From contig NC_016027.1 of the NCBI RefSeq assembly GCF_000182745.2, forward strand, positions 2,951,001 through 3,015,000: a stretch of DNA of 64,000 nucleotides, given 5' to 3'. Shown here one piece after another: positions 1 to 64,000 of this stretch. Numbering within the stretch: the first letter of the stretch is position 1; each line of letters starts with the position of its first letter. The notes below the pieces were generated by a model. It did no database searches. It was given only the letters and a program-made list of their open reading frames with translations, and had not been told where the DNA came from. This stretch comes from Komagataeibacter medellinensis NBRC 3288. Lineage in GTDB: Bacteria; Pseudomonadota; Alphaproteobacteria; Acetobacterales; Acetobacteraceae. The position numbers and the translations under genes are program-made.

Positions 1-37
1 TGGAACCCATGACGGTTTTACATAGTCAGCGTTCAGG

Positions 38-62
38 AAAAGGTGGCTCCAGGGGAGCCACC
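38..62 (-). terminator. Intrinsic terminator of adhA-adhB
   Basis: A perfect 9-bp inverted repeat (42-50 and 54-62) with a 3-base loop lies just downstream of the adhB stop codon. On the minus strand it is followed by a short run of four T. It probably ends the adhA-adhB transcript. Confidence 0.7.
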
Positions 63-70
63 ATGCCGCA

Positions 71-1477
71 TTACTGCGCGGCGTCCTGACCGGTGTGGGT
101 CTGCGGTGCAAACGTCCAGCCCGAGCCATAAGGCTGCGGCAGGAAGACCGACCAGCCGCTGCTCGTGCTGTTCCAGCCGGAGCTGGAGACCGGTGCGCCC
201 GTGTCACGCAGCTTGGTCACATCCGCCGCCGTAACGGTGCCGGGTGCCTTGTTGCCCCAGCTGGTGCGGATGAAGTTGACCACATCGGCAATCTGCTGGG
301 CCGACAGCGACTTGCTGTAACCCGGCATAGCCACTGCGGACGGTGCCCAGTTGCTCGGCGGCAGCACGCCACCATGGGCAACCACGTTCACCAGCGAGGT
401 CGGGTTCTCGGTCACGACAACCGGGTTGCCAGCCAGCGGCGGGAACATGCGGGCCACGCCACCACCGTCATTACGGTGACAGATAGCGCATTCCTTCACA
501 TACGTATCAGCACCCGGGACGCTGGCGGTGTTACCCGATGCCAGCATGGTCGCGGTGGATGCATCGTAGGTGTAGTTGCCCTGTGAAGGCGGCACCGGCG
601 GCAGGCTCTTCAGGTACTTCGCCACGGCATGCAGATCTGCATCGGTGAAGTACTGGGTGCTCCATGCCACCACATCGCCCATGCCACCGAACACGGCGGA
701 GTGGTCGATACGGCCGGATTTGAGGAAGGTGTAGATGTCATCCTCGGACCAGCGACCCAGACCCACGACCGGGTCGTTGCGCAGGCTCGGTGCAACCCAG
801 TTATCGATCGGTGCGCCACCGGACAGGAAGTCAGGCCCGCCCTTGGCGTCCAGTGCCTTTTCCTGCATGGCGAAGCCACGCGGGGTATGACAGGCACCGC
901 AATGGCCAGGACCCGTTACCAGGTATTCGCCACGTGCCACATCGGCATCCGTGCCTGGAGCAGGCGTATAGTCTGCCGGAGCCGGCGAGAACATCATGCG
1001 CCAGATACCCAGCGGCCAGCGCATGGACAGCGGCCAGGAAATTTCCGGCTGCTTGTCAGGCTGCGCGACCGGATTCACCCCATGCATGAAGTACGCATAC
1101 AGCGCCTGCATGTCTTCCTTCGTCATACGCGAGAAGGAGGGATACGGCATGGCCGGATATAGGGTGGAGCCGTCCTTGCGGATGCCGTGGCGGACGGCTT
1201 CGTCAAATTCCTCGAACGTATAGCGACCGATACCATAGGTGGGGTCCGGTGTGATGTTCGTGGAATAGATTATGCCGATGGGACTCTTGATTTCAAGCCC
1301 ACCCGCATAAGCCTGACCGTGGAGGGCGGTATGACACGCTACGCAGTCACCCAACCGCGCGACATACGCCCCCTTTTCGACTAGCGCGGAGTCGGCACTG
1401 GGCGTCTGAGCCAATGCCGTCCCTGCCAGCAGACTAAACGCTGCCGCGCTGAAAGTCACCTTAAGCCTGTTGATCAT
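71..1477 (-). CDS. adhB: Alcohol dehydrogenase cytochrome c subunit (subunit II)
   Basis: This is the triheme cytochrome c subunit of the membrane-bound PQQ alcohol dehydrogenase of acetic acid bacteria. It passes electrons from the AdhA quinohemoprotein to ubiquinone on the periplasmic face of the inner membrane, during ethanol oxidation to acetaldehyde. Three CxxCH heme c motifs are visible (CVACH at residues 45-49, then CGACH and CAICH). A signal peptide ends in a typical ALA-Q cleavage site near residue 23. I chose the third in-frame ATG (1477), which gives 468 residues and starts MINRLKV as in known AdhB proteins; ATGs at 1489 and 1492 would add a few residues. It lies 53 nt downstream of adhA and must be co-transcribed. 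Codon choice (GGT, CGT) suggests high expression. The third subunit, AdhS, is not in this window. Confidence 0.97.
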   Translation of the reverse strand: MINRLKVTFSAAAFSLLAGTALAQTPSADSALVEKGAYVARLGDCVACHTALHGQAYAGGLEIKSPIGIIYSTNITPDPTYGIGRYTFEEFDEAVRHGIRKDGSTLYPAMPYPSFSRMTKEDMQALYAYFMHGVNPVAQPDKQPEISWPLSMRWPLGIWRMMFSPAPADYTPAPGTDADVARGEYLVTGPGHCGACHTPRGFAMQEKALDAKGGPDFLSGGAPIDNWVAPSLRNDPVVGLGRWSEDDIYTFLKSGRIDHSAVFGGMGDVVAWSTQYFTDADLHAVAKYLKSLPPVPPSQGNYTYDASTATMLASGNTASVPGADTYVKECAICHRNDGGGVARMFPPLAGNPVVVTENPTSLVNVVAHGGVLPPSNWAPSAVAMPGYSKSLSAQQIADVVNFIRTSWGNKAPGTVTAADVTKLRDTGAPVSSSGWNSTSSGWSVFLPQPYGSGWTFAPQTHTGQDAAQ

Positions 1478-1530
1478 TATGTTCACCATCATGCGTCGCG
1501 TCGATGCGAAAAATTGTCAAAACCGGGAGA

Positions 1531-3750
1531 TTACGGCAGCTGCTCGGGGACACCAGCAGTGTTCTTCCGGGCATCAACTTCCCTCTGATAGGTCTCGTTC
1601 GCACGCTTGATCAGGAACTGACGAATGTCCTCAATCTCGGTGGGGTTCATGTTGCTGTCAAAACGGTCCATACCGTAGGCGGTAAGCGCGCCGCGGCCGA
1701 CAACATTGTAGAACGCATCCTCATGACGGATGGACCCGGACCAGCGCAGGTCAGGCAGCACACCACCACCTTCGGCATTGTCACCATGACAGGCGGCGCA
1801 ATAGGTCTGGAACTGGAAGTAACCGTTATCCGTGCGCTTGCTGTCGAATTCAGCCGGAGGCTTGACGGGCAGGAAGCCCTGGTTGTTCTGCTTGGGCAGC
1901 GGATTGGACTTGCCATCGAGCGAGAAAGCAATGATGCGCGAGTGGTTGACGGTCCAGCCACTGGTACGGGCCAAGCCACCAAGGAAGAACGGATAGATGC
2001 CGCCCCAGCCCACTTCAACCGCAACATACTGCTTGCCGTTGGCAAGGTAGGTTACAGGCGGTGCGATGATGCCGCTGTCTGCCGCGAAGTGGAACAGGTC
2101 GGAACCGTTCGTCGCGTCATATGCATGGAATTCGCCGTTTGCCAGACCCTGGAACAGCAGGTCGCCGCCAGTCGCCAGGATACCGCCGTTCCACGGACCC
2201 TTGTGGTCCACGCGCCAGGCTTCCTGCTGCTTCTGCGGATCCCATGCCAGGATGTAACCCTTCAGATCCTTAACGAAGGCCTGCTTGGCTTCGGGGGAGT
2301 CGGGAACACCGACCTTGTTCATGTCCAGACCAAGGTTCCAGCTATCCGGGTGCGGGGTAAACCCGCCGACCTGGTTGGTATACAGGAAGGGAACCTGCTG
2401 TGCCGGGATATAGACCAGTCCGGTCTTGGGGCTGAACGCCATGGCTGCGAAGTTATGGCCGCCAAGGTCACCCGGAATACCGTACCAGTCCTTGCCCGTA
2501 AGCGTATAGAGCGAATCGGGGTTGTAGATCGGACGGCCGGTCTTGGGGTCAAGGCCGCTGGCCCAGTTCACGTAGACGTAGTTCTTGCCCGAAATGAACT
2601 CGCCGGTCTTCGCATCAATGATGTAGAAGAAGCCGTTCTTCGGTGCGTGAACGATGACGTGGCGGGTTTCACCGTTGATCGGCAGATCAAGCGTCATGAT
2701 CTGCTGGACCGAGGTAAAGTCCCACTGGTCCATCGGTGTTTCTTGGAAATGCCAGACGTATTCGCCGGTTTCCGGCTTCAGTGCGACGATGCTGCCCAGG
2801 AACAGGTTGTCGCCCTTGCCTTCGGAGCGGTACTTGTAGTTCCACGGAGAACCGTTGCCCACACCCAGATAGACCAGATCGGTCACGGGGTCGTACACGA
2901 TGGAATCCCACACCGTGCCGCCGCCACCCTGACGGGTCCAGGCGCCGGTCGGGCTCCAGGTCTGGTAGGCCTTGTTCATCAGCACGCTGTCGGATGCAGC
3001 GTGATCCGGTTCGTTCTTGGGGTTCGGAACCGTGAAGAAGCGCCAGTCAACCTTGCCGGTTTCCGCATCGAAAGCCGTGACAAAGCCACGGGCACCGAAT
3101 TCGGAACCACCATTACCAATGATCACGCGACCCTTGGCAATGCGCGGTGCGCCATCAACCGTGTAGGAACGCTGCTTGCCCAACTGGGCTTCGGGCGGAA
3201 TGGTGTTAACACTCCAGACCAGCTTGCCGGTCTTGGCGTCAAGTGCGATCAGGCGGCCATCGAACGTGCCAAAATAGACCTTGCCATTCCAGTAGGCAGC
3301 ACCACGGTTGACCGTGTCGCAGCAGCCCTTGTCGGCAATGTTGCCGGGCACGCGCGGGTCATAGGACCACAGCAGCTTGCCGGTCGCGGCATCAACGGCC
3401 TTCATCATGCTCCAGTTGGTGGTGGCGTACATAACGCCATCAACAACCAGCGGCGTGCCTTCCTGGCCACGGTTGGTATCGAGGTCCAGATACCAGGCCA
3501 GCTTGAGGTTACCAACATTGGAACGGTTGATCTGGTCCAGCGGGCTGTAGCGCTGTTCAGAATAGGTGCGGCCGTAGGTCATCCAGTTACCGGGGTGATC
3601 ATCGGCGTGGATGATCGCTTCCCCCGTGGCGCCCTGCCCGTCATCCGCGGATGCCATGACGGCATGACCGGAGATGAGAGCCGCACATATCGTTCCGGCT
3701 GTAAGCGTTCTGCTCAGAGAACGTCTTTTTCCGAAAACGGCAGAAATCAT
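1531..3750 (-). CDS. adhA: PQQ-dependent alcohol dehydrogenase, quinohemoprotein subunit I
   Basis: Large catalytic subunit of the membrane-bound, periplasmic ethanol dehydrogenase that starts vinegar-type oxidation in acetic acid bacteria. It oxidises ethanol with PQQ as cofactor and passes electrons through its own heme c to AdhB. The 739-residue product has a signal peptide, an eight-bladed PQQ propeller with the vicinal Cys-Cys pair at residues 143-144, and a C-terminal cytochrome c domain with CAACH at 651-655. The open frame extends to 3843, but ATG 3750 is preceded by GAGGA at good spacing and starts directly with the signal peptide, so I use it. It is the first gene of an operon with adhB. 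The 473-bp upstream region is AT-rich and carries a palindrome near 3980. Confidence 0.97.
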   Translation of the reverse strand: MISAVFGKRRSLSRTLTAGTICAALISGHAVMASADDGQGATGEAIIHADDHPGNWMTYGRTYSEQRYSPLDQINRSNVGNLKLAWYLDLDTNRGQEGTPLVVDGVMYATTNWSMMKAVDAATGKLLWSYDPRVPGNIADKGCCDTVNRGAAYWNGKVYFGTFDGRLIALDAKTGKLVWSVNTIPPEAQLGKQRSYTVDGAPRIAKGRVIIGNGGSEFGARGFVTAFDAETGKVDWRFFTVPNPKNEPDHAASDSVLMNKAYQTWSPTGAWTRQGGGGTVWDSIVYDPVTDLVYLGVGNGSPWNYKYRSEGKGDNLFLGSIVALKPETGEYVWHFQETPMDQWDFTSVQQIMTLDLPINGETRHVIVHAPKNGFFYIIDAKTGEFISGKNYVYVNWASGLDPKTGRPIYNPDSLYTLTGKDWYGIPGDLGGHNFAAMAFSPKTGLVYIPAQQVPFLYTNQVGGFTPHPDSWNLGLDMNKVGVPDSPEAKQAFVKDLKGYILAWDPQKQQEAWRVDHKGPWNGGILATGGDLLFQGLANGEFHAYDATNGSDLFHFAADSGIIAPPVTYLANGKQYVAVEVGWGGIYPFFLGGLARTSGWTVNHSRIIAFSLDGKSNPLPKQNNQGFLPVKPPAEFDSKRTDNGYFQFQTYCAACHGDNAEGGGVLPDLRWSGSIRHEDAFYNVVGRGALTAYGMDRFDSNMNPTEIEDIRQFLIKRANETYQREVDARKNTAGVPEQLP

Positions 3751-4223
3751 ATGTGATGTCCTCAGAAAACTAACGGTTTCGAATTCAGGACGCCCGCCGC
3801 TGCAACTTTCCGCCAAGGCAGGCTTTCTGAATGTATCCGGCAAAAAAGCGCGGAACGCTTCTTTTCCGACCAGACAGGAAACCGGCTTTAAGGCAGCTTA
3901 GAAAAGCAGGTAGTCCGTTTCATCCGAACATACTGAGGCTAGCACGCCCGTCTCCTGACATTTTAGTGTTCACGATCACGTAAACGTGAATATGTTGTCC
4001 TATAAGCAATGATACGGATAACTGGCCATTGCGGAAATTTTCCGAAAATCTGTTGATATATCTATGAAAATAACAATGTGTGTTTGCCTGCCTGATGGAG
4101 GTGGTTCACAATTATTCATCAGAAATAGATTTTTATTATTTATAAATAGTATCAATTCCGTATCGTGCCGCCTTCCTCTCTCCCTCCTATCGGACGGCAG
4201 GTTTGTCCCGGTGCAGCAGAGAA
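3751..4223. other. AT-rich intergenic region upstream of adhA
   Basis: This 473-bp stretch has no credible gene and is much more AT-rich than its surroundings, especially 4000-4170. It should hold the adhA promoter on the minus strand. The only clear structure I see is the inverted repeat around 3970-3990. I cannot assign -35 and -10 boxes with confidence. Confidence 0.6.
3970..3990. promoter_or_regulatory. Palindromic candidate operator upstream of adhA
   Basis: Two nested inverted repeats share one centre: TCACGT-aa-ACGTGA (3976-3989) and TTCACG-N10-CGTGAA (3970-3990). The element lies about 220 nt upstream of the adhA start codon. The symmetry suggests a site for a dimeric regulator. Which regulator is unknown. 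Confidence 0.4.
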
Positions 4224-4772
4224 TCAGGATTGCAGGGGGTAGTGTTCCAGTGCTTCGTAAAAGGTGTCCCCGGCATGGCGGATGGAACGGAATAGAGTGA
4301 AGTGCGTTAGCGTTTCCGCATCCGGTCGGGAGAGGGGGATCGTCAACCACCGCTGTCGTAGTGCCGGGTCGGGATTCTGCACGGATCCGATCGTGATATG
4401 CGGCATAAAACGTCTGCTGGTTGGTGACAGTGTGGGTAGGGCGCGGTTGATGACCGCACGTATCCTATTATGCAGGTGTAGCAGGGCAGGGGTGGGCGCA
4501 CATCCCACCCACAGTCTGTCCCCGGCGGGGCGGCCATGGGTTTCGGACAGGCCGGGCACCGTCAGTTCCAGCGTGGGGCGCGCGGCGTGGACAGCCGCAA
4601 GGGAATGATGGATTTCCTCCAGCAGATGAGGCTGGGTAACATCACCGATGAAATGCAGCGTAAGGTGCCACGATTCAGGTTCGATCCATGCCGCACCAGG
4701 TAGGCTGCCGCGCAATGTATCCAGTGCCTGCGTGATGGAAGGCGGGAGTTCCAGACCAACGAAAAGACGCAT
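4224..4772 (-). CDS. thpR: RNA 2',3'-cyclic phosphodiesterase (2'-5' RNA ligase family)
   Basis: Member of the 2H phosphoesterase superfamily (LigT/ThpR), which hydrolyses RNA 2',3'-cyclic phosphate ends and can join 2'-5' linked RNA in vitro. Both HxTx catalytic motifs are present: HLTL near residue 38 and HITI near residue 125. The N-terminus MRLFVGLELP is typical of the family, as is the 182-residue length. The open frame continues upstream to 4937, but that extension looks noncoding and would run into the divergent membrane-protein gene, so ATG 4772 is chosen. It is a single gene upstream of, and co-directional with, adhA; the long gap argues against co-transcription. Confidence 0.88.
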   Translation of the reverse strand: MRLFVGLELPPSITQALDTLRGSLPGAAWIEPESWHLTLHFIGDVTQPHLLEEIHHSLAAVHAARPTLELTVPGLSETHGRPAGDRLWVGCAPTPALLHLHNRIRAVINRALPTLSPTSRRFMPHITIGSVQNPDPALRQRWLTIPLSRPDAETLTHFTLFRSIRHAGDTFYEALEHYPLQS

Positions 4773-4968
4773 GACGATCCTACCGGTAGAAGGGAGAGAC
4801 AGCATATGTCGGACTGACATGTGTACAGTATATATAGTATGACGTGGACATGCCGCATGTTGCTGCATTGTAATGTGTTGGACACGCTGATGTCCTTGAA
4901 CCTGTTCTACCATGCTCCCACATGCTGGGAGAGCCACGTTGGTTCAGGACGTGGAGGAAGGAAACACA

Positions 4969-5748
4969 ATGGCTTTTGGCCCTGATTCGCGGAGTTTTAT
5001 CCGCCCTACCGCTGATAGCGCCGCGGACTCTGTCGATATGGGCCTGCGGGCCTATATGCTGCGAGTCTATAACTGGATGGCGTCGGGACTGGTGCTGACC
5101 GGGCTCGTCGCCTATCTGATCGCCAATACCGGGCTGCAGGCGCTGTTCTATCAGCATGTGCCGCTGCCTACGGGTGGGGTGGCGCTTAGACCGACCGCGC
5201 TGTCCATGCTGGCCATGATCGCGCCGCTTGGCTTTGTGCTGGTCATGTCGTTTGGCGTCAACCGGCTCTCCACACAGGCGGTCCAGACCCTCTTCTGGCT
5301 GTTCTGTGGGGTGATGGGTGCCAGCCTGTCCAACATCTTCATGGTGTTCACGGGCGTATCGGTCACTCGTGTCTTCTTCATTACCGCCGCGACGTTCTGC
5401 GCCATGTCGATCTGGGGCTATACGACTCGTACGGATCTCAGCCGCTTTGGTTCGTTCCTGATGATGGGACTGTTCGGTCTGGTCATTGCCGGGCTGGTGA
5501 ACATGTTCCTGCGTAGCCCGGGGCTGTATTTTGTCTACAGCGCGGTTGGCGTACTCCTGTTCGTTGGCCTGACCATGTTCGATACCCAGCGCATCAAGGC
5601 GACCTACCAGCAGTTTGCCTATTACGAAGGGGCGGACCAGGCAGCCAAGCGTTCCGTTTATGATGCGCTCAACCTGTATCTGAACTTCATCAATCTCTTC
5701 CAGTTCCTGCTGCAGTTCATGGGTGTGCGTAGCAACAGCAATGACTGA
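4969..5748 (+). CDS. Bax inhibitor-1/YccA family inner-membrane protein
   Basis: Integral membrane protein of the BI-1 (TMBIM, UPF0005) family, whose members are proton-sensitive Ca2+ leak channels or modulators of membrane proteases such as FtsH. The 259-residue product has a short polar N-terminus followed by seven hydrophobic segments, ending in the hydrophobic Asn/Phe-rich segment typical of the family. ATG 4969 is preceded by a GGAAGG ribosome-binding site; an upstream ATG at 4912 would add an unlikely leader. It stands alone with its own terminator and is divergent from thpR. Its role in this organism is not evident from context. Confidence 0.9.
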   Translation: MAFGPDSRSFIRPTADSAADSVDMGLRAYMLRVYNWMASGLVLTGLVAYLIANTGLQALFYQHVPLPTGGVALRPTALSMLAMIAPLGFVLVMSFGVNRLSTQAVQTLFWLFCGVMGASLSNIFMVFTGVSVTRVFFITAATFCAMSIWGYTTRTDLSRFGSFLMMGLFGLVIAGLVNMFLRSPGLYFVYSAVGVLLFVGLTMFDTQRIKATYQQFAYYEGADQAAKRSVYDALNLYLNFINLFQFLLQFMGVRSNSND

Positions 5749-5800
5749 GACAGGAGTCCTGACCGGTCCAGGCATTGTGGACTGATATGAAGGAAATCAA

Positions 5801-5830
5801 GGGGCTGCCACGCAAGTGGCGGCCCTTTTT
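5801..5830 (+). terminator. Intrinsic terminator after the Bax inhibitor-1 gene
   Basis: A 10-bp stem (5802-5811 with 5816-5825, one G-U pair) closed by a GCAA tetraloop is followed directly by TTTTT. It lies about 50 bp after the stop codon. Confidence 0.9.
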
Positions 5831-6398
5831 GTGTGAAATGACCTTCCCAAGAAGGGAACTGTTAAAAAAGATAAGACTTATTCATATATAGAAAATATTA
5901 AATGACAAGAGTGTGAGCTTCATGACACTCAGATAACCCTTTGTAAAACAAAGGTTTATTTTGATAAATTTTCAGCAATGAAATCTATTGAAATATTATG
6001 TGAAGGCTTGCTTCCAAGGCCGTTCCGGTCGGATAACCCTTGAATAGAAAAACCATATGAAAGGGTATGCGGCACAGAACATGCGCTTCAGCACACAGGA
6101 CGGCATCGCGATTTATGGTCCGATCTGCCCTGACAGTAATGATTACGTAAGGTCTGGCGGGCCGTATTGATCAAGATCATGGTCAGCCGGTCGGCAACTA
6201 ACTCATGACGGATGCAAACCGAAAGAGAATGTTTTTCGATTTCGGGAGTCGACTTAGGCGCGATGTCGCTGGATGCCGGGGGGAAAGCCGGATGCATTTT
6301 CCCTGCCAAGCGTATAACGTGGCCGTTGTTGTCTAAGCCCGTGGATGAAGCGAGGATGTGAGCAAAACAGGGTGATGTCGAAACCAACGAGGCGTGAG
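5831..6398. other. AT-rich regulatory region upstream of cyoA
   Basis: 568 bp without a credible gene. The first 150 bp are strongly AT-rich. The rest has mixed composition and carries a near-consensus FNR-type site at 6167-6180. The cyo promoter should lie here, but I cannot name its -35/-10 boxes with confidence. Confidence 0.6.
6167..6180. promoter_or_regulatory. FNR-type (anaerobox) binding site upstream of cyoABCD
   Basis: The 14-mer TTGATCAAGATCAT matches the alphaproteobacterial FNR/FixK consensus TTGATC-NN-GATCAA at all but the last base. It lies about 220 nt upstream of the cyoA start. A site here would make oxygen-dependent control of the terminal oxidase plausible, for example by an FnrG-like protein. 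The match is seen; regulation is inferred. Confidence 0.55.
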
Positions 6399-7325
6399 AT
6401 GAAGAAAAAAATCTTGCCAAGATTAACGAAGCTGATGAGTCTATCTTCAGCAGCGCTGTTAGCAGGCTGCACATGGGATACACTCGACCCCAAAGGCATG
6501 ATCGGTGCTCAGGAAAAAAGCCTGATCCTGACCTCGACCTACGCGATGCTGCTGGTTGTCATACCGGTATGTATCCTGACACTGCTGTTCGCATGGCAGT
6601 ACCGTCAGTCCAACACTTCGGCGGAATACCTGCCGAAATGGTCGCATTCCAATAAGATTGAGGTGATTATCTGGGCTGTTCCCAGCCTGATCATCCTGTT
6701 CCTGGCTGTGCTGACCTATCAGACATGTCATTCGCTTGACCCGTACAAGCCCATCGAGGCTGATGCCAACGTCAAGCCCATTCATGTCGATGTTGTGGCA
6801 CTGGACTGGAAGTGGCTCTTCATCTACCCGGATGAGGGGATCGCCACCGTCAACCAGATGGCCATGCCGGTGAATACGCCGGTTGATTTCCGGATCACTT
6901 CTGACTCCGTGATGAACTCCTTCTTCATCCCGCAGCTCGGTACGATGATCTACGCCATGGCCGGGATGCAGACACAGCTGCACCTGATCGCGAATGAAGC
7001 TGGTGATTTCCAGGGTGAATCCTCCAACTTCAGTGGCCGTGGTTTCTCCGACATGCGTTTCCGTGCGCTGGCAATGCCTGCGGACCAGTACAGCGCGTGG
7101 GTAGAGAAGGTTAAGGCTTCTTCCGAACAGCTGGACAGCGCAAGCTATCCGAAGCTGGCCGCGCCGAGCGAGGCCAATCCGGTTGAATACTTCTCGCATG
7201 TCGATGCTGGTCTCTTTGATGATATCGTTGCCAAGTACAATAACGGTATGGTCATGGATAAGAGCACCGGCAAAATGCTGCATGTGCAGCAGTCCGCGAT
7301 GTCCGACATGAACATGAAGGAATAG
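6399..7325 (+). CDS. cyoA: Cytochrome bo-type ubiquinol oxidase subunit II
   Basis: Subunit II of the heme-copper ubiquinol oxidase, the main proton-pumping terminal oxidase used for ethanol and glucose oxidation in acetic acid bacteria. The product is a 308-residue lipoprotein: the lipobox LLAGC places the lipidated Cys at residue 24. Two transmembrane segments follow (about 44-66 and 86-106), then a periplasmic cupredoxin domain. The CuA ligand cysteines and histidines of cytochrome c oxidases are absent, as expected for a quinol oxidase. ATG 6399 is preferred because it gives a lipoprotein signal like known CyoA; ATG 6375 or 6345 would add a charged leader. First gene of cyoABCD, with 5 bp to cyoB. 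Confidence 0.95.
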
Positions 7326-7330
7326 GACAT

Positions 7331-9325
7331 ATGTTTGGCAAATTGACTTTGTCGGCCATTCCTTATGATGTGCCGATTCTTGTTGGGACGTTCATCGGTG
7401 CGGCCATTGCTGGTCTCGCCGTTGTCGGTCTCATCACCTATTACGGTAAATGGGGCTACCTTTGGCGTGAATGGCTGACTTCGGTTGACCACAAGCGCAT
7501 TGGTGTCATGTATATCGTTGTGGCCCTCGTGGCGCTGTTCCGTGGTTTTGCGGACGCGATCATGATGCGCTCCCAGCTTGCGCTGGCCTATGCCGGTAAC
7601 CCCGGCTACCTGCCGCCGCACCACTATGACCAGATCTTCTCCGCCCACGGCACCATCATGATCTTCTTCATGGCCATGGCGTTCATGCAGGGTCTGATGA
7701 ACATTGTGGTGCCGCTGCAGATCGGTGCACGCGACGTGGCCTTCCCCTTCGTGAACACGCTGAGCTTCTGGATGACGACCATCAGCTTCCTGCTGGTCAA
7801 CGTCTCGCTGTTCATCGGTGAGTTCTCGCAGTGCGGCTGGCTGGCTTACCCGCCCCTGTCCGAGCAGCAGTTCAGCCCTGGTGTTGGTGTTGACTACTAC
7901 ATCTGGGCGGTTCAGCTGTCCGGTGTCGGCACGCTGCTGACAGGTGTGAACTTCTTCGCCACCATCGTTAAGATGCGTGCGCCGGGTATGACCTATATGC
8001 GCATGCCGGTGTTCACCTGGACCATCTTCTGCACGACCGTGCTGATCATGGTTGCCTTCCCGATCCTGACCGTGGCCATGGGCCTGCTTGGTCTGGACCG
8101 TTACCTGGGCATGCACTTCTTTACCAATGACGGCGGCGGCAACCAGATGCTCTATCTGAGCGTGATCTGGGGCTGGGGCCATCCGGAAGTGTACATCCTG
8201 GTTCTGCCTGCCTTCGGTGCTTTCTCCGAAATCACGCAGACCTTCTCCCGCAAGCCGCTGTTCGGCTACAAGACCATGGTCTATGCGACCGCTTCCATCA
8301 TGGTCCTGTCGCTGGTGGTGTGGGTTCACCACTTCTTCACTATGGGTGCCGGTCCGAACGTTAATGCGTTCTTCGGTATCATGACGATGATCATCGCGGT
8401 TCCGACCGGGGTGAAGATCTTCAACTGGCTGTTCACGATGTACAAGGGCCGCATTGAATTCCATGCGACCATGTACTGGGTGATCGGCTTCATGATCACC
8501 TTCTCGATCGGTGGTATGACGGGCGTCATGCTGGCCATCCCGGCCTCTGACTTCGTCCTTCACAACTCGCTGTTCGTGATTGCTCACTTCCATAACGTGA
8601 TCATTGGTGGCGTGTACTTCGGTTACGTTGCGGCCATGAACTTCTGGTTCCCGAAGGCTTTCGGCTTCAAGCTGAACGAAGCCTGGGGCAAGCGCGCGTT
8701 CTGGCTGTGGTTCGTTGGCTTCTACTTCGCCTTCGTTCCGCTGTATGTCCTTGGTTTCGAGGGCATGACCCGTCGTATGAACCATTACGACAACCCCGAA
8801 TGGCACCCGTGGCTGCTGCTGGCTGAAGTCGGCGCTGTCATGATTGCTGGCGGTATCGTGTGCCAGCTGACTCAGCTGTATGTCTCGATCCGTGACCGCA
8901 ATCTGGCCGAAAACATGGACCTGACGGGCGATCCCTGGAACGCTCGTACGCTGGAATGGTCCACGTCTTCGCCCCCGCCGTTCTATAACTTTGCGATCCT
9001 GCCGGAAGTGCATGAGCTTGATGCTTTTGCTCACGACAAGGAAGCTGGTATCGACACCCGTCAGGCCGGTGGTAACTACCAGCCGATCCACATGCCCAAG
9101 AATACAGCATGCGGTTTCCTGATCGGTGCCTTCAGCTTCGTGCTTGGCTTCGGTGCGATCTGGTACATCTGGTGGCTGGCTGCTGTTGGTCTGATTGGTG
9201 TCATCGCTACGGTGATTGCCCGTTCGTCCGACAACGACGTCGATTACTATGTGCCGGTGTCCGAGGTGGTTCGCATTGAGCAGGAGCACACCCATAAACT
9301 TATGGCAGCACAGGCAGCGGAATAA
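7331..9325 (+). CDS. cyoB: Cytochrome bo-type ubiquinol oxidase subunit I
   Basis: Catalytic, proton-pumping subunit holding the low-spin heme and the heme-CuB centre where oxygen is reduced. The 664-residue length matches CyoB. Conserved metal and heme ligand motifs are visible: HGTIM (low-spin heme His), GHPEVYI (CuB His and its cross-linked Tyr), HHFF (two CuB His), and AHFHNV (high- and low-spin heme His). About fifteen hydrophobic helices are apparent. The stop codon overlaps the cyoC start. Codon usage (GGT, CGT, TTC) is strongly biased, as for a highly expressed gene. Confidence 0.98.
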
Positions 9326-9930
9326 TGGCGCAAAACATGACTGCTGATGCAGGCCATGCCCATGATGAACACCACGAATCTCCTGTGGTGTTCGGGTTCT
9401 GGCTGTATCTGATGACGGACTGCATCATCTTCGGTACACTGTTTGCAGTGTTCGCGGTGCTGCGTGACCAGTTTGCCGGCGGTCCGACCGGCCACGAAGT
9501 GTTCGAACTGTCGGGTGTTGGCATTGAAACGGCTATCCTGCTGTTCAGCTCCATCACCTACGGTTTCGGCATGATCGCCGCCCACGAGAACAAGGTCAGC
9601 ACCATGCGGACCTGGCTTGGGGTGACCTTCCTGCTGGGCCTGGGCTTCCTGTTCATGGAAATCCGCGAGTTCTCGCACATGATTGCCGAAGGCAACGGCC
9701 CGGATCGCAGCGCGTTCCTGTCGTCCTTCTTCACGCTGGTTGGCACGCATGGTCTGCATGTCACCTGCGGCCTGCTGTGGATGGCGGTTCTGCTGTTCCA
9801 GACGGCTGGCAAGACTGAGCTGAACGAGCGCATGATCGGCAAGCTGACTTGCCTCAGCCTGTTCTGGCACTTTCTGGACATCGTCTGGATCTGTGTCTTC
9901 ACCTTTGTCTATCTGATGAGTGTGATCTGA
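9325..9930 (+). CDS. cyoC: Cytochrome bo-type ubiquinol oxidase subunit III
   Basis: Subunit III of the quinol oxidase, an integral membrane protein with five predicted helices that stabilises the catalytic core. The 201-residue length and the motif FGFWLYLMTDC near residue 30 are typical of CyoC. A His-rich N-terminus (about residues 8-17) precedes the first helix. The start codon overlaps the end of cyoB, and the stop overlaps the cyoD start (TGATG), indicating translational coupling. Confidence 0.97.
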   Translation: MAQNMTADAGHAHDEHHESPVVFGFWLYLMTDCIIFGTLFAVFAVLRDQFAGGPTGHEVFELSGVGIETAILLFSSITYGFGMIAAHENKVSTMRTWLGVTFLLGLGFLFMEIREFSHMIAEGNGPDRSAFLSSFFTLVGTHGLHVTCGLLWMAVLLFQTAGKTELNERMIGKLTCLSLFWHFLDIVWICVFTFVYLMSVI

Positions 9931-10259
9931 TGGGAGACCATATTTCTTCCTCGGGAGAGAGCCACGGGAGCGTAGGGTCTTACCTTACCGGGTTCGTACT
10001 TGCTGTTATCCTTACGGTTGCAGCATTTGGTCTGGTGATGTCGCATGCGATGTCCCCCTCCGCCACGGGTGGGGCGATTGCTCTGCTGGCGGTTGTCCAG
10101 ATCGTTGTTCACCTGATCTACTTCCTGCACATGAACGGTTCGTCCGAGCAGCGCTGGAATGTCATGGCATTTGTCTTCACGGTGCTGTCGGTTCTGGTCC
10201 TTGTGGCCGGCACGATGTTCATCATGCATGACACGTCCATCAACATGATGTCGCGCTAA
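9930..10259 (+). CDS. cyoD: Cytochrome bo-type ubiquinol oxidase subunit IV
   Basis: Small subunit IV, thought to help CuB insertion and assembly of the oxidase. The 109-residue product has three hydrophobic helices, the second containing HLIYFLHM, a CyoD hallmark. I use ATG 9930, which overlaps the cyoC stop; the frame stays open further upstream but only inside cyoC. Last gene of the operon: no cyoE heme farnesyltransferase follows, and a strong terminator lies about 55 bp downstream. Confidence 0.95.
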   Translation: MGDHISSSGESHGSVGSYLTGFVLAVILTVAAFGLVMSHAMSPSATGGAIALLAVVQIVVHLIYFLHMNGSSEQRWNVMAFVFTVLSVLVLVAGTMFIMHDTSINMMSR

Positions 10260-10313
10260 GCGGTATCGTGTCGGGGTTCGGGGGCAGGTGACTGCTCCCG
10301 GGCCGGACATCAT

Positions 10314-10352
10314 AAAAAAAGACCGGCACGGGAAACCGTGCCGGTCTTTTTT
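10314..10352. terminator. Bidirectional terminator between cyoD and fdxA
   Basis: A perfect 10-bp stem (10321-10330 with 10337-10346), loop GGAAAC, is flanked by AAAAAAA on the left and TTTTTT on the right. It can end cyoABCD on the plus strand and fdxA on the minus strand. Confidence 0.92.
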
Positions 10353-10387
10353 ATAAGGAAGCCTGCTTTCGCAGCAGAAGGCCGGGA

Positions 10388-10720
10388 TCAGTCCTTCTGG
10401 GGTTCGGGGGAGAGCAGGTCCTTCTTGTTGGGCTTGTCTTTCCACTCCTCGGCATCGGCCGGGGCATCGAGCTTGCGCGTGATATTGGGCCATACGGCGG
10501 CATATTTGGCGTTCAGCTCGGCCCAAGGGGTGGCGCGGTCGTCGCTATCGGGGAAGATGGCCTCAGCCGGGCATTCCGGTTCGCACACACCGCAGTCGAT
10601 GCATTCATCCGGATTGATTACGAGAAAATTCTCACCCGCGTAGAAGCAGTCAACCGGACAGACTTCGACACAATCCGTGAATTTGCAGCGAATGCAGTTT
10701 TCGGTGACCACATAGGTCAT
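10388..10720 (-). CDS. fdxA: Ferredoxin FdxA (7Fe, 3Fe-4S plus 4Fe-4S)
   Basis: Small cytosolic electron carrier of the alphaproteobacterial FdxA type. The 110-residue protein has an N-terminal cluster motif (Cys at about 9, 13, 17 and 21, ending CPVDC) and a second motif [12 protein letters not shown] at about 40-51, followed by the C-terminal extension typical of this group. It closes a minus-strand run with the helicase and the S4-domain gene, an arrangement common in alphaproteobacteria where carD often follows; here the next genes are the convergent cyo operon. Confidence 0.95.
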
Positions 10721-10909
10721 CGCCTATCTCCGATCATTATTTGTTCGGCCTGCGGCAATAGGCCCGGCCATTGAAAGAGATGAGGCGCCACATGGGGCAT
10801 GACCTCATCGGGAATGGCGGAAGATATGAGAGTGTTTTCGGGCCGTGGCAAGCCCAAGACGGCAGGTTATGCACAATCAGTGCCAGCATTGGCGGCAGTG
10901 CCACAATAT

Positions 10910-11206
10910 TCAGGTAGTTTCTGGAACAATTTCATACAGAAGTTGTGCAAGTGGCGCCGATTGCCGACGTTCCGCACAGGCCCGAACACGGATCACGATC
11001 ACCGTTTTTTTGTCTGGAGAGGGCAGGGTCAGGATATCGTTGATATGTACCTGAGCGTGGGCCTTGGTCACACGCTGGCGGTTTATGCGCACCTGTCCCG
11101 CTGTTGCCAACTGCGCGCAGGCTGTGCGGCTGCGGCCAAAACGGGCGTGGAGCAGCCATAAATCCAGTCTCTGGGCAGCAACGGGGGCGGGAGCGGGCTG
11201 TTTCAT
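10910..11206 (-). CDS. hslR: S4-domain RNA-binding protein, Hsp15 family
   Basis: 98-residue basic protein with an N-terminal S4 fold (LDLWLLHARFGRSRTAC, then GQVRINRQRVTKA), as in Hsp15, a ribosome-associated heat-shock protein that binds free 50S subunits carrying nascent chains. ATG 11206 lies 5 nt after the helicase stop codon; a TTG at 11215 would add three residues. It is almost certainly translated from the helicase transcript. Assignment to the family is firm; the ribosome-rescue role is inferred from Escherichia coli Hsp15. Confidence 0.85.
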   Translation of the reverse strand: MKQPAPAPVAAQRLDLWLLHARFGRSRTACAQLATAGQVRINRQRVTKAHAQVHINDILTLPSPDKKTVIVIRVRACAERRQSAPLAQLLYEIVPETT

Positions 11207-11211
11207 GGAGT

Positions 11212-13824
11212 TCAACTGCGGTTGAGAAGGATGGTGAGGGCGGCAAAGGGGCTGTCGGGGCGACGGGGGCCGGGTGTGGGCGCTACGCGCTTTTTCTTCT
11301 GGCGCGGCTGGTTGCGGGGCATTTTTTGCCTTCTGCCGTCCTCGCCTTTTGGCTGGAAGCGGATCATGAGCGGTGCCGGTGGCCCATAGCTGTCGGTCGC
11401 CATGGGGCGGGGATGATAGACCCGCATGTCCAGTCCTTTCAGCAGCGCGGGCAGCATCTCGCGTCGCACCCCAAGCCGGGAGGCCAGCAATGGCGGCAGA
11501 GGCACGGGCGCGCGGCGGCTCATGCGGGCCAGTTCAAGAACGATTTTTTCCGCGATATCCAGCCGGATACGCACCGGCCCAGCCTCCAGCCAGCCCATCT
11601 GGTCCATAAAGGCGGGTGGCAGGGCATCGGGGGCAAGAGTGATGCGGCTCATGGCGGGCAGGGGTGGACAAGGCAAGTTCAGGCTGATCGCGACCAGCCA
11701 TCCACGCAGTTGCAGCGGGCGTTCCTTCAGGATCGCGGGCATGAACAGGCTGTAGCGCCCGACCCGGATCCCCAGGCGGCGCAGGCGGTGAAGCATATCG
11801 GGGCGGGGTCGCTCGCCATGGGGTAGGGGGGCAATACCCGCTCCTTCCAGCAGGCGATGGACGATCCCGCGCAGTTCGGGCGTACTCGCCACGGCGGCCT
11901 GTACGGCAAAGAGCGGGGCCAGATGTTCGCGCACCACCTGTCCTACCCATGACTGGAGCCGGCCCCGGATGCGCTCGCGCTGGGCGTTGTCCAGCAGCGG
12001 GTTGTCGAGAACCTGCGGGCGAGGAGAAAGAATGGTGCTCCCCGGTAACATGCGGGCAATCGGCATATCCTGCCATATGATATGCATGCCATCGGCAGAA
12101 AATGCGAACTGCTGGTCATCATCTCCCACCAGCAGGGCGACACGGCGCGGGATTTCGCTGCGCACCGCCCGGCGGGCCGCGCGCATGAGCAGGCGGCCAT
12201 CCTCCGCGTCCGTGTGCTCACCCGCAATCAGGTCCAGCCCGGCAATGCGGCCGACTTCGTGCCCCTCCACCACCACGTTGCCCTGTGCGGTTACGGCAGA
12301 GAGCAGGCTGTCATGCCCGCCCTCATCCAGCCTGCGGATCAGCGTGGTGGCGCGGCGATCGACAAAACGGGCGGTCAGCTGTTCGTGCAGCACGTCGGAA
12401 AGCCGGTCCTCCGCCTCCCGCGTGCGGGCCTGCCAGTGCGCGGCATTGGTAATCCAGCCGTTGCGCGCGGCGATGTAGCTGCATACCCGTATGCCTGCCA
12501 GCCGCTGCATCAGGCTGTCTATGGTGCCTTCCGTCTGGAAGAAATGGGTAATCTGGTTTTCCATCCACGCAGCCGGAATGCGGCCATCGGTAATGAGGTG
12601 GGTAAAGATACGGCCACACAGGCGGATATGGCTGTCATCGCCCAGCTTGCGGAAATCGGGTATCTGGCAGCTTTCCCATAACAGCCGTGTCGCGGCGCGG
12701 GAGTGGACCAGCGGGCGGATCTCGGCATTGGCCGCCAGTACCGACAGGGCCAGCACGTCGCTTGCCTCATGCCCCGCCACCAGTTCCGGTCGGGGGGAAG
12801 CACGGTTGAGGCTTGCCAGCAGTGCGGGCGCGGATGAGAAATCAAGCGTGCTGTTGCGCCATGCCAGGCGGGTCAGCGGGTCGAAGCGGTGTTCCTCTAC
12901 TGCTTCGGCCAGTTCTTCATGAAGCGGCGGGCAGGTGCCGGTGGTGCCAAATGTGCCGTCGCGCAGACCGCGCCCGGCCCGGCCTGCCACCTGCGCGATT
13001 TCCCCCGCGTTGAGCGGGCGCACCCGCGCACCATCGAATTTGGACAGGCTGGCGAAGGCTACATGGTTTACATCCATGTTCAGCCCCATGCCGATTGCGT
13101 CGGTTGCGACCAGGTAATCGACTTCCTTTTCCTGATACAGGGCAACCTGTGCGTTGCGTGTGCGCGGGGAAAGCTGACCCATCACAATGGCGCACCCGCC
13201 ACGCCTGCGGCGCAGCAGTTCGGCAATGGCGTAAACCTCACTGGCGGAAAAGGCGACAATGGCCGAACGCGGCGGCAGGCGTGTCAGCTTGCAGCCCCCC
13301 GCATGGGTCAGTTGCGACAGGCGGGGACGGTGTTCGATCTCGATGCCCGGCACCAGCCTGCGGATCAGGTTACGGATGGTGTCAGCCCCCAGGAACATGG
13401 TCTCTGCCGTGCCACGGGCATGGAGCAGGCGATCGGTAAAGATATGCCCCCGATCCGGGTCGGCGCAGAGCTGGATCTCATCCACCGCCACGAATTCCAC
13501 CCGTCTGTCCAGCGGCATGGCCTCCACCGTGCACGAAAACCATCGCGCATTGGGCGGCACGATCTTTTCCTCGCCCGTTATCAGGGCTACGGCCTGTGCG
13601 CCCTTGCGGGCTACCATGCGGTCATAATTCTCCCGCGCGAGCAGCCGCAGTGGGAAACCGATAATGCCGGAGCCATGTGATAGCAGCCGTTCTATGGCCA
13701 GATGGGTTTTGCCGGTATTGGTCGGGCCGAGCACGGCCCGCACCATCCTGTCGGAATGGGGGCCGGAACCCTGCCCGGCCACTGCGCGATAGGGGCCACC
13801 AGTGCCCTTGGGTACACCCGTCAT
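11212..13824 (-). CDS. SUV3-like DEAD/DEAH-box RNA helicase
   Basis: Superfamily 2 helicase related to mitochondrial SUV3 and bacterial MgpS-like helicases. Visible motifs include Walker A GPTNTGKT near residue 31, DEIQ (motif II), FSASEVY, and the C-terminal helicase motifs ATDAIGMGLN and QVAGRAGRG. A long C-terminal region ends in a basic Lys/Arg-rich tail suited to RNA binding. The frame is open to 14178, but that would overlap the divergent aminopeptidase gene; ATG 13824 gives 870 residues. It heads a minus-strand operon with the S4 protein and FdxA. A role in RNA turnover or ribosome biology is likely, not shown. Confidence 0.85.
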   Translation of the reverse strand: MTGVPKGTGGPYRAVAGQGSGPHSDRMVRAVLGPTNTGKTHLAIERLLSHGSGIIGFPLRLLARENYDRMVARKGAQAVALITGEEKIVPPNARWFSCTVEAMPLDRRVEFVAVDEIQLCADPDRGHIFTDRLLHARGTAETMFLGADTIRNLIRRLVPGIEIEHRPRLSQLTHAGGCKLTRLPPRSAIVAFSASEVYAIAELLRRRRGGCAIVMGQLSPRTRNAQVALYQEKEVDYLVATDAIGMGLNMDVNHVAFASLSKFDGARVRPLNAGEIAQVAGRAGRGLRDGTFGTTGTCPPLHEELAEAVEEHRFDPLTRLAWRNSTLDFSSAPALLASLNRASPRPELVAGHEASDVLALSVLAANAEIRPLVHSRAATRLLWESCQIPDFRKLGDDSHIRLCGRIFTHLITDGRIPAAWMENQITHFFQTEGTIDSLMQRLAGIRVCSYIAARNGWITNAAHWQARTREAEDRLSDVLHEQLTARFVDRRATTLIRRLDEGGHDSLLSAVTAQGNVVVEGHEVGRIAGLDLIAGEHTDAEDGRLLMRAARRAVRSEIPRRVALLVGDDDQQFAFSADGMHIIWQDMPIARMLPGSTILSPRPQVLDNPLLDNAQRERIRGRLQSWVGQVVREHLAPLFAVQAAVASTPELRGIVHRLLEGAGIAPLPHGERPRPDMLHRLRRLGIRVGRYSLFMPAILKERPLQLRGWLVAISLNLPCPPLPAMSRITLAPDALPPAFMDQMGWLEAGPVRIRLDIAEKIVLELARMSRRAPVPLPPLLASRLGVRREMLPALLKGLDMRVYHPRPMATDSYGPPAPLMIRFQPKGEDGRRQKMPRNQPRQKKKRVAPTPGPRRPDSPFAALTILLNRS

Positions 13825-13951
13825 ACCGCCATGCTCCGGCCAAGTGGCCGCAAATGCAAGCAAAACCACATGCGCGCCCATCGGGGTGTTGCGTTGGCGC
13901 GGGGCTGGACGCACCCTGCCGGATACGAAGCCATGCATGAAGGGACGTTCA

Positions 13952-15391
13952 ATGAACATGTTGCAGACACATGACAGTCTGGTTGCGGCTGATGGTGTGG
14001 GCGATGCGCCCGTGGGTGTGATCCATGCCATCCGCCCCGGCATGCGTGATGGCCTGGGCGAACTGGTAGGGGAAGCCGCAGCCCGCTTTGCAGGGCAGGC
14101 AGGGTTTGCTGCCCGCCATGGCCAGGTCCAGTTGCTGCCGGGAGCCGATGGTAGCATTGCCACCGCCCTGCTGGGCATTGCGGAGGAAGCGGAAGGGTGT
14201 GACCCGTTTGTTTTCGGTGCGCTGCCCGACTCGCTTCCCGCCGGGCTGTGGCGGGTCAGCGCCCCGGAGGATGTGGCGGCGGCGGATATCGCGCTGGGTT
14301 TCTGCCTTGGCGCCTATCGCATGCCGGCCTTTGGGCGTGAGGCAACTCCCGCCGCACCCGGTGCACGGCTGGTCGTAGGGCCTGAGGGAGTGGTTGCCAG
14401 CCAGATGGCGGCGTGCATGAACATGGCCCGCTCGCTGATCAACACGCCCCCCAACCTGATGGGGCCGGATGAACTGGCTGCGGCCGCACAGGCCGCCCTG
14501 CTGCCAGCGGGAGCGGAGGTCTCAATCCTGCGTGGAGACCGTCTGGCGCATGATTTCCCGACCGTGCTGCATGTTGGCATGGGTTCGGAGCGCGCACCCT
14601 GCGTGGTGGAGGCAAGCTGGCAGGGTAGCACCGCCACGGATGCAGCCCCCCTGATCTCGCTGGTGGGTAAGGGCGTGTGCTTTGATACGGGTGGTTATGA
14701 CCTCAAGCCGCCTTCTTCCATGCTGCGAATGAAGAAGGATATGGGAGGGGCTGCCATCATGCTTGCCCTTGCGCGGTTGATCATGCTGCGTGACCTGCCG
14801 GTCCGGCTGGAACTGCGTCTGGGCTGTGTGGAGAACAGTGTGTCTGGTCATGCCATGCGCCCGTCGGACGTGGTGCGGACCCGCGCGGGGCTGACGGTGG
14901 AGATCGGCAATACTGATGCGGAAGGCAGACTCGTGCTGTGCGACCTGCTGCATGCAGCTTGTGCCCGCCAGCCCGACCTGCTGGTCGATGCGGCTACCCT
15001 GACCGGGGCGGCGCGTGTAGCACTTGGCCCGGATGTGCCTGCGCTGTTCAGCAACAATGCGGAAACGGGTGCTGCTTTTGTTGCGGCTGGCCTGTCCTGT
15101 GGAGACCCGCTGTGGCAACTGCCCCTGTGGCCTGGTTACCGTAAATGGCTGCGCAGTCCGGTGGCAGATCTGAACAATATTTCATCTAAACCAATGGCCG
15201 GAGCGATTACGGCGGCTCTTTTTCTGCAGAATTTTGTCAAAACTGATGTGCGCTGGGTTCATATCGATACCTATGGATGGAATGATTCTGCACGGCCCGG
15301 CCGACCGGAAGGCGGAGAAAGCCTTGGTTTAAGAGCAGCTTACGAAGCAACATTAAAAATATTTAATATTCAGGACGTAATGCACCACTAA
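13952..15391 (+). CDS. M17 leucyl aminopeptidase family protein
   Basis: Cytosolic di-metal aminopeptidase of family M17 that removes N-terminal residues from peptides. The 479-residue product keeps the metal and active-site signatures: VGKGVCFDTGG, the following KKDMGG, SGHAMRPSD with the catalytic Arg, and NTDAEGRL. The N-terminal domain is diverged from PepA. ATG 13952 has GAAGGGA 7 nt upstream; the frame extends back to 13802 inside the divergent helicase region. The last 80 bp are AT-richer than the rest. Single gene, divergent from the helicase. Confidence 0.92.
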   Translation: MNMLQTHDSLVAADGVGDAPVGVIHAIRPGMRDGLGELVGEAAARFAGQAGFAARHGQVQLLPGADGSIATALLGIAEEAEGCDPFVFGALPDSLPAGLWRVSAPEDVAAADIALGFCLGAYRMPAFGREATPAAPGARLVVGPEGVVASQMAACMNMARSLINTPPNLMGPDELAAAAQAALLPAGAEVSILRGDRLAHDFPTVLHVGMGSERAPCVVEASWQGSTATDAAPLISLVGKGVCFDTGGYDLKPPSSMLRMKKDMGGAAIMLALARLIMLRDLPVRLELRLGCVENSVSGHAMRPSDVVRTRAGLTVEIGNTDAEGRLVLCDLLHAACARQPDLLVDAATLTGAARVALGPDVPALFSNNAETGAAFVAAGLSCGDPLWQLPLWPGYRKWLRSPVADLNNISSKPMAGAITAALFLQNFVKTDVRWVHIDTYGWNDSARPGRPEGGESLGLRAAYEATLKIFNIQDVMHH

Positions 15392-15548
15392 AGAAACAAT
15401 GCCGGATGCGAACTAATTTGTTTGTTGCGACTTATATATGCCGTAAATGCCAATTATATAGGCAGTAGCAAACGACACCATTCTTGGCCTGCCCGATTCC
15501 CACATGCGCGCAGGGGCAGGCCGGACATTCGACAGAGGATTGCAATCG

Positions 15549-16001
15549 ATGACCAGGGCCTCACAGGCAAGTAACAAGCACGCCGCCAGTAAACAGGCTG
15601 GCAACAGCGAGACGATCCAGATCCTTCGCGACACCATTGTCGAGATGGTCCGGCGTGACAGCCCCGACCTGTCGGCTCGCCAACTCGCGGTGTTCCTGAC
15701 CTGTGGCCTGAGCAACGGTGACCAGACCGTGCGCGGTCTTGCCGAGAAGCTGAACGTCTCCAAGCCCGCCATCACCCGCGCGCTGGACCGTCTGGAAGAT
15801 CTCAAGCTTGTCAAGCGCGCGCAGGATCTGCAGGACCGTCGCTCCGTGCTGATCAACAACACGTCCAAGGGCAAGACGTATATGTCTGAACTGTCCGCGA
15901 TCATGACCGACAAGACGGCCGCGATCCAGGAAAAGGAAGCCACAGTGCGCCCAAAGGTTCAGCGTGTGCGTAATCTCGAGGAACGGCGCCGCGCTGGCTG
16001 A
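15549..16001 (+). CDS. MarR-family transcriptional regulator
   Basis: 150-residue winged-helix regulator. The MarR core is seen as DLSARQLAVFLTC, VRGLAEKLNVSKPAITRALDRLEDL (recognition region, about residues 60-85) and AQDLQDRRSVLI (wing). The N-terminus is polar and Lys/Ser-rich, and the C-terminal tail is very basic. ATG 15549 has AGAGGA 9 nt upstream. The next gene, encoding an exported protein, starts about 50 bp downstream on the same strand and may be its target or partner. The upstream 157 bp are AT-rich and contain two TTATATA direct repeats (15431 and 15453) that could be an autoregulatory site. Ligand unknown. Confidence 0.85.
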   Translation: MTRASQASNKHAASKQAGNSETIQILRDTIVEMVRRDSPDLSARQLAVFLTCGLSNGDQTVRGLAEKLNVSKPAITRALDRLEDLKLVKRAQDLQDRRSVLINNTSKGKTYMSELSAIMTDKTAAIQEKEATVRPKVQRVRNLEERRRAG

Positions 16002-16053
16002 GTTATCTGTGGGTCTTTAACCATACCTAAAGATGAAAAAAGGTCTGCCCCCA

Positions 16054-16509
16054 ATGCTTATGTCACGCCGTCTGTCTGTTATCGCTCTCGCCCTGGCTCC
16101 GCTTGTGGGGCTGCCCTGTGCTGCCATGGCCGAGGAGTCCTCGCTTGGCACGCCATCAGGCGAGGTGAGCATGAAGTTCAAGTCGCTTGATATCGGCGTA
16201 GGTCACACTTGGGGTACCGGCAAGCTGGTGTTCCAGCATCATACCTACCGTTTTAAGATCGAAGGCGGGTCGCTCGCCGCCGTGGGCTATGCCAACATCA
16301 AGGGGCATGGCACGGTCTATAACCTGAATAAGGTCAAGGATTTCGAGGGTAGTTACGCCGCCGTCAATGGTGACGTGACAGCGGGAACCGGTATTGGTGC
16401 CGTGCTGCTCAATAATCCTGCGGGCGTGCGCATACGGCTTGATACATCCAGTTCCGGTGGTCGTCTGGCGGCTGCGGCGCAGGGTATGAAGATCACATTT
16501 ACCAAATAA
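16054..16509 (+). CDS. Exported protein of unknown function
   Basis: 151-residue protein with a clear Sec signal peptide (basic start, hydrophobic stretch, AMA-E cleavage site near residue 25). The mature part is rich in Gly, Val and alternating hydrophobic residues, suggesting a compact beta-rich periplasmic or outer-membrane-associated domain. I do not recognise the family. The ATG at 16054 is preceded by AAAAAGG; ATG 16033 or 16060 are alternatives. It follows the marR-type gene by about 50 bp and is followed by a terminator, so the two probably form a small operon. Confidence 0.7.
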   Translation: MLMSRRLSVIALALAPLVGLPCAAMAEESSLGTPSGEVSMKFKSLDIGVGHTWGTGKLVFQHHTYRFKIEGGSLAAVGYANIKGHGTVYNLNKVKDFEGSYAAVNGDVTAGTGIGAVLLNNPAGVRIRLDTSSSGGRLAAAAQGMKITFTK

Positions 16510-16536
16510 ACCTAATCCACTGTCGGCTGCATGAAT

Positions 16537-16573
16537 GGGGGGAATGGCCAGCAGGCTGTTCCCCTCTTTTTTT
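16537..16573. terminator. Terminator between convergent genes
   Basis: Hairpin with stem GGGGAA (16539-16544) and TTCCCC (16559-16564), an inner GCC/GGC stem, then TCTTTTTTT. Serves the plus-strand exported-protein gene; the T-run is on the plus strand only. Confidence 0.8.
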
Positions 16574-16574
16574 G

Positions 16575-17609
16575 CTACCAGCGCAGCCCGCTCTTACGTC
16601 GTACCAGCAGGCTGACCCCTGCCATCCAGGCCAGTTGCATGCTCCCCGGCACAACAAGTGCCACAACCGGGCTTGCGCCATGCAGGCCCACCGCCATCGC
16701 GGCAAGGCTGCCACATAGCGTGCCCGCCCAGGCATGCCATGTGATATGGGTGTCCTGCATACCCGCGCGATGCGCCATCTGGTAGATATGTTCACGATGG
16801 GCCTGCATAAGGGAACGGCGCAGCCACGCTCGGCGCAGCAGGGTCAGGACAACATCCGCCAGCAGGCCGCACAGCATGAGCGGCATGAGCCAGCCCCCGT
16901 GGGCCAGTTGGGGCAACTGCGCCATGTACAGCCCCAGCGCACCCAGTACCAGCCCGCAGCACTGGCTACCCACATCTCCCATGAACAGCCGCGCACGGGG
17001 AAAGTTGAAGGGCAGGAAGCCGGCAATGGCTGTCGCCAGCATCAGTGCCGTGCCCCATACCTGCACGCTGCCCTGCGCGGCAAGGCATATGCCCGCCGTG
17101 GCAAGGGCGGCAATCAGCGTGCAGCCGCTGGCCAGGCCGTTCAGCCCGTCCATGAAATTGAGCGTATTGCACACCATGACCAGCCACAGCGTGCGCCAGA
17201 CCAGTCCCGGCGCGTTCACGCCATGTCCGGCTGCCACCATGCCCCCCCACGCCACCAGTACGGCAGCCGCCCCCTGTGCCCCCAGCTTCCACAAAGGCGG
17301 CATGGGGCGCATGTCATCACGCCAGCAGAACAGGCCCAGCCAGACGGTTGCCGCCAGCAGCGTGATGTCCGCCGCATCGGGATGATGATGGAACACGCGT
17401 TGCAGCAGTGGCACGCCCGTTACGAACACAATCAGGATCGCAAGCCCGCCACCTTTGGGCACGGGGGCTGCATGTGCGCTGCGACTGCCCGGATAATCCA
17501 TGACATGCAACCCGATGACCCGCCGCGACAGCAGCGCCGAGCCAGTGGCGGCGGCAAGCAGCAGGGCCGCAGTCAGGAGCGTACCCTGTGGGAAATGCAC
17601 AAGAGTCAT
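16575..17609 (-). CDS. Polyprenyl-phosphate sugar-1-phosphate transferase (WecA/MraY-like GT4 family)
   Basis: Integral membrane enzyme that transfers a sugar-1-phosphate from a UDP-sugar to undecaprenyl phosphate, the first step of O-antigen or exopolysaccharide repeat-unit assembly. The 344-residue product has about ten hydrophobic segments. Conserved motifs are visible: PKGGGLAI near residue 50, NTLNFMDGLNGLASG near 147-161, and LFMGDVGSQ near 208. The His-containing loop seen in family members occurs as HREHIYQMAHRAG near 291. It is divergent, across 67 bp, from the CapD-like dehydratase gene, so the two sides may share a regulatory region and a pathway. Confidence 0.9.
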   Translation of the reverse strand: MTLVHFPQGTLLTAALLLAAATGSALLSRRVIGLHVMDYPGSRSAHAAPVPKGGGLAILIVFVTGVPLLQRVFHHHPDAADITLLAATVWLGLFCWRDDMRPMPPLWKLGAQGAAAVLVAWGGMVAAGHGVNAPGLVWRTLWLVMVCNTLNFMDGLNGLASGCTLIAALATAGICLAAQGSVQVWGTALMLATAIAGFLPFNFPRARLFMGDVGSQCCGLVLGALGLYMAQLPQLAHGGWLMPLMLCGLLADVVLTLLRRAWLRRSLMQAHREHIYQMAHRAGMQDTHITWHAWAGTLCGSLAAMAVGLHGASPVVALVVPGSMQLAWMAGVSLLVRRKSGLRW

Positions 17610-17676
17610 GAAAGCGCCGTGCCGTACATGATCTTTCCTTCTTGCCCAGTGCCTGCTCGGCTATAGGGAGAGAGTA

Positions 17677-19644
17677 ATGGTGACGCAATCCTCCGGCAGC
17701 CGTTCTCTTGCCACATGTCTGCGCCTGATGCGGACCATAGCGCTCAACTGCACCCTTGATGTGATCATGGGGGCTCTGGCGGCCATGGGGGCGGTTGGCC
17801 TGTGCGGGTACATACCCGCCGCGTGGCCGCTATGGCGGGTAGCGGTGCTGGGTATGGCGTGCATTGCGGCGGGGGGGATGCCGCTGCGCATTTTCGTGCA
17901 GCACTGGCGTTTTGCCGGGCGGTCCGATTTCTGGCAGCTGGGCTGCGCGTGCATGCTGGCCGCCGTGCTGGCCATGGCGGTACTGGTGGTAGCGGGCGGT
18001 CCGGTGCGGTCCGTCCTGCCGTGGTGCGCGGGTTATGGCATGATGGCCTTCGTATGCATGGCGGCCATGCGGGCAGCCTACCAGCACTGGCGGCAGGCCG
18101 GTTCCCGACCGGGTCGGGCAGCCTGTCCCGTGATCGTGCTGGGAAGTGGAGCGGATACCACGCGCTTCCTCAAGCTCATGCCCGCCATGGCGGAGCGTGT
18201 CGTGGGCATGGTGGTGGAAAGTCCGCAGCGCAGACCGGGGCGACGGGTGCGCGGCGTGCCGGTTTTGGGACTGGTGGCGGACCTGCCGCGTATTGTTCCC
18301 GCTGTGGCGCGGGGGGGCGATGTTGTTGTGGTGGTGACGGATGGGAGCTTTCGGGGGGAACGGCTCTCTGCCGTGCTGCGCATGGTGCATGATACCGGTG
18401 CGCGCGTGCGCTGCATGCCCGACCTGTCGTGTATTGCGGCGACACATGCAGGCCCCCTGCATCCGGTCAGACTGGAGGACCTGCTCAACCGCCCGGCGCT
18501 TCAGCCCGATGCGCAGGGCCTGGCGGACCTGCTGGGGGGCAGGCGTATACTGATTACCGGGGCGGGCGGCACGATTGGCAGCGAACTGACCCGCCAGATT
18601 GCCCGCTACAACCCGGCCATGCTGGTGCTGCTGGATGTGGGGGAGTTCGCGCTATGGCAGGTGGACAGGGACCTGGGGGACCAGGCGCCGGACATAAAGC
18701 GCCACATGGTGCTGGCCGATATACGTGATCCCGCGCGTATGGAGCGGGTTTTTGCCCGCTTCAGGCCGGAACTGGTCTTTCATGCAGCCGCCCTAAAACA
18801 CGTACCAATGGTCGAGGAAAACCCGTGCGAGGGCCTGCTGACCAATGTAACCGGCACCCGCATCGTGGCTGATATTGCGGCCCGGCATGGGGTACGGGCC
18901 ATGGTGCTGGTCTCGACGGACAAGGCGGTCAATCCCGCTTCGGTCATGGGCGTGTCCAAGCGGGTGGCGGAAATGTACTGTCAGGCTCTGGACGTGCAGG
19001 CCCGTCACCTGCCGGGCGGGGATGGCATGCGCTGCGTAAGCGTGCGGTTTGGCAATGTCATGGGTTCGACCGGTTCGGTCATTCCGCTGTTTCGCCATCA
19101 GCTTGAGCGTGGTGGCCCCCTTACAGTGACCGACCCGCGCATGGAACGGTATTTCATGACCGTGTCCGAGGCAGTGGGCCTTGTCCTACAGGCCACTGCC
19201 TGTGCCGTGGGGGCGCAGGGAACAGGTCTTGCCGCCCTGCTGCGCCAGGGGGGTATATTCGTACTGGATATGGGTATGCCGGTGCGGATCGTGGACCTGG
19301 CACGCCAGATGATCGTGCTGGCGGGGCTGCGACCGGGGCGTGATGTGGCCATTCGCTTTACCGGCCTGCGGCCGGGCGAGAAGCTGACGGAAGAGCTGTT
19401 TTACAAGAAGGAAATCCTGCAACCCACCGGCTGTCCCGGCTTGCGGATGGCAACGCCGCGTACGGTGGACCTTGCGCAGGTCGCCAATATCATGGATGCA
19501 CTTACAGTGGCATGCCGGGATGGTGATGGCGCGCGTGCGCTGGAACTGGTCCGGAGGCTGGTACCCGAATTTGCCCATAACCTGCATGGCATGGACATGC
19601 CCGGCCCGGCGGGGCAGATCGATGTGGAAAGGAATGCATCATGA
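17677..19644 (+). CDS. CapD/FlaA1-type nucleotide-sugar 4,6-dehydratase, membrane-bound
   Basis: 655-residue WbpM/PglF/CapD-like enzyme, expected to convert UDP-GlcNAc to a UDP-4-keto-6-deoxy sugar. The N-terminal third carries four hydrophobic segments, followed by a first Rossmann-like domain (VLGSGADT near residue 155). The catalytic SDR domain begins with ITGAGGTIGSE near 292. The family's usual MxxxK in place of YxxxK is present as MGVSK, after STDKAVNP. ATG 17677 follows GGGAGAGAG. Its stop overlaps the aminotransferase start (ATGA). Together with the next gene it would make a UDP-4-amino sugar. Confidence 0.9.
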   Translation: MVTQSSGSRSLATCLRLMRTIALNCTLDVIMGALAAMGAVGLCGYIPAAWPLWRVAVLGMACIAAGGMPLRIFVQHWRFAGRSDFWQLGCACMLAAVLAMAVLVVAGGPVRSVLPWCAGYGMMAFVCMAAMRAAYQHWRQAGSRPGRAACPVIVLGSGADTTRFLKLMPAMAERVVGMVVESPQRRPGRRVRGVPVLGLVADLPRIVPAVARGGDVVVVVTDGSFRGERLSAVLRMVHDTGARVRCMPDLSCIAATHAGPLHPVRLEDLLNRPALQPDAQGLADLLGGRRILITGAGGTIGSELTRQIARYNPAMLVLLDVGEFALWQVDRDLGDQAPDIKRHMVLADIRDPARMERVFARFRPELVFHAAALKHVPMVEENPCEGLLTNVTGTRIVADIAARHGVRAMVLVSTDKAVNPASVMGVSKRVAEMYCQALDVQARHLPGGDGMRCVSVRFGNVMGSTGSVIPLFRHQLERGGPLTVTDPRMERYFMTVSEAVGLVLQATACAVGAQGTGLAALLRQGGIFVLDMGMPVRIVDLARQMIVLAGLRPGRDVAIRFTGLRPGEKLTEELFYKKEILQPTGCPGLRMATPRTVDLAQVANIMDALTVACRDGDGARALELVRRLVPEFAHNLHGMDMPGPAGQIDVERNAS

Positions 19645-20780
19645 ATGCTCCGGTGGAAACACCCATAGGTTTTCTGGACCTGCCCCAGCAGCAGAGCCTG
19701 ATTGCCAACGAAATCAGGCAGCGCGTCGATGCGGTCATGCAGCATTGCCGCTTTGTCATGGGGCCGGAAGTGGCCGAACTTGAAGGGCGGCTGGCCACTT
19801 ATAGTGGTGCCGGGCAGTGTGTGGGCGTATCATCGGGTACGGACGCCATACAGATCGTGTTGATGGCTGAGGGAATTGGTGCGGGTGATGCCGTGTTCCT
19901 GCCCGCCTTCACCTATACTGCCACGGCGGAGGTGCCGCTGGTGCTGGGTGCGACACCGGTTTTCGTGGATGTGGACCCCGCGACCTTCCAGATCGACCCC
20001 GCCAGCCTGCGTACCCGCATTGCCGATGTGCGCAAGGCGGGCAAGCTGCGCCCGCGCGCGGTAATCGGGGTGGACCTGTTCGGCCAGCCTGCGCCGTGGG
20101 CGGAATTGCGCGCCATTGCCGCAGAGGAGAAGCTGTTCCTCATGGCCGATTGCGCGCAGGCCTTTGGTGCCACGCTCGATGGGCGCAAGCTGGGGCGTGA
20201 GGCTGTGGCCACCACGCTATCTTTCTTTCCCTCCAAGCCGCTGGGCGCCTATGGCGATGCGGGCGGTATCCTGACTGATGATCCCGAGCGCGCCGAACTC
20301 TATCGCTCGCTGCGCACGCATGGCGAAGGCAAGACCCGCTACGAAGTGCTGCGTACGGGGATGAATGCGCGGCTGGATACGATCCAGGCCGCCATCCTGC
20401 TGGCCAAGCTTGGTGTGTTCGACATCGAACTTGAGCGTCGGCGCGAAATTGCCGCAGCCTACGACAGGGGCCTTGCGGGCCATGTCATACCGCCCGCCCG
20501 CGTGCCGCACAGCAACGGGTCGTGGTCCGTCTATTCTGTGCTGACTGAGGGTGAGGCCGCGCGCACGGCGCTGCAGGAGCGGCTCAAGGGGCATGATATC
20601 GCTTCGGCCATCTACTATCCGCGTCCGCTCCATCTTCAGCCCGCCTACCGTGCCAGCCATGACGGGGCACCCCTGCCTGTGGCTGAGGACCTGTCACGTC
20701 GCATCATGGCGCTGCCGCTGCACCCGGAACTGTCGGACAATGACGTGGGTCGGGTCATTGCGGCCGTGCGTAAAGCCTGA
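19641..20780 (+). CDS. DegT/DnrJ/EryC1/StrS family sugar aminotransferase
   Basis: PLP-dependent aminotransferase that places an amino group on a nucleotide-linked keto sugar, using glutamate. The 379-residue product shows the family's N-terminal FLDLPQQ, SSGTDAIQ, and the PLP-lysine segment SFFPSKPLGAYGDAG near residues 193-207. It overlaps the dehydratase gene by 4 bp (ATGA) and surely acts on its product. The following gene starts 16 bp downstream. The exact sugar (for example a bacillosamine or viosamine type) cannot be read from sequence. Confidence 0.93.
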   Translation: MNAPVETPIGFLDLPQQQSLIANEIRQRVDAVMQHCRFVMGPEVAELEGRLATYSGAGQCVGVSSGTDAIQIVLMAEGIGAGDAVFLPAFTYTATAEVPLVLGATPVFVDVDPATFQIDPASLRTRIADVRKAGKLRPRAVIGVDLFGQPAPWAELRAIAAEEKLFLMADCAQAFGATLDGRKLGREAVATTLSFFPSKPLGAYGDAGGILTDDPERAELYRSLRTHGEGKTRYEVLRTGMNARLDTIQAAILLAKLGVFDIELERRREIAAAYDRGLAGHVIPPARVPHSNGSWSVYSVLTEGEAARTALQERLKGHDIASAIYYPRPLHLQPAYRASHDGAPLPVAEDLSRRIMALPLHPELSDNDVGRVIAAVRKA

Positions 20781-20796
20781 GGGAGACCATACACCA

Positions 20797-21288
20797 ATGA
20801 GACGCGAGACAGCACTGCTGATCGGGTTCCTGTTCATTACAATCGGTACGGCGGCGGGGCTGTGGTACATGGCCATGCCCAATTTCCGCCCGATGAGCTT
20901 TCCCACCATGGCAAGCGGCACCATTTCCATCGGTCCGATGCGCGCGGAGCGCGCGCTGACGCAGGCCCAGGTCCAGGCGCTCAATAACTGGATGAAGGAT
21001 CACACCAAGGGCTGGGGTCCACTGGGCCAGACCCCGCCTTCCAGCGGGGATGCCGTGCTGGAAATGCAGGTGGCTCCCCCAACAGGCCAGCAGCCCGCAG
21101 GGGCGCAGTCGGCTCCCTATCGCATTACGCTGTGGACCGGTATCAGTGCCGCCGACTGGAACAACACCGTGTTCGTGGAGGAAAAGCCGGGTGCCGTCAT
21201 CCGTTTCCACCACTACAAGGACAAGGACTTCAACGTGCTGCGTGACCTGGTCAACCAGTATGACTATCCCCGGTCCGCTTTTCCATGA
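20797..21288 (+). CDS. Membrane-anchored protein of unknown function
   Basis: 163-residue protein with one N-terminal hydrophobic segment (about residues 7-27) and a soluble remainder, probably periplasmic. I recognise no family. The soluble part contains a Gly/Pro-rich stretch, a run of Thr/Ile alternation suggestive of beta-structure, and an FHHYKDKDFN motif near the C-terminus. ATG 20797 has GGGAGA 8-13 nt upstream. It is embedded in the sugar-modification operon, overlapping the HAD gene by 4 bp, so a role linked to polysaccharide export or modification is possible. Confidence 0.75.
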   Translation: MRRETALLIGFLFITIGTAAGLWYMAMPNFRPMSFPTMASGTISIGPMRAERALTQAQVQALNNWMKDHTKGWGPLGQTPPSSGDAVLEMQVAPPTGQQPAGAQSAPYRITLWTGISAADWNNTVFVEEKPGAVIRFHHYKDKDFNVLRDLVNQYDYPRSAFP

Positions 21289-21869
21289 GCCTTGTGCCAC
21301 AAAATACGGCGGGGCTGATCTTTGACTGTGACGGCACGCTGGTCGACAGCCTGCCCATGTACCGCGAGGGCTGGATCACAGCCCTTGAGGACAGCCTGCG
21401 CCAGAACGTGCCGCTGGAATGGTTCCATGGCCATGGCGGCATGTCGGAGCATATGGTGCTCGACATCATAGAGGAAAAGCTGGGCCGTGGCGTAGATCGG
21501 GAAGGGATCATAAACCAGGCACGAACCGGCATGCTCCAGCAGTTGCATGTACTACGTGAGATCACGGTGGTGGCGGACATTGCCCGCCAGTACCATGGCC
21601 GCCTGCCCATGGCGGTGGCGTCCAACGGGTCGCGGCAGATCGTTTCTGCCTGCCTGCGCCATCTTGGGCTGGAGCGGTTGTTTGATGCCATCATCACCAT
21701 AGATGATGTGCAGAATCCCAAGCCCGCGCCCGACATGTTCCTGATGGCGGCGGGTCGGCTGACCCTTGAGCCCCATGCCTGCCTGGTGTTCGAGGACAGT
21801 CGTGAAGGCATGATGGCCGCCACCCGTGCGGGCATGAAGCATATCGATGTGAATACGCTACTGGGCTGA
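21285..21869 (+). CDS. HAD-superfamily phosphatase (beta-phosphoglucomutase-like)
   Basis: 194-residue subfamily IA HAD hydrolase. The nucleophile motif is FDCDGTLVDS near residue 15; the conserved Lys lies in NPKPAPDMF; the acidic motif is FEDSREGM. The cap domain is alpha-helical. Translation is coupled to the preceding gene by an ATGA overlap, making it the last gene of the dehydratase-aminotransferase operon. It may be a sugar phosphatase in that pathway, but the substrate is unknown. Confidence 0.88.
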   Translation: MSLVPQNTAGLIFDCDGTLVDSLPMYREGWITALEDSLRQNVPLEWFHGHGGMSEHMVLDIIEEKLGRGVDREGIINQARTGMLQQLHVLREITVVADIARQYHGRLPMAVASNGSRQIVSACLRHLGLERLFDAIITIDDVQNPKPAPDMFLMAAGRLTLEPHACLVFEDSREGMMAATRAGMKHIDVNTLLG

Positions 21870-21888
21870 GAGAAAAGCCTTGGGAACG

Positions 21889-21973
21889 TAAAGAAATTTT
21901 TGGTGAAGCTTTTTTCAAAAAGCTTTAAAGAACGCCGCCTTTTTGAAAATAAGGCGGCGCCCAAAAGCTTTCA
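21889..21973. repeat. Palindromic intergenic repeat, copy 1
   Basis: One of four related elements in the window. It has an outer arm AAGAAATTTTTGG, a first hairpin AAGCTTTTT/AAAAAGCTT, a second hairpin GCCGCC/GGCGGC with T-run and A-run, and a degenerate closing arm. It lies between the convergent ends of the HAD gene and the AI-2E permease gene. Confidence 0.85.
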
Positions 21974-21989
21974 TTCCCTATCAGTTTTC

Positions 21990-23111
21990 TTACACCCGCT
22001 CATCTTCGTTCAGTTCAGGGGTCGCGCGGTCTGCCATGGCCAGCAGGGCTGCGGTCAGCGGCGAGGCCAGGATCAGTCCCGGAATGCCAAGGATGGTGCC
22101 GAAGATCGTCTGTGACAGGATGGTCAGTCCCGGCGGCATCTGCACGGCGTGGCGCTGGATCAGGGGCGCCATGACATTGCCTTCAAAGAACTGGATGGCG
22201 GCGTAAAGCCCCATTACCATGAATCCCTCCCGCGTGCCCTGCGACAATGCGATCAGCACAGCGGGCACGGCGCCCACGAAGGCACCGATATAGGGGATAA
22301 AGTTGGCAAGTCCGGCCACCACCCCCAACGCCAGCGCCAGCGGCACGCCAATGCACCACAGTCCGATAAAGGACAGCAGGCCCACCACCGTCATGTCCAG
22401 CGCCTGTCCCGCCGTCCAGGCCCACAGGGTGCGCCCTGCTGTAAGCAGCAGTTCGCGCGCTGTCATGCGGTAGGGATGTGGGATCATGCGCAGCATGCCG
22501 TTGACGTAAAGCTCGGGCGAAATGGCGAAATACAGCCCTGCGATCAGGATGACCGCTAGCGTGCCCGCAGCACCGAAGGCGGAAGAGACAAAGCCGGTCA
22601 TGGATCCCGCCAGCGAACCGAACCCGCTTGTGCCCGATGCGGCTTCGTTACCACCCAGCGTTGTGGGCAGGTTGTCCAGGATCATGCGGCCGGTGGTGGA
22701 ATGGCCCATGCTGTCGCGCAGGCTGTGGGCCTGTTCGCTCAGGGCGGTGCGCAGCTTGACCGCCTGTTCCGATATTTCGGGGCCGCTGCTCCAGATCAGG
22801 CCGGTCAGGGCCGCGATCAGCACCACCACCACGGTGCTCAGTGCCAGCCAGTAGGGCATGCGCGTGCGGTGTTCTACAATACCAGCAAGGTTATGCAGGA
22901 TAACCGCCACAAGGGTTGCGGCAAAAATGACCATCAGCACGTCACCCACCACCCAGATCAACATGACCACGATGGTAATGATCAGGGTAAGCCGCAGCAG
23001 GGTATAGATGCGGGCAAGCTGGATGGCGCGAGGATCCTCGGCGTGGTCTTTTTGCCGTGTGTGTCCGGGCTCCGGTGCGGGGGGAGGGACTTCGGGGGAA
23101 GGGAATGTCAT
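21990..23111 (-). CDS. AI-2E family permease (PerM/TqsA-like)
   Basis: 373-residue membrane protein of the AI-2E exporter/UPF0118 family, whose members include TqsA and Na+/H+ antiporters. About eight hydrophobic segments are seen, with the family's C-terminal signatures PYIGAFVGAVPAV, QFFEGNVMAPLIQ and PGLILASPL. A polar Pro-rich N-terminus of about 30 residues comes first. Substrate cannot be inferred. It is divergent from the MFS gene, with about 200 bp between them. Confidence 0.9.
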   Translation of the reverse strand: MTFPSPEVPPPAPEPGHTRQKDHAEDPRAIQLARIYTLLRLTLIITIVVMLIWVVGDVLMVIFAATLVAVILHNLAGIVEHRTRMPYWLALSTVVVVLIAALTGLIWSSGPEISEQAVKLRTALSEQAHSLRDSMGHSTTGRMILDNLPTTLGGNEAASGTSGFGSLAGSMTGFVSSAFGAAGTLAVILIAGLYFAISPELYVNGMLRMIPHPYRMTARELLLTAGRTLWAWTAGQALDMTVVGLLSFIGLWCIGVPLALALGVVAGLANFIPYIGAFVGAVPAVLIALSQGTREGFMVMGLYAAIQFFEGNVMAPLIQRHAVQMPPGLTILSQTIFGTILGIPGLILASPLTAALLAMADRATPELNEDERV

Positions 23112-23309
23112 CTAAATGTCCATATAGTGGGCATGAAACAGGTTGTGTTGCGCGTGAATGCTGGCGCAGATGGAACCATGATAACGTATGGCACGGTGCG
23201 GAGGTCGCATCGTGCCGGAAGATGCCGCCCCATTACGCAATGGCAGGGCCGGGACCGCACTGGCCTGCAAGCCGTAAGCCAATCTTTCCTGCCGCGAAAG
23301 GGCGGAGAT

Positions 23310-24518
23310 GTGAGCAACTTCGACATGCCTCCCGTATCCGCATACAGCCGCCCGATGGTGGGCCGCGCCGAATGGGCGCTGGCCGTGGCCACCTTTGTCA
23401 TTGGCACCGGTGAATTCGCGCTCATGGCCGTGTTGCCGGACATGGCGCGCACGCTTGGCGTATCGGTGCCGGTGGCGGGGCACGTCATAAGCGCCTACGC
23501 ACTGGGCGTGGTGGTGGGGGCGCCACTCATTACCGTTTTCGCGGCCGGCCTGTCGCGGCGCAGGCTGCTGCTGGTGCTGCAAGTGCTGTTCATTATGGGG
23601 AATGCGGCCTCAGTACTCGCACCGGGATACCGGTCACTGGTTTACGCCCGGTTTATGACCGGTCTGCCGCACGGGGCCTTTTATGGCGTGGCTGCTCTGG
23701 TCATGGCCGCCATGACGGACCCCGCGCGCCGGGGGCGGGCCGTGGCCGGTGTGTTCGTGGGGCTTACGGTGGCGCATGTGGTCGGTGTGCCGCTGACGAC
23801 ATGGGGTGGGCAGGTGCTGGGCTGGCGCATGATGTATGGCGTGATCACGCTCATGGGCGTGCTCGCCCTTGGCCTGCTGGCGCGCAGCGTGCCGGAGGTT
23901 GCGGCCGTTCCCGCCAGTTCCCCCCTGCGCGAACTGGGGGTGCTGCGGCGCGGGCAGGTCTGGTTCACGCTGGCAACAGGCGCAATCGGCTTTGGCGGCA
24001 TGTTCTGTATCGGCACCTACATGACCGGGGTGCTGCTTACGGTCACGCATGTTCCCGCTGTGGTGGTGCCGCTGGCGCAGTCGTTATGGGGGGTGGGTAT
24101 GGTGGTGGGCAACATTGCGGGCAGTCGGCTTGTTGACGTGAGCCCCGTTCGGGCGATTGTGGTGATCCTGTTGGGCAGCACGCTCATGGCCTGTCTGTTT
24201 GCGCTGTGCGCGGGCAACATGGTGGCGATCCTGCTGGTGATCAGCCTGATGGGGGGCATTATCGGGCTGCTGCCCGCGTTGCAGGCTCGGCTTATGGATG
24301 TGGCGGCGGATGCGCAGGTGCTGGCCGCCGCCCTGAACCATTCCGCCGTCAATATCGCCAATGCCTTCGGGGCGTGGCTGGGTGGGGCGGTGATTGCGGC
24401 GGGTTACAACATGCAGTTCGTCGGGTGGGCGGCAGCCTGCCTGTCGGCCATGGGGCTTGCGGTATTTGGCCTGGGCATATTGGTCCAGCGCTTCGGGTTG
24501 CGGCGCATGCCGGCCTGA
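23310..24518 (+). CDS. MFS transporter, DHA1 (AraJ-like) family
   Basis: 402-residue drug/sugar-efflux-type permease with twelve hydrophobic helices. The first helix has GTGEFALMAVLP, and the cytoplasmic loop carries RFMTGLPHGAFYG, both typical of the AraJ/SotB group. I place the start at GTG 23310, preceded by AAGGG at 7-nt spacing; ATG 23325 is the alternative. The frame remains open far upstream into the divergent permease gene, which I take as noncoding. Substrate is unknown. Confidence 0.88.
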   Translation: MSNFDMPPVSAYSRPMVGRAEWALAVATFVIGTGEFALMAVLPDMARTLGVSVPVAGHVISAYALGVVVGAPLITVFAAGLSRRRLLLVLQVLFIMGNAASVLAPGYRSLVYARFMTGLPHGAFYGVAALVMAAMTDPARRGRAVAGVFVGLTVAHVVGVPLTTWGGQVLGWRMMYGVITLMGVLALGLLARSVPEVAAVPASSPLRELGVLRRGQVWFTLATGAIGFGGMFCIGTYMTGVLLTVTHVPAVVVPLAQSLWGVGMVVGNIAGSRLVDVSPVRAIVVILLGSTLMACLFALCAGNMVAILLVISLMGGIIGLLPALQARLMDVAADAQVLAAALNHSAVNIANAFGAWLGGAVIAAGYNMQFVGWAAACLSAMGLAVFGLGILVQRFGLRRMPA

Positions 24519-24527
24519 CAGAAAACG

Positions 24528-24590
24528 TAAAGAAGTTTTTGGTGAAGCTTTTTCAAAAAAGGCGGCCCCCAGAACTTTTAGCGTTTTTTA
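24528..24590. repeat. Palindromic intergenic repeat, copy 2 (internally deleted)
   Basis: Begins AGAAGTTTTTGG and ends AGAACTTTTA. The left arm of the first hairpin is joined directly to the right arm of the second (GAAGCTTTTTC then AAAAAAGGCGGC), so about 25 bp are missing compared with the other copies. It lies between the convergent MFS and ABC-F genes. Confidence 0.8.
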
Positions 24591-26474
24591 CTCCATGCTG
24601 GTAGATTCCAGTTCCGTCTCCGCTTCCAGCCAGTCTTCCTCCGCCCGGTCATGTTCACGCGCAATGGCGGCAAGGCGGGTATTGAGTGCTGTCACGTCCT
24701 CGGCGTTGCCGCTTTCATACAGCTTCGGGTCCGCTAGGCGGACTTCCAGTTTCGTGCGTTCGGCCACCAGTTTGGCCATAAGCTGCTCGGCGTCACGGAT
24801 GCGCTTGCGCAGGGGGGCGGTGGCCTTGCGGGCTTCGGCACGTTCGCGGCGGTCGTCGCGTTTGGGGGCGGTAGCCGGGCGCGCGGGATCGTTGTTGGAT
24901 ACCGCGCGGGCACGTTCGGTCAGCCATGTGCGGTATTCCGCCATATCGCCATCAAACGGGCGTACCGTGCCATCGCCCACCAGCCACAGCCGGTCGGCCA
25001 CCAGTTCTACCAGATGCGGGTCATGGCTGATCAGCAGTACGGCCCCTTCAAATTCCGCCAGTGCACGGATCAGCGCATCACGCGCGTCAAGATCAAGGTG
25101 GTTGGTCGGTTCATCAAGGATTAGCAGGTGCGGCGCATCGCGCGTGGCCAATGCCAGCAGAAGGCGTGCCTTCTCGCCACCCGAAAGGTCGCGGGTGGGC
25201 GTTTCCGCGCGTTCCGCATCCAGCCCGAAACGGGCCAGTTGTGCCCGCACGGCAGGCGGCGTGGCACCGGGCAGGGCGCGGGCCATGTGGTCCACCGGGG
25301 TCTCATCGGGGCGCAGTTCCTCGGCCTGGTGCTGGGCAAAATAGCCGACCTTCAGCTTCGGGCTGTGCTGGATCGTGCCGGACTGGGGCTCCAGTCGCCC
25401 CGCCACCAGTTTGGCGAAGGTGGATTTGCCGTTGCCATTGGCACCCAGTAGGGCGATCCGGTCTTCCATGTCGATGCGTAGTGACAGGTTGGACAGGATG
25501 GTGTGGTTCCCATAACCGGCGGAAACCCGATCCATCACCAGCATGGGTGGCGGCAACGGCGAAGGTTCGGGGAAGGAGAAGTGGCTTGGTGTATCTTCCA
25601 CCACGCTGTCGATCTGCGGCAGTTTTTCCAGCGCCTTGATTCGGGCCTGCGCCTGCTTCGCCTTGGTGGCCTTGGCGCGGAAGCGGTCCACGAAGGACTG
25701 CATGTGCGCGCGCTTGGTATTGATGCGTTCGGCCATGCGGGCCTGCTGCAGCGCCTGTTCGGTGCGGATGCGCACGAACTCCTCATACCCGCCTGGCGTC
25801 AGTGTCAGCTTGCCGTGGTCCAGATGGGCGATGGCATCCACCGCGCGGTCCAGCAAGCCCCGGTCGTGACTGACGATCAGGGCCGCGCCCGAAAACCGCG
25901 CCAGCCAGTTTTCCAGCCAGATCGTGGCCTCAAGGTCGAGGTGGTTGGTCGGCTCATCGAGCAAAAGCAGGTCGGGGTTCAGGAACAGTGCCGTGGCAAG
26001 GGCCACGCGCATGCGCCACCCGCCCGAAAAGTCCGAGACCGGGCGGGTCTGTGCCTGCGCATCGAACCCCAGGCCGGACAGGATGGCGGCGGCCCGTGCC
26101 GGTGCGCTGTGGGCGTTGATCGCCAGCAGGCGTTCATGGATATCGGCAATGCGGGCGGGATCGGTCGTGGTTTCGGATTCGCGCAGCAGGTCTGTCCGTT
26201 CCGTATCGCCCGCCAGCACCGTATCAAGCAGCGAGCCAAGACCCGTGGGCGCTTCCTGTCTGATCCGCGCCATGCGTGCGCGTGCTGATATGTGGATCGT
26301 GCCGCCATCGGGGGCGATATCCCCCGCGATTGCGGCCAGAAGCGTTGATTTTCCCGCCCCGTTGCGGCCGACAAGGCCGATCTTGCGGCCCGGATCAATG
26401 CTCAGGCTGGCACCATCAAGCAGGGTACGTCCGGCAATGCGCAGGGTCAGGTCGGATATGACGAGCAGGCTCAC
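24588..26474 (-). CDS. ABC-F family ATPase (YheS/Uup-like)
   Basis: 628-residue soluble protein with two ABC ATPase domains and no membrane segments, as in ABC-F translation factors. Walker A motifs are GRNGAGKS (about residue 37) and GANGNGKS (about 344). The second signature motif is LSGGEKAR; the first is the diverged FSGGWRMR. Both LLLDEPTNHLD-type Walker B motifs are present. The inter-domain linker is basic, and a charged C-terminal coiled coil (about 545-625) resembles YheS. ABC-F proteins act on the ribosome E site; the specific role here is inferred. Confidence 0.93.
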   Translation of the reverse strand: MSLLVISDLTLRIAGRTLLDGASLSIDPGRKIGLVGRNGAGKSTLLAAIAGDIAPDGGTIHISARARMARIRQEAPTGLGSLLDTVLAGDTERTDLLRESETTTDPARIADIHERLLAINAHSAPARAAAILSGLGFDAQAQTRPVSDFSGGWRMRVALATALFLNPDLLLLDEPTNHLDLEATIWLENWLARFSGAALIVSHDRGLLDRAVDAIAHLDHGKLTLTPGGYEEFVRIRTEQALQQARMAERINTKRAHMQSFVDRFRAKATKAKQAQARIKALEKLPQIDSVVEDTPSHFSFPEPSPLPPPMLVMDRVSAGYGNHTILSNLSLRIDMEDRIALLGANGNGKSTFAKLVAGRLEPQSGTIQHSPKLKVGYFAQHQAEELRPDETPVDHMARALPGATPPAVRAQLARFGLDAERAETPTRDLSGGEKARLLLALATRDAPHLLILDEPTNHLDLDARDALIRALAEFEGAVLLISHDPHLVELVADRLWLVGDGTVRPFDGDMAEYRTWLTERARAVSNNDPARPATAPKRDDRRERAEARKATAPLRKRIRDAEQLMAKLVAERTKLEVRLADPKLYESGNAEDVTALNTRLAAIAREHDRAEEDWLEAETELESTSME

Positions 26475-26634
26475 GGGCGGAAAACTCCGGCAATAGGGGG
26501 GACATGGCTGGTTTCGTGCGGGTTGTACCTACCAGTCTGCGGCGATATGCTCTAGATGGCGCTTGTAAGGTGATGTCGGCTTATGTCCAATGCCGCCTCG
26601 TATATTTCAGAACCCGTTTGAAAGGAGCTGTCCC

Positions 26635-27057
26635 ATGGCAGTTGAACGTACCCTCTCGATCATCAAGCCCGATGCGACCCGCCGTAACCTGACCGGCAAG
26701 ATCAATGCCGTGTTCGAAGGCAATGGCCTGCGTATCGTTGCCCAGAAGCGCATCCAGCTGACCAAGGCGACCGCTGGCGCGTTCTATGAAGTGCATAAGG
26801 AGCGTCCGTTCTACAACGACCTCGTGTCCTTCATGATCTCCGGCCCGGTCGTGGTGCAGGTGCTTGAAGGTGAAGGCGCCGTGCTGAAGAATCGCGAAGT
26901 GATGGGCGCGACCGACCCCAAGAAGGCCGAAGCCCACACCATTCGTGCGCAGTTTGCCGAAAGCATCGAAGCAAACTCCGTCCACGGTTCCGACAGCCTT
27001 GAGAACGCGAAGAACGAAATTTCCTTCTTCTTCGCCGGCACCGAGATCCTGCCCTGA
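26635..27057 (+). CDS. ndk: Nucleoside diphosphate kinase
   Basis: 140-residue housekeeping enzyme that moves the gamma phosphate between nucleoside triphosphates and diphosphates. The N-terminus [15 protein letters not shown] and the active-site region HGSDSLENA (catalytic His near 117) are diagnostic. ATG 26635 has an AAAGGAG ribosome-binding site. Monocistronic, with its own terminator; divergent from the ABC-F gene. Confidence 0.98.
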
Positions 27058-27100
27058 TCCTTATGGGTCATGGTGGCGGGGCGTTTGTCCCCGCCAATGG

Positions 27101-27128
27101 AAAAGCCGGCCTTCGGGCCGGCTTTTTT
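27101..27128 (+). terminator. Intrinsic terminator of ndk
   Basis: Stem AAAAGCCGGCC / GGCCGGCTTTT with a TTCG tetraloop, followed by further T, about 45 bp after the stop codon. Confidence 0.95.
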
Positions 27129-27160
27129 CATGTTCGGGGTCCGTCTGTAAAAAGCCGACA

Positions 27161-27239
27161 AGAAGTTTTTGGCTAAAGCTTTTTGCAAAAACCTTAGAAA
27201 GGTGCCCCCTTTTAAAAAAGGCGGCACCCAAAAACTTCT
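27161..27239. repeat. Palindromic intergenic repeat, copy 3
   Basis: The outer arms AGAAGTTTTTGG (27161-27172) and CCAAAAACTTCT are perfect complements. The inner structure has a degenerate first hairpin and a GTGCC.../...GGCAC second hairpin with one C-C mismatch. It lies between convergent ndk and purN. Confidence 0.88.
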
Positions 27240-27258
27240 GTTCTTATTTATTCAGTCA

Positions 27259-27882
27259 TCATACCGACAGCAGGCAGTCTGCCGCAGTGGCGGCCGGTGC
27301 CGCGTCGGGCACCAGTACGCGCTTCAGGGCGGCGGGATACAGGCGGTGTTCCTGCCGTAACACGCGCGCGCCCAGCATATCGGGCGTGTCACCGGCCAGA
27401 ACGGGCACCGCTGCTTGCCCGATGATGGGGCCTTCATCCATGCCTTCGGTTACCCAGTGGACGGTGCAGCCATGAATGCGTGCTCTGCTTTCCAGCGCGC
27501 GCTCATGTGTGTGCAGGCCGGGGAAGGCAGGCAGCAGGCTGGGATGGATGTTGAGCATCCTGCCCGCCCATGCAGTCGTCAGGAACGGGGTGAGTAGGCG
27601 CATGTAGCCTGCAAGGCAGACATAGCCCACGCCTGCCGCGCGCAGTGCCGCATCAAGGGCCTGCTCATGGGCCACGCGGTCCTTTTTATAGGGACGGTGG
27701 TCGATGGCCTGTGCGTTCAGGCCCGCAGCCCGCGCAACTTCCAGCCCTGGTGCATCGGGGTTGTTGCTAAGCACGAGGGCAATGCGGGCCGGGTAATCGG
27801 GGCGGGCGCACGATTCGATCAGCGCGCGCATATTGCTGCCGCGCCCGCTGATCAGGATGGCGATGGGTGTCTTGTCGGTCAC
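27259..27882 (-). CDS. purN: Phosphoribosylglycinamide formyltransferase
   Basis: 207-residue folate-dependent GAR transformylase, third step of purine synthesis. Seen are the N-terminal IAILISGRGSNM, the catalytic region GYMRLLT, NIHPSLLPAFPGLHTH (catalytic Asn and His near 113-115) and VHWVTEGMDEGPII with the catalytic Asp. It starts 8 nt after purM ends, so the two form a purM-purN operon. Confidence 0.97.
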   Translation of the reverse strand: MTDKTPIAILISGRGSNMRALIESCARPDYPARIALVLSNNPDAPGLEVARAAGLNAQAIDHRPYKKDRVAHEQALDAALRAAGVGYVCLAGYMRLLTPFLTTAWAGRMLNIHPSLLPAFPGLHTHERALESRARIHGCTVHWVTEGMDEGPIIGQAAVPVLAGDTPDMLGARVLRQEHRLYPAALKRVLVPDAAPAATAADCLLSV

Positions 27883-27890
27883 GGGCTGGC

Positions 27891-28988
27891 TCAGTCGCGC
27901 AGTTCGGGCAGTTCGTCAAACGCCAGCGTGGCCGGACTGTCAGCGCTTTCGCCCGCAATAATCGTTCCGATCACGAAGGCCTGCTGCCCGCGTTCAGCCA
28001 GATGGGCGAGGGCAGCATTACTGTCACGCACCACCAGCACCATGCCCACGCCGCAGTTGAACACACGCAGCATTTCCTCGGTCGTGACATTGCCGGTGCT
28101 GGCCAGCCAGCTGAACACGGGGGGGATGGGCCAGCTTGTGCCATCCACCATGGCGCGCACGCCTTTTGGCAGCACGCGCGGCAGATTGCCCGGCAGGCCG
28201 CCACCCGTAATGTGGGCCGCCCCCACCAGCAGGCCGGCACGGTGCAGGTCCAGAACGGGATGGACATACAGCGTGGTGGGCGTCATCAGCGCTTCACCCA
28301 ACGTCTGGCCATCGGCAAACGGACAGGGCGCGTCCCATGCCAGTCCGCTCCGTTCGACAATGTTGCGCACCAGCGAGAAGCCGTTGGAATGCACGCCAGC
28401 CGAGGGCAGGCCGATCAGTGTATCGCCGGGCTGGATGGTGCCGGGCAGCAGCGCCGTGCGCTCGGCAGCCCCCACCGAGAAACCGGCAAGGTCGTAATGA
28501 CCGGGTGCATACATGCCCGGCATTTCCGCCGTCTCACCACCTACCAGCGCGCAGCCCGAATCGGCGCAGCCCTTTGCAATGCCACGCACCACCTTGGCCG
28601 CATCCTCGATCGCAAGCCTGCCGGTGGCGAAATAGTCCAGGAAGAACAGCGGTGTCGCACCCTGTACCACAAGGTCGTTTACGCACATGGCGACAAGGTC
28701 GATGCCTACCGTCTCGTGCAGCCCGCTTTCGATGGCGATCATGAGCTTGGTGCCCACCCCATCGGTGCAGGAGACCAGGATGGGGTCGGAAAAACCGGCG
28801 GCCTTCAGGTCGAACAGCGCGCCAAAACCGCCCAGCCCCCCCATGGTGCCGGGGCGGTCGGTAGCCTTGGCTGCGGGTTTGATCACTTCGACAAGTGCAT
28901 CACCGGCGGCAATGTCCACCCCGGCATCGCGGTAGGTGGCGGGCGTGGTATTGGCGGAGGCAGCGGGCGGGCGGGGGGCAGACGTCAT
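27891..28988 (-). CDS. purM: Phosphoribosylformylglycinamidine cyclo-ligase
   Basis: 365-residue AIR synthetase, fifth step of purine synthesis. Typical motifs are [51 protein letters not shown] and [11 protein letters not shown]. It has an Ala/Pro-rich N-terminal extension of about 17 residues. Operon with purN; divergent from the Hda-like gene across 58 bp. Confidence 0.97.
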
Positions 28989-29046
28989 GCGGCAGGCCTT
29001 TTTTCGTAATCAAACTATCACTTTCCCGGACTCCCGCGGGCAGGCT

Positions 29047-29883
29047 ATGAAAACCGCCATATGGAACCGGGGCCAAACGGGCTTCCGGCACTCTTTACGT
29101 CATGGTGAGGCTACGCACAAAGCAGTGGATGGGCGCACGAAGCTGAAAACGGATGAAAATGCGGTTGCCGACGCGATCGGGCAGCTGGTGTTGCCGTTTA
29201 CCCACACGCCACGTTTCGCGGCTGATGACTTTGTTTTTTCCCCATCCAACGCCGCCGCCCGCAGCTGGCTGCTCGGCCCTACACCATGGCCCGAGCGCAG
29301 GCTGGCGTTATGGGGCCCCGCAGGTACCGGCAAGACCCATATGCTCGATATCTGGGTTCGCATGCATGAGGCCCTGCTGCTGCACGGTGCAAGCCTGTCG
29401 CATGCCCATGTGGCCGGGCTGTTTGCGGCCCCCGTGCCCGTCATGGCTATTGCGCTGGACGGGGCCGACCAGTGTGGTGATGAGCGCGCACTGCTGCACC
29501 TGATCAATACGGCGCGCGAGCACGGCATGGCCCTGCTGCTGGGCGCGCGCACGCCACCTGCGCGCTGGCCGGTGGGCCTGCCCGACCTGGCCAGCAGGTT
29601 GCGCGCGACCATGGCCGTGGCCATGGGCCAGCCGGGGGATGGATTGCTGCGCGTGCTGCTGCTGCGCCTGCTGGCGGAGCGGCAGATCGTGGTGGCCCAG
29701 CCGGTGGTGGAATGGTTGCTGCGCCGCCTGCCGCGTACCGCGCGCGCCATGCAGGCGGCCGTCAGGCGGCTGGACCATGCGGCACTGGCCACGGGCCGCC
29801 CCGTAACCCGCGCACTTGCGGCCCATGTGCTGTCCGACATGCTGGCCGGGAGCGAATCCCACGCCTTCGTGCCTGATCCTTGA
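29047..29883 (+). CDS. DnaA-related AAA protein, Hda-like
   Basis: 278-residue DnaA paralogue, probably the regulatory inactivator of DnaA. It carries a clamp-binding-type motif QLVLPF near residue 45, then a P-loop WGPAGTGKTH near 96 and sensor-like segments ending in an alpha-helical lid. No DnaA DNA-binding domain is present. The Walker B motif is weak (ALDGADQ), as in many Hda proteins. The first 35 residues are unusual for Hda, and the ATG at 29047 lacks a good ribosome-binding site, so the true start could be GTG 29125. It lies upstream of ppk on the same strand and divergent from purM, the usual alphaproteobacterial neighbour. Confidence 0.82.
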   Translation: MKTAIWNRGQTGFRHSLRHGEATHKAVDGRTKLKTDENAVADAIGQLVLPFTHTPRFAADDFVFSPSNAAARSWLLGPTPWPERRLALWGPAGTGKTHMLDIWVRMHEALLLHGASLSHAHVAGLFAAPVPVMAIALDGADQCGDERALLHLINTAREHGMALLLGARTPPARWPVGLPDLASRLRATMAVAMGQPGDGLLRVLLLRLLAERQIVVAQPVVEWLLRRLPRTARAMQAAVRRLDHAALATGRPVTRALAAHVLSDMLAGSESHAFVPDP

Positions 29884-29983
29884 GGACTTTGCGGGCGTTC
29901 GGTCTCTGGCCAAGGCACGGATGGCTGTTTAGGGTCGATTGCAACAATACAGAACGCCACCGCTGAACGGGAGCCAGAAACCA

Positions 29984-32257
29984 TTGACCAGACCACCACG
30001 CAAGACCCCGTCCCGGCCCGCATCGGCCCCGCGTGCCCGTACGCGCAGCCGCAAGGCCGCCAGCACGGGGCGGCAGATGGTGGTGCATGAACCGGTCGAA
30101 CCGCTACCCGATGCCACATCGCCCCAGCGCTTCATCAACCGTGAACTGTCATGGCTGGACTTCAACCAGCGTGTGGTTGATGAGGCCGACAACCCCCGCA
30201 ACCCCCTGCTGGAGCGGGTGCGTTTCCTCTCGATCAGTGCCAGCAACCTTGATGAGTTCTACTCCGTGCGCGTGGCCGGACTGGTGGGGCAGGTGCGCGA
30301 GGGGCTGGTCAAGACCTCGCCTGATGGCCTGACCCCCCAGCAGCAGCTTGCCGCCGTGCGCGAGCGTACCGGCCGCCTTCTGTACGAACAGCAGCGCATC
30401 TGGCGCGACCTGCAGCGCGAACTGGAGGGAGCGGGCATTGTGGTGTGCGATGAGGTCTCATTCACCGCAGAGGAACAGGCCTGGCTGGATACCTGCTTCA
30501 TGGAGCGGGTCTTTCCCGTCCTGACTCCGCTGGCCATAGACCCCGCCCACCCGCTGCCCTTCATCCCCAACATGGGCATTGCCCAGGCGCTGCGGCTGCT
30601 CAATGCCGAAACCGGGCAGTTCGTGATGGAGGCGTTGATCCTGCTGCCCGCGCGCATCGAGCGCTTCATCCGGCTGCCGACAAGCCTGTCACCGCCCGGC
30701 GTAACGCGCTTTATCCTGCTCGAGCGCCTGATCGTCATGTGCATTGACCGTCTGTTCCCTGGTCTTGTGGCGGGGGACTGGGGGGTCATGCGCATCGTGC
30801 GCGATACGGATGTTGAGTTCGAGGACGAGGCCGAGGACCTGGTCCGCTCGTATGAAAGTGCGCTCAAGCGCCGCAGGCGCGGCGTGGTGATCCATCTCGA
30901 TATCGAATCCCGCATGCCCGAGGACCTGGCCTGCTCCATGGCCGAAGGGCTTGCCCCCCCGCCCGATGAGGTATTCGTCCAGTCCGGGCTGATCGGCGTG
31001 GGCGATCTGAAGCAGTTGATCGTCGATGACCGGCCGGACCTGCTGTTCCCGCCCTATACCCCGCGCTTTCCCGAGCGGATTATCGATTGCGGGGGGGACT
31101 GCTTTGCCGCCATCCGCGCACGCGACATGATCGTGCACCACCCGTTCGAGAGTTTTGACGTGGTGGTGCAGTTCCTGCGGCAGGCGGCCCTTGACCCCGC
31201 CGTGGTGGCAATCAAGCAGACGCTGTACCGTACATCGCGTGACAGCCCGATCGTGAAGGCACTGATCGAGGCGGCGGAGGCAGGCAAGGCTGTGACCGCC
31301 ATGGTGGAACTGCGCGCGCGCTTTGACGAGGAGGCGAACATCCGCCTTTCCCGCGCGCTGGAAGCCGCCGGCGTGCAGGTGGTCTTCGGTTTTTCAGACC
31401 TCAAGACCCATGCCAAGCTCAGTCTTGTGGTAAGGCGTGAGGGGAGCACACTGCGTTCTTACGCCCATTTTGGTACGGGTAACTACCACCCCATCACGGC
31501 GCGGATCTATACCGACCTGTCGTATTTCACCTGCAATCCTGAACTGGTGCGCGACTCGGCACGGCTATTCAATTACATGACCGGCTATGCCGTGCCGACG
31601 AAGATGGAAGCGATCGCGTTTTCCCCTGTGACAATTCGCCGCACGCTGGAAGATCTGATCGCAGGTGAGATCGCGCACGCGCAGGCGGGCAGGCCAGCCT
31701 ATATCTGGCTCAAGATGAACTCGCTGGTTGATCCCGACCTGATCGACCGGCTGTACGCCGCGTCGTGCGCCGGGGTGCGCATTGTGGCGGTGGTGCGGGG
31801 CATCTGCTGCCTGCGGCCCGGTGTTCCGGGACTTTCAGAGAATATCAAGATCAAGTCGATCGTCGGCCGTTTCCTGGAACATGCCCGTATCTATGCCTTT
31901 GGCGACGGGCACCGCCTGCCGTCGCGGCATGCGAAGCTCTACATTTCATCGGCCGACTGGATGCAGCGCAACATGGACTGGCGGGTGGAAAGCATGGTGC
32001 CCATGCTGGACCCGCAGATCCATGCCCGCGTGCTGGACCAGATCATGGCGATTGACCTGAAGGACAACCTGCAGTCATGGGTTCTGCAGCGTAATGGCGT
32101 GTGGCGCAGGCTGGAGCCGGGCCGCAGGCCGTTTTCGTCGCACGAGTATTTTATGGAGCATCCGGGCCAGGCAGGGCGTGGCAAGGGGGCGGGGGATACG
32201 CCCATCCGGGTCAGTGCTTCCCAGCCATGGCATACGGAACAGAATATTGAGGACTGA
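29984..32257 (+). CDS. ppk: Polyphosphate kinase
   Basis: Reversible synthesis of polyphosphate from ATP (PPK1 family). The N-terminal domain contains [12 protein letters not shown]; both catalytic histidines are visible in [11 protein letters not shown] and [14 protein letters not shown]. The first ATG would remove a basic leader; I favour TTG 29984 because GGGAG lies 10 nt upstream, giving 757 residues. TTG 29939 and ATG 30077 are alternatives. The first 45 residues are very Arg/Pro-rich. It forms an operon with ppx 48 bp downstream, balancing polyphosphate synthesis and breakdown. Confidence 0.95.
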
Positions 32258-32305
32258 GGGTTACGGTATGGGGAATGCGCGCATGGTGGGGCAGGCAGGC
32301 AGCAT

Positions 32306-33802
32306 ATGGGGCCGGATGTGACGGATAATGGCGGCTTCCACCGTTCGGCGGTCATAGATCTTGGGTCGAATTCCGTCCGTCTTGTGGTGTTTGACGGGAT
32401 TTCGCGCAACCCGGCCCCCATCTTCAACGAAAAGGTGGTCCTGCGCTTGGGAAGGGGGCTGAACGCCACGGGGCGGCTGAACGAGGAAGCCGTGCCGCTG
32501 GCCATGGAGGTCATGGCCCGTTTCAACGCCATTGCGCGCGGGATGGAAGCCAGCCCCTTCGAGGTTCTGGCCACCGCCGCCGTGCGTGATGCCACCAACG
32601 GGCCGGAATTCGTGGCGGGCCTGCGCGAGCGCCTGCCGGGCGTACCGATCCGCATCCTGAGCGGGGAGGAGGAGGCCGATTACTCCGCCACCGGCGTGCT
32701 ATGCGGCATACCGGACGCCAATGGCCTTGTGGCCGATATTGGCGGCGGTTCGCTGGAACTGATCCGGCTGGAAAACGGGCGCAAGCGCAATGCCTGTACG
32801 CTGCCGCTGGGGGTGATCCGGCTTAATGACCGGGCCGAAGGCGACCTGTCCCGTGCCCGCGCGCTGGTTGATGAGGACCTTGCGCGTGTTGACTGGCTCG
32901 ATGAAGTGCAGGGGCAGGACATCTACCTGGTGGGCGGCGCCTTTCGCGCGCTGGCGCGCCTGCAGATCGCGCGCACGGGTTATCCGCTCAATATCGTCCA
33001 TCTGTACAGCCTGCCGCCCGAAACCGCGCGCGAGATGGCGGAGTGGATCATGGGGGCGAACAAACGCTCGCTTGAACGCCTGCCCGGTGTGCCGCGCAAG
33101 CGGCTGGAGGATGCGCCCTATGCTGCAACCGTACTGCGGCGGCTCATGCGGCGCACGCAGTCACGCGGGGTCGTGTTCTGTGTCGATGGCCTGCGCGAGG
33201 GGTGGTACATGCGCAATGTCGCCGCCTCCGTCGTGGCCAATGACCCGCAGGATGCCGTGGCGCATGAAATGTGTCGCATGCTTGGCCGCAGCATGAACCT
33301 GCCCGAGCGGCTGGCGGACTGGACCGCACCGCTCTTTCCCGATGAAGGGGAAGAAGACCGGCGTTTACGCCGTGTGGCCTGTGGGCTGTCGGATGTGGGC
33401 GCGCATGATCACCCCGAATACCGTGCGGAACAGACATACCTGCGTATCCTGCGGCTGCAGGGCGTGGGCTTTACCCATCCGGCGCGGGCTTTCCTGTCGC
33501 TTACGCTGGCGGTGCGTTATGGGGCGGACCTGTCCATGGAGTATCTCGAACCCTCGCGGCTGCTGCTGGACCAGGCGGGCTTCAGCCGGGCCGTGGCGCT
33601 GGGGCAGGCCCTGCGGCTGGCCTATAGCGTAAGCGGCGGGACCGAGGCCCTGCTTGATGGCACGCGGGTAGAGCGTGAGGGCGGGGTTTTATCGCTGCAT
33701 TTTGCACCGGGGCGGGACGTGGTGCAGGGCGAGAGCGTGCGCCGCAGGCTTGAACGGCTGGGGGCGGCGCTGGGGTTGCCTGTCAAGATCCGCGACCACT
33801 GA
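32306..33802 (+). CDS. ppx: Exopolyphosphatase, Ppx/GppA family
   Basis: 498-residue member of the ASKHA phosphatase family that removes terminal phosphate from polyphosphate or pppGpp. Motifs seen: VIDLGSNSVRLVVFD near residue 14, ILSGEEEADYSATG, DIGGGSLELI near 145 and VGGAFRALARL. The C-terminal HD-like region is present. The stop codon overlaps the start of the next gene (TGATG), an unusual translational link to a dihydropyrimidinase-like protein. Confidence 0.95.
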   Translation: MGPDVTDNGGFHRSAVIDLGSNSVRLVVFDGISRNPAPIFNEKVVLRLGRGLNATGRLNEEAVPLAMEVMARFNAIARGMEASPFEVLATAAVRDATNGPEFVAGLRERLPGVPIRILSGEEEADYSATGVLCGIPDANGLVADIGGGSLELIRLENGRKRNACTLPLGVIRLNDRAEGDLSRARALVDEDLARVDWLDEVQGQDIYLVGGAFRALARLQIARTGYPLNIVHLYSLPPETAREMAEWIMGANKRSLERLPGVPRKRLEDAPYAATVLRRLMRRTQSRGVVFCVDGLREGWYMRNVAASVVANDPQDAVAHEMCRMLGRSMNLPERLADWTAPLFPDEGEEDRRLRRVACGLSDVGAHDHPEYRAEQTYLRILRLQGVGFTHPARAFLSLTLAVRYGADLSMEYLEPSRLLLDQAGFSRAVALGQALRLAYSVSGGTEALLDGTRVEREGGVLSLHFAPGRDVVQGESVRRRLERLGAALGLPVKIRDH

Positions 33803-35166
33803 TGGGCGCGCGGCACGGGAGCGTACGTGACCTGCTGCTGGTGCGTGGCGGCACGGTGGTAACGGGGCAGGCATCGCTAAGGGTCGATGTGTTGTGCGGC
33901 GGGGTGGGGGAGATCCTGGCCACCGGGCCGGATCTGGAAAGACCGACCGGCTGTACGGTGGTTGAGGCCGGGGGGCTGCTGGTTATGCCCGGTGGCGTTG
34001 ACCCCCATACTGCCATCGGTGCGGATGAAGCCGGTTTTGAGCGCACGAATGAGGCCCTTGCCGGTGGCACCACCACCATACTGGACACCCTGCACCCCTA
34101 TGGCGGCACGCTGGACGGGGCATGGCGCGCATGGAGGCAGGCGGCAGGGCGTTCACGGGTGGATGTGGGGGTGCACATGGCGCTGCCCGCCGCCACCCCC
34201 GCCATAGTGCACGACATGGAAGGGCTGGTGACGCAGCGCGGCGTCAACACCTTCCACCTGTCCATGGCGGAGGGGTTGTCCGACCGTGCCATCCTGCAAC
34301 TGGCTGGTCATGCTATCGGATATGGCGCGCTGTGCCGGATTGAGGCGCAGAACGCGCAGGCCATCGCCTGCCTGCGCGAAGAACTGGCGCAGGTGGGTAT
34401 TACCGGCAGCGAGGCCAGCCTGCTTGGCGCGCCGCCGCCGGTCGAGGTCGAGGCTGTGGGCCGTGCGCTTATGCTGGCCGGGCTGAAGGGGGGGGCGGTG
34501 CATGTCGGCCCGGTCTCTACATCCGGGGCTGTAGCCAGCCTTGCCACTGCCCGCCTGAACGGCCAGCGCGTGGAGGGGCATGTGCTGGCCCCGCATCTGG
34601 TGGTGGATGAAGCCGTCCATGATCCTGATGGCGCACAGACTGCCTGCATGACGCTGCCGCCGTTTCGTGATGGCACGCATCGCCGGGCATTGTGGGGGGC
34701 GTTGGCTTCGGGTGCCGTTGGCATGGTGGCCAGTGGTTTCCGTCCCATGGGGCAGCCGGGCAACGGGTTGCCCGCAGGTCTGGCGGAGCGCATGCGCGTG
34801 GTCTGGCGCCATGGCGTGCAGGCGGGCCTGCTGGGGGCGGAGGAATTTGTGGCTGTCACCACGCAGGCCGCCGCCCGCGCCTTCAACATCTACCCGCGCA
34901 AGGGTGCCATCATGATCGGTGCGGATGCCGACCTGGTGCTGTGGGACCCTGACGCACAGGAAACCTGCCCCCACGGCCCCGATACCCTCTATGGCGGCAT
35001 TGCGCTGGGCGGCCGCGCGGTTCACGTGATCCGTGGCGGGGTAACGGTATGGAAAGACAACCGTCTTTATGATGATGGTGGCTTTGGGGCATATTTGCCG
35101 TGCCCGGCCTTCAGCCCCGGCCTGTCGACGCGCCTGCGCCACGCGGCACGTCTGTCGCTGCGTTAG
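33802..35166 (+). CDS. Dihydropyrimidinase-like protein lacking metal ligands (probable pseudoenzyme)
   Basis: 454-residue cyclic amidohydrolase fold (dihydropyrimidinase/hydantoinase/allantoinase group). Fold signatures are clear: VMPGGVDPHT at 62-70, AGGTTTILD at 87-95 and GAIMIGADADLVLWDP near the C-terminus. The metal site is not kept: the HxH motif reads H69-T-A71, the carboxylated Lys is replaced by His152 in NTFHLS, the HAEN motif reads RIEAQN, the next His region reads HVGPVS, and the Asp of the SSDH motif is Gly312. It is therefore unlikely to hydrolyse allantoin or dihydropyrimidines. Start overlaps the ppx stop. It immediately precedes the purine-degradation genes, so a structural or regulatory role there, or a PyrC'-like partner role, are options. 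Confidence 0.85.
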   Translation: MGARHGSVRDLLLVRGGTVVTGQASLRVDVLCGGVGEILATGPDLERPTGCTVVEAGGLLVMPGGVDPHTAIGADEAGFERTNEALAGGTTTILDTLHPYGGTLDGAWRAWRQAAGRSRVDVGVHMALPAATPAIVHDMEGLVTQRGVNTFHLSMAEGLSDRAILQLAGHAIGYGALCRIEAQNAQAIACLREELAQVGITGSEASLLGAPPPVEVEAVGRALMLAGLKGGAVHVGPVSTSGAVASLATARLNGQRVEGHVLAPHLVVDEAVHDPDGAQTACMTLPPFRDGTHRRALWGALASGAVGMVASGFRPMGQPGNGLPAGLAERMRVVWRHGVQAGLLGAEEFVAVTTQAAARAFNIYPRKGAIMIGADADLVLWDPDAQETCPHGPDTLYGGIALGGRAVHVIRGGVTVWKDNRLYDDGGFGAYLPCPAFSPGLSTRLRHAARLSLR

Positions 35167-35334
35167 GGGCGCTGCGCCAGGGGGCTGTCGGCGCGCTCAT
35201 TCTGCGATGGGGTCATTGCCTTTTTTGGTGAGGTGACAAAACCCGGCCTGTCTCCATATTATGATGCATGTGTAAAATGAATGGCTGTTCCGGCTGTCTG
35301 CCTTGAGGGGGGTGGGGCGGTCCTGTGGCCTACT

Positions 35335-36852
35335 ATGTTTAAGGGAACAGAATTGACGGGGATCAGACACGCCGTTCGTTTCTATGTCGGGAACGAATGC
35401 CATACGCTGGCGGATATTCCGCCTACCCGCACGCTGCTGGACTGGCTACGTGAGGAGAAGGGCCGTACCGGCACCAAGGAAGGCTGTAACGAAGGCGATT
35501 GCGGTGCCTGCACCGTGCTGGTGGTGCGACTGGAAGGGGACCGCCTGGTCTGGCGCGCGGTCAATGCATGCATTCAGTTCGTGTGCATGCTTGATGGCGC
35601 GCAGGTGCTGACCATCGAGGATATCCGCGCCCCCGATGGTACACTTCATCCGGTGCAGCAGGCCATGGTGGACCATCATGGATCGCAATGCGGCTTCTGC
35701 ACGCCGGGTTTCGTCATGTCCATGGTCGCAGGCCGCAAGGCGGCGGGGCTGGCGCAGGATGAGCGTGGCATTGATGACATGCTGGCGGGCAACCTGTGCC
35801 GCTGCACGGGTTATGCGCCCATCGTACGCGCCATGCGCCATGCCATGGAAGCCGGCCCCGACCATTTTGATGCCATGGCGCAGGATATGGCGGACCGCCT
35901 GATGGGCTTGCGTGACGGGGCCACTGTAGAGGTCAGCGGACCCGCGGGTAGCCTGAGCATTCCCGCGGGCGTGGACGGACTGGCGGCGACCATGCAGGCG
36001 CATCCCGATGCCCGCATCGTGGCGGGGGCGACGGATGTGGGGCTGTGGGTAACCAAGGGTCTACGTGTGTTGCCGCATGTCGTCTCCATTGGTCAGATCC
36101 CGGAACTGCGGCGCATCGAACGCGGGCCGGATGGGCTGTATGTCGGCGCTGCCGTGACATGGCAGGAAGCCCGTTCGGCGCTGGCCGCCGTGTTGCCCCA
36201 GCCCAATGGGGAAGTGTTCCGCCGCATCGGTTCAGTGCAGGTGCGTAATGCGGGCACGGTGTGCGGCAACATTGCCAACGGCTCGCCCATTGGTGACGGG
36301 CCGCCGGTGCTGATCGCAGCCAATGCCCGGCTGCATCTGCGGTGTGGCGACGTGCGGCGCAGCATGGCGCTGGAGGATTTCTTCATCGATTACGGCAGGC
36401 AGGACCGCGCGCCGGGCGAGTTTGTGGAAGGAGTGACCATTCCCGTGCCGGGACCGGATACGGTCATCCGGGCATGGAAGGTGTCCAAGCGGTTCGATCA
36501 GGATATTTCGGCCATTCTGGGGGCATTCTCGCTCACGCTGGCGGCTGATGGCAGCATTGCTGATATCCGCATCGCCTTTGGCGGCATGGCGGCTACCCCA
36601 CGCCGCGCCAACCGGGTGGAAGCGGCTATGCGGGGCCAGATGTGGAATGAAACCACGCTGGAGGCTGCGCGTAACGCAATGGCAGAGGATTTCAGCCCCA
36701 TTACCGACATGCGGGCAAGTGACTGGTACCGCCGCACGGTTGCCGCCAACCTGCTCACACGCCTGTATGCCGATTGCGGGCCGGAGGCGGCACGCGCGCC
36801 GATCAGCGTGCAGGCCACCTACGCGGGCCACGGAGAACATGCCCATGGCTGA
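35335..36852 (+). CDS. xdhA: Xanthine dehydrogenase small subunit (2Fe-2S and FAD domains)
   Basis: 505-residue subunit that carries electrons from the molybdenum site to FAD and NAD. The N-terminal 2Fe-2S motifs are CNEGDCGAC (about 45-53), then QCGFC and LCRCTGY of the second cluster. The FAD-binding domain (ARIVAGATDVGL near 226) and the CO-dehydrogenase flavoprotein C-terminal domain follow. I choose ATG 35335; a TTG at 35353 has a better AAGGGA site and is possible. Start of the purine-degradation gene run: its stop overlaps the xdhB start. Confidence 0.95.
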   Translation: MFKGTELTGIRHAVRFYVGNECHTLADIPPTRTLLDWLREEKGRTGTKEGCNEGDCGACTVLVVRLEGDRLVWRAVNACIQFVCMLDGAQVLTIEDIRAPDGTLHPVQQAMVDHHGSQCGFCTPGFVMSMVAGRKAAGLAQDERGIDDMLAGNLCRCTGYAPIVRAMRHAMEAGPDHFDAMAQDMADRLMGLRDGATVEVSGPAGSLSIPAGVDGLAATMQAHPDARIVAGATDVGLWVTKGLRVLPHVVSIGQIPELRRIERGPDGLYVGAAVTWQEARSALAAVLPQPNGEVFRRIGSVQVRNAGTVCGNIANGSPIGDGPPVLIAANARLHLRCGDVRRSMALEDFFIDYGRQDRAPGEFVEGVTIPVPGPDTVIRAWKVSKRFDQDISAILGAFSLTLAADGSIADIRIAFGGMAATPRRANRVEAAMRGQMWNETTLEAARNAMAEDFSPITDMRASDWYRRTVAANLLTRLYADCGPEAARAPISVQATYAGHGEHAHG

Positions 36853-39214
36853 TGCAAACATGCCTGCCACCACTGCAATCCCCGCAGTCGTGGATACGAT
36901 CGTGCCCGGCGGGGCCTCGTGCAGTCTGCGACATGAAAGTGCCGTTATGCATGTGCAGGGGAGTGCCAGCTATATTGATGACCTGCCCGAACCCCGTGGC
37001 ACGCTACACCTTGTGCCCGGCCTGAGCACGCGCGCGCATGCCCGCGTGCTGTTTATGGACCTGGCTGCCGTGCGGCAGGCCGAAGGGGTGGTGGGGGTTT
37101 ATACGGCTGCCGATATTCCCGGTGACAACCAGATCAGCCCGGTGGGCAAGGGGGACGAGCCGCTACTGGCGACCGATCTGGTCGAATTTTATGGCCAGCC
37201 GCTGTTTGTCGTGGCCGCCACCACGCGCGGGGCCGCACGCCGGGCAGTGCTGCTGGCGAAGGTGGAATATGAAGACCTGCCCGCCATCGTGAACGTGGCG
37301 CAGGCCCGCGCGGCAGGCAGCCCGCTGGTCTGGCGGCCCATGGAAATGAAGCGTGGTGATGCACAGGCTGGTCTTGCCCACGCACCACGCCGCCTGTCGG
37401 GCCGCATGACCGTGGGCGGGCAGGAACATTTCTATCTTGAAGGCCAGATTGCGCTGGCTCATCCCGGTGAGGAAGGGGAGATGCATGTCATCTCCTCCAC
37501 CCAGCACCCGACCGAGACCCAGCATATGATCGCCCATGTGCTGGACCGGCCCGCCAACCTCATCACCACCGAGGTGCGGCGCATGGGCGGCGGCTTTGGT
37601 GGCAAGGAAACGCAGGCCAATGCCTGCGCCTGCCTTGCTGCCCTTGTCGCCGACCGCACGGGGCGCGCGGCCAAGATGCGCCTTGACCGTGATGATGACA
37701 TGACCATGACCGGCAAGCGGCATGACTTCGTGATTGATTACGATGTCGGCTTTACCGATGAGGGCCGGATCATTGCAGTGGACATGGTGCTGGCCGCGCG
37801 CTGTGGCTGGTCGGCTGACCTGTCCGGTCCGGTGATCGACCGTGCGCTGTTCCACGCCGATAACGCCTATTTCTATCCCGATGTGCGGCTGCGTTCGGAA
37901 CCGCTGCGTACCAATACCCAGTCCAATACTGCTTATCGCGGTTTTGGCGGCCCGCAGGGCATTGTAGCTGCCGAACGCGTGATCGAGGAAGTGGCGTTTG
38001 CAACCGGCCTCGACCCGCTGGAAGTCAGGCTGCGCAACGTGTACGGCACGCATGACCGTAACGTAACCCCCTACAACATGGTGGTGGAGGACTCGATCAC
38101 CCACGACCTGCTGCCGCAACTGGCCCATCGCTGCCAGTACGCACAGCGGCGCGACGCCACGCGGGTATTCAATGCAGGCAGTCGTTACCTGCGGCGCGGC
38201 ATTGCCATAACGCCGGTCAAGTTCGGCATCTCGTTCACCGCCACCCATTACAACCAGGCCGGTGCGCTGGTGCATGTCTATACCGATGGTTCGGTGCAGG
38301 TGAACCACGGCGGCACCGAAATGGGGCAGGGCCTGCATACCAAGATGGTGCAGGTGGTCATGCGCGAACTGGGGCTGGGCACCGACCGCGTGCGCATTAC
38401 CGCCACCACCACGGGCAAGGTGCCCAATACCTCGGCCACCGCCGCCTCCAGCGGGGCGGACCTCAATGGCATGGCTGTGCTGGACGCGGTGCGCCGCATC
38501 AAGCGCAGGCTGGTGGAATTCGCGGCCGGTCACTGGAATGTGGGGGAGGATGAAGTCCGCTTCATGCCCGATGGCGTGCATGTGGGCCATAAGGTGGTCG
38601 CGTTCTCCCACCTGACGCGGCAGGCCTATTTTGCGCGTGTGTCCATGTCCGCCAACGGGTTTTACAAGACTCCCAAAATCTCATGGAATGGCGATACGGG
38701 ACAGGGGCGTCCGTTCTATTATTTTGCCTATGGCGCGGCGTGTTCGGAAGTGGTGGTGGACCTGCTGACGGGCGAGATGAAGATCGAGCGTGTCGATATC
38801 CTGCATGATGCGGGCGAGTCGTTGAACCCGGTGCTCGATATCGGCCAGATCGAGGGCGGGTTCGTGCAGGGGGCGGGCTGGCTGACATGTGAGGAACTGG
38901 TGTGGGACAGTGCCGGCCGCCTGCGCACCCACGCCCCCAGTACCTACAAGATCCCTGCCTGCTCTGACCGTCCACGCATATTCAATGTGAACCTGCTGGA
39001 AAACGCACCGAACCGCGAGCACACCATCTTTCGCTCCAAGGCGGTGGGAGAGCCGCCTTTCGTTCACGGGGTCTCGGTGCTGCAGGCCATATCGGATGCG
39101 CTGGCCAGCCTTGATGGCTACCGCACCTGCCCCCGGCTGGACGCACCAGCCACGCCGGAGATGATCCTGCGCACGGTGGAACGTATGCGCCACGGCCCGC
39201 CACCTGCCGCCTGA
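36845..39214 (+). CDS. xdhB: Xanthine dehydrogenase large molybdopterin subunit
   Basis: 789-residue catalytic subunit oxidising hypoxanthine to xanthine and urate at a Mo-cofactor. Seen are GGGFGGKETQ near residue 250, YRGFGGPQG, EMGQGLHTKM and the active-site Glu in VGEPPFVHG close to the C-terminus. ATG 36845 lies 9 nt after GGAG and overlaps the xdhA stop; the frame extends to 36548 inside xdhA, which I disregard. Confidence 0.96.
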   Translation: MADANMPATTAIPAVVDTIVPGGASCSLRHESAVMHVQGSASYIDDLPEPRGTLHLVPGLSTRAHARVLFMDLAAVRQAEGVVGVYTAADIPGDNQISPVGKGDEPLLATDLVEFYGQPLFVVAATTRGAARRAVLLAKVEYEDLPAIVNVAQARAAGSPLVWRPMEMKRGDAQAGLAHAPRRLSGRMTVGGQEHFYLEGQIALAHPGEEGEMHVISSTQHPTETQHMIAHVLDRPANLITTEVRRMGGGFGGKETQANACACLAALVADRTGRAAKMRLDRDDDMTMTGKRHDFVIDYDVGFTDEGRIIAVDMVLAARCGWSADLSGPVIDRALFHADNAYFYPDVRLRSEPLRTNTQSNTAYRGFGGPQGIVAAERVIEEVAFATGLDPLEVRLRNVYGTHDRNVTPYNMVVEDSITHDLLPQLAHRCQYAQRRDATRVFNAGSRYLRRGIAITPVKFGISFTATHYNQAGALVHVYTDGSVQVNHGGTEMGQGLHTKMVQVVMRELGLGTDRVRITATTTGKVPNTSATAASSGADLNGMAVLDAVRRIKRRLVEFAAGHWNVGEDEVRFMPDGVHVGHKVVAFSHLTRQAYFARVSMSANGFYKTPKISWNGDTGQGRPFYYFAYGAACSEVVVDLLTGEMKIERVDILHDAGESLNPVLDIGQIEGGFVQGAGWLTCEELVWDSAGRLRTHAPSTYKIPACSDRPRIFNVNLLENAPNREHTIFRSKAVGEPPFVHGVSVLQAISDALASLDGYRTCPRLDAPATPEMILRTVERMRHGPPPAA

Positions 39215-39217
39215 ACC

Positions 39218-40051
39218 ATGGACATGCAGATGCGGGCGGATCTGGTGCGCTGGCGGCTGGAAGGGCAGGCCGTGGCACGGATCAGCGTATCCGGCGCGCG
39301 TGGTTCCACCCCGCGTGAGGCCGGGACGTTCATGCTGCTGACGCAGGCCCAGCAGTCGGGCACGATTGGCGGCGGAGATCTGGAATGGAACGCGATCCAC
39401 CACGCCCGCGCCCTGCTGCGCGGCGGCGGCGCGCGCGTGGAGCAGCGCATCAGCCTTGGTGGTAATTCGGGCCAGTGCTGCGGGGGGGAAGTCGTGCTTG
39501 TGCTTGATGTGCCTTGTGCTGATGAACTGGACCGGATACTGGCCCGGCTTGAAGACATGCGCCGCCACCAGCCGCTGCTTTTGCTGTTTGGTGCGGGGCA
39601 TGTCGGCCGCGCGCTGGCCCATGTGCTGGCCCCCCTGCCGCTGCGGCTGGCATGGTCTGATTCACGCCCGCATGAATTCGGTGCCGTTATTCCCCATGGC
39701 GTTATGGTGTATGATGATGGAGACTGGGAGCAGCTGGTAGCCAGTGCACCACCCAACTCCGGCGCACTGGTGCTGACCCAGAGCCATGCGCTCGATAGCC
39801 TGATCGTGGCGTCCATTCTTGAACGGGGCGATTTCCGTTATGTCGGGCTGATCGGCTCGGCCACCAAACGCCGGCGGTTCGAGGCTGGATTTCGCCACAT
39901 CGGCCTGTCGGAGGCGCGTATCGCCACCATGGTCTGCCCGATAGGCGACCAGGGCGTGCGCGACAAGCGTCCCGCCGTGATCGCGGCACTGGTGGCGGCG
40001 GAAATTGTGACCCGTTTCCTGCACCCGGTGCAGGCGGAAGGCACTGGATAA
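39218..40051 (+). CDS. xdhC: XdhC-type molybdenum cofactor insertion protein
   Basis: 277-residue accessory protein that binds Mo-cofactor, supports its sulfuration and delivers it to XdhB. The XdhC/CoxI N-terminal domain (STPREAGTFML, GTIGGGDLEW) and the C-terminal Rossmann domain (LFGAGHVGRALA near 126) are both present. It starts 3 bp after xdhB. Confidence 0.94.
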   Translation: MDMQMRADLVRWRLEGQAVARISVSGARGSTPREAGTFMLLTQAQQSGTIGGGDLEWNAIHHARALLRGGGARVEQRISLGGNSGQCCGGEVVLVLDVPCADELDRILARLEDMRRHQPLLLLFGAGHVGRALAHVLAPLPLRLAWSDSRPHEFGAVIPHGVMVYDDGDWEQLVASAPPNSGALVLTQSHALDSLIVASILERGDFRYVGLIGSATKRRRFEAGFRHIGLSEARIATMVCPIGDQGVRDKRPAVIAALVAAEIVTRFLHPVQAEGTG

Positions 40052-40068
40052 GGAGATGACACACGCTC

Positions 40069-41025
40069 ATGAATGATCCGCTTTCCCGCACCCCGCGCAT
40101 GATGCGCCTGCATGCGCGTGGCATTTCGTATTTCAATGCCGTGCGGGAATGCCGCTCCATCCGCGAGGCGGCGCGCAGGCTCAATGTCACGCCCTCCGCC
40201 CTGACCCGGCAGCTTGCACAGATGGAGGCCGAGATCGGTGCCCCCCTGTTCGACCGCCTGCCCGAGGGCATGGTGCTGACGGAGGTGGGCACCATCATGG
40301 CCCGTCATATCGTGACCGTAATGCAGGATGCCGCCCGGACGGAGGAGCAGATCAACGCCCTGTCCGGTCGCCATGACGGGCGGCTGCGCATCATGGCGGT
40401 GGAGGGGATCGCGGGGCAGTTGATGCCTGCCCTGCTGGAGCGGATACTGAGTGCCTTTCCCACTGTTGAACTGCATGTGGAGGTAGGCGCGCCCAAGACC
40501 ATCGTCTCCGCCCTGCAGGATGGGCGGGTGGATCTGGGCATTGCTTTTTCGCTTGCACTCTATCCCGAACTGCGGCGGGTGGCGGTGGCGCATTTTCCCG
40601 TCGGTGCGATCGTGCGGCCCGACCATCCACTTGCAGGTCTGCGCACGGTCACGGTGGAGGAATGCATGTCCTACCGCCTGATCCTGCCCACGCGCACGCT
40701 CTCGCTCTACCGGGTGATGGAACCGATGCTGCGCCCGTGGCAGGACCGGCTGAAGGTGGTGCTGCATACCGGGTCGATCGAACTGACCAACCGCATGGTG
40801 CAGGCGGGGGCAGGGCTTGCCTTCCAGTCCCCGCTGGCGCTGGAGGTCCGGCCCGGGCAGGAACGTCTGTGCCATGTCCCCCTGCGTGATACCCGTGCGG
40901 TAACCGACCTCGGCGCTTATGTGCGTGAATCCCGCTGGCTGCCGCCATTGCTTGAAACCGTGATCGAGGAACTGCGCCAGGAATTGCGCCGCGTACAGGG
41001 GGTAGGGGACGAGAAGGTGGTCTGA
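40069..41025 (+). CDS. LysR-family transcriptional regulator
   Basis: 318-residue LysR regulator. The N-terminal winged helix-turn-helix is seen in SIREAARRLNVTPSALTRQL (about 28-47), followed by an effector-binding domain. It is 17 bp downstream of xdhC and 175 bp upstream of the flavin monooxygenase gene, with a good promoter candidate in that gap. It probably controls the purine-degradation genes with a purine intermediate as coinducer; this is inferred from position. Confidence 0.93.
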   Translation: MNDPLSRTPRMMRLHARGISYFNAVRECRSIREAARRLNVTPSALTRQLAQMEAEIGAPLFDRLPEGMVLTEVGTIMARHIVTVMQDAARTEEQINALSGRHDGRLRIMAVEGIAGQLMPALLERILSAFPTVELHVEVGAPKTIVSALQDGRVDLGIAFSLALYPELRRVAVAHFPVGAIVRPDHPLAGLRTVTVEECMSYRLILPTRTLSLYRVMEPMLRPWQDRLKVVLHTGSIELTNRMVQAGAGLAFQSPLALEVRPGQERLCHVPLRDTRAVTDLGAYVRESRWLPPLLETVIEELRQELRRVQGVGDEKVV

Positions 41026-41040
41026 CTTCGTGTTTCATTT

Positions 41041-41070
41041 TTGGCAACACAACAGTCAGATCATTATACT
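41041..41070 (+). promoter_or_regulatory. Sigma-70-type promoter candidate for the monooxygenase-HpxXYW operon
   Basis: TTGGCA (41041-41046) and TATACT (41065-41070) are separated by 18 bp and lie 130 bp upstream of the chosen monooxygenase start, in the longest gap of the cluster. An AAAC-N8-GTTT inverted repeat follows at 41076-41091 and may be an operator. Confidence 0.5.
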
Positions 41071-41200
41071 GGACGAAACACCCGGTCGTTTGATTAGATT
41101 TACCCAACATGGTGCGGTTGGGGACAATACCGCTATGGCGTCGGGGGACGCCATGCGGGCTGCATCAGCAAACACTGGAAAAAAAGACGGGGACCCGCAG

Positions 41201-42658
41201 ATGGATACCAACACGCAGTCCGATACCGGGGCGCAGGGCGGGCTTGCAGCATTGGATGCGGCGGTGCGCCGTGATCTGGACATCATCCGCTATCCGCGCA
41301 AGGAATGGGTTCCCGCCATGGAGCGTGATGGCCAGCGCGTGCTCGATGTTGCCATTATCGGCGCGGGGCAGGGCGGGCTTGCCACCGCCTTTGCCCTCAA
41401 GCGTAACAATATTACCAATGTGCGGATCTTTGACCGTGCATCCAGGGGTGGTGAAGGTCCGTGGGTGACATTCGCGCGCATGATCACGCTGCGCACGCCC
41501 AAATACGTGACCGGCCCCGATCTGGGTGTGCCCTCGCTCACGCCGCGTTCGTGGTACGAAGCGCAGTATGGTGCCCCCGCATGGGAAAAGCTGGACAAGA
41601 TCCCGCGCGGGCAATGGCAGGCCTATCTGGACTGGTATCGCGATATCCTCGACCTGCCGGTTGCCAATGATCATGATTTTCAGGGCGTGACATGGGAGGG
41701 TGGCCTGCTGCGCCTGACCTTTGCCCGCCCCGATGGCACGACGCATGTGCATTATGCCCGCAAGCTGGTGCTGGCTACGGGTATTGAAGGTTGTGGGGCG
41801 TGGAATGTGCCCGATTTCATCCGTGAAAGCCTCCCGCGTGCGCGTTATGCCCATACATCGGAAGCCATTGATTTTGCGGCGCTGAAGGGCAGGCGCATCG
41901 GTGTGCTGGGGGCCGGGGCATCCGCCTTCGATAACGCCGCCACCGCCCTGGAAGAAGGGGTGGGCAGTGTTACGCTGTGCCTGCGGCGCAAGGAAATCCC
42001 GTCCATCAACCCGTATCGCTGGATGGAGAATACCGGCTTCCTCGCCTATTATCCCGCTTTGTCCGATGACCTGCGCTGGGGCTTCATGCGCCGGATATTC
42101 GAACTGAACCAGCCACCGCCCCAGGATACGTTCTGGCGCTGCCGCAAGCACGCCAGCTTCTCCTACCGTACCGGCTGCCCGTGGACGGCGGTGCGGATGG
42201 AGGGTGACGAGATTGTGGTGGAGTCGCCCACCGGCGAAATGCGCTTTGACTTTGTGATTGTTGGCACCGGCTTTACAACCGACCTTGCACGCCGGGCGGA
42301 AACAAGGTCGTTCGCGGCCTCGGTCGCGCTGTGGGGAGATCATTATACCGCACCCGCAGGCTCTGAAAGTGCGGTGTTGGAAAGCTATCCCTATCTTGGC
42401 GCCAATTACCAGTTCCTGCCGCGCAGCAAGGATGATCCGCTGGCGCCGATGCTGGCAAACATTCACAATTTTACCTTCTCGGCCACACCCAGCATGGGAC
42501 TTTCGGGGGCGTCGATCAGTGGCATGCGCTTTGGCGTGGAGCGTCTGGCCCACGGGCTGGGGCGTGACCTGTATGTAGCCGATGGCCAGAAGCACCTGGA
42601 AAGTTTGCTGGCCTATAACGTGCCGGAACTGGTCAGTCTCGACCCACCTGTTGCATGA
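41201..42658 (+). CDS. Flavin-dependent monooxygenase (FMO/BVMO-like), candidate purine-pathway oxidase
   Basis: 485-residue flavoprotein with an FAD-binding motif GAGQGG (54-59), an ATG-type linker (ATGIEG, 192-197), a second dinucleotide motif GAGASA for NADPH (237-242) and a C-terminal GTGF motif. This two-fold architecture is that of class B flavin monooxygenases, different from HpxO-type urate hydroxylases. I use ATG 41201; the frame is open to 41030. It is the first gene after the LysR regulator and precedes the HpxX/Y/W genes. It could be the missing urate-oxidising enzyme or act on a later ureido compound; neither is shown. Confidence 0.82.
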   Translation: MDTNTQSDTGAQGGLAALDAAVRRDLDIIRYPRKEWVPAMERDGQRVLDVAIIGAGQGGLATAFALKRNNITNVRIFDRASRGGEGPWVTFARMITLRTPKYVTGPDLGVPSLTPRSWYEAQYGAPAWEKLDKIPRGQWQAYLDWYRDILDLPVANDHDFQGVTWEGGLLRLTFARPDGTTHVHYARKLVLATGIEGCGAWNVPDFIRESLPRARYAHTSEAIDFAALKGRRIGVLGAGASAFDNAATALEEGVGSVTLCLRRKEIPSINPYRWMENTGFLAYYPALSDDLRWGFMRRIFELNQPPPQDTFWRCRKHASFSYRTGCPWTAVRMEGDEIVVESPTGEMRFDFVIVGTGFTTDLARRAETRSFAASVALWGDHYTAPAGSESAVLESYPYLGANYQFLPRSKDDPLAPMLANIHNFTFSATPSMGLSGASISGMRFGVERLAHGLGRDLYVADGQKHLESLLAYNVPELVSLDPPVA

Positions 42659-42700
42659 TGCATCCCGGATAGATTTATCCATTCGGGAGATGATGAACAG

Positions 42701-42934
42701 ATGAGCAGTGCTGCAAGCCTTTCCCCGCCCGCGCCCGGTAATGGCGCAGGCGGACATGATGACCGTAAGGGTCCACCCGTATCCGACATGGCGCGGATGA
42801 TCGGGCTGTCCATTCCAGCGGCAAGCCTGCCCGATGTCGTAACGAATGCCGTGCTGCTGCAGGGCTATGCCGACATGCTTGCAGGTTTCGTACTGCCCGA
42901 TACGTGTGAACCAGCCTATGAGTACACGCCATGA
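42701..42934 (+). CDS. DUF4089 small protein (HpxX/AtzG-like)
   Basis: 77-residue protein whose C-terminal half matches the DUF4089 pattern: a helical segment LPDVVTNAVLLQGYADMLAGF, then PDTCEPAYEYTP. AtzG of this family is an obligate small subunit of the AtzE amidase, and HpxX is its homologue in the Klebsiella purine cluster. The N-terminal 25 residues are Pro/Gly-rich and low-complexity. The stop overlaps the amidase start (ATGA), which supports complex formation. Confidence 0.85.
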   Translation: MSSAASLSPPAPGNGAGGHDDRKGPPVSDMARMIGLSIPAASLPDVVTNAVLLQGYADMLAGFVLPDTCEPAYEYTP

Positions 42935-44301
42935 GCGGTGATACCCAGGCCATGGGTGCGGCCTTTGCCATTGCGGCCGACGTAAAGGCTGGCCGCCGCA
43001 CCGCCGTCTCGGTCGTGACCGGGGTGATCGCGGATATCGAGGCGCGGGACACGCGCTTCAACAGCGTAACCCGGATCCTTGGCCCCGCTGCTGTGGCGCA
43101 GGCGGAGGAAGTGGACAGGGCCGTGGCGGCAGGCCGCGACCCTGGCCCGCTGGCGGGCGTGCCCTTTGGCGTGAAAGACCTGTTTGACGTGTGCGGTGAA
43201 GTCACGACCGCAGGCTCCATCGTGCTGCGTGACAACCTGCCCGCAACACAGGATGCCACCGTGGTGGCCCGCCTGCGCGCGGCAGGGGCCGTGCCGGTGG
43301 CCACGCTGAACATGGATGAGTTCGCCTACGGTTTTTCCACCGAGAACGCGCATACCGGCACCACGCGCAACCCGCATGATCCGACACGCCTGGTCGGCGG
43401 TTCGTCGGGCGGGTCGGCGGCTTCGGTCGCGGCGGGGATGCTGCCGTTCACGCTGGGATCGGATACCAATGGCTCGATCCGTGTCCCGTCCGCGCTGTGC
43501 GGGGTGTGGGGGATCAAGCCCACTTATGGGCAGATGCCGCTGCAGGGGGTCTATCCGTTCGTGGCCAGCCTTGATGTGGTTGGCCCGATGGCGGTCACGG
43601 TTCAGGATCTTCAGGCTGTCTATACCATCATGGCGGGCCGGAGCCTGACGCTGCCTGCCGTGGGGGATGTGCGTGTTGCGCGCCTTGGCGGCTGGTTTGC
43701 CCATAACATCAGTGCGGAAATGGCAGCCGGACTGGATGGGGTCATGGCGCATCTTGGCAGTGGCAGGGTGATCGAACTGCCTGAAGTCGCGCGCGCGCGG
43801 GCATCCGCCTTCCTGATCAGTGCAGCCGAAGGGGGCAACCTGCACCTGCCGCGCCTGCGCTTGCGTTCCATGCAGTATGATCCGGCAACCCGTTCACGAC
43901 TTATGGCCGGGGCGATTCTGCCTGCCGCCACTTTCGTGCAGGCGCAGCGCTTCCGTCGCTGGTTCCGCGCACAGGTGCATGAAGCACTGGCGCAGGCCGA
44001 TGTGCTGATTGCCCCCACCACCGTGGGGATCGCACCGCGTATTGACCAGCCCACCATCATGCTGGATGGCAAAAGCGTATCGGCCCGGGCCAACCTTGGC
44101 ATTTTTACCCAGCCGATCAGCCTGACGGGCCTGCCTGTGCTTGCGGTGCCGCTTGCAGTAGATGGCATGCCGCTTGGCATCCAGCTTGTGGGTGCCCCCG
44201 GTGGCGAGGACCGGCTTTTTGCCGTAGCGGCCGAACTCCAGCGCGCGGGACTGGCGGCCTGCAGGCCGCTGGATGCAGGTTACGCGCGAAAGGACGCCTG
44301 A
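42931..44301 (+). CDS. Amidase-signature hydrolase (HpxY/AtzE-like)
   Basis: 456-residue amidase with a Ser-cisSer-Lys triad: Lys in FGVKDLFDV (near 72), and the Gly/Ser-rich signature VGGSSGGSAASVAAG (near 155-169) followed by GSDTNGSIRVP. It follows its DUF4089 partner with a 4-bp overlap and abuts the next gene, as in AtzG-AtzE and HpxX-HpxY pairs. AtzE hydrolyses 1-carboxybiuret; because oxalurate has a similar ureido-acid shape, oxalurate hydrolysis is a plausible activity here. Confidence 0.88.
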   Translation: MSGDTQAMGAAFAIAADVKAGRRTAVSVVTGVIADIEARDTRFNSVTRILGPAAVAQAEEVDRAVAAGRDPGPLAGVPFGVKDLFDVCGEVTTAGSIVLRDNLPATQDATVVARLRAAGAVPVATLNMDEFAYGFSTENAHTGTTRNPHDPTRLVGGSSGGSAASVAAGMLPFTLGSDTNGSIRVPSALCGVWGIKPTYGQMPLQGVYPFVASLDVVGPMAVTVQDLQAVYTIMAGRSLTLPAVGDVRVARLGGWFAHNISAEMAAGLDGVMAHLGSGRVIELPEVARARASAFLISAAEGGNLHLPRLRLRSMQYDPATRSRLMAGAILPAATFVQAQRFRRWFRAQVHEALAQADVLIAPTTVGIAPRIDQPTIMLDGKSVSARANLGIFTQPISLTGLPVLAVPLAVDGMPLGIQLVGAPGGEDRLFAVAAELQRAGLAACRPLDAGYARKDA

Positions 44302-45894
44302 ATGCTCAATACCCCACGCTCATGCCGGGGGATGGTCACATCCCCCCACCATCTGGCCAGCCAGGCTGGGCTGGACGTGCTCAAGGCCGGTGGCACCGCG
44401 CTGGAGGCCGCCGTGGCAACGGCGGCCGCCCTTGCCGTGGTCTATCCGCACATGACCGGTATTGGCGGGGATGCCTTCTGGCTCACCATGTGGCCCGATG
44501 GCCGCGTGGAAACCATAGATGCCTGCGGGGCGGCGGCGGGGCGGGCCGATGCGGGGTTCTACCGTGCAGCCGGGCTGGACGCCATTCCGTGGCGTGGCCC
44601 GCTTGCGGCCAATACGGTGGCGGGCACCGTATCTGGCTGGAACATGGCGCTGGCATGGAGCCACGCCATGGCGCCGGGCCTGCCGCTGGGGCGCGTGCTG
44701 CGTGATGCGCTGTACTATGCCGAACAGGGTGCGCCCGTAACCGCAAGTGCTGCCGAACTGACAGCCCGGAAAGCCGACGAACTGCGCGATGTGCCGGGTT
44801 TTGCTGCACAGTTCATGCCCGGTGGCCGCCTGCCACAGGTGGGCGATATCCTGCATAACCCCCGCCTTGCCGGCACGCTGCGCCAGTTGGCGGATCAGGG
44901 GCTGGACAGTTTCTACCGTGGCAAGGTGGCGCGCGAACTGGCCGCTGACCTGGCCGATCTGGGCAGCCCGCTTACGCTTGCGGATCTACAGGCCCATCGC
45001 GCCAGCCACCAGCCCGCACTGCATGCCCGTATTCATGGGGCAGACCTTTACAACATGGCGCCCCCCACGCAGGGCGTGGCCTCACTGCTGATCCTGGCCC
45101 TGTTCGACCGGCTGCGCGCGGGGCAGGTGGATGATTTCGATTACCTGCATGGTCTGGTGGAAGCAACCAAGCAGGCCTTCCGCTATCGTGACACCCATGT
45201 GGGCGATCCCGCCTACATGACCGTGCAGGCGCAGGACATTCTTGATGACCGCAAGGCGCTGGATCGTATGGCAGCCAGCATCGACCCCAACAGGGCGGCA
45301 CCGTGGCCATGGCCATCACAGGCGGGGGATACGGTCTGGCTGGGCGTGATCGATTCTGACGGGCTGGCCGTAAGCATGATCCAGAGCCTGTATTTTGAAT
45401 ACGGCTCGGGCATCGTGCTGCCGCGCACCGGCGTGGTCTGGCAGAACCGTGGCACCAGCTTCGGCCTTGACCCGCAGGGGTGGAACGGCCTGCAACCAGG
45501 ACGCAAGCCCTTCCATACCCTCAACCCCGCCGGTGCCCGACTGGATGACGGGCGCACCATGGTTTACGGCACCATGGGTGGTGAGGGGCAGCCACAGACG
45601 CAGGCGGCCCTCTTTACCCGCTATGCCCGTTACGGCGTACCGCTGCAACAGGCGGTTACCGCGCCGCGCTGGCTGCTGGGCCGGACCTGGGGCGAGGCCA
45701 GTGTGAGCCTGAAATACGAGGACCGCTTCAACCCCGAAGTTATCGCCCGCATGCAGGCGGCTGGTCATCAGATGGAACGGGTGGAGGCATTTTCCTCCAT
45801 CATGGGGCATGCCGGTGCGCTGGTGCGCCACCCGTCCGGCCTGCTCGAAGGGGCGAGTGATCCCCGTAGTGATGGAAGTGTGGCAGCATGGTAG
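44302..45894 (+). CDS. Oxamate amidohydrolase-like Ntn hydrolase (HpxW, gamma-glutamyltransferase family)
   Basis: 530-residue member of the gamma-glutamyltransferase-like Ntn hydrolases. The N-terminal part (SPHHLASQAGLDVLKAGG, GIGGDAFWL) is typical. The likely autoprocessing Thr is in AGDTVWLGV near residue 350, giving large and small subunits. Signatures TMGGEGQPQTQ and SFSSIMGH-type sequences of HpxW follow. HpxW of Klebsiella hydrolyses oxamate to oxalate and ammonia at the end of urate degradation. The start codon directly follows the amidase stop. No signal peptide is visible, unlike secreted GGTs, supporting a cytosolic role. Confidence 0.88.
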   Translation: MLNTPRSCRGMVTSPHHLASQAGLDVLKAGGTALEAAVATAAALAVVYPHMTGIGGDAFWLTMWPDGRVETIDACGAAAGRADAGFYRAAGLDAIPWRGPLAANTVAGTVSGWNMALAWSHAMAPGLPLGRVLRDALYYAEQGAPVTASAAELTARKADELRDVPGFAAQFMPGGRLPQVGDILHNPRLAGTLRQLADQGLDSFYRGKVARELAADLADLGSPLTLADLQAHRASHQPALHARIHGADLYNMAPPTQGVASLLILALFDRLRAGQVDDFDYLHGLVEATKQAFRYRDTHVGDPAYMTVQAQDILDDRKALDRMAASIDPNRAAPWPWPSQAGDTVWLGVIDSDGLAVSMIQSLYFEYGSGIVLPRTGVVWQNRGTSFGLDPQGWNGLQPGRKPFHTLNPAGARLDDGRTMVYGTMGGEGQPQTQAALFTRYARYGVPLQQAVTAPRWLLGRTWGEASVSLKYEDRFNPEVIARMQAAGHQMERVEAFSSIMGHAGALVRHPSGLLEGASDPRSDGSVAAW

Positions 45895-47159
45895 CCATGA
45901 TGGAAACTCTTGATATCCCTTCGGGCGAGCGCGCCATTGCCCGCTGCGCTGAACTGGGGCGCGCGCCATATTCGGACATGGAAGGCGGGTTGTTCCGGCC
46001 CTATCTCGGCCCGGCTTACCGCGCCACGTGCGAAAAACTATCCCAGTGGATGGCGCAGGCGGGCATGAGCACGCGCATGGATGCGGCTGGCAACCTTGTG
46101 GGCCGGTATGAAGGACTGGTCCCCAATGCGCCGGTGGTACTGCTGGGCTCGCATATCGACAGCGTGCGTGATGGCGGCTTCTACGATGGCATGCTGGGCG
46201 TGATCCTGAGCATCGAGACGGTGGCGTATTTTGCCCGCGCGGGCAAACGCTTCCCCTTCGCGCTGGAAGTCATCGGGTTTGGGGATGAGGAAGGGTCGCG
46301 CTTTCCGACCGGCATGCTGACTTCCCACGCCGTGGCAGGCGTGCTGAAGGCACCCGATCCGGCCATGCCTGACTGGGCCGGGACCGCAACGCTGGCGGGC
46401 GCGCTGGAAGGCTTCGGGCTGGATGTGGGGCGAATGCATGCCGCATCCCGCAAGGGCGACCCGGTCGTGGCCTATGTTGAAGCCCATATAGAACAGGGCC
46501 CGGCGCTGGAGGCCGAGGAGCGCCCGCTGGGCGTGGTCAGCGCCATTGCGGCCCAGCAGCGTTACAGCCTTGTCCTGCGTGGTATGGCGGGACATGCGGG
46601 CACGGTGGCCATGGCGCTGCGGCGCGACGCGCTGGCTGGTGCGGCCGAGATCATTCTTGCCGCCGAGCGGGTCGGGCGCGCGGGTACGGACGGGCTGGTG
46701 GCCACGGTCGGTTCTCTCGATGTGGTGCCGGGGGCGGCCAATGTGGTGCCGGGCGAGGTGGTGATGAGCCTTGATGTCCGTGCCGGTACCAATGCCGCGC
46801 GCGATATGGCCGTGGCGGAGATACTGGATATCGCCCGCCAGATCTGCCGCGCGCGCGGGCTGGAAATCGACATGACCCTCAAGCAGGACCTTGATGCCAC
46901 GCCATGTGACGCCAGGCTGACCGCACTCATGGAACAGGCCGCAGGCAGTGTTACCGGCATGCCCGCACCCCTGCTGGTCAGCGGGGCAGGACATGATGCG
47001 ATGATCATGGCGCACCTGGTCCCCGTTTCCATGCTGTTCATCCGTTGCGCGGGAGGGATCAGCCACAACCCCGCCGAATCCGTGACGCAGGCGGATACGG
47101 AGGCGGCCCTGCGTACCATGACGACCTTTACCGGACTTCTTGAAAGACATTTTGGATGA
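45888..47159 (+). CDS. allC: Allantoate amidohydrolase (M20 family)
   Basis: 423-residue metal-dependent hydrolase, expected to turn allantoate into ureidoglycine, CO2 and ammonia. The di-metal ligands are visible: LGSHIDSVRDGGFYDG near residues 85-100, GDEEGSRFPTG and EAHIEQGP. The family also includes ureidoglycolate hydrolases and N-carbamoyl amino-acid hydrolases, but the location with puuE and a pucG-type gene supports allantoate. ATG 45888 overlaps the end of the HpxW-like gene; ATG 45897 is possible. Confidence 0.92.
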   Translation: MVAMMETLDIPSGERAIARCAELGRAPYSDMEGGLFRPYLGPAYRATCEKLSQWMAQAGMSTRMDAAGNLVGRYEGLVPNAPVVLLGSHIDSVRDGGFYDGMLGVILSIETVAYFARAGKRFPFALEVIGFGDEEGSRFPTGMLTSHAVAGVLKAPDPAMPDWAGTATLAGALEGFGLDVGRMHAASRKGDPVVAYVEAHIEQGPALEAEERPLGVVSAIAAQQRYSLVLRGMAGHAGTVAMALRRDALAGAAEIILAAERVGRAGTDGLVATVGSLDVVPGAANVVPGEVVMSLDVRAGTNAARDMAVAEILDIARQICRARGLEIDMTLKQDLDATPCDARLTALMEQAAGSVTGMPAPLLVSGAGHDAMIMAHLVPVSMLFIRCAGGISHNPAESVTQADTEAALRTMTTFTGLLERHFG

Positions 47160-48385
47160 CCCAGACTTTCTACGGCCAGATCAACCCTCCCGCCCGGCTG
47201 CTGATGGGGCCGGGGCCGGTCAACGCCCATCCGCGCGTGCTGCGCGCCATGGCAGCCGACATGCTGGGACAGTTCGATCCCGAGATGACGCAATACATGA
47301 ACCAGACGATGGACCTCTACCGTCAGGTATTCATGACCGAAAACCGCTGGACCCTGCTGGTCGATGGTACGGCGCGCGCGGGGATTGAGGCGGCACTCGT
47401 CTCGCTGGTCGAACCGGGCATGAAGCTGTTGATCGTGCGTGCGGGTCGCTTTGGCCTGCTGCTGTCCGAAATTGCGAGCCGCATCGGGGCCGAGATCGCA
47501 ACGCTGGACATTCCGTGGGGGGAAGTGGCCACGCTGGAACAGGTCGAAGCCGCGATCAAGGCCCACCGTCCGCAGGTTCTGGCCTGCATCCATGGCGATA
47601 CCTCCACCACCATGGCCCAGCCGCTTGATGGTGTGGGCGCGCTGTGCCGACAGTATGATGTGCTGTCCTATGTCGATGCCACGGCAACACTGGGCGGCAT
47701 GCCGGTTGCGACTGACCGCTGGGGCGTGGATGTGGTCAGCGGTGGCCTACAGAAATGCATGGGTGGGCCGCCGGGTTCCGCGCCCATCACCATTTCCGAC
47801 CGGGCGGCGGCGCATATCTTCGCCCGTCGGCATGTGGAAGCCGGTATCCGTGGCAGTGATACGACCGATGGGGTGCGCGCGCGCATTCCGTCCAACTATC
47901 TCGATCTGGCCATGATCATGGATTACTGGTCCGAAAAGCGGCTCAACCACCATACCGAGGCAACCAGCATGCTGTACGCCGCGCGTGAAGCCGCGCGCAT
48001 CATGCTGGAAGAAGGGCTGGAAGCCCGCTTCGCCCGGCATGCCAGCGCTTCGAAGGCCATGTGCGCGGGCCTGCGCGCCATGGGGCTGGACCTGTTTGGC
48101 AGCGATGCGCACCGCATGACCAACGTGACGGGCGTGTACATTCCCGAAGGCATTGATGGCGAGCGCGTGCGCACCCGCATGCGTGAGGATTTCGAGATCG
48201 AGATCGGCTCCGCCTTCGGCCCGCTACAGGGCAAAATCTGGCGCATCGGCGCCATGGGCTACAATGCCGAAAAGCACAAGGTGCTGCTTACGCTGGGTGC
48301 GCTGGAAGCCGTACTGCGCGCCGAAGGTCACCGGTTTGGCGCAGGCGCGGGCGTGGATGCAGGCCTTGCGGCTTATTGCGCGTGA
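47156..48385 (+). CDS. pucG: Class V aminotransferase, (S)-ureidoglycine--glyoxylate type
   Basis: 409-residue PLP enzyme of the alanine-glyoxylate/serine-pyruvate family. The PLP Lys is in SGGLQKCMGGPPG near residue 200; the N-terminal LLMGPGPVNAHPRVL is typical. In purine clusters such an enzyme (PucG/HpxJ) converts ureidoglycine and glyoxylate to oxalurate and glycine. It overlaps allC by 4 bp, and its stop codon ends 14 nt before the puuE start, supporting that role over general serine-glyoxylate transamination. Confidence 0.9.
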   Translation: MTQTFYGQINPPARLLMGPGPVNAHPRVLRAMAADMLGQFDPEMTQYMNQTMDLYRQVFMTENRWTLLVDGTARAGIEAALVSLVEPGMKLLIVRAGRFGLLLSEIASRIGAEIATLDIPWGEVATLEQVEAAIKAHRPQVLACIHGDTSTTMAQPLDGVGALCRQYDVLSYVDATATLGGMPVATDRWGVDVVSGGLQKCMGGPPGSAPITISDRAAAHIFARRHVEAGIRGSDTTDGVRARIPSNYLDLAMIMDYWSEKRLNHHTEATSMLYAAREAARIMLEEGLEARFARHASASKAMCAGLRAMGLDLFGSDAHRMTNVTGVYIPEGIDGERVRTRMREDFEIEIGSAFGPLQGKIWRIGAMGYNAEKHKVLLTLGALEAVLRAEGHRFGAGAGVDAGLAAYCA

Positions 48386-48399
48386 TGGGGGGCAGGTTC

Positions 48400-49311
48400 A
48401 TGTCTGAATCCACGCCCTATCCGCGTGATCTTGTCGGCTATGCAGGCAACCCGCCCGCTGCGCAGTGGCCCGGTGGCGCGCGCATCGCGGTACAGTTCGT
48501 GATCAATTACGAGGAGGGAGCCGAGAATTCGGTCCTGCATGGTGATCGCGGATCGGAGGCTTTCCTGTCTGAAATGGTGGGGGCCCAGTCCATTCCCGGT
48601 GCACGCGCCATTGCGATGGAAAGTCTGTATGAATACGGATCTCGTGCCGGGTTCTGGCGGCTGCATCGTATCTTTACCCAGCGCAGGCAGCCGCTTACGG
48701 TGTTTGGCGTAGCGGCCGCCATGGCGCGCAACCCACAGGCCGTGGCCGCCATGAAGGAAGCGGGGTGGGAGATTGCCTCCCACGGATTGCGCTGGATTGA
48801 TTACCAGCATGTGCCCGAAGCGGTGGAGCGGGCGCATATTCACGAATGCATTGCGCTGCATGCCAAATTGACCGGTTCGCGCCCGCTGGGCTGGTATCAG
48901 GGCCGCACCAGTCCCAATACCGCCCGCCTGATCGCGGAAGAAGGCGGCTTTGTCTATGACGCGGATTCCTATGCCGATGACCTGCCGTATTATGACCGCA
49001 GCCATGGTCGTGCGCAGTTGATTGTGCCGTACACGCTGGATGTGAATGACATGCGCTTTGTGGCCCTGAACGGCTTTACCGAAGGCGAGCAGTTCTTCAC
49101 CTACCTGCGCGACACGTTTGATGAACTGTATGAGGAAGGGGCCGACAGGCCGCGCATGATGTCGGTTGGCCTGCACTGCCGTATTGCGGGCCGTCCGGGG
49201 CGTGCGCGGGCGGTGGCGCGCTTCCTTGATTATATTGCCGCGCGCGAGAAAGTATGGGTGGCAACCCGGCTTGATATCGCACGCCACTGGCAGAAGGTGC
49301 ACCCGGCATGA
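48400..49311 (+). CDS. puuE: Allantoinase, polysaccharide-deacetylase fold (PuuE)
   Basis: 303-residue NodB-fold, metal-independent type allantoinase that opens allantoin to allantoate. PuuE features include RDLVGYAGNPP near the N-terminus, FVINYEEGAENSVLHGD, EYGSRAGFWRL and EIASHGLRWIDYQ. The start at ATG 48400 has a GGGGGCAGG site; ATG 48385 overlapping the pucG stop is an alternative. Its presence means the divergent dihydropyrimidinase-like protein upstream is not needed as allantoinase. It overlaps uraD by 4 bp. Confidence 0.95.
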   Translation: MSESTPYPRDLVGYAGNPPAAQWPGGARIAVQFVINYEEGAENSVLHGDRGSEAFLSEMVGAQSIPGARAIAMESLYEYGSRAGFWRLHRIFTQRRQPLTVFGVAAAMARNPQAVAAMKEAGWEIASHGLRWIDYQHVPEAVERAHIHECIALHAKLTGSRPLGWYQGRTSPNTARLIAEEGGFVYDADSYADDLPYYDRSHGRAQLIVPYTLDVNDMRFVALNGFTEGEQFFTYLRDTFDELYEEGADRPRMMSVGLHCRIAGRPGRARAVARFLDYIAAREKVWVATRLDIARHWQKVHPA

Positions 49312-49835
49312 GCGGCGTGATGGACCGGGTCAATACATTGTCTGCCGTGCAGTTTGTCGAACTGTTTGGCCCGATATACGAACACTCCCCCTGGATTGCC
49401 CAGCGCGCGCATGCCCATGCTCCTTTTGCCGATATGGATGCCATGCTGGCGGCCATGCGGCATGAACTGGGCCAGGCGGCGGATAGGGAACGGATGGCCC
49501 TGATCCGCGCCCATCCCGAACTGGCGCAACGCATGGGTGTGGACCCGACACTGACATCGGCTTCCGCTACCGAGCAGGCTTCCGCCGGACTGGACCGGTT
49601 GACACCAGATGAATTCACGACCTTTCGTGCCCTGAATGACGCCTATGCGGCCAAATTCGGTATCCCGTTCATCATCTGCGTGCGGCGGTCGGATAAGGAC
49701 GGCATCCTGAACGGGATGCGCACCCGGATGGAAAATACACCGGAAGCCGAACAGCAGGCTGCCTTGCGTGAAATCAACAAGATTGCCGCCCTGCGGCTGG
49801 CGGATGTGCTGGCGCGGCTGGAGCAGGAACCATGA
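49308..49835 (+). CDS. uraD: OHCU decarboxylase
   Basis: 175-residue 2-oxo-4-hydroxy-4-carboxy-5-ureidoimidazoline decarboxylase, which makes (S)-allantoin after UraH. Motifs seen: FGPIYEHSPWIAQRAHAHAPF (catalytic His), MALIRAHPELAQRM, SAGLDRLTPDEF and LNDAYAAKFGIPFIICVR. Overlaps both puuE and uraH by 4 bp, so the three are translationally coupled. Confidence 0.96.
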   Translation: MSGVMDRVNTLSAVQFVELFGPIYEHSPWIAQRAHAHAPFADMDAMLAAMRHELGQAADRERMALIRAHPELAQRMGVDPTLTSASATEQASAGLDRLTPDEFTTFRALNDAYAAKFGIPFIICVRRSDKDGILNGMRTRMENTPEAEQQAALREINKIAALRLADVLARLEQEP

Positions 49836-50188
49836 GCACCCTTTCCACCCATGTTCTCGACCTTGTATCGGGCAGGCCCGCCGCTGGCATGACGATCAGT
49901 CTGTGGATGGGGCAGGAGTGCCTGTTCCGTGGCGTGACCAACGCCGATGGCCGTTGCCCTGAACTGAGCCAGCATACAGGCGAGATGCAGGCCGGTTCTT
50001 ACCGGCTGGAATTTGCCGTGGCGGCGTATTTCCGCGCGCGCGATGTCGCACTGTCTGATCCGCCGTTTCTTGATATCGTACCGATTGCCTTTGGCATGGC
50101 GCAGGTGGCACCGGGGGAAAAGGGCGGTCATTACCATGTGCCACTGCTGGTCTCGCCCTATGGGTTCTCGACCTATCGGGGTAGCTGA
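49832..50188 (+). CDS. uraH: 5-hydroxyisourate hydrolase
   Basis: 118-residue transthyretin-related protein that hydrolyses 5-hydroxyisourate to OHCU. The N-terminal STHVLDLVSGRPAAGM, the TNADGR segment and the C-terminal YHVPLLVSPYGFSTYRGS (ending in YRGS) are diagnostic. Last gene of the cluster. No signal peptide, so cytosolic. Its presence shows that 5-hydroxyisourate is made in this organism, although no recognised urate oxidase lies nearby. Confidence 0.97.
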   Translation: MSTLSTHVLDLVSGRPAAGMTISLWMGQECLFRGVTNADGRCPELSQHTGEMQAGSYRLEFAVAAYFRARDVALSDPPFLDIVPIAFGMAQVAPGEKGGHYHVPLLVSPYGFSTYRGS

Positions 50189-50200
50189 TTAAAAAAGAAT

Positions 50201-50283
50201 AAAAGTTTTTGGGTGTCGCCTTTTTTCAAAACGGCGGCATCTTCCGAAGCTTTTTGGAAAAAGCTTCACCAAAAAACTTTTAT
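50201..50283. repeat. Palindromic intergenic repeat, copy 4 (inverted)
   Basis: Same architecture as the other copies but in the opposite orientation: outer arms AAAAGTTTTTGG and CCAAAAAACTTTT, GC-rich hairpin first, then a perfect GAAGCTTTTT/AAAAAGCTTC hairpin. It lies between the convergent ends of uraH and the isocitrate dehydrogenase gene. Confidence 0.88.
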
Positions 50284-50350
50284 AATTTCAGGATATTATT
50301 GAGCCTGACTTTTCAAACAGCCTCTTAACCTGGAACTTCTTTGACAAAAA

Positions 50351-50387
50351 GGGGCCGTGGCGTCTGATCCGCCACGGCCCCTTTTTT
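50351..50387. terminator. Terminator between uraH and icd
   Basis: Perfect 12-bp stem (50351-50362 with 50370-50381), T6 on the right and AAAAA on the left. Positioned just downstream of the minus-strand icd gene and able to act in both directions. Confidence 0.92.
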
Positions 50388-50416
50388 ATTTATTTCCCCA
50401 TGATGGGAGAAATGGA

Positions 50417-51445
50417 TCAGACCAGCGCCTGCTTCAGGGCAGCGGTCAGGTCGGTCGTGCTAGCCTTGCCGCCCAGATCGCCCGTGCGCACGGCGCCCGA
50501 GGTAATGACCTTCTCGATGGCCTTGTCGATGCGGGTGGCCAGATCCTGGCGGCCCACATGCGCCAGCATCATGTTGGCAGCCAGCAGCAGCGAGGTCGGG
50601 TTGGCCTTGTTCTGGCCCGCGATGTCGGGTGCCGAACCATGAACGGCTTCAAACACGGCAGCCTTTTCACCAATGTTCGCACCCGGCGCCAGGCCAAGCC
50701 CACCCACCAGGCCGGCGGTCAGGTCGGACAGAATGTCACCGAACAGGTTGGTGGTGACAATGCAGTCATACTGCCACGGATCGGTTACGAGCTGCATGGC
50801 GCAGGCATCGACAATGCGCTCGTTCACTTCCACGCGGCCTTCGTATTCCTTGGCGACCTTGCGGCCTTCTTCAAGGAACAGGCCCGTCAGCAGCTTCAGG
50901 ATGTTGGCCTTGTGCACCAGGGTCACGCGCTTACGGTTGTTCTTGACCGCGTATTCAAAGGCGTAGCGGACGATGCGGTTGCATTCCTTGCGCGTGGTGT
51001 AGCCAGCGCTGGTGGCGATGGCGTGCGGGTCCTCACCGTAGGGAATGTAGTTTTCCATCGCCGCGTAATACCCTTCAAGGTTTTCGCGGAAGATGACGAG
51101 GTTGATGTTCTCGAACCGGCCACCGGGCACGATGGTCTTGGTGGGGCGGACATTCGCGAACAGGCCGAACTCCTGACGCAGTGTCACGTTGATGGACTTG
51201 AAGCCACCACCGACCGGGGTCGTCAGCGGGCCTTTCAGCGCAAGGCCGGTGCGGCGGATGCTTTCGATCGTTTCCTTGGGCAGCGGGCTGCCGGTGGCGT
51301 CAAGTGCCGCGACACCGCCAAGCGCCTTTTCCCATTTGAAAGGGGCACCGACCGTATCCAGGATCTCGGTCACGGACTGGACGATTTCAGGCCCGATTCC
51401 GTCACCCGGAATCAGGGTGGCGGGAATTGTTTTTTCTGTAGACAT
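50417..51445 (-). CDS. icd: Isocitrate dehydrogenase, NAD-type
   Basis: 342-residue beta-decarboxylating dehydrogenase. The N-terminal LIPGDGIGPEI and substrate loop GPLTTPVGGGFKSINVTLRQ are like mitochondrial/NAD isocitrate dehydrogenases rather than long NADP enzymes; NLFGDILSDLTAGLVGGLG and the C-terminal HGSAPDIAGQ are also present. Acetic acid bacteria are known to use this type in their unusual TCA cycle. Tartrate dehydrogenase or isopropylmalate dehydrogenase are related but fit the substrate loop less well. Single gene; next upstream gene is pepP, 172 bp away. Confidence 0.88.
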   Translation of the reverse strand: MSTEKTIPATLIPGDGIGPEIVQSVTEILDTVGAPFKWEKALGGVAALDATGSPLPKETIESIRRTGLALKGPLTTPVGGGFKSINVTLRQEFGLFANVRPTKTIVPGGRFENINLVIFRENLEGYYAAMENYIPYGEDPHAIATSAGYTTRKECNRIVRYAFEYAVKNNRKRVTLVHKANILKLLTGLFLEEGRKVAKEYEGRVEVNERIVDACAMQLVTDPWQYDCIVTTNLFGDILSDLTAGLVGGLGLAPGANIGEKAAVFEAVHGSAPDIAGQNKANPTSLLLAANMMLAHVGRQDLATRIDKAIEKVITSGAVRTGDLGGKASTTDLTAALKQALV

Positions 51446-51617
51446 TCTCGAACGTCTCCCTTTGTGCTTGCTACTGAAAAGCGTTTCAGCATGCGCACCG
51501 GCTTGGCGGACCCGGTTCGTTGCCGGGTGCCCCGTCGGAACTGGTTAAAAGTCCTAGGCCCCCCAGCCCCGTGTGACAATCGGGCCACCGCAGCATGGAA
51601 GTGGTTTTGCAGTCACA

Positions 51618-53390
51618 TTATCCGGCGTTAAGCGGTGCGCATGCAACGCCAAGCCATGTACGCTCCTGACTTCCCAGATGTGGGGCGACCCTTTCAAAAA
51701 CCCGTGCATGATAGGCGTCCAGCCAGGCAATTTCATTTTCCCGCAGGCTGGCCACGTCAATCAGGCGCCGGTCGAACGGGGCAAGGGTCAGGACTTCAAA
51801 CTGCATGAAACTGCGTCCCGCCTCCGCTGTGGAGGATGGCTGGACCAGATGCAGGTTTTCCAGGCGGATGCCGAAGGCACCGGGACGGTAATAACCCGGC
51901 TCGTTCGACAGGATCATGCCCGCCTGTAGCGTTACAGGCCGGAAAACGGGGGAAATGGTGGCCGGTCCCTCATGCACCGACAGGTAGCTGCCAATGCCAT
52001 GACCGGTGCCATGGTCGTAATCCAGTCCCCCTTCCCACAGCGCATGCCGGGCGAGGGCATCCAGCGCATGGCCGGTTACACCTGTGGGGAAGTGCGCGCG
52101 GGCCAGCGCGATATGCCCGCGCAGCACGCGGGTAAAGGCATCACGCACATCCGCCCCCGGCGCGTCCGGTCCGGTCCAGACCGTGCGGGTGATGTCGGTT
52201 GTGCCAAAGGGATACTGGCCGCCACTGTCGATCAGATAGACTTCGTTGGGCTGTAGCTTACGATCGGTTTCGGGTGTTACGCGGTAGTGGATGATCGCGC
52301 CGTTGGGGCCGGAACCGGAAATGGCAGGGAAGCTTTCCTCGCGGTAATCGGGGCTGGCGGCGCGGAAGCGGTCCAGTTGTTCCGCTGCTTGCAGTTCCGC
52401 CGTGCTCAGGGCATTTTCATCCAGCCAGTGCAGGAAACGGCAGATGGCAATCCCGTCCAGCAGGTGGGCGCGGCGGCTGCCTTCCTGTTCGGTTCCATTC
52501 TTGATCGCCTTGGGCAGCAGGCACGGATCGCCCTTGCGGATGACCGTAGCCCCTGCATCCTCCAGCGTCTGGATGAACCATATGGCGTTGCTGGCCGGGT
52601 CGACCTGCACGCGTGCGCCAGACAGGGCGCGCAGGGTCTCCTCCAGCGCGGCAGGTGGTGCGATGGTCACGGCATCTCCCAGCCATTGCCGCGTCGTGTC
52701 GGAAACCTTGGCCGGATCGATCAGCAGCGTGACCCGCCCGGTTTCATGCACGATGGCGAAGGACAGGCTGAGCGGTGTGTACGGCACGTCGCGGCCACGG
52801 ATGTTCAGCAGCCATGCGATTGAGGCCGGGTCACTCAGCACCAGTGCGGCTTCCCCCGCATCCCGCAGGGCGCTTGCTATGGTCGCGCGCTTGTCCTGAC
52901 TGGACTGCCCGGCCCATTCTTCGGGTTGCGGCACGCATGGCGTGCAGGGGGCAGGGGGTTGATCGGTCCAGATCCGGTCAACCGGGTTGGCGGGTAGGGC
53001 GACAAGCTGCAGCCCCGCATCACTGAACGGGCGCAGCGCGCTCTCGCTGATCAGGCGCGGGTCATAGCCGATCCGGCAGGTTGCGCCATGCCGTGCCAGC
53101 CATGTGGCGGGCGGGACCTTGCTGATATGCAGCCGTTCCCATGCGGTGGCGTCCACCTGCTGGTCCATCTGGGTGATGTAGCGGCCATCGGAAAACACGG
53201 CTGCCCGGTCCGGCAGCACCGCCGCCATTCCCGCGCTGCCGGTAAAGCCGGTCAGCCATGCCAGACGTTCGGCGCAGGCGGCGACATATTCGCCCAGGTG
53301 CTCATCCCCACGAGGCAGGATGAAACCGTCAACGCCCATCTGGTTCAGGACCACACGCAGCGCATCGGGGCGGTTGGGGACTGGGGGCAT
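51618..53390 (-). CDS. pepP: Xaa-Pro aminopeptidase (M24B)
   Basis: 590-residue, three-domain creatinase-fold peptidase that removes residues ahead of proline. The last domain holds the metal ligands: DSGGQYPFGTTDITRTVW, HGTGHGIGSYLSVHEGP and NEPGYYRPGAFGIRLEN. The length matches the cytosolic XPNPEP1-like group rather than E. coli PepP (about 440). It lies 29 nt downstream of the GNAT gene on the same strand, so may be the last gene of the pcrA-prmA-GNAT-pepP run. Confidence 0.94.
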   Translation of the reverse strand: MPPVPNRPDALRVVLNQMGVDGFILPRGDEHLGEYVAACAERLAWLTGFTGSAGMAAVLPDRAAVFSDGRYITQMDQQVDATAWERLHISKVPPATWLARHGATCRIGYDPRLISESALRPFSDAGLQLVALPANPVDRIWTDQPPAPCTPCVPQPEEWAGQSSQDKRATIASALRDAGEAALVLSDPASIAWLLNIRGRDVPYTPLSLSFAIVHETGRVTLLIDPAKVSDTTRQWLGDAVTIAPPAALEETLRALSGARVQVDPASNAIWFIQTLEDAGATVIRKGDPCLLPKAIKNGTEQEGSRRAHLLDGIAICRFLHWLDENALSTAELQAAEQLDRFRAASPDYREESFPAISGSGPNGAIIHYRVTPETDRKLQPNEVYLIDSGGQYPFGTTDITRTVWTGPDAPGADVRDAFTRVLRGHIALARAHFPTGVTGHALDALARHALWEGGLDYDHGTGHGIGSYLSVHEGPATISPVFRPVTLQAGMILSNEPGYYRPGAFGIRLENLHLVQPSSTAEAGRSFMQFEVLTLAPFDRRLIDVASLRENEIAWLDAYHARVFERVAPHLGSQERTWLGVACAPLNAG

Positions 53391-53419
53391 GGAATGTTCC
53401 TTGGTTGTGAGGGGGCAGA

Positions 53420-53938
53420 TCAGTCAGCAGACATGATGCGGTAGAGGAACAGGAGGTCCATCCATCTTCCATATTTCGTGCCGCATTCGGGTAGTAGGCC
53501 ACCATGCTGGAAGCCAAAGCGCTCATGCAGCCTGCGGGATGCAATGTTGGTGGAGGTAATGCCCGCGATCATCACATGCACATTGGCAGCCTTTGCCCGG
53601 TCGCACAGGGCCTGCAGCAGCAGGCTGCCTATGCCGCGGCGCTTGTAGGCCGGGGCGATGTAGAGCGAGTGTTCAACCGTATGCCGGTAGCCCGAAAAGG
53701 GGCGGAAGGTCTTCCAACTGCTGTAGCCCGCCACGTTGCCATCGGGCATCTGTGCCACCAGCACGGGAAAGCCACTGGCCTGACTGGTATGGAGCCAGTC
53801 CAGTCTGATGGCGAGAGTGGTTTCCTGCGTTTCCCACATGGAGGTACTATTGCGGATGGCATGATTGACGATCTCAACAATAGCCGGAATGTCCTTGTCC
53901 GTGGCCTCGCGGACCACGATGCCAGGCGTATCAGCCAT
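53420..53938 (-). CDS. GNAT N-acetyltransferase, phosphinothricin-acetyltransferase-like
   Basis: 172-residue acetyltransferase. The acetyl-CoA loop YKRRGIGSLLLQAL (about 103-116) and the family features FRPFSGYRHTVEHSLYI and NIASRRLHERFGF are those of the Pat/MddA group, which N-acetylates methionine derivatives or phosphinothricin-like compounds. It overlaps the prmA stop by 8 bp. Natural substrate unknown. Confidence 0.9.
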   Translation of the reverse strand: MADTPGIVVREATDKDIPAIVEIVNHAIRNSTSMWETQETTLAIRLDWLHTSQASGFPVLVAQMPDGNVAGYSSWKTFRPFSGYRHTVEHSLYIAPAYKRRGIGSLLLQALCDRAKAANVHVMIAGITSTNIASRRLHERFGFQHGGLLPECGTKYGRWMDLLFLYRIMSAD

Positions 53939-54833
53939 GGGGTTTGCGCAGGATCAGCGTGCCCCAGTCCCCTTCACGCAAGTGGCGTTCGAGCACCAGC
54001 CCGTGGCGGCGGTGGGCGGCCAGCACCATGCGTACTTGTGTGTTCAGCAGCCCCGCCAGGATGGCCGTGCCACCGGGCAGCAGGTTGTGCGCAAGATCGG
54101 CCGCCATGCTGCACAGCGGGCGGGCGAGGATATTGGCGAAGACAAGGTCATAGGGGGCATGGTGGCGGATGGCGGGCGTGGACCAGCCATTGCCAAGGTG
54201 GCACGACACAAGGTTGCCCAGCCCGTTCATGGTGGCGTTGCGCCGGGTCACGCGCACGGACCACGGGTCGATATCGGTTGCCAGCACGGGCTTGTGCAGC
54301 AGGGCGGCAGCGGCCATGGCGAGGATGCCCGACCCGCAGCCAAGGTCGAGGATACGCTGCGGCCTGCGATACGCCACCATTTCCAGCGCGCGCAGGCAGC
54401 CGCGCGTGGAGCCGTGCTCGCCAGAGCCGAAGGCAACTCCCGCATCGAGCGTGATGGTGATGCGCTGCGTGTTGGGCGGACCGTCCAGGTGCGTGCCACG
54501 GATGGCGAAGCGCTGCCCCGCAAGCTGTTCGGGAAAGGATTCGTAGGTGCGGGCCAGCCAGCCCTCTGCCTCGGTATGGGCGCGTTCCAGTTCCGCGTCC
54601 ACGCCGGTGGCAAGGGCCGCCATAATCAGGCCCGCGCGCAGTTCGTCTTCCCCGCTGCCAATGTCCTTTACACCTTCCACCCGCCACAGGGTCTGGCTGT
54701 CATCCACCTCGAATATACCAATGGTGGCACACACGGTGGACAGGGCGGATTCATAGGCTTCGACCGCGTCAGGTGGGACCGTGACCGATATGGTTTCCAG
54801 TTCTGTGGCGTGACGCCGGGGGGAAAGGCTCAT
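53931..54833 (-). CDS. prmA: Ribosomal protein L11 methyltransferase
   Basis: 300-residue SAM-dependent methyltransferase that trimethylates ribosomal protein L11. The SAM motif ILDLGCGSGILAMAA is near residue 158, after AFGSGEHGSTRGCL; the motif DLVFANILARPL is near 220. The start codon abuts the pcrA stop (TAA-ATG), indicating coupled translation. Confidence 0.94.
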   Translation of the reverse strand: MSLSPRRHATELETISVTVPPDAVEAYESALSTVCATIGIFEVDDSQTLWRVEGVKDIGSGEDELRAGLIMAALATGVDAELERAHTEAEGWLARTYESFPEQLAGQRFAIRGTHLDGPPNTQRITITLDAGVAFGSGEHGSTRGCLRALEMVAYRRPQRILDLGCGSGILAMAAAALLHKPVLATDIDPWSVRVTRRNATMNGLGNLVSCHLGNGWSTPAIRHHAPYDLVFANILARPLCSMAADLAHNLLPGGTAILAGLLNTQVRMVLAAHRRHGLVLERHLREGDWGTLILRKPHG

Positions 54834-57044
54834 TTATACCTGCTCAACAAATGTATCGATCACCCGCTTGGGGCCTGCTTTTTCAAACGCGACTTCCAGC
54901 CGGTTTCCCTCGACCGAGGTAATCGTGCCGTAGCCGAATTTCTGGTGGAATACACGCACCCCCACATTCATGCCCGACCGGGCCGGGGTGGGGGTTACGT
55001 CATGCACGCGCTTTGATGCCACCAGCGGGAATGGCGTGCTGCCAAACACGGCGGGGCGGCCAAGGAAGGTGCGCCTGTTGTTGGCTGTATCACCGCGTGT
55101 CTCGACATGCTCGGCGGGCAGTTCCTCCACAAAACGGCTGGGAATGGCGGACTGCCAACTGCCGTATATGAGGCGGTTGGCGGCATGGCTTATGATCGCC
55201 AGTTTCCGTGCCCGCGTAATGCCGACATAGGCCAGGCGGCGTTCTTCCTCCAATCCCTTCAGGCCGCCTTCATCCAGCGTGCGCTGGGATGGGAAGACCC
55301 CTTCCTCCCATCCCGGTAGGAACACGGTGTCGAACTCCAGCCCCTTGGCGCCATGCAGCGTCATGATGCTCATGCTGTCGGCCCCCGAGCGGTCCTCGGC
55401 ATCCATGACGAGGGCGACGTGCTCAAGGAACCCGCCAAGGTTCTCGTAATCCGCCAGTGAGCGGACCAGTTCCTTCAGGTTCTCAAGCCGACCCGGTGCA
55501 TCAGGGGATTTGTCGGCCTTCCACATGTCGATATACCCGCTTTCCTCCAGCAGGTGGTCAATGGCGACGACATGCCCCTCGCGGCCCAGCATCTCACGCG
55601 TGGTGGCGATGCTTTGCATCAGGGCGGCAAGCTGTTCCTTTGCCCGGCCCTTGATGTCGCCCGCCCCCAGCATTTCCAGCACGGCAGCGGTCAGGGGTAT
55701 CTGGCGTTCGCGGGCGTGCATGTGCATTTTCTGCAGGCCCGTGGTGCCTACGCCCCGGCGCGGCACGTTTATGATGCGTTCAAACGCCAGATCATCGGAT
55801 GGCTGGCTGACCACCCGCATGTAGGCGATGGCATCGCGGATTTCGGCGCGTTCGTAAAAGCGCAGGCCGCCGACCACACGGTAGGGTAAGCCAAGGGTGA
55901 TCAGCCGTTCTTCAAACGCGCGGGTCTGGAACCCTGCGCGGACAAGGATGGCAATTTCGCTCATCGGGTGGCCATCGGCACGCAGGCGTTCGATCTCGGT
56001 GCCGACCATGCGGGCCTCGTCATCCGAATCCTGCACGGAAATGACGCGCACCTTTTCGCCTTCCGCATCCTCGCGGCCGGGGTGCAGCGTCTTGCCCAGG
56101 CGTTCCTCGTTATGCGCGATCAGGCCCGATGCAGCGCCCAGGATCTGCCGGGTGGAACGGTAATTGCGTTCCAGCCGGACCACCTTCGCACCGGGGAAGT
56201 CGCGTTCAAAGCGCAGGATGTTTTCCACTTCCGCCCCGCGCCAGGAATAGATCGACTGGTCATCATCACCCACGCAGCAGATGTTCGCACGCTGCGTGCC
56301 CCGGTGTGCCAGCAGCCGCAGCCACAGGTATTGGATGGTGTTGGTATCTTGGTATTCATCCACCAGGATATAGCGGAAGAAGCGATGATACTGCGCCAGT
56401 ACATCAGGGTGTTTGCGCAGGATTTCGGTCATGTGCAGCATCAGGTCGCCAAAATCGCAGGCGTTGATCTGCTTCAGGCGCTGCTGGTAATCGGCATAGA
56501 TCTCGGTGCAGCGGCCATTGGCGAAGTCCGTATCCTCGGCTGCCGTAATGGCATCGGGCATCAGCCCGCGGTCCTTCCATCGCTGGATCACGCCCATGAT
56601 CGCCTGTGGTGGCCAGCGTTTGGTGTCGATGTGGTAGGGTTCAAGCAACTGCTTGAGCAGGCGCAACTGGTCATCGGTATCAAGGATGGTGAAGCTGCTG
56701 GTAAGCTCCACATATTCCGCATGGCGGCGCAGCATGCGTGCGCACAGGGCATGGAACGTGCCCAGCCATAGCCCTTCGGCCGACTCCCCCAGCAGCGCGC
56801 TGACACGCTCGCGCATTTCGCGCGCGGCCTTGTTGGTGAAGGTTACGGCAAGGATCTGGTTGGGCCGTGCCCGGCCCGATAGCAGGATATGTGCGAACCG
56901 TGTGGTCAGCACCCGCGTCTTGCCCGTGCCCGCGCCAGCAAGGACCAGCAGCGGACCATCCGTGGTCTCGATCGCGTCCCGCTGTTCGGGATTGAGTCGG
57001 TTCAGGTAGTCCGGCACCTGGCCGGTTGGGATAAGGCTGTCCAT
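54834..57044 (-). CDS. uvrD: UvrD/PcrA-type DNA helicase
   Basis: 736-residue superfamily 1A 3'-5' helicase for nucleotide excision and mismatch repair. Seen: LNPEQRDAI, Walker A AGAGTGKT near 37-44, VDEYQDTN, VGDDDQSIYSWRGA, LERNYRS, MTLHGAKGLEFDTVFLPG and VGITRARK. The C-terminal KFGYGTITSVEGN segment is the Tudor-like tail of PcrA/UvrD. First gene of a minus-strand run with prmA, GNAT and pepP; divergent from a RadC-family gene. In this phylum uvrD and pcrA names are both used. Confidence 0.95.
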   Translation of the reverse strand: MDSLIPTGQVPDYLNRLNPEQRDAIETTDGPLLVLAGAGTGKTRVLTTRFAHILLSGRARPNQILAVTFTNKAAREMRERVSALLGESAEGLWLGTFHALCARMLRRHAEYVELTSSFTILDTDDQLRLLKQLLEPYHIDTKRWPPQAIMGVIQRWKDRGLMPDAITAAEDTDFANGRCTEIYADYQQRLKQINACDFGDLMLHMTEILRKHPDVLAQYHRFFRYILVDEYQDTNTIQYLWLRLLAHRGTQRANICCVGDDDQSIYSWRGAEVENILRFERDFPGAKVVRLERNYRSTRQILGAASGLIAHNEERLGKTLHPGREDAEGEKVRVISVQDSDDEARMVGTEIERLRADGHPMSEIAILVRAGFQTRAFEERLITLGLPYRVVGGLRFYERAEIRDAIAYMRVVSQPSDDLAFERIINVPRRGVGTTGLQKMHMHARERQIPLTAAVLEMLGAGDIKGRAKEQLAALMQSIATTREMLGREGHVVAIDHLLEESGYIDMWKADKSPDAPGRLENLKELVRSLADYENLGGFLEHVALVMDAEDRSGADSMSIMTLHGAKGLEFDTVFLPGWEEGVFPSQRTLDEGGLKGLEEERRLAYVGITRARKLAIISHAANRLIYGSWQSAIPSRFVEELPAEHVETRGDTANNRRTFLGRPAVFGSTPFPLVASKRVHDVTPTPARSGMNVGVRVFHQKFGYGTITSVEGNRLEVAFEKAGPKRVIDTFVEQV

Positions 57045-57083
57045 GACGCTGTCTTCTATAGCAATCCCGGCGCGGGGGCACCA

Positions 57084-57848
57084 ATGCTATCGGATGTGCC
57101 GTTACAATGGTACCATGGGCGGGTGCCACGCGGCAGGTATGGGGGAGTGGGGTTGGAGAAGAATGAGGCTGTGAAGAAGCCAGCCGCAACGGGGCCAGGG
57201 GGGCACCGGGCGCGCATGCGCCAGCGTATCCGTATGGCAGGGGCGTACTCGCTAGCGGATTATGAACTGCTGGAAGTACTGCTGTTCGCGGCCATTCCGC
57301 GCCGTGACACCAAGCCGCAGGCGAAGGCACTACTGGCCCATTTCGGCAGCCTTGCAGCGGTGCTGGATGCCTCCCCCGCCCGCCTGCGGGCCGCAGGGCT
57401 GGGGCCGCGTGGGGTTGCGGTCATGGCCTGCCCGGCGCTGGCCGCCCGCAGGCTGGCCCATGCCGACCTGCGCGGGCGCGTGCTGTTTACGGACATGGCG
57501 GCACTGCTGGCCTATTGTGACCGCCTGCCCAATCATGAACCCGATGGTGTGCGGCTGTTCTGTCTGGATTCAGCGGGCCAGCTTCTGGCCGATGAAGTGG
57601 TACCGCTTGGGGCAGCTGCTCCGACCTGCCGCGCCATGCTCACGCGTGCGCTGGAACTGCATGCCGTCTCCCTTATTACCGTGCGCGATATGGGCGCGGA
57701 CCTTCCTCCGCCACAGGGCAGTGCTGTAGACCAGCACTGGAGCCGCATGCTGTACACCCATGCCCGCCTGATGGGGATGGATGTACAGGATTGTCTTGTC
57801 CGTGGCGGGGGCAGGACGGTCAGCCTGCGCCCTGTCCTGCGGGCCTGA
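57084..57848 (+). CDS. RadC-family protein with degenerate JAB active site
   Basis: 254-residue RadC/UPF0758 protein. The N-terminal helix-hairpin-helix region is well kept (GAYSLADYELLEVLLF, then LLAHFGSLAAVLDAS). In the JAB/MPN domain the metal motif HNHPxGxPxPSxxD is replaced by VRDMGADLPPPQGSAVD, so both metal histidines are gone and only the last Asp remains; the late DH motif is also lost (MDVQDCLV). It should not be an active metalloprotease. Start is uncertain: ATG 57084 or GTG 57147 (behind GGGGGAG). It ends 8 bp before the convergent HAD gene, and an intact RadC lies 0.8 kb away. Confidence 0.85.
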   Translation: MLSDVPLQWYHGRVPRGRYGGVGLEKNEAVKKPAATGPGGHRARMRQRIRMAGAYSLADYELLEVLLFAAIPRRDTKPQAKALLAHFGSLAAVLDASPARLRAAGLGPRGVAVMACPALAARRLAHADLRGRVLFTDMAALLAYCDRLPNHEPDGVRLFCLDSAGQLLADEVVPLGAAAPTCRAMLTRALELHAVSLITVRDMGADLPPPQGSAVDQHWSRMLYTHARLMGMDVQDCLVRGGGRTVSLRPVLRA

Positions 57849-57856
57849 TACGGTTT

Positions 57857-58549
57857 TCAGCTATGGGGATGCGCCCCGGCTGCGGCAAACTGCTGGCTGA
57901 TGGCACCCAGCAGTTCGGAGGGCTGGGTGACCAGCGCATCGGCCCCGGCCTCGGTCAGTTCCTCACGCGTACCATACCCCCATAGCACGCCTAGCGCGCG
58001 GACATGGTTGGCATGCGCGCCGCTGATGTCGAAGCGCCGGTCGCCAATCATCAGCGCGTCCTCGCGCCGGATGTCGTGCTCACGCAGCACGGCGGCAATC
58101 AGTTCAGGCTTTTCGGCACCGCTGTCATCATCGCGCGCACCGGACAGGCCATCGAAATACTGCACGAGGTTGCGCAGGTGCAGGATCTTGCGCGCCAGAT
58201 GGCGCGGCTTGGATGTGGCGACAAACAGGCGCACGCCCTTGGCCGAAAGAGTCTCGATCGTCTCGCGCACATGTTCGAATACCGGGCTTTTATGCATGCC
58301 CTCCGATTCGTAATGCTTGCGGTAGAGTGCCATGGCCTCCTGTACCCGGTCATCGCCATAATGGGCGAGGATATGGGCGATCAGTTCCTCAAGCGGGGGG
58401 CCGACCACCCATGTCAGGTCTATCGACAGGTCAGGCTCGTGCCCAAGGTCGCGCAGTACGGCGTGGATGGATTCCACAATGCCATCGCGGGAGCGGACGA
58501 TGGTTCCGTCCAGATCAAAGAGTACGGTATGGGATCTGTTGAAATGCAT
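57857..58549 (-). CDS. HAD-family phosphatase, phosphoglycolate-phosphatase-like
   Basis: 230-residue HAD IA hydrolase. The nucleophile motif VLFDLDGTIVRS is near residue 10; the second motif ATSKPRH, a Lys region SGAEKPEL and MIGDRRFDISGA follow. The sequence resembles Gph/PpaX-type phosphatases acting on phosphoglycolate or other small phosphoesters. It stands between two RadC-family genes, convergent with the first and divergent from the second. Confidence 0.9.
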   Translation of the reverse strand: MHFNRSHTVLFDLDGTIVRSRDGIVESIHAVLRDLGHEPDLSIDLTWVVGPPLEELIAHILAHYGDDRVQEAMALYRKHYESEGMHKSPVFEHVRETIETLSAKGVRLFVATSKPRHLARKILHLRNLVQYFDGLSGARDDDSGAEKPELIAAVLREHDIRREDALMIGDRRFDISGAHANHVRALGVLWGYGTREELTEAGADALVTQPSELLGAISQQFAAAGAHPHS

Positions 58550-58633
58550 GCAGGTCTATAACCTCCTTGTCCTGCTTGTCATAATGTACCATCAGGACGG
58601 CTTTTGTCCTGAAATTGTTGGGAACGCATCCTT

Positions 58634-59305
58634 TTGTCCGATTACAGGCCGCAGGCTCCGGTATCTGTTCCCCTTACGGGTACGGTCAGCCGGGCGGATG
58701 ACCACGCCCTTGTGCAGCGCCTTGTCCGCACGCTCGATCCGGCCCATCCCGCACCGGACCGGCTGGCGGCGGAACTGCTGGCGCGTTTCGGTTCAGCGGG
58801 AATGATGCTGTCGGCCCCTGTCGGCGCGCTTGATGAGGTGACGGGCAGGGGAACGGCCATCTCTCCCCTGCTTGCCGTGGTGCGGGAGATGGCGCTACGT
58901 CTTCATCGTAGCAGGGTGCGGCATACGGATGTACTGTCCGGTCAGGCGGGGCTGGAGGCATACCTGCAGGCCTGCATGGGCCATGAGGTGATCGAGCAGT
59001 TTCGCGTGCTGTTCCTTGATGGGACATTCCGCCTGCTGGCAGATGAACTGATGGGCACCGGCACGGTTAACCATTCCCCCGTCTATCCGCGTGAGATCAT
59101 GCGCCGTGCCCTGCACCTGCGTGCCGAAAGGCTGGTGCTGGCCCATAACCACCCTGCCGGCCGCCCCGAACCATCGGGCGCGGATATCGAAATGACCATG
59201 CGTATTGTTCAGATCGGCAAGCTCATGGGGGTTGCGGTGCATGATCATATCATTGTCGGCAACGGCTGTAGCCACAGCTTTCGGGCAATGGGACTGCTTG
59301 GCTGA
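58634..59305 (+). CDS. radC: RadC/UPF0758 family protein, intact JAB domain
   Basis: 223-residue RadC protein. The JAB metal motif HNHPAGRPEPSGAD is complete near residues 174-187, followed by VHDHIIVGNG. The N-terminal helix-hairpin-helix half is short but recognisable (LLARFGSAG, GALDEVTGRGTA). The only early start is TTG 58634, weakly preceded by GGGAA. RadC function is unresolved; it was named for repair but a role in competence or mobile-DNA metabolism is also proposed. It is a paralogue of the degenerate protein at 57.1-57.8 kb. Confidence 0.9.
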   Translation: MSDYRPQAPVSVPLTGTVSRADDHALVQRLVRTLDPAHPAPDRLAAELLARFGSAGMMLSAPVGALDEVTGRGTAISPLLAVVREMALRLHRSRVRHTDVLSGQAGLEAYLQACMGHEVIEQFRVLFLDGTFRLLADELMGTGTVNHSPVYPREIMRRALHLRAERLVLAHNHPAGRPEPSGADIEMTMRIVQIGKLMGVAVHDHIIVGNGCSHSFRAMGLLG

Positions 59306-59380
59306 AGTGACTGATGTGATGCGCCGGTTACCCGGAAAGGGAAAGGCTGGCGTACCCCGCAACGGTGGCGATGGGGGTCC

Positions 59381-60526
59381 TTAACCGTTCTCCTCTGCGG
59401 GCGTTGCCAGTGGGCCAAGAGCTGCCTCAACACCAAACGTGCCGGGTAGGCCGCCATGTGTGAAAAGCACGTTCACATGCCCCATCTTGCGCCCCGGTCG
59501 GGCTTCGGTCTTGCCGTAATGATGGGCCAGCAGGCCCGGTGTGGCCATGATTTCGGGCCACAACGCCATGTCATCCGGGCCGATCAGGTTCTTCATCACC
59601 GCGTCATTATGGCGGGTGGCGGGCGGCAGTGGCAGGCCGGTCACGGCGCGTACATGCATCTCGAACTGGTCAACCGGGCAGGCATTCATGGTCCAGTGGC
59701 CGGAATTGTGTGGTCGGGGCGCGATCTCGTTCACGCGCAGGCTGCCATCATGGTCAACGAACATCTCGACCCCTAGCAGCCCGATCAGGCCAAGCGCCGT
59801 GGCAATGCGACGGGCAAGGTCGCGCGCCTGCGCGGCAAGATCCGGAGCAATGCGGGCCGGGGCCAGACTTATGTCGAGAATGCCGTTGCGGTGGCGGTTT
59901 TCGGTTACGTCAAACGTGCTGATATCCCCCTGCGCGTTGCGCGCCACCATGACGCTGACCTCGCAGGCGAAGCGCACCATGCCCTCGGCCACCAGCGGAT
60001 GGGGGCGCAGCGTGTCGAATGCATGGTCCAGGTCCGCTTCATTATGGATGCGTGCCTGACCCTTGCCATCATAGCCCAGTCGCGTGGTCTTGAGGATGAA
60101 GGGATAGCCCAACGCTGCCGCCGCCCGGTCCAGATCGGCCCGGCTTTCCACCGCATGCCACGGGGCGACGGGAATGCCGTGTTCCCCCATGAAGGTTTTC
60201 TCGGCAATCCGGTCCTGGCTGATCCGCAGGATGGCGCCCGCCGGATGCACAGGCCGGATGCTGGAAAGCAGGTCCAGCCCGTCGGCGCTGATATTTTCGA
60301 ACTCGAAGGTAATGACATCCACCGCATCGGCAAAGCGGCGCAGGGCGTCATGGTCGTCATACCGGCCCAGGGTCACGGCGTGGGCTACCTGTGCTGCGGG
60401 TCCGTTGGCCTCGGCCGTCAGGATATGGGCGCGATAGCCAAGACGGGCAGCCGCAATGGCGGACATGCGGCCCAACTGGCCACCGCCCACAATGCCAAGG
60501 ACACTACCGGGAGAAAGCGTGCTCAT
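59381..60526 (-). CDS. purK: 5-(Carboxyamino)imidazole ribonucleotide synthase
   Basis: 381-residue ATP-grasp enzyme that carboxylates AIR with bicarbonate. Motifs: [11 protein letters not shown] at the N-terminus, [18 protein letters not shown] near 148 and [15 protein letters not shown] near 262. Start overlaps the purE stop by 4 bp; the PurE-PurK pair acts consecutively. Confidence 0.97.
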
Positions 60527-61038
60527 CGGGTCGGTTCATCCGCCACGGATGCCGTCTGCCGTGCGCGCCATGCCGCCAGCCTGTCGCCCAGTTCCGGGTC
60601 CGTCAGCGCCAGTATGGAAGCAGCCAGCAGGGCCGCATTGGTCGCCCCCGCCTTGCCAATGGCCAGCGTGCCCACGGGAATGCCGCCGGGCATCTGCACG
60701 ATGGAAAGCAGGCTGTCCATGCCCTTGAGTGCATGCGATTCGACAGGCACCCCCAGCACCGGCAGCGCGGTCCAGGCCGCACACATGCCCGGCAGGTGCG
60801 CAGCCCCCCCAGCCCCTGCAATAATGACCGAAAGCCCGCGCGCCTGCGCCGATTTGGCATAGCTGGCCAGTCGGTCTGGTGTGCGGTGGGCCGATACGAT
60901 GCGCACCTCATGCATGATATCCAGCGCTTCCAGCACGGCAGTGGCGTGGCGCATGGTTTCCCAGTCGGACTGGCTACCCATGATCAGCCCCACGCGCGGG
61001 GAAAGTGTGGTGGAAGGTGAAGGGGAGGGAATGGTCAC
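60523..61038 (-). CDS. purE: N5-CAIR mutase
   Basis: 171-residue class I PurE that isomerises N5-carboxyAIR to CAIR. Motifs: [12 protein letters not shown] near residue 19, SAHRTPDRL and [15 protein letters not shown]. An N-terminal Ser/Thr/Pro-rich leader of about 12 residues precedes the core. It follows a DUF465 gene by 24 bp and overlaps purK. Confidence 0.97.
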
Positions 61039-61062
61039 GTCTGGCGTACTCTCGTGAGATAT

Positions 61063-61263
61063 TCAGGCAATGCTGTCAGGGATCAGGCGGCTTTCCAGCC
61101 ATGTGATCTCATCTTTGAGCAGGAGCTTGCGCTTTTTCAGCCTTTGCAGTTGCAACTGGTCCGTCACCTGCTGGGCCATGCGGCTTATGACCGTATCAAG
61201 ATCACGGTGTTCGCTGCGCAGTTCGTGCAGCTTGCGAAGGAGGGTATCGCGATCTGTCAGCAT
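61063..61263 (-). CDS. DUF465 (YdcH-like) small protein
   Basis: 66-residue, highly charged helical protein with the DUF465 pattern: a short N-terminal helix, LRSEHRDLDTVISRM, then LQRLKKRKLLLKDEITWLE. Function is unknown in general. It is 24 bp upstream of purE and likely co-transcribed with it. A second DUF465 gene lies divergently 160 bp away. Confidence 0.88.
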   Translation of the reverse strand: MLTDRDTLLRKLHELRSEHRDLDTVISRMAQQVTDQLQLQRLKKRKLLLKDEITWLESRLIPDSIA

Positions 61264-61424
61264 GGCGGCTCATCTGTTAGGTGGGCATGTCGCTATCCTA
61301 AGCATATCCGCCGTAAAACGCGAAATGCAGGAGATGATGCCCTTGGCCTGCAATTTTAACATGGAATTTGCTCGCGCGTCTGGTCTAGCCTGATCGGGTT
61401 GCACACGAAACGCTGGAGGTATCC

Positions 61425-61595
61425 ATGTCGTACGAAGCACGTATCAACAGCCTTAAGAGCCGTCATGCCCGGCTTGATGCCCGCCTTTTTGACGAGGATC
61501 GGAGACCGCTGCCCGATGCGGGGACCATACGCCGCCTCAAACTTGAAAAACTGCGCGTAAAGGAAGAGATCGAACGCCTGGCCCGACTGGGCTGA
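61425..61595 (+). CDS. DUF465 (YdcH-like) small protein, second copy
   Basis: 56-residue protein starting MSYEARINSLKSRHARLDAR and ending in a charged helix (LKLEKLRVKEEIERLARLG), a clear DUF465 pattern. ATG 61425 has a strong TGGAGGT ribosome-binding site 5 nt upstream. Such small genes are easily missed because of length. It is divergent from the other DUF465 gene and convergent with trcR. Function unknown. Confidence 0.85.
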   Translation: MSYEARINSLKSRHARLDARLFDEDRRPLPDAGTIRRLKLEKLRVKEEIERLARLG

Positions 61596-61603
61596 ACCCG
61601 TAA

Positions 61604-61631
61604 CCCCGCCGCCCCTTGCCGGGGCGGCGGG
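61604..61631. terminator. Strong GC hairpin between convergent genes
   Basis: An 11-bp perfect GC stem (61605-61615 with 61621-61631), loop TTGCC, lies between the second DUF465 gene and trcR. There is no T-run on either side, so termination is likely but unproven. Confidence 0.5.
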
Positions 61632-61637
61632 CGCGGG

Positions 61638-62225
61638 TCAGATGACGCGGTCGTCCTCGTCATCAAGTTCCAGCGGCTGGGGTACGGCCTGACCTTCGCG
61701 CGCGAGGCGTTCATTGGCAGCCAGCACCATGGCGTTGAGGTCAGTCTGGCTGCATAGGCCCAGTGTTACCGGGTCACGCGGCTTGATGTTCGCGCTGTTC
61801 CAGTGCTGCTTGGTGCGTATTTTCTCGATCGTGTCCTTGGTGGTGCCCAGCAGTTTGCTGGTCTGCTGCTCGGACAGTTGCGGGAAATTGCGCAGCACGA
61901 AGGCAATCGCATCCGGGCGGTCGTTGCGCTTGGCAACCGGCGTGTAGCGCGCACCCTTGGAGCGACGGTTGATCGGGTTAGCCGGGGGCAGGATCTTGAG
62001 CCGCGCCTCGGGGTCCTTCTCGCAGCGTGTAATTTCCGCCTGGGTCAACTGGTGGTTGGCAATCGGGTCGTAACCCACGATTCCCTGTGCCACTTCCCCA
62101 TCGGCAATGGCCTGGACTTCAAGGGGGTGCATGCCACAGAATTCAGCAATCTGGGTAAAGGTCAGCGCCGTCTTTTCAATAAGCCACACGGCGGTTGCCT
62201 TGGGCATCAGGGGCAGGGCAGTCAT
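61638..62225 (-). CDS. trcR: TrcR/DUF1013 cell-cycle regulator
   Basis: 195-residue alphaproteobacterial protein of the DUF1013 family, called TrcR (cell cycle transcriptional regulator). Features: PLMPKATAVWLIEKTALTF at the N-terminus, FCGMHPLEVQAIADGEV, VGYDPI, RRSKGARYTPVAKRNDRPDAI and a helix-turn-helix-like segment SEQQTSKLLGTTKDTIEKI. Acidic C-terminus. ATG 62225 is used; TTG 62231 is an alternative. Known members are conserved only in alphaproteobacteria, supporting the taxonomic placement. Confidence 0.93.
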   Translation of the reverse strand: MTALPLMPKATAVWLIEKTALTFTQIAEFCGMHPLEVQAIADGEVAQGIVGYDPIANHQLTQAEITRCEKDPEARLKILPPANPINRRSKGARYTPVAKRNDRPDAIAFVLRNFPQLSEQQTSKLLGTTKDTIEKIRTKQHWNSANIKPRDPVTLGLCSQTDLNAMVLAANERLAREGQAVPQPLELDDEDDRVI

Positions 62226-62422
62226 TATCAATCAGGTCCTACAGCGTGTGGCGCCACACGCAGGCACCTGAAAGGGTGTTCGGAACGACCCCATATTCTG
62301 GTGGGAGCCGTGCGTACCTGCTGGCGCGCCAGAAACAGAAAACACTCGTGGCAGTGATATGAAGGTTGCGGGTGGCAAAGGTCAAGACTTCAATCCATGC
62401 GTCCGGAATGTTTCTCGTTAAT

Positions 62423-62455
62423 AAAAAACAGGGGCGGACCACTGGCCCGCCCCTG
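62423..62455 (-). terminator. Intrinsic terminator of the hsp20 gene
   Basis: 9-bp perfect stem (62429-62437 with 62447-62455) followed on the minus strand by TTTTTT, about 25 bp after the hsp20 stop. Confidence 0.88.
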
Positions 62456-62478
62456 CTGCAGATCATCGGGTATGCCCT

Positions 62479-63021
62479 TTACGCAGCACAACATCCGGCT
62501 ACTTGCGCCGTGGGTACTGCGGTCTGTGCCGCCATCGCGGGGTGGGTCATGCCAGCTTTCGCCGGATCGGTAGCAGCGGCCTCGTTGCCTGCCATGGCAC
62601 GGCCGGATGAGACGGGAATGCGCCGGGGCTTGAGGGCTTCGGGCACGATCTGGCGTACGGCGATGCGCAGCAGGCCGTTGGTCAGGTCCGCGCTTTCCAC
62701 CACCACATGGTCAGCCAGCACGAAGCGGCGCTCGAATGCGCGGGTGGCAATGCCGCGATAAAGCATTTCACGCCCCTGCGCGGGGGCGTCGCCCACACGA
62801 CCGGATACGATCAGCGTGTTGTCCTGTACCGTAAGTTCGATGTCATCAGGCCCGAAACCCGCCACCGCCATGGTCAGGGCATACTGGGCATCGGACAGTT
62901 TTTCTATGTTGTAAGGGGGGTAGGATGGGCTGACCGGGTTCTGGGTTGCCGTATCGACGAGTTGTGCCAGACGGTCGAATCCTATGGCGCTGCGGAACAG
63001 CGGCGCGAAATCATAAGCCAT
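62479..63021 (-). CDS. Small heat-shock protein, Hsp20 family
   Basis: 180-residue alpha-crystallin-type chaperone that holds unfolding proteins. The alpha-crystallin domain spans roughly 37-130: PPYNIEKLSDAQYALTMAVAGF, LTVQDNTLIVSGR, YRGIATRAFERRFVLADHV and LLRIAVRQ, with the IPV motif near 138. The C-terminal tail is Ala/Thr-rich and ends in GCCAA, longer than usual. ATG 63021 has GGAGGT 8 nt upstream, and that sequence can be masked by a ROSE-like hairpin. The frame is open to 63183 but has no Hsp20-like content there. Confidence 0.94.
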   Translation of the reverse strand: MAYDFAPLFRSAIGFDRLAQLVDTATQNPVSPSYPPYNIEKLSDAQYALTMAVAGFGPDDIELTVQDNTLIVSGRVGDAPAQGREMLYRGIATRAFERRFVLADHVVVESADLTNGLLRIAVRQIVPEALKPRRIPVSSGRAMAGNEAAATDPAKAGMTHPAMAAQTAVPTAQVAGCCAA

Positions 63022-63085
63022 TTTATAACCTCCATGAAGCAAGGTCTGTATTGATGCGGCCCCTCGGTCGAGCAGGCCGCCATTT
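63022..63085 (-). promoter_or_regulatory. ROSE-like RNA thermometer in the hsp20 leader
   Basis: On the minus strand the Shine-Dalgarno GGAGGU (63028-63033) faces ACCUUGCU (63038-63045) across a short loop. The pairing leaves one unpaired G in UUGCU, exactly the signature of ROSE thermometers, which open on heating. A second GC-rich hairpin (GCGGCC/GGCCGC, 63056-63080) lies just upstream in the leader, also as in ROSE elements. Location ahead of an Hsp20 gene fits the known use. Structure is predicted by eye. Confidence 0.75.
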
Positions 63086-63137
63086 CCGGGTAATGCGCGT
63101 GGACCCGCTTGGGCATCCGGCGCATTCCAGACATGGG

Positions 63138-63171
63138 AATGCCCGGCCCCCCGTTCAAGGGACCGGGCATT
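63138..63171 (-). terminator. Hairpin downstream of rpmE
   Basis: Perfect 9-bp stem AATGCCCGG/CCGGGCATT, with extra G/C pairs inside. It lies about 40 bp after the rpmE stop and upstream of the hsp20 leader. No clear T-run follows on the minus strand. Confidence 0.5.
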
Positions 63172-63211
63172 TCCGGCAGTCAAGGCTTCATGAAGTGTGG
63201 GCGGAGGACGA

Positions 63212-63442
63212 TCAGTCCTTTTTGCGCTGTCCCAGCGCGCCGAACTTCTTGTTGAACTTGGCGACCTGGCCCCCGGTGTCCATCATGCGCTGCACGCCGG
63301 TCCACGCCGGATGCGACTTGGGATCGATGTCCAGGCGCAGCGTGTCACCAGCCTTGCCGTAGCAGGAGCGTGTCTTGTACTCGGTGCCATCTGTCATGAT
63401 GACATTGATTTCGTGATAGTCGGGGTGGATGCCGGATTTCAT
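63212..63442 (-). CDS. rpmE: 50S ribosomal protein L31, zinc-free type
   Basis: 76-residue L31. Starts [22 protein letters not shown] and contains [14 protein letters not shown] and [11 protein letters not shown]. The Cys pair motifs of zinc-binding L31 are not present, so this is the C-minus form. ATG 63442 is chosen for family length; the upstream open frame has no L31-like content. Confidence 0.95.
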
Positions 63443-63692
63443 TTCAAACAACTTTCGCGCTGGGCCCACCGATGCCGACCGGGGGCGATGTATCGGCAGG
63501 CGTATAGACGACAATTACTGCCAAGATCAACACCCCAAACCATAAAACCCGCCACTCCAGCCACGGGCAGGGTGTTACCGCATTGCATCACGGACGGGCA
63601 AGCAGGCAGGGGGGCGGTAATATGTTGTCGTCATGGCGTTGGGTTGTTGCTAGAGGTTGGTTATCTTCTGTCAAATTAAAGGATTGGCCTTC

Positions 63693-64000
63693 ATGGCAAA
63701 ACTGCCGGACCATGTGCCCGACCTGCACGTAAAGGATCTTCACGTCCCTGGCTGGCTGGGGGAATTCCGCTCGTTCCTGATGCGCGGCAATGTTGTGGAC
63801 CTGGCGGTCGGTGTGATCGTGGGTGCTGCGTTCACCGCAATCGTGAACAGCCTGGTCAAGGATATTTTTACTCCCATCCTGGGCCTGCTGATCGGCGGCA
63901 TCGACTTCACCAACCTGTTCGTCACCCTGCGCGGCCCGCACCTGGCCACGCTGGCGGAGGCACAGAAGGCCGGGGCGGTCACGCTCAATGTCGGGCTGTT
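63693..64000 (+). CDS. mscL: Large-conductance mechanosensitive channel (5' part)
   Basis: The first 102 codons are in the window; the gene runs off the right edge. The start of MscL is seen: [20 protein letters not shown] (first transmembrane helix, with the gate), [19 protein letters not shown] and the periplasmic loop. MscL releases solutes on osmotic downshock. The N-terminus is about 20 residues longer than in E. coli. ATG 63693 has AAAGGA 9 nt upstream. Divergent from rpmE with 250 bp between, in which I see no other feature. Confidence 0.93.

What the first reader, a model, noticed from the sequence alone, without database searches (positions are those of the whole stretch)
41201..42658. 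FMO-type flavoprotein may be the missing urate-oxidising enzyme
Genes for every step around urate are present: xdhABC to make it, and uraH, uraD, puuE, allC and a pucG-type gene after 5-hydroxyisourate. No urate oxidase (uricase), HpxO or PuuD is visible. A flavin monooxygenase of a different architecture, with two dinucleotide folds (motifs at 54-59 and 237-242), sits in the middle of the cluster behind the LysR gene and a promoter. If it hydroxylates urate it would be a new, nonorthologous urate oxidase. It could also act on a ureido intermediate.
Basis: partly seen in the sequence, partly recalled or inferred. Interest (0 to 1): 0.75.

Follow-up and report, generated by a model that had tools for sequence, protein, structure and literature searches.

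The report
HpyO-type flavin urate hydroxylase gene
The gene very probably makes the flavin enzyme that starts urate breakdown in this bacterium, but this type of enzyme (HpyO) was already described from Xanthomonas in 2012, so it is a new member of a known kind and not a new urate oxidase.

Summary
41201-42658 (+) encodes a 485-aa flavoprotein with two dinucleotide motifs, inside an xdhABC-lysR-[FMO]-atzG/atzE-GGT-allC-pucG-puuE-uraD-uraH cluster. The genome has no uricase, no PuuD and no HpxO over cut-off.

The functional guess is well supported. In 150 genomes of the order, 64 carry the protein (59% identity or more). All 64 have UraD and none has PuuD; 7 of the 11 other UraD genomes have PuuD. 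Homologues lie beside uraD/uraH in Niveispirillum, Novosphingobium, Sphingobium, Xanthomonas and on a Priestia plasmid.

"New, nonorthologous" fails. The Xanthomonas homologue (about 45%) follows uraD in genomes without PuuD, uricase or HpxO over cut-off, so it is almost certainly HpyO, the FAD/NAD(P)H urate hydroxylase (Michiel et al. 2012, not readable here). Eight residues, chosen after the fact, are in 39 of 39 urate-linked and 3 of 44 unlinked family members.

Open: activity, which was not tested, and whether the window's clade and the Xanthomonas clade share one urate-hydroxylating ancestor (not rejected, p-AU 0.26, but not shown). New member of a known kind.

The parts
41201..42658 (+). 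HpyO-type FAD/NAD(P)H urate hydroxylase (the finding), 485 aa
33802..35166 (+). dihydropyrimidinase/allantoinase-family amidohydrolase at the cluster's upstream edge; role uncertain
   Evidence: best model below its cut-off
35281..36852 (+). xdhA, xanthine dehydrogenase small subunit
   Evidence: TIGR02963, 633 bits, cut-off 467
36845..39214 (+). xdhB, xanthine dehydrogenase molybdopterin subunit (start codon inferred; 36908-39214 was scanned)
   Evidence: TIGR02965, 1296 bits, cut-off 849.5
39218..40051 (+). xdhC, xanthine dehydrogenase accessory protein
   Evidence: TIGR02964, 283 bits, cut-off 161.6
40069..41025 (+). LysR-family regulator
   Evidence: PF00126, PF03466
41041..41070 (+). sigma-70-like promoter match TTGGCA-18-TATACT in front of the flavoprotein gene (weak)
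42701..42934 (+). AtzG-like small ORF (start codon uncertain; 42755-42931 was scanned), overlapping the start of the AtzE-family gene
   Evidence: PF13318, 34.6 bits, cut-off 24
42931..44301 (+). AtzE-family amidase
   Evidence: NF006631, 591 bits, cut-off 461
44302..45894 (+). gamma-glutamyltransferase-family hydrolase (HpxW-like by recall)
   Evidence: PF01019
45888..47159 (+). allantoate amidohydrolase-family gene (allC-like)
   Evidence: NF006775, 570 bits, cut-off 479
47156..48385 (+). class-V aminotransferase, pucG-type by position
   Evidence: PF00266; NCBIfam models only below cut-off
48376..49311 (+). puuE, allantoinase
   Evidence: TIGR03212, 541 bits, cut-off 424.6
49308..49835 (+). 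uraD, OHCU decarboxylase
   Evidence: TIGR03164, 189 bits, cut-off 96.25
49832..50188 (+). uraH, 5-hydroxyisourate hydrolase
   Evidence: TIGR02962, 111.5 bits, cut-off 87.45

Best explanation
The protein is an HpyO-type urate hydroxylase. It binds FAD and NAD(P)H, forms a reduced flavin that activates O2, and hydroxylates urate (made by XdhAB) at C5 to give 5-hydroxyisourate and water. UraH and UraD then turn this into (S)-allantoin, and PuuE, the AllC-like hydrolase and the PucG-type transaminase carry it further. The gene family, gene order, co-occurrence and absence of the other known urate oxidases are shown here. Substrate, cofactors and mechanism are inferred from those facts and from what is reported of HpyO.
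For: (1) In 150 genomes of the order, the 64 with a homologue of 59% identity or more all have UraD; 0 of 75 genomes without UraD have one (Fisher p 5e-31; genomes are related, so p overstates it). (2) Alternation with PuuD: 0 of 64 have PuuD, and 7 of the 11 other UraD genomes do. Uricase 0 of 150; HpxO over cut-off 0 of 150. (3) UraD starts within 15 kb in 53 of 64. Of the other 11, ten neighbourhoods were read (all but G128): UraH lies within about 2 kb in 4, other cluster genes in 5, none of the 13 window genes searched for in 1 (G045). (4) Adjacency elsewhere: Niveispirillum uraD-FMO-uraH; Novosphingobium puuE-(small ORF)-uraD-FMO-uraH; Sphingobium GGT-allC-pucG-puuE-uraD-FMO-uraH-xdhABC; Priestia plasmid permease-uraD-uraH-FMO. 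(5) Xanthomonas: of six named gamma-proteobacterial genomes, the four Xanthomonas have UraD and a P0001 homologue; the Stenotrophomonas and Luteimonas genomes have neither (best E 0.05 or no match). The homologue is 45-46% identical over residues 9-481 in three and split into pieces in X. phaseoli. The order allC-pucG-puuE-uraD-FMO-uraH is seen in the three regions read. PuuD, uricase and HpxO over cut-off are absent in 4 of 4. PMC4562309 says a urate oxidase not homologous to HpxO, named HpyO, was identified in Xanthomonas and uses FAD and NAD(P)H (passages read). (6) Eight residues (T99, T219, R273, M275, E276, N303, Q304, S440) are all present in 39 of 39 rows labelled urate-linked (one, G045, labelled by clade only) and in 3 of 44 unlinked rows (chosen after looking at the groups).
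Against: No activity, cofactor or structure was tested; the single-sequence AlphaFold model is useless (mean pLDDT 33.6). The HpyO paper is not held, so matching the Xanthomonas gene to HpyO rests on context. The family is large and much of it is not urate-linked: of 26 places matched outside the window's family in 398 genomes of the phylum, 20 were read and 0 had a UraD, UraH or PuuE gene within about 3 kb; some genomes of the order carry extra 39-45% copies beside the 59%+ one. The window's protein is as similar to Xanthomonas (45%) as to unlinked members (43-52%). The tree does not unite the urate-linked clades with support. Three UraD genomes in the order (G043, G048, G062) have neither this gene at 59% nor PuuD. 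On the Priestia plasmid another monooxygenase, annotated as styrene/indole monooxygenase family, lies about 0.7 kb upstream of the permease with one small gene between, and the Priestia chromosome was not searched for uricase.
Confidence: 0.9

Rival explanations
1. Same reaction, separate origin: the window's clade became a urate hydroxylase independently of the Xanthomonas HpyO clade, from the same pool of flavoproteins.
For: Three urate-linked groups (window type 26 rows, UraH-only type 7, Xanthomonas type 6) do not group together in the best tree, and 17 columns are fixed differently in the window and Xanthomonas groups.
Against: Holding all urate-linked rows as one clade is not rejected (p-AU 0.152 in the 60-row tree; 0.257 in the 83-row tree). 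Eight residues are shared by all three groups and rare elsewhere.
Confidence: 0.25
2. The flavoprotein hydroxylates another purine or a ureido intermediate and an unknown protein oxidises urate.
For: Family members outside the urate loci lie beside other transport and catabolic genes, so substrates probably differ in the family; one lies by molybdo-hydroxylase genes in Mesorhizobium.
Against: It is the only oxidoreductase in the Priestia permease-uraD-uraH-FMO run, though another annotated monooxygenase lies 0.7 kb upstream of that run; and it alternates with PuuD across the order.
Confidence: 0.06
3. It is a member of the HpxO (Klebsiella) family.
For: Both would be FAD/NAD(P)H urate hydroxylases (inference; no call supports membership).
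Against: NF033623 (HpxO) is not among the NCBIfam matches of P0001 at E 0.001, nor PF01494 among its Pfam matches. The protein has two nucleotide motifs and matches Pyr_redox_3, Lys_Orn_oxgnase, Pyr_redox_2 and NAD_binding_9 over cut-off.
Confidence: 0.01

Closest known systems
HpyO, FAD-dependent urate hydroxylase of Xanthomonas (Michiel et al. 2012; title and description seen only through citing papers)
   Same: Homologue at about 45% identity in four Xanthomonas genomes (split in one), directly after uraD; uraH follows in the three regions read; no PuuD, uricase or over-cut-off HpxO in those genomes; all eight signature residues in the two Xanthomonas rows of the tree
   Different: Separate group in the tree; in the window the gene sits behind a LysR gene and about 6.6 kb from uraD; activity not shown
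HpxO, FAD-dependent urate hydroxylase of Klebsiella
   Same: Proposed reaction and cosubstrates; similar gene partners (amidase and GGT-family genes, by recall of the hpx cluster)
   Different: Different protein family; no HpxO model match for P0001
PuuD, membrane cytochrome c urate oxidase (PMC4562309)
   Same: Fills the same step; present instead of this gene in 7 UraD genomes of the order
   Different: Unrelated membrane protein; absent from this genome
Cofactor-less uricase (Uox/PucL)
   Same: Same step
   Different: Unrelated fold; 0 of 150 genomes of the order

Membership tests
HpyO-type urate hydroxylase | Full-length sequence homology to the Xanthomonas urate-operon flavoprotein | tested here: met
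   45-46% identity over P0001 residues 9-481 in X. axonopodis, X. hortorum, X. bromi
HpyO-type urate hydroxylase | Encoded with uraH and uraD in genomes lacking uricase, HpxO and PuuD | tested here: met
   for the window's genome; for Xanthomonas
HpyO-type urate hydroxylase | Two dinucleotide-binding motifs (FAD and NAD(P)H) | tested here: met
   G54/G56/G59 and G237/G239/A242 invariant in 20 rows
HpyO-type urate hydroxylase | Falls in one clade with Xanthomonas HpyO to the exclusion of unlinked paralogues | tested here: inconclusive
   not recovered in the best tree, not rejected: p-AU 0.152 and 0.257
HpyO-type urate hydroxylase | The Xanthomonas gene used here is the gene named HpyO | tested here: inconclusive
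   only by context; original paper not held
HpyO-type urate hydroxylase | NAD(P)H- and O2-dependent conversion of urate to 5-hydroxyisourate | not testable with these tools
   needs an assay
HpxO | Match to NF033623 over 500 bits | tested here: not met
   not among the matches of P0001; best in the genome 83.6 bits, at another place
PuuD | Match to PF06181 | tested here: not met
Uricase (Uox) | Match to PF01014 | tested here: not met
Class B FMO / Baeyer-Villiger monooxygenases (solved structures) | Sequence match to FMO or BVMO structures | tested here: inconclusive
   profile matches are partial (best 8acs, E 9.7e-14, over 129 of 462 profile positions; several FMO and BVMO chains at weaker E)

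The most novel reading that the evidence does not exclude
Urate hydroxylation arose more than once inside one flavoprotein family: the type in the window's bacterial family and the Xanthomonas HpyO type are parallel recruitments that converged on the same eight residues, with a third, UraH-only lineage (7 genomes, no UraD or PuuD match) that handles the steps after urate oxidation differently.
Probability: 0.2. Interest if true: 0.45.

Novelty: new member of a known kind. Interest (0 to 1): 0.25.

Why it matters
It fills the one gap in this bacterium's purine pathway and suggests a rule for annotating HpyO: position next to uraD/uraH plus eight residues, since homology alone would mislabel the many paralogues. 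Among the 40 plasmid records listed of 338 with a match, the annotated homologues are called 'NAD(P)/FAD-dependent oxidoreductase' or 'hypothetical protein'. The Priestia plasmid run looks like a compact urate-to-allantoin module in a Gram-positive host.

Tried and rejected
A new urate oxidase family: rejected, because the Xanthomonas urate operon holds a full-length homologue. HpxO family: rejected on models. Structure of the protein: single-sequence AlphaFold gave mean pLDDT 33.6 and no fold search was made. Profile search of solved structures gave only partial hits. Phage records: no match. Literature searches: HpyO; urate, uricase, flavin monooxygenase, hydroxyisourate and Acetobacteraceae; urate hydroxylase with Xanthomonas; FAD-dependent urate hydroxylase; urate hydroxylase, allantoin and non-homologous isofunctional; purine catabolism, Gluconacetobacter and uric acid (no paper); hpxO, hpxW and oxamate. 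No listed title or abstract start describes this gene in the window's group; only openly licensed PMC papers are searched. Passages of PMC4562309, PMC10117892 and PMC5270733 were read; all other papers are search listings only.

Rows left out before counts: the X. phaseoli homologue (its match falls into pieces) and the G101 homologue (match too short) were not put in the trees. For the 83-row tree 13 rows similar to others were dropped, among them X. bromi, and four further window-type rows (L201-L204) were not added. In the first tree Sphingobium L163 was labelled unlinked by mistake; one search showed it is linked, and it was counted as linked from then on. 'Unlinked' means no UraD or UraH gene in the stretch read; three such loci (L145, L146, L164) do have PuuE-like and AtzE-like genes.

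Full report
What is there. The window carries a purine-degradation cluster on the + strand, 33802-50188. The finding is its sixth large gene, 41201-42658, 485 aa. Family models name the neighbours: XdhA and XdhC, XdhB, an AtzE-family amidase, allantoate amidohydrolase, PuuE, UraD and UraH, all over cut-off; a GGT-family gene and a class-V aminotransferase by Pfam; a LysR regulator. A small AtzG-like ORF overlaps the start of the AtzE-family gene. From the AtzE-family gene to uraH each gene overlaps or abuts the next. The flavoprotein matches Pyr_redox_3, Lys_Orn_oxgnase, Pyr_redox_2 and NAD_binding_9 over cut-off, and no NCBIfam model over cut-off.

Is a urate oxidase missing? Yes. In the window's genome (3.5 Mb, 99.98% complete) there is no PuuD and no uricase, and no HpxO over the curated cut-off; the best HpxO-like match has 83.6 bits against 500. 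The HpxO cut-off is strict, so a divergent HpxO cannot be wholly excluded, but nothing in this genome comes near it.

Co-occurrence. The same 150 genomes of the order were searched for the flavoprotein, UraD, PuuD, uricase and HpxO and tabulated. The flavoprotein at 59% identity or more is in 64 genomes, all of which have UraD; none of the 75 genomes without UraD has it. None of the 64 has PuuD. Of the 11 UraD genomes without it, 7 have PuuD (G009, G028, G029, G057, G068, G113, G149); G120 has a homologue at about 45% some 3.4 kb from uraD; G043, G048 and G062 have neither. G043 and G048 hold only a divergent UraD (33% to the window's). G062 is unexplained: it has a 35% homologue on another contig than uraD, with 3 of the 8 signature residues, and HpxO-like proteins up to 203 bits, below cut-off. 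The Fisher p of 5e-31 treats genomes as independent, which they are not; the alternation with PuuD is the stronger argument.

Position. UraD starts within 15 kb in 53 of the 64. Of the other 11, two have UraD far away on the same contig and nine on another contig. Ten of these 11 neighbourhoods were read (G128 was not): UraH within about 2 kb in G124, G061, G109 and G004; other cluster genes in G041, G135, G027, G146 and G076; none of the 13 window genes searched for in G045. A further group at 51-54% identity (7 genomes: G012, G022, G034, G042, G129, G130, G139) has UraH next to the flavoprotein in 7 of 7, while none of these genomes is among those with UraD or PuuD.

Beyond the order. Plasmid records give named cases: Niveispirillum (59%; uraD-FMO-uraH with overlapping genes), Novosphingobium PP1Y (45%; puuE, a small ORF, uraD, FMO, uraH), Sphingobium V4 (45%; whole cluster with xdhABC) and Priestia filamentosa (44%; permease-uraD-uraH-FMO). 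The last is a telling case: an importer, the two enzymes after 5-hydroxyisourate and one oxidoreductase in a row. Against it: a gene annotated as styrene/indole monooxygenase family lies about 0.7 kb upstream of the permease, past one small gene, and the Priestia chromosome was not searched.

Xanthomonas and HpyO. Six named genomes were reached; the four Xanthomonas have UraD and a P0001 homologue, while the Stenotrophomonas and Luteimonas genomes have neither. In three Xanthomonas the homologue covers P0001 residues 9-481 at 45-46% and touches or overlaps the end of uraD; in X. phaseoli the match is in pieces. The order allC-pucG-puuE-uraD-FMO-uraH is seen in the three regions read (X. hortorum, X. 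axonopodis, X. phaseoli). No PuuD, no uricase and no HpxO over cut-off is found in any of the four. PMC4562309 (passages read) states that a urate oxidase not homologous to HpxO, named HpyO, was identified in Xanthomonas and uses NAD(P)H and FAD. The flavoprotein between uraD and uraH is the obvious HpyO. The original paper (Michiel et al. 2012) is not held; my recall is that complementation of an Acinetobacter baylyi hpxO mutant showed the function.

How close to HpyO. The family is large, and elsewhere it is often not urate-linked. In the phylum sample 23 of 398 genomes have a member at E 1e-60 or better. All 23 also have UraD (141 of 398 do), but of 26 matched places outside the window's family 20 were read, and 0 had a UraD, UraH or PuuE gene within about 3 kb (less on one side for G261, where the contig ends). 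The three genomes G487, G527 and G379 and three second copies were not read. An 83-row tree shows three urate-linked groups: the window type (25 of 26 rows together at 99/98; Niveispirillum beside Mesorhizobium with weak support), the UraH-only type (100/100) and the Xanthomonas type (100/100), within a poorly resolved larger group that also holds unlinked clades. Holding all urate-linked rows as one clade is not rejected (p-AU 0.257; 0.152 in the 60-row tree). Twelve columns have the same residue in at least 85% of the window and Xanthomonas types and under 35% of unlinked rows; eight of them are also fixed in the UraH-only type, which did not enter those thresholds. All eight are present in 39 of 39 linked rows (G045 was labelled by clade only) and 3 of 44 unlinked rows. 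Those three form one clade; one of them, in Rhizobium ACO-34A, lies in a stretch with an annotated 8-oxoguanine deaminase (whose product is urate, by general knowledge), a PuuE-family gene at 45% and an amidase. Choosing the eight after the fact weakens this as evidence. It still suggests one shared substrate and an active-site patch around residues 273-276 and 303-304.

Mechanism. Shown: gene family, motifs, gene order, co-occurrence, absence of the known alternatives. Inferred: FAD and NAD(P)H as cofactors, flavin hydroperoxide chemistry, urate to 5-hydroxyisourate, and regulation by the LysR gene. No usable fold was obtained.

Verdict. A well-supported functional call in a known enzyme kind. 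Open questions are activity, the single or multiple origin of urate hydroxylation in the family, and what the UraH-only lineage does.

Noticed in passing
G012, G022, G034, G042, G129, G130, G139 (loci L185, L149, L186, L187, L148, L188, L189): Seven genomes with a flavoprotein of this family beside UraH but with no UraD (PF09349) or PuuD match; the OHCU step is either spontaneous or done by an unrecognised protein.
   Followed up: partly
order sample: 25 of the 32 genomes with a PuuD-domain match have no UraD match (two of the 25, G019 and G065, have only weak partial PuuD matches); 18 of the 25 are in three genera (g20, g5, g9).
   Followed up: no
L164 (Rhizobium sp. ACO-34A plasmid), L145 and L146: A clade of unlinked homologues carrying all eight urate-signature residues; at L164 it lies with an annotated 8-oxoguanine deaminase, a PuuE-family gene, an amidohydrolase and an amidase, possibly a different purine route.
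   Followed up: partly
L032 (Mesorhizobium loti plasmid), 9956-11422: A 51-52% homologue among molybdo-hydroxylase genes and other FAD monooxygenases, perhaps acting on another N-heterocycle; it has six of the eight signature residues.
   Followed up: no
G062, L141 and L142: Two uraD genes, one next to puuE and one between two uraH-like genes, but no PuuD, uricase, HpxO over cut-off or close HpyO relative in the genome.
   Followed up: partly
G043 (L143) and G048 (L144); low-scoring second UraD matches also in G056, G063, G123: A divergent UraD-like protein (33% to the window's in G043 and G048) with no other window gene found in the 15 kb read; its role is unclear.
   Followed up: no
phylum sample: All 23 of 398 genomes with a member of this flavoprotein family also have UraD, although the loci read outside the window's family are not linked to it.
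   Followed up: no
L042 (Priestia filamentosa plasmid p5), 6555-7733: A gene annotated as styrene/indole monooxygenase family lies just upstream of the plasmid's urate genes; whether it belongs to them is unknown.
   Followed up: no
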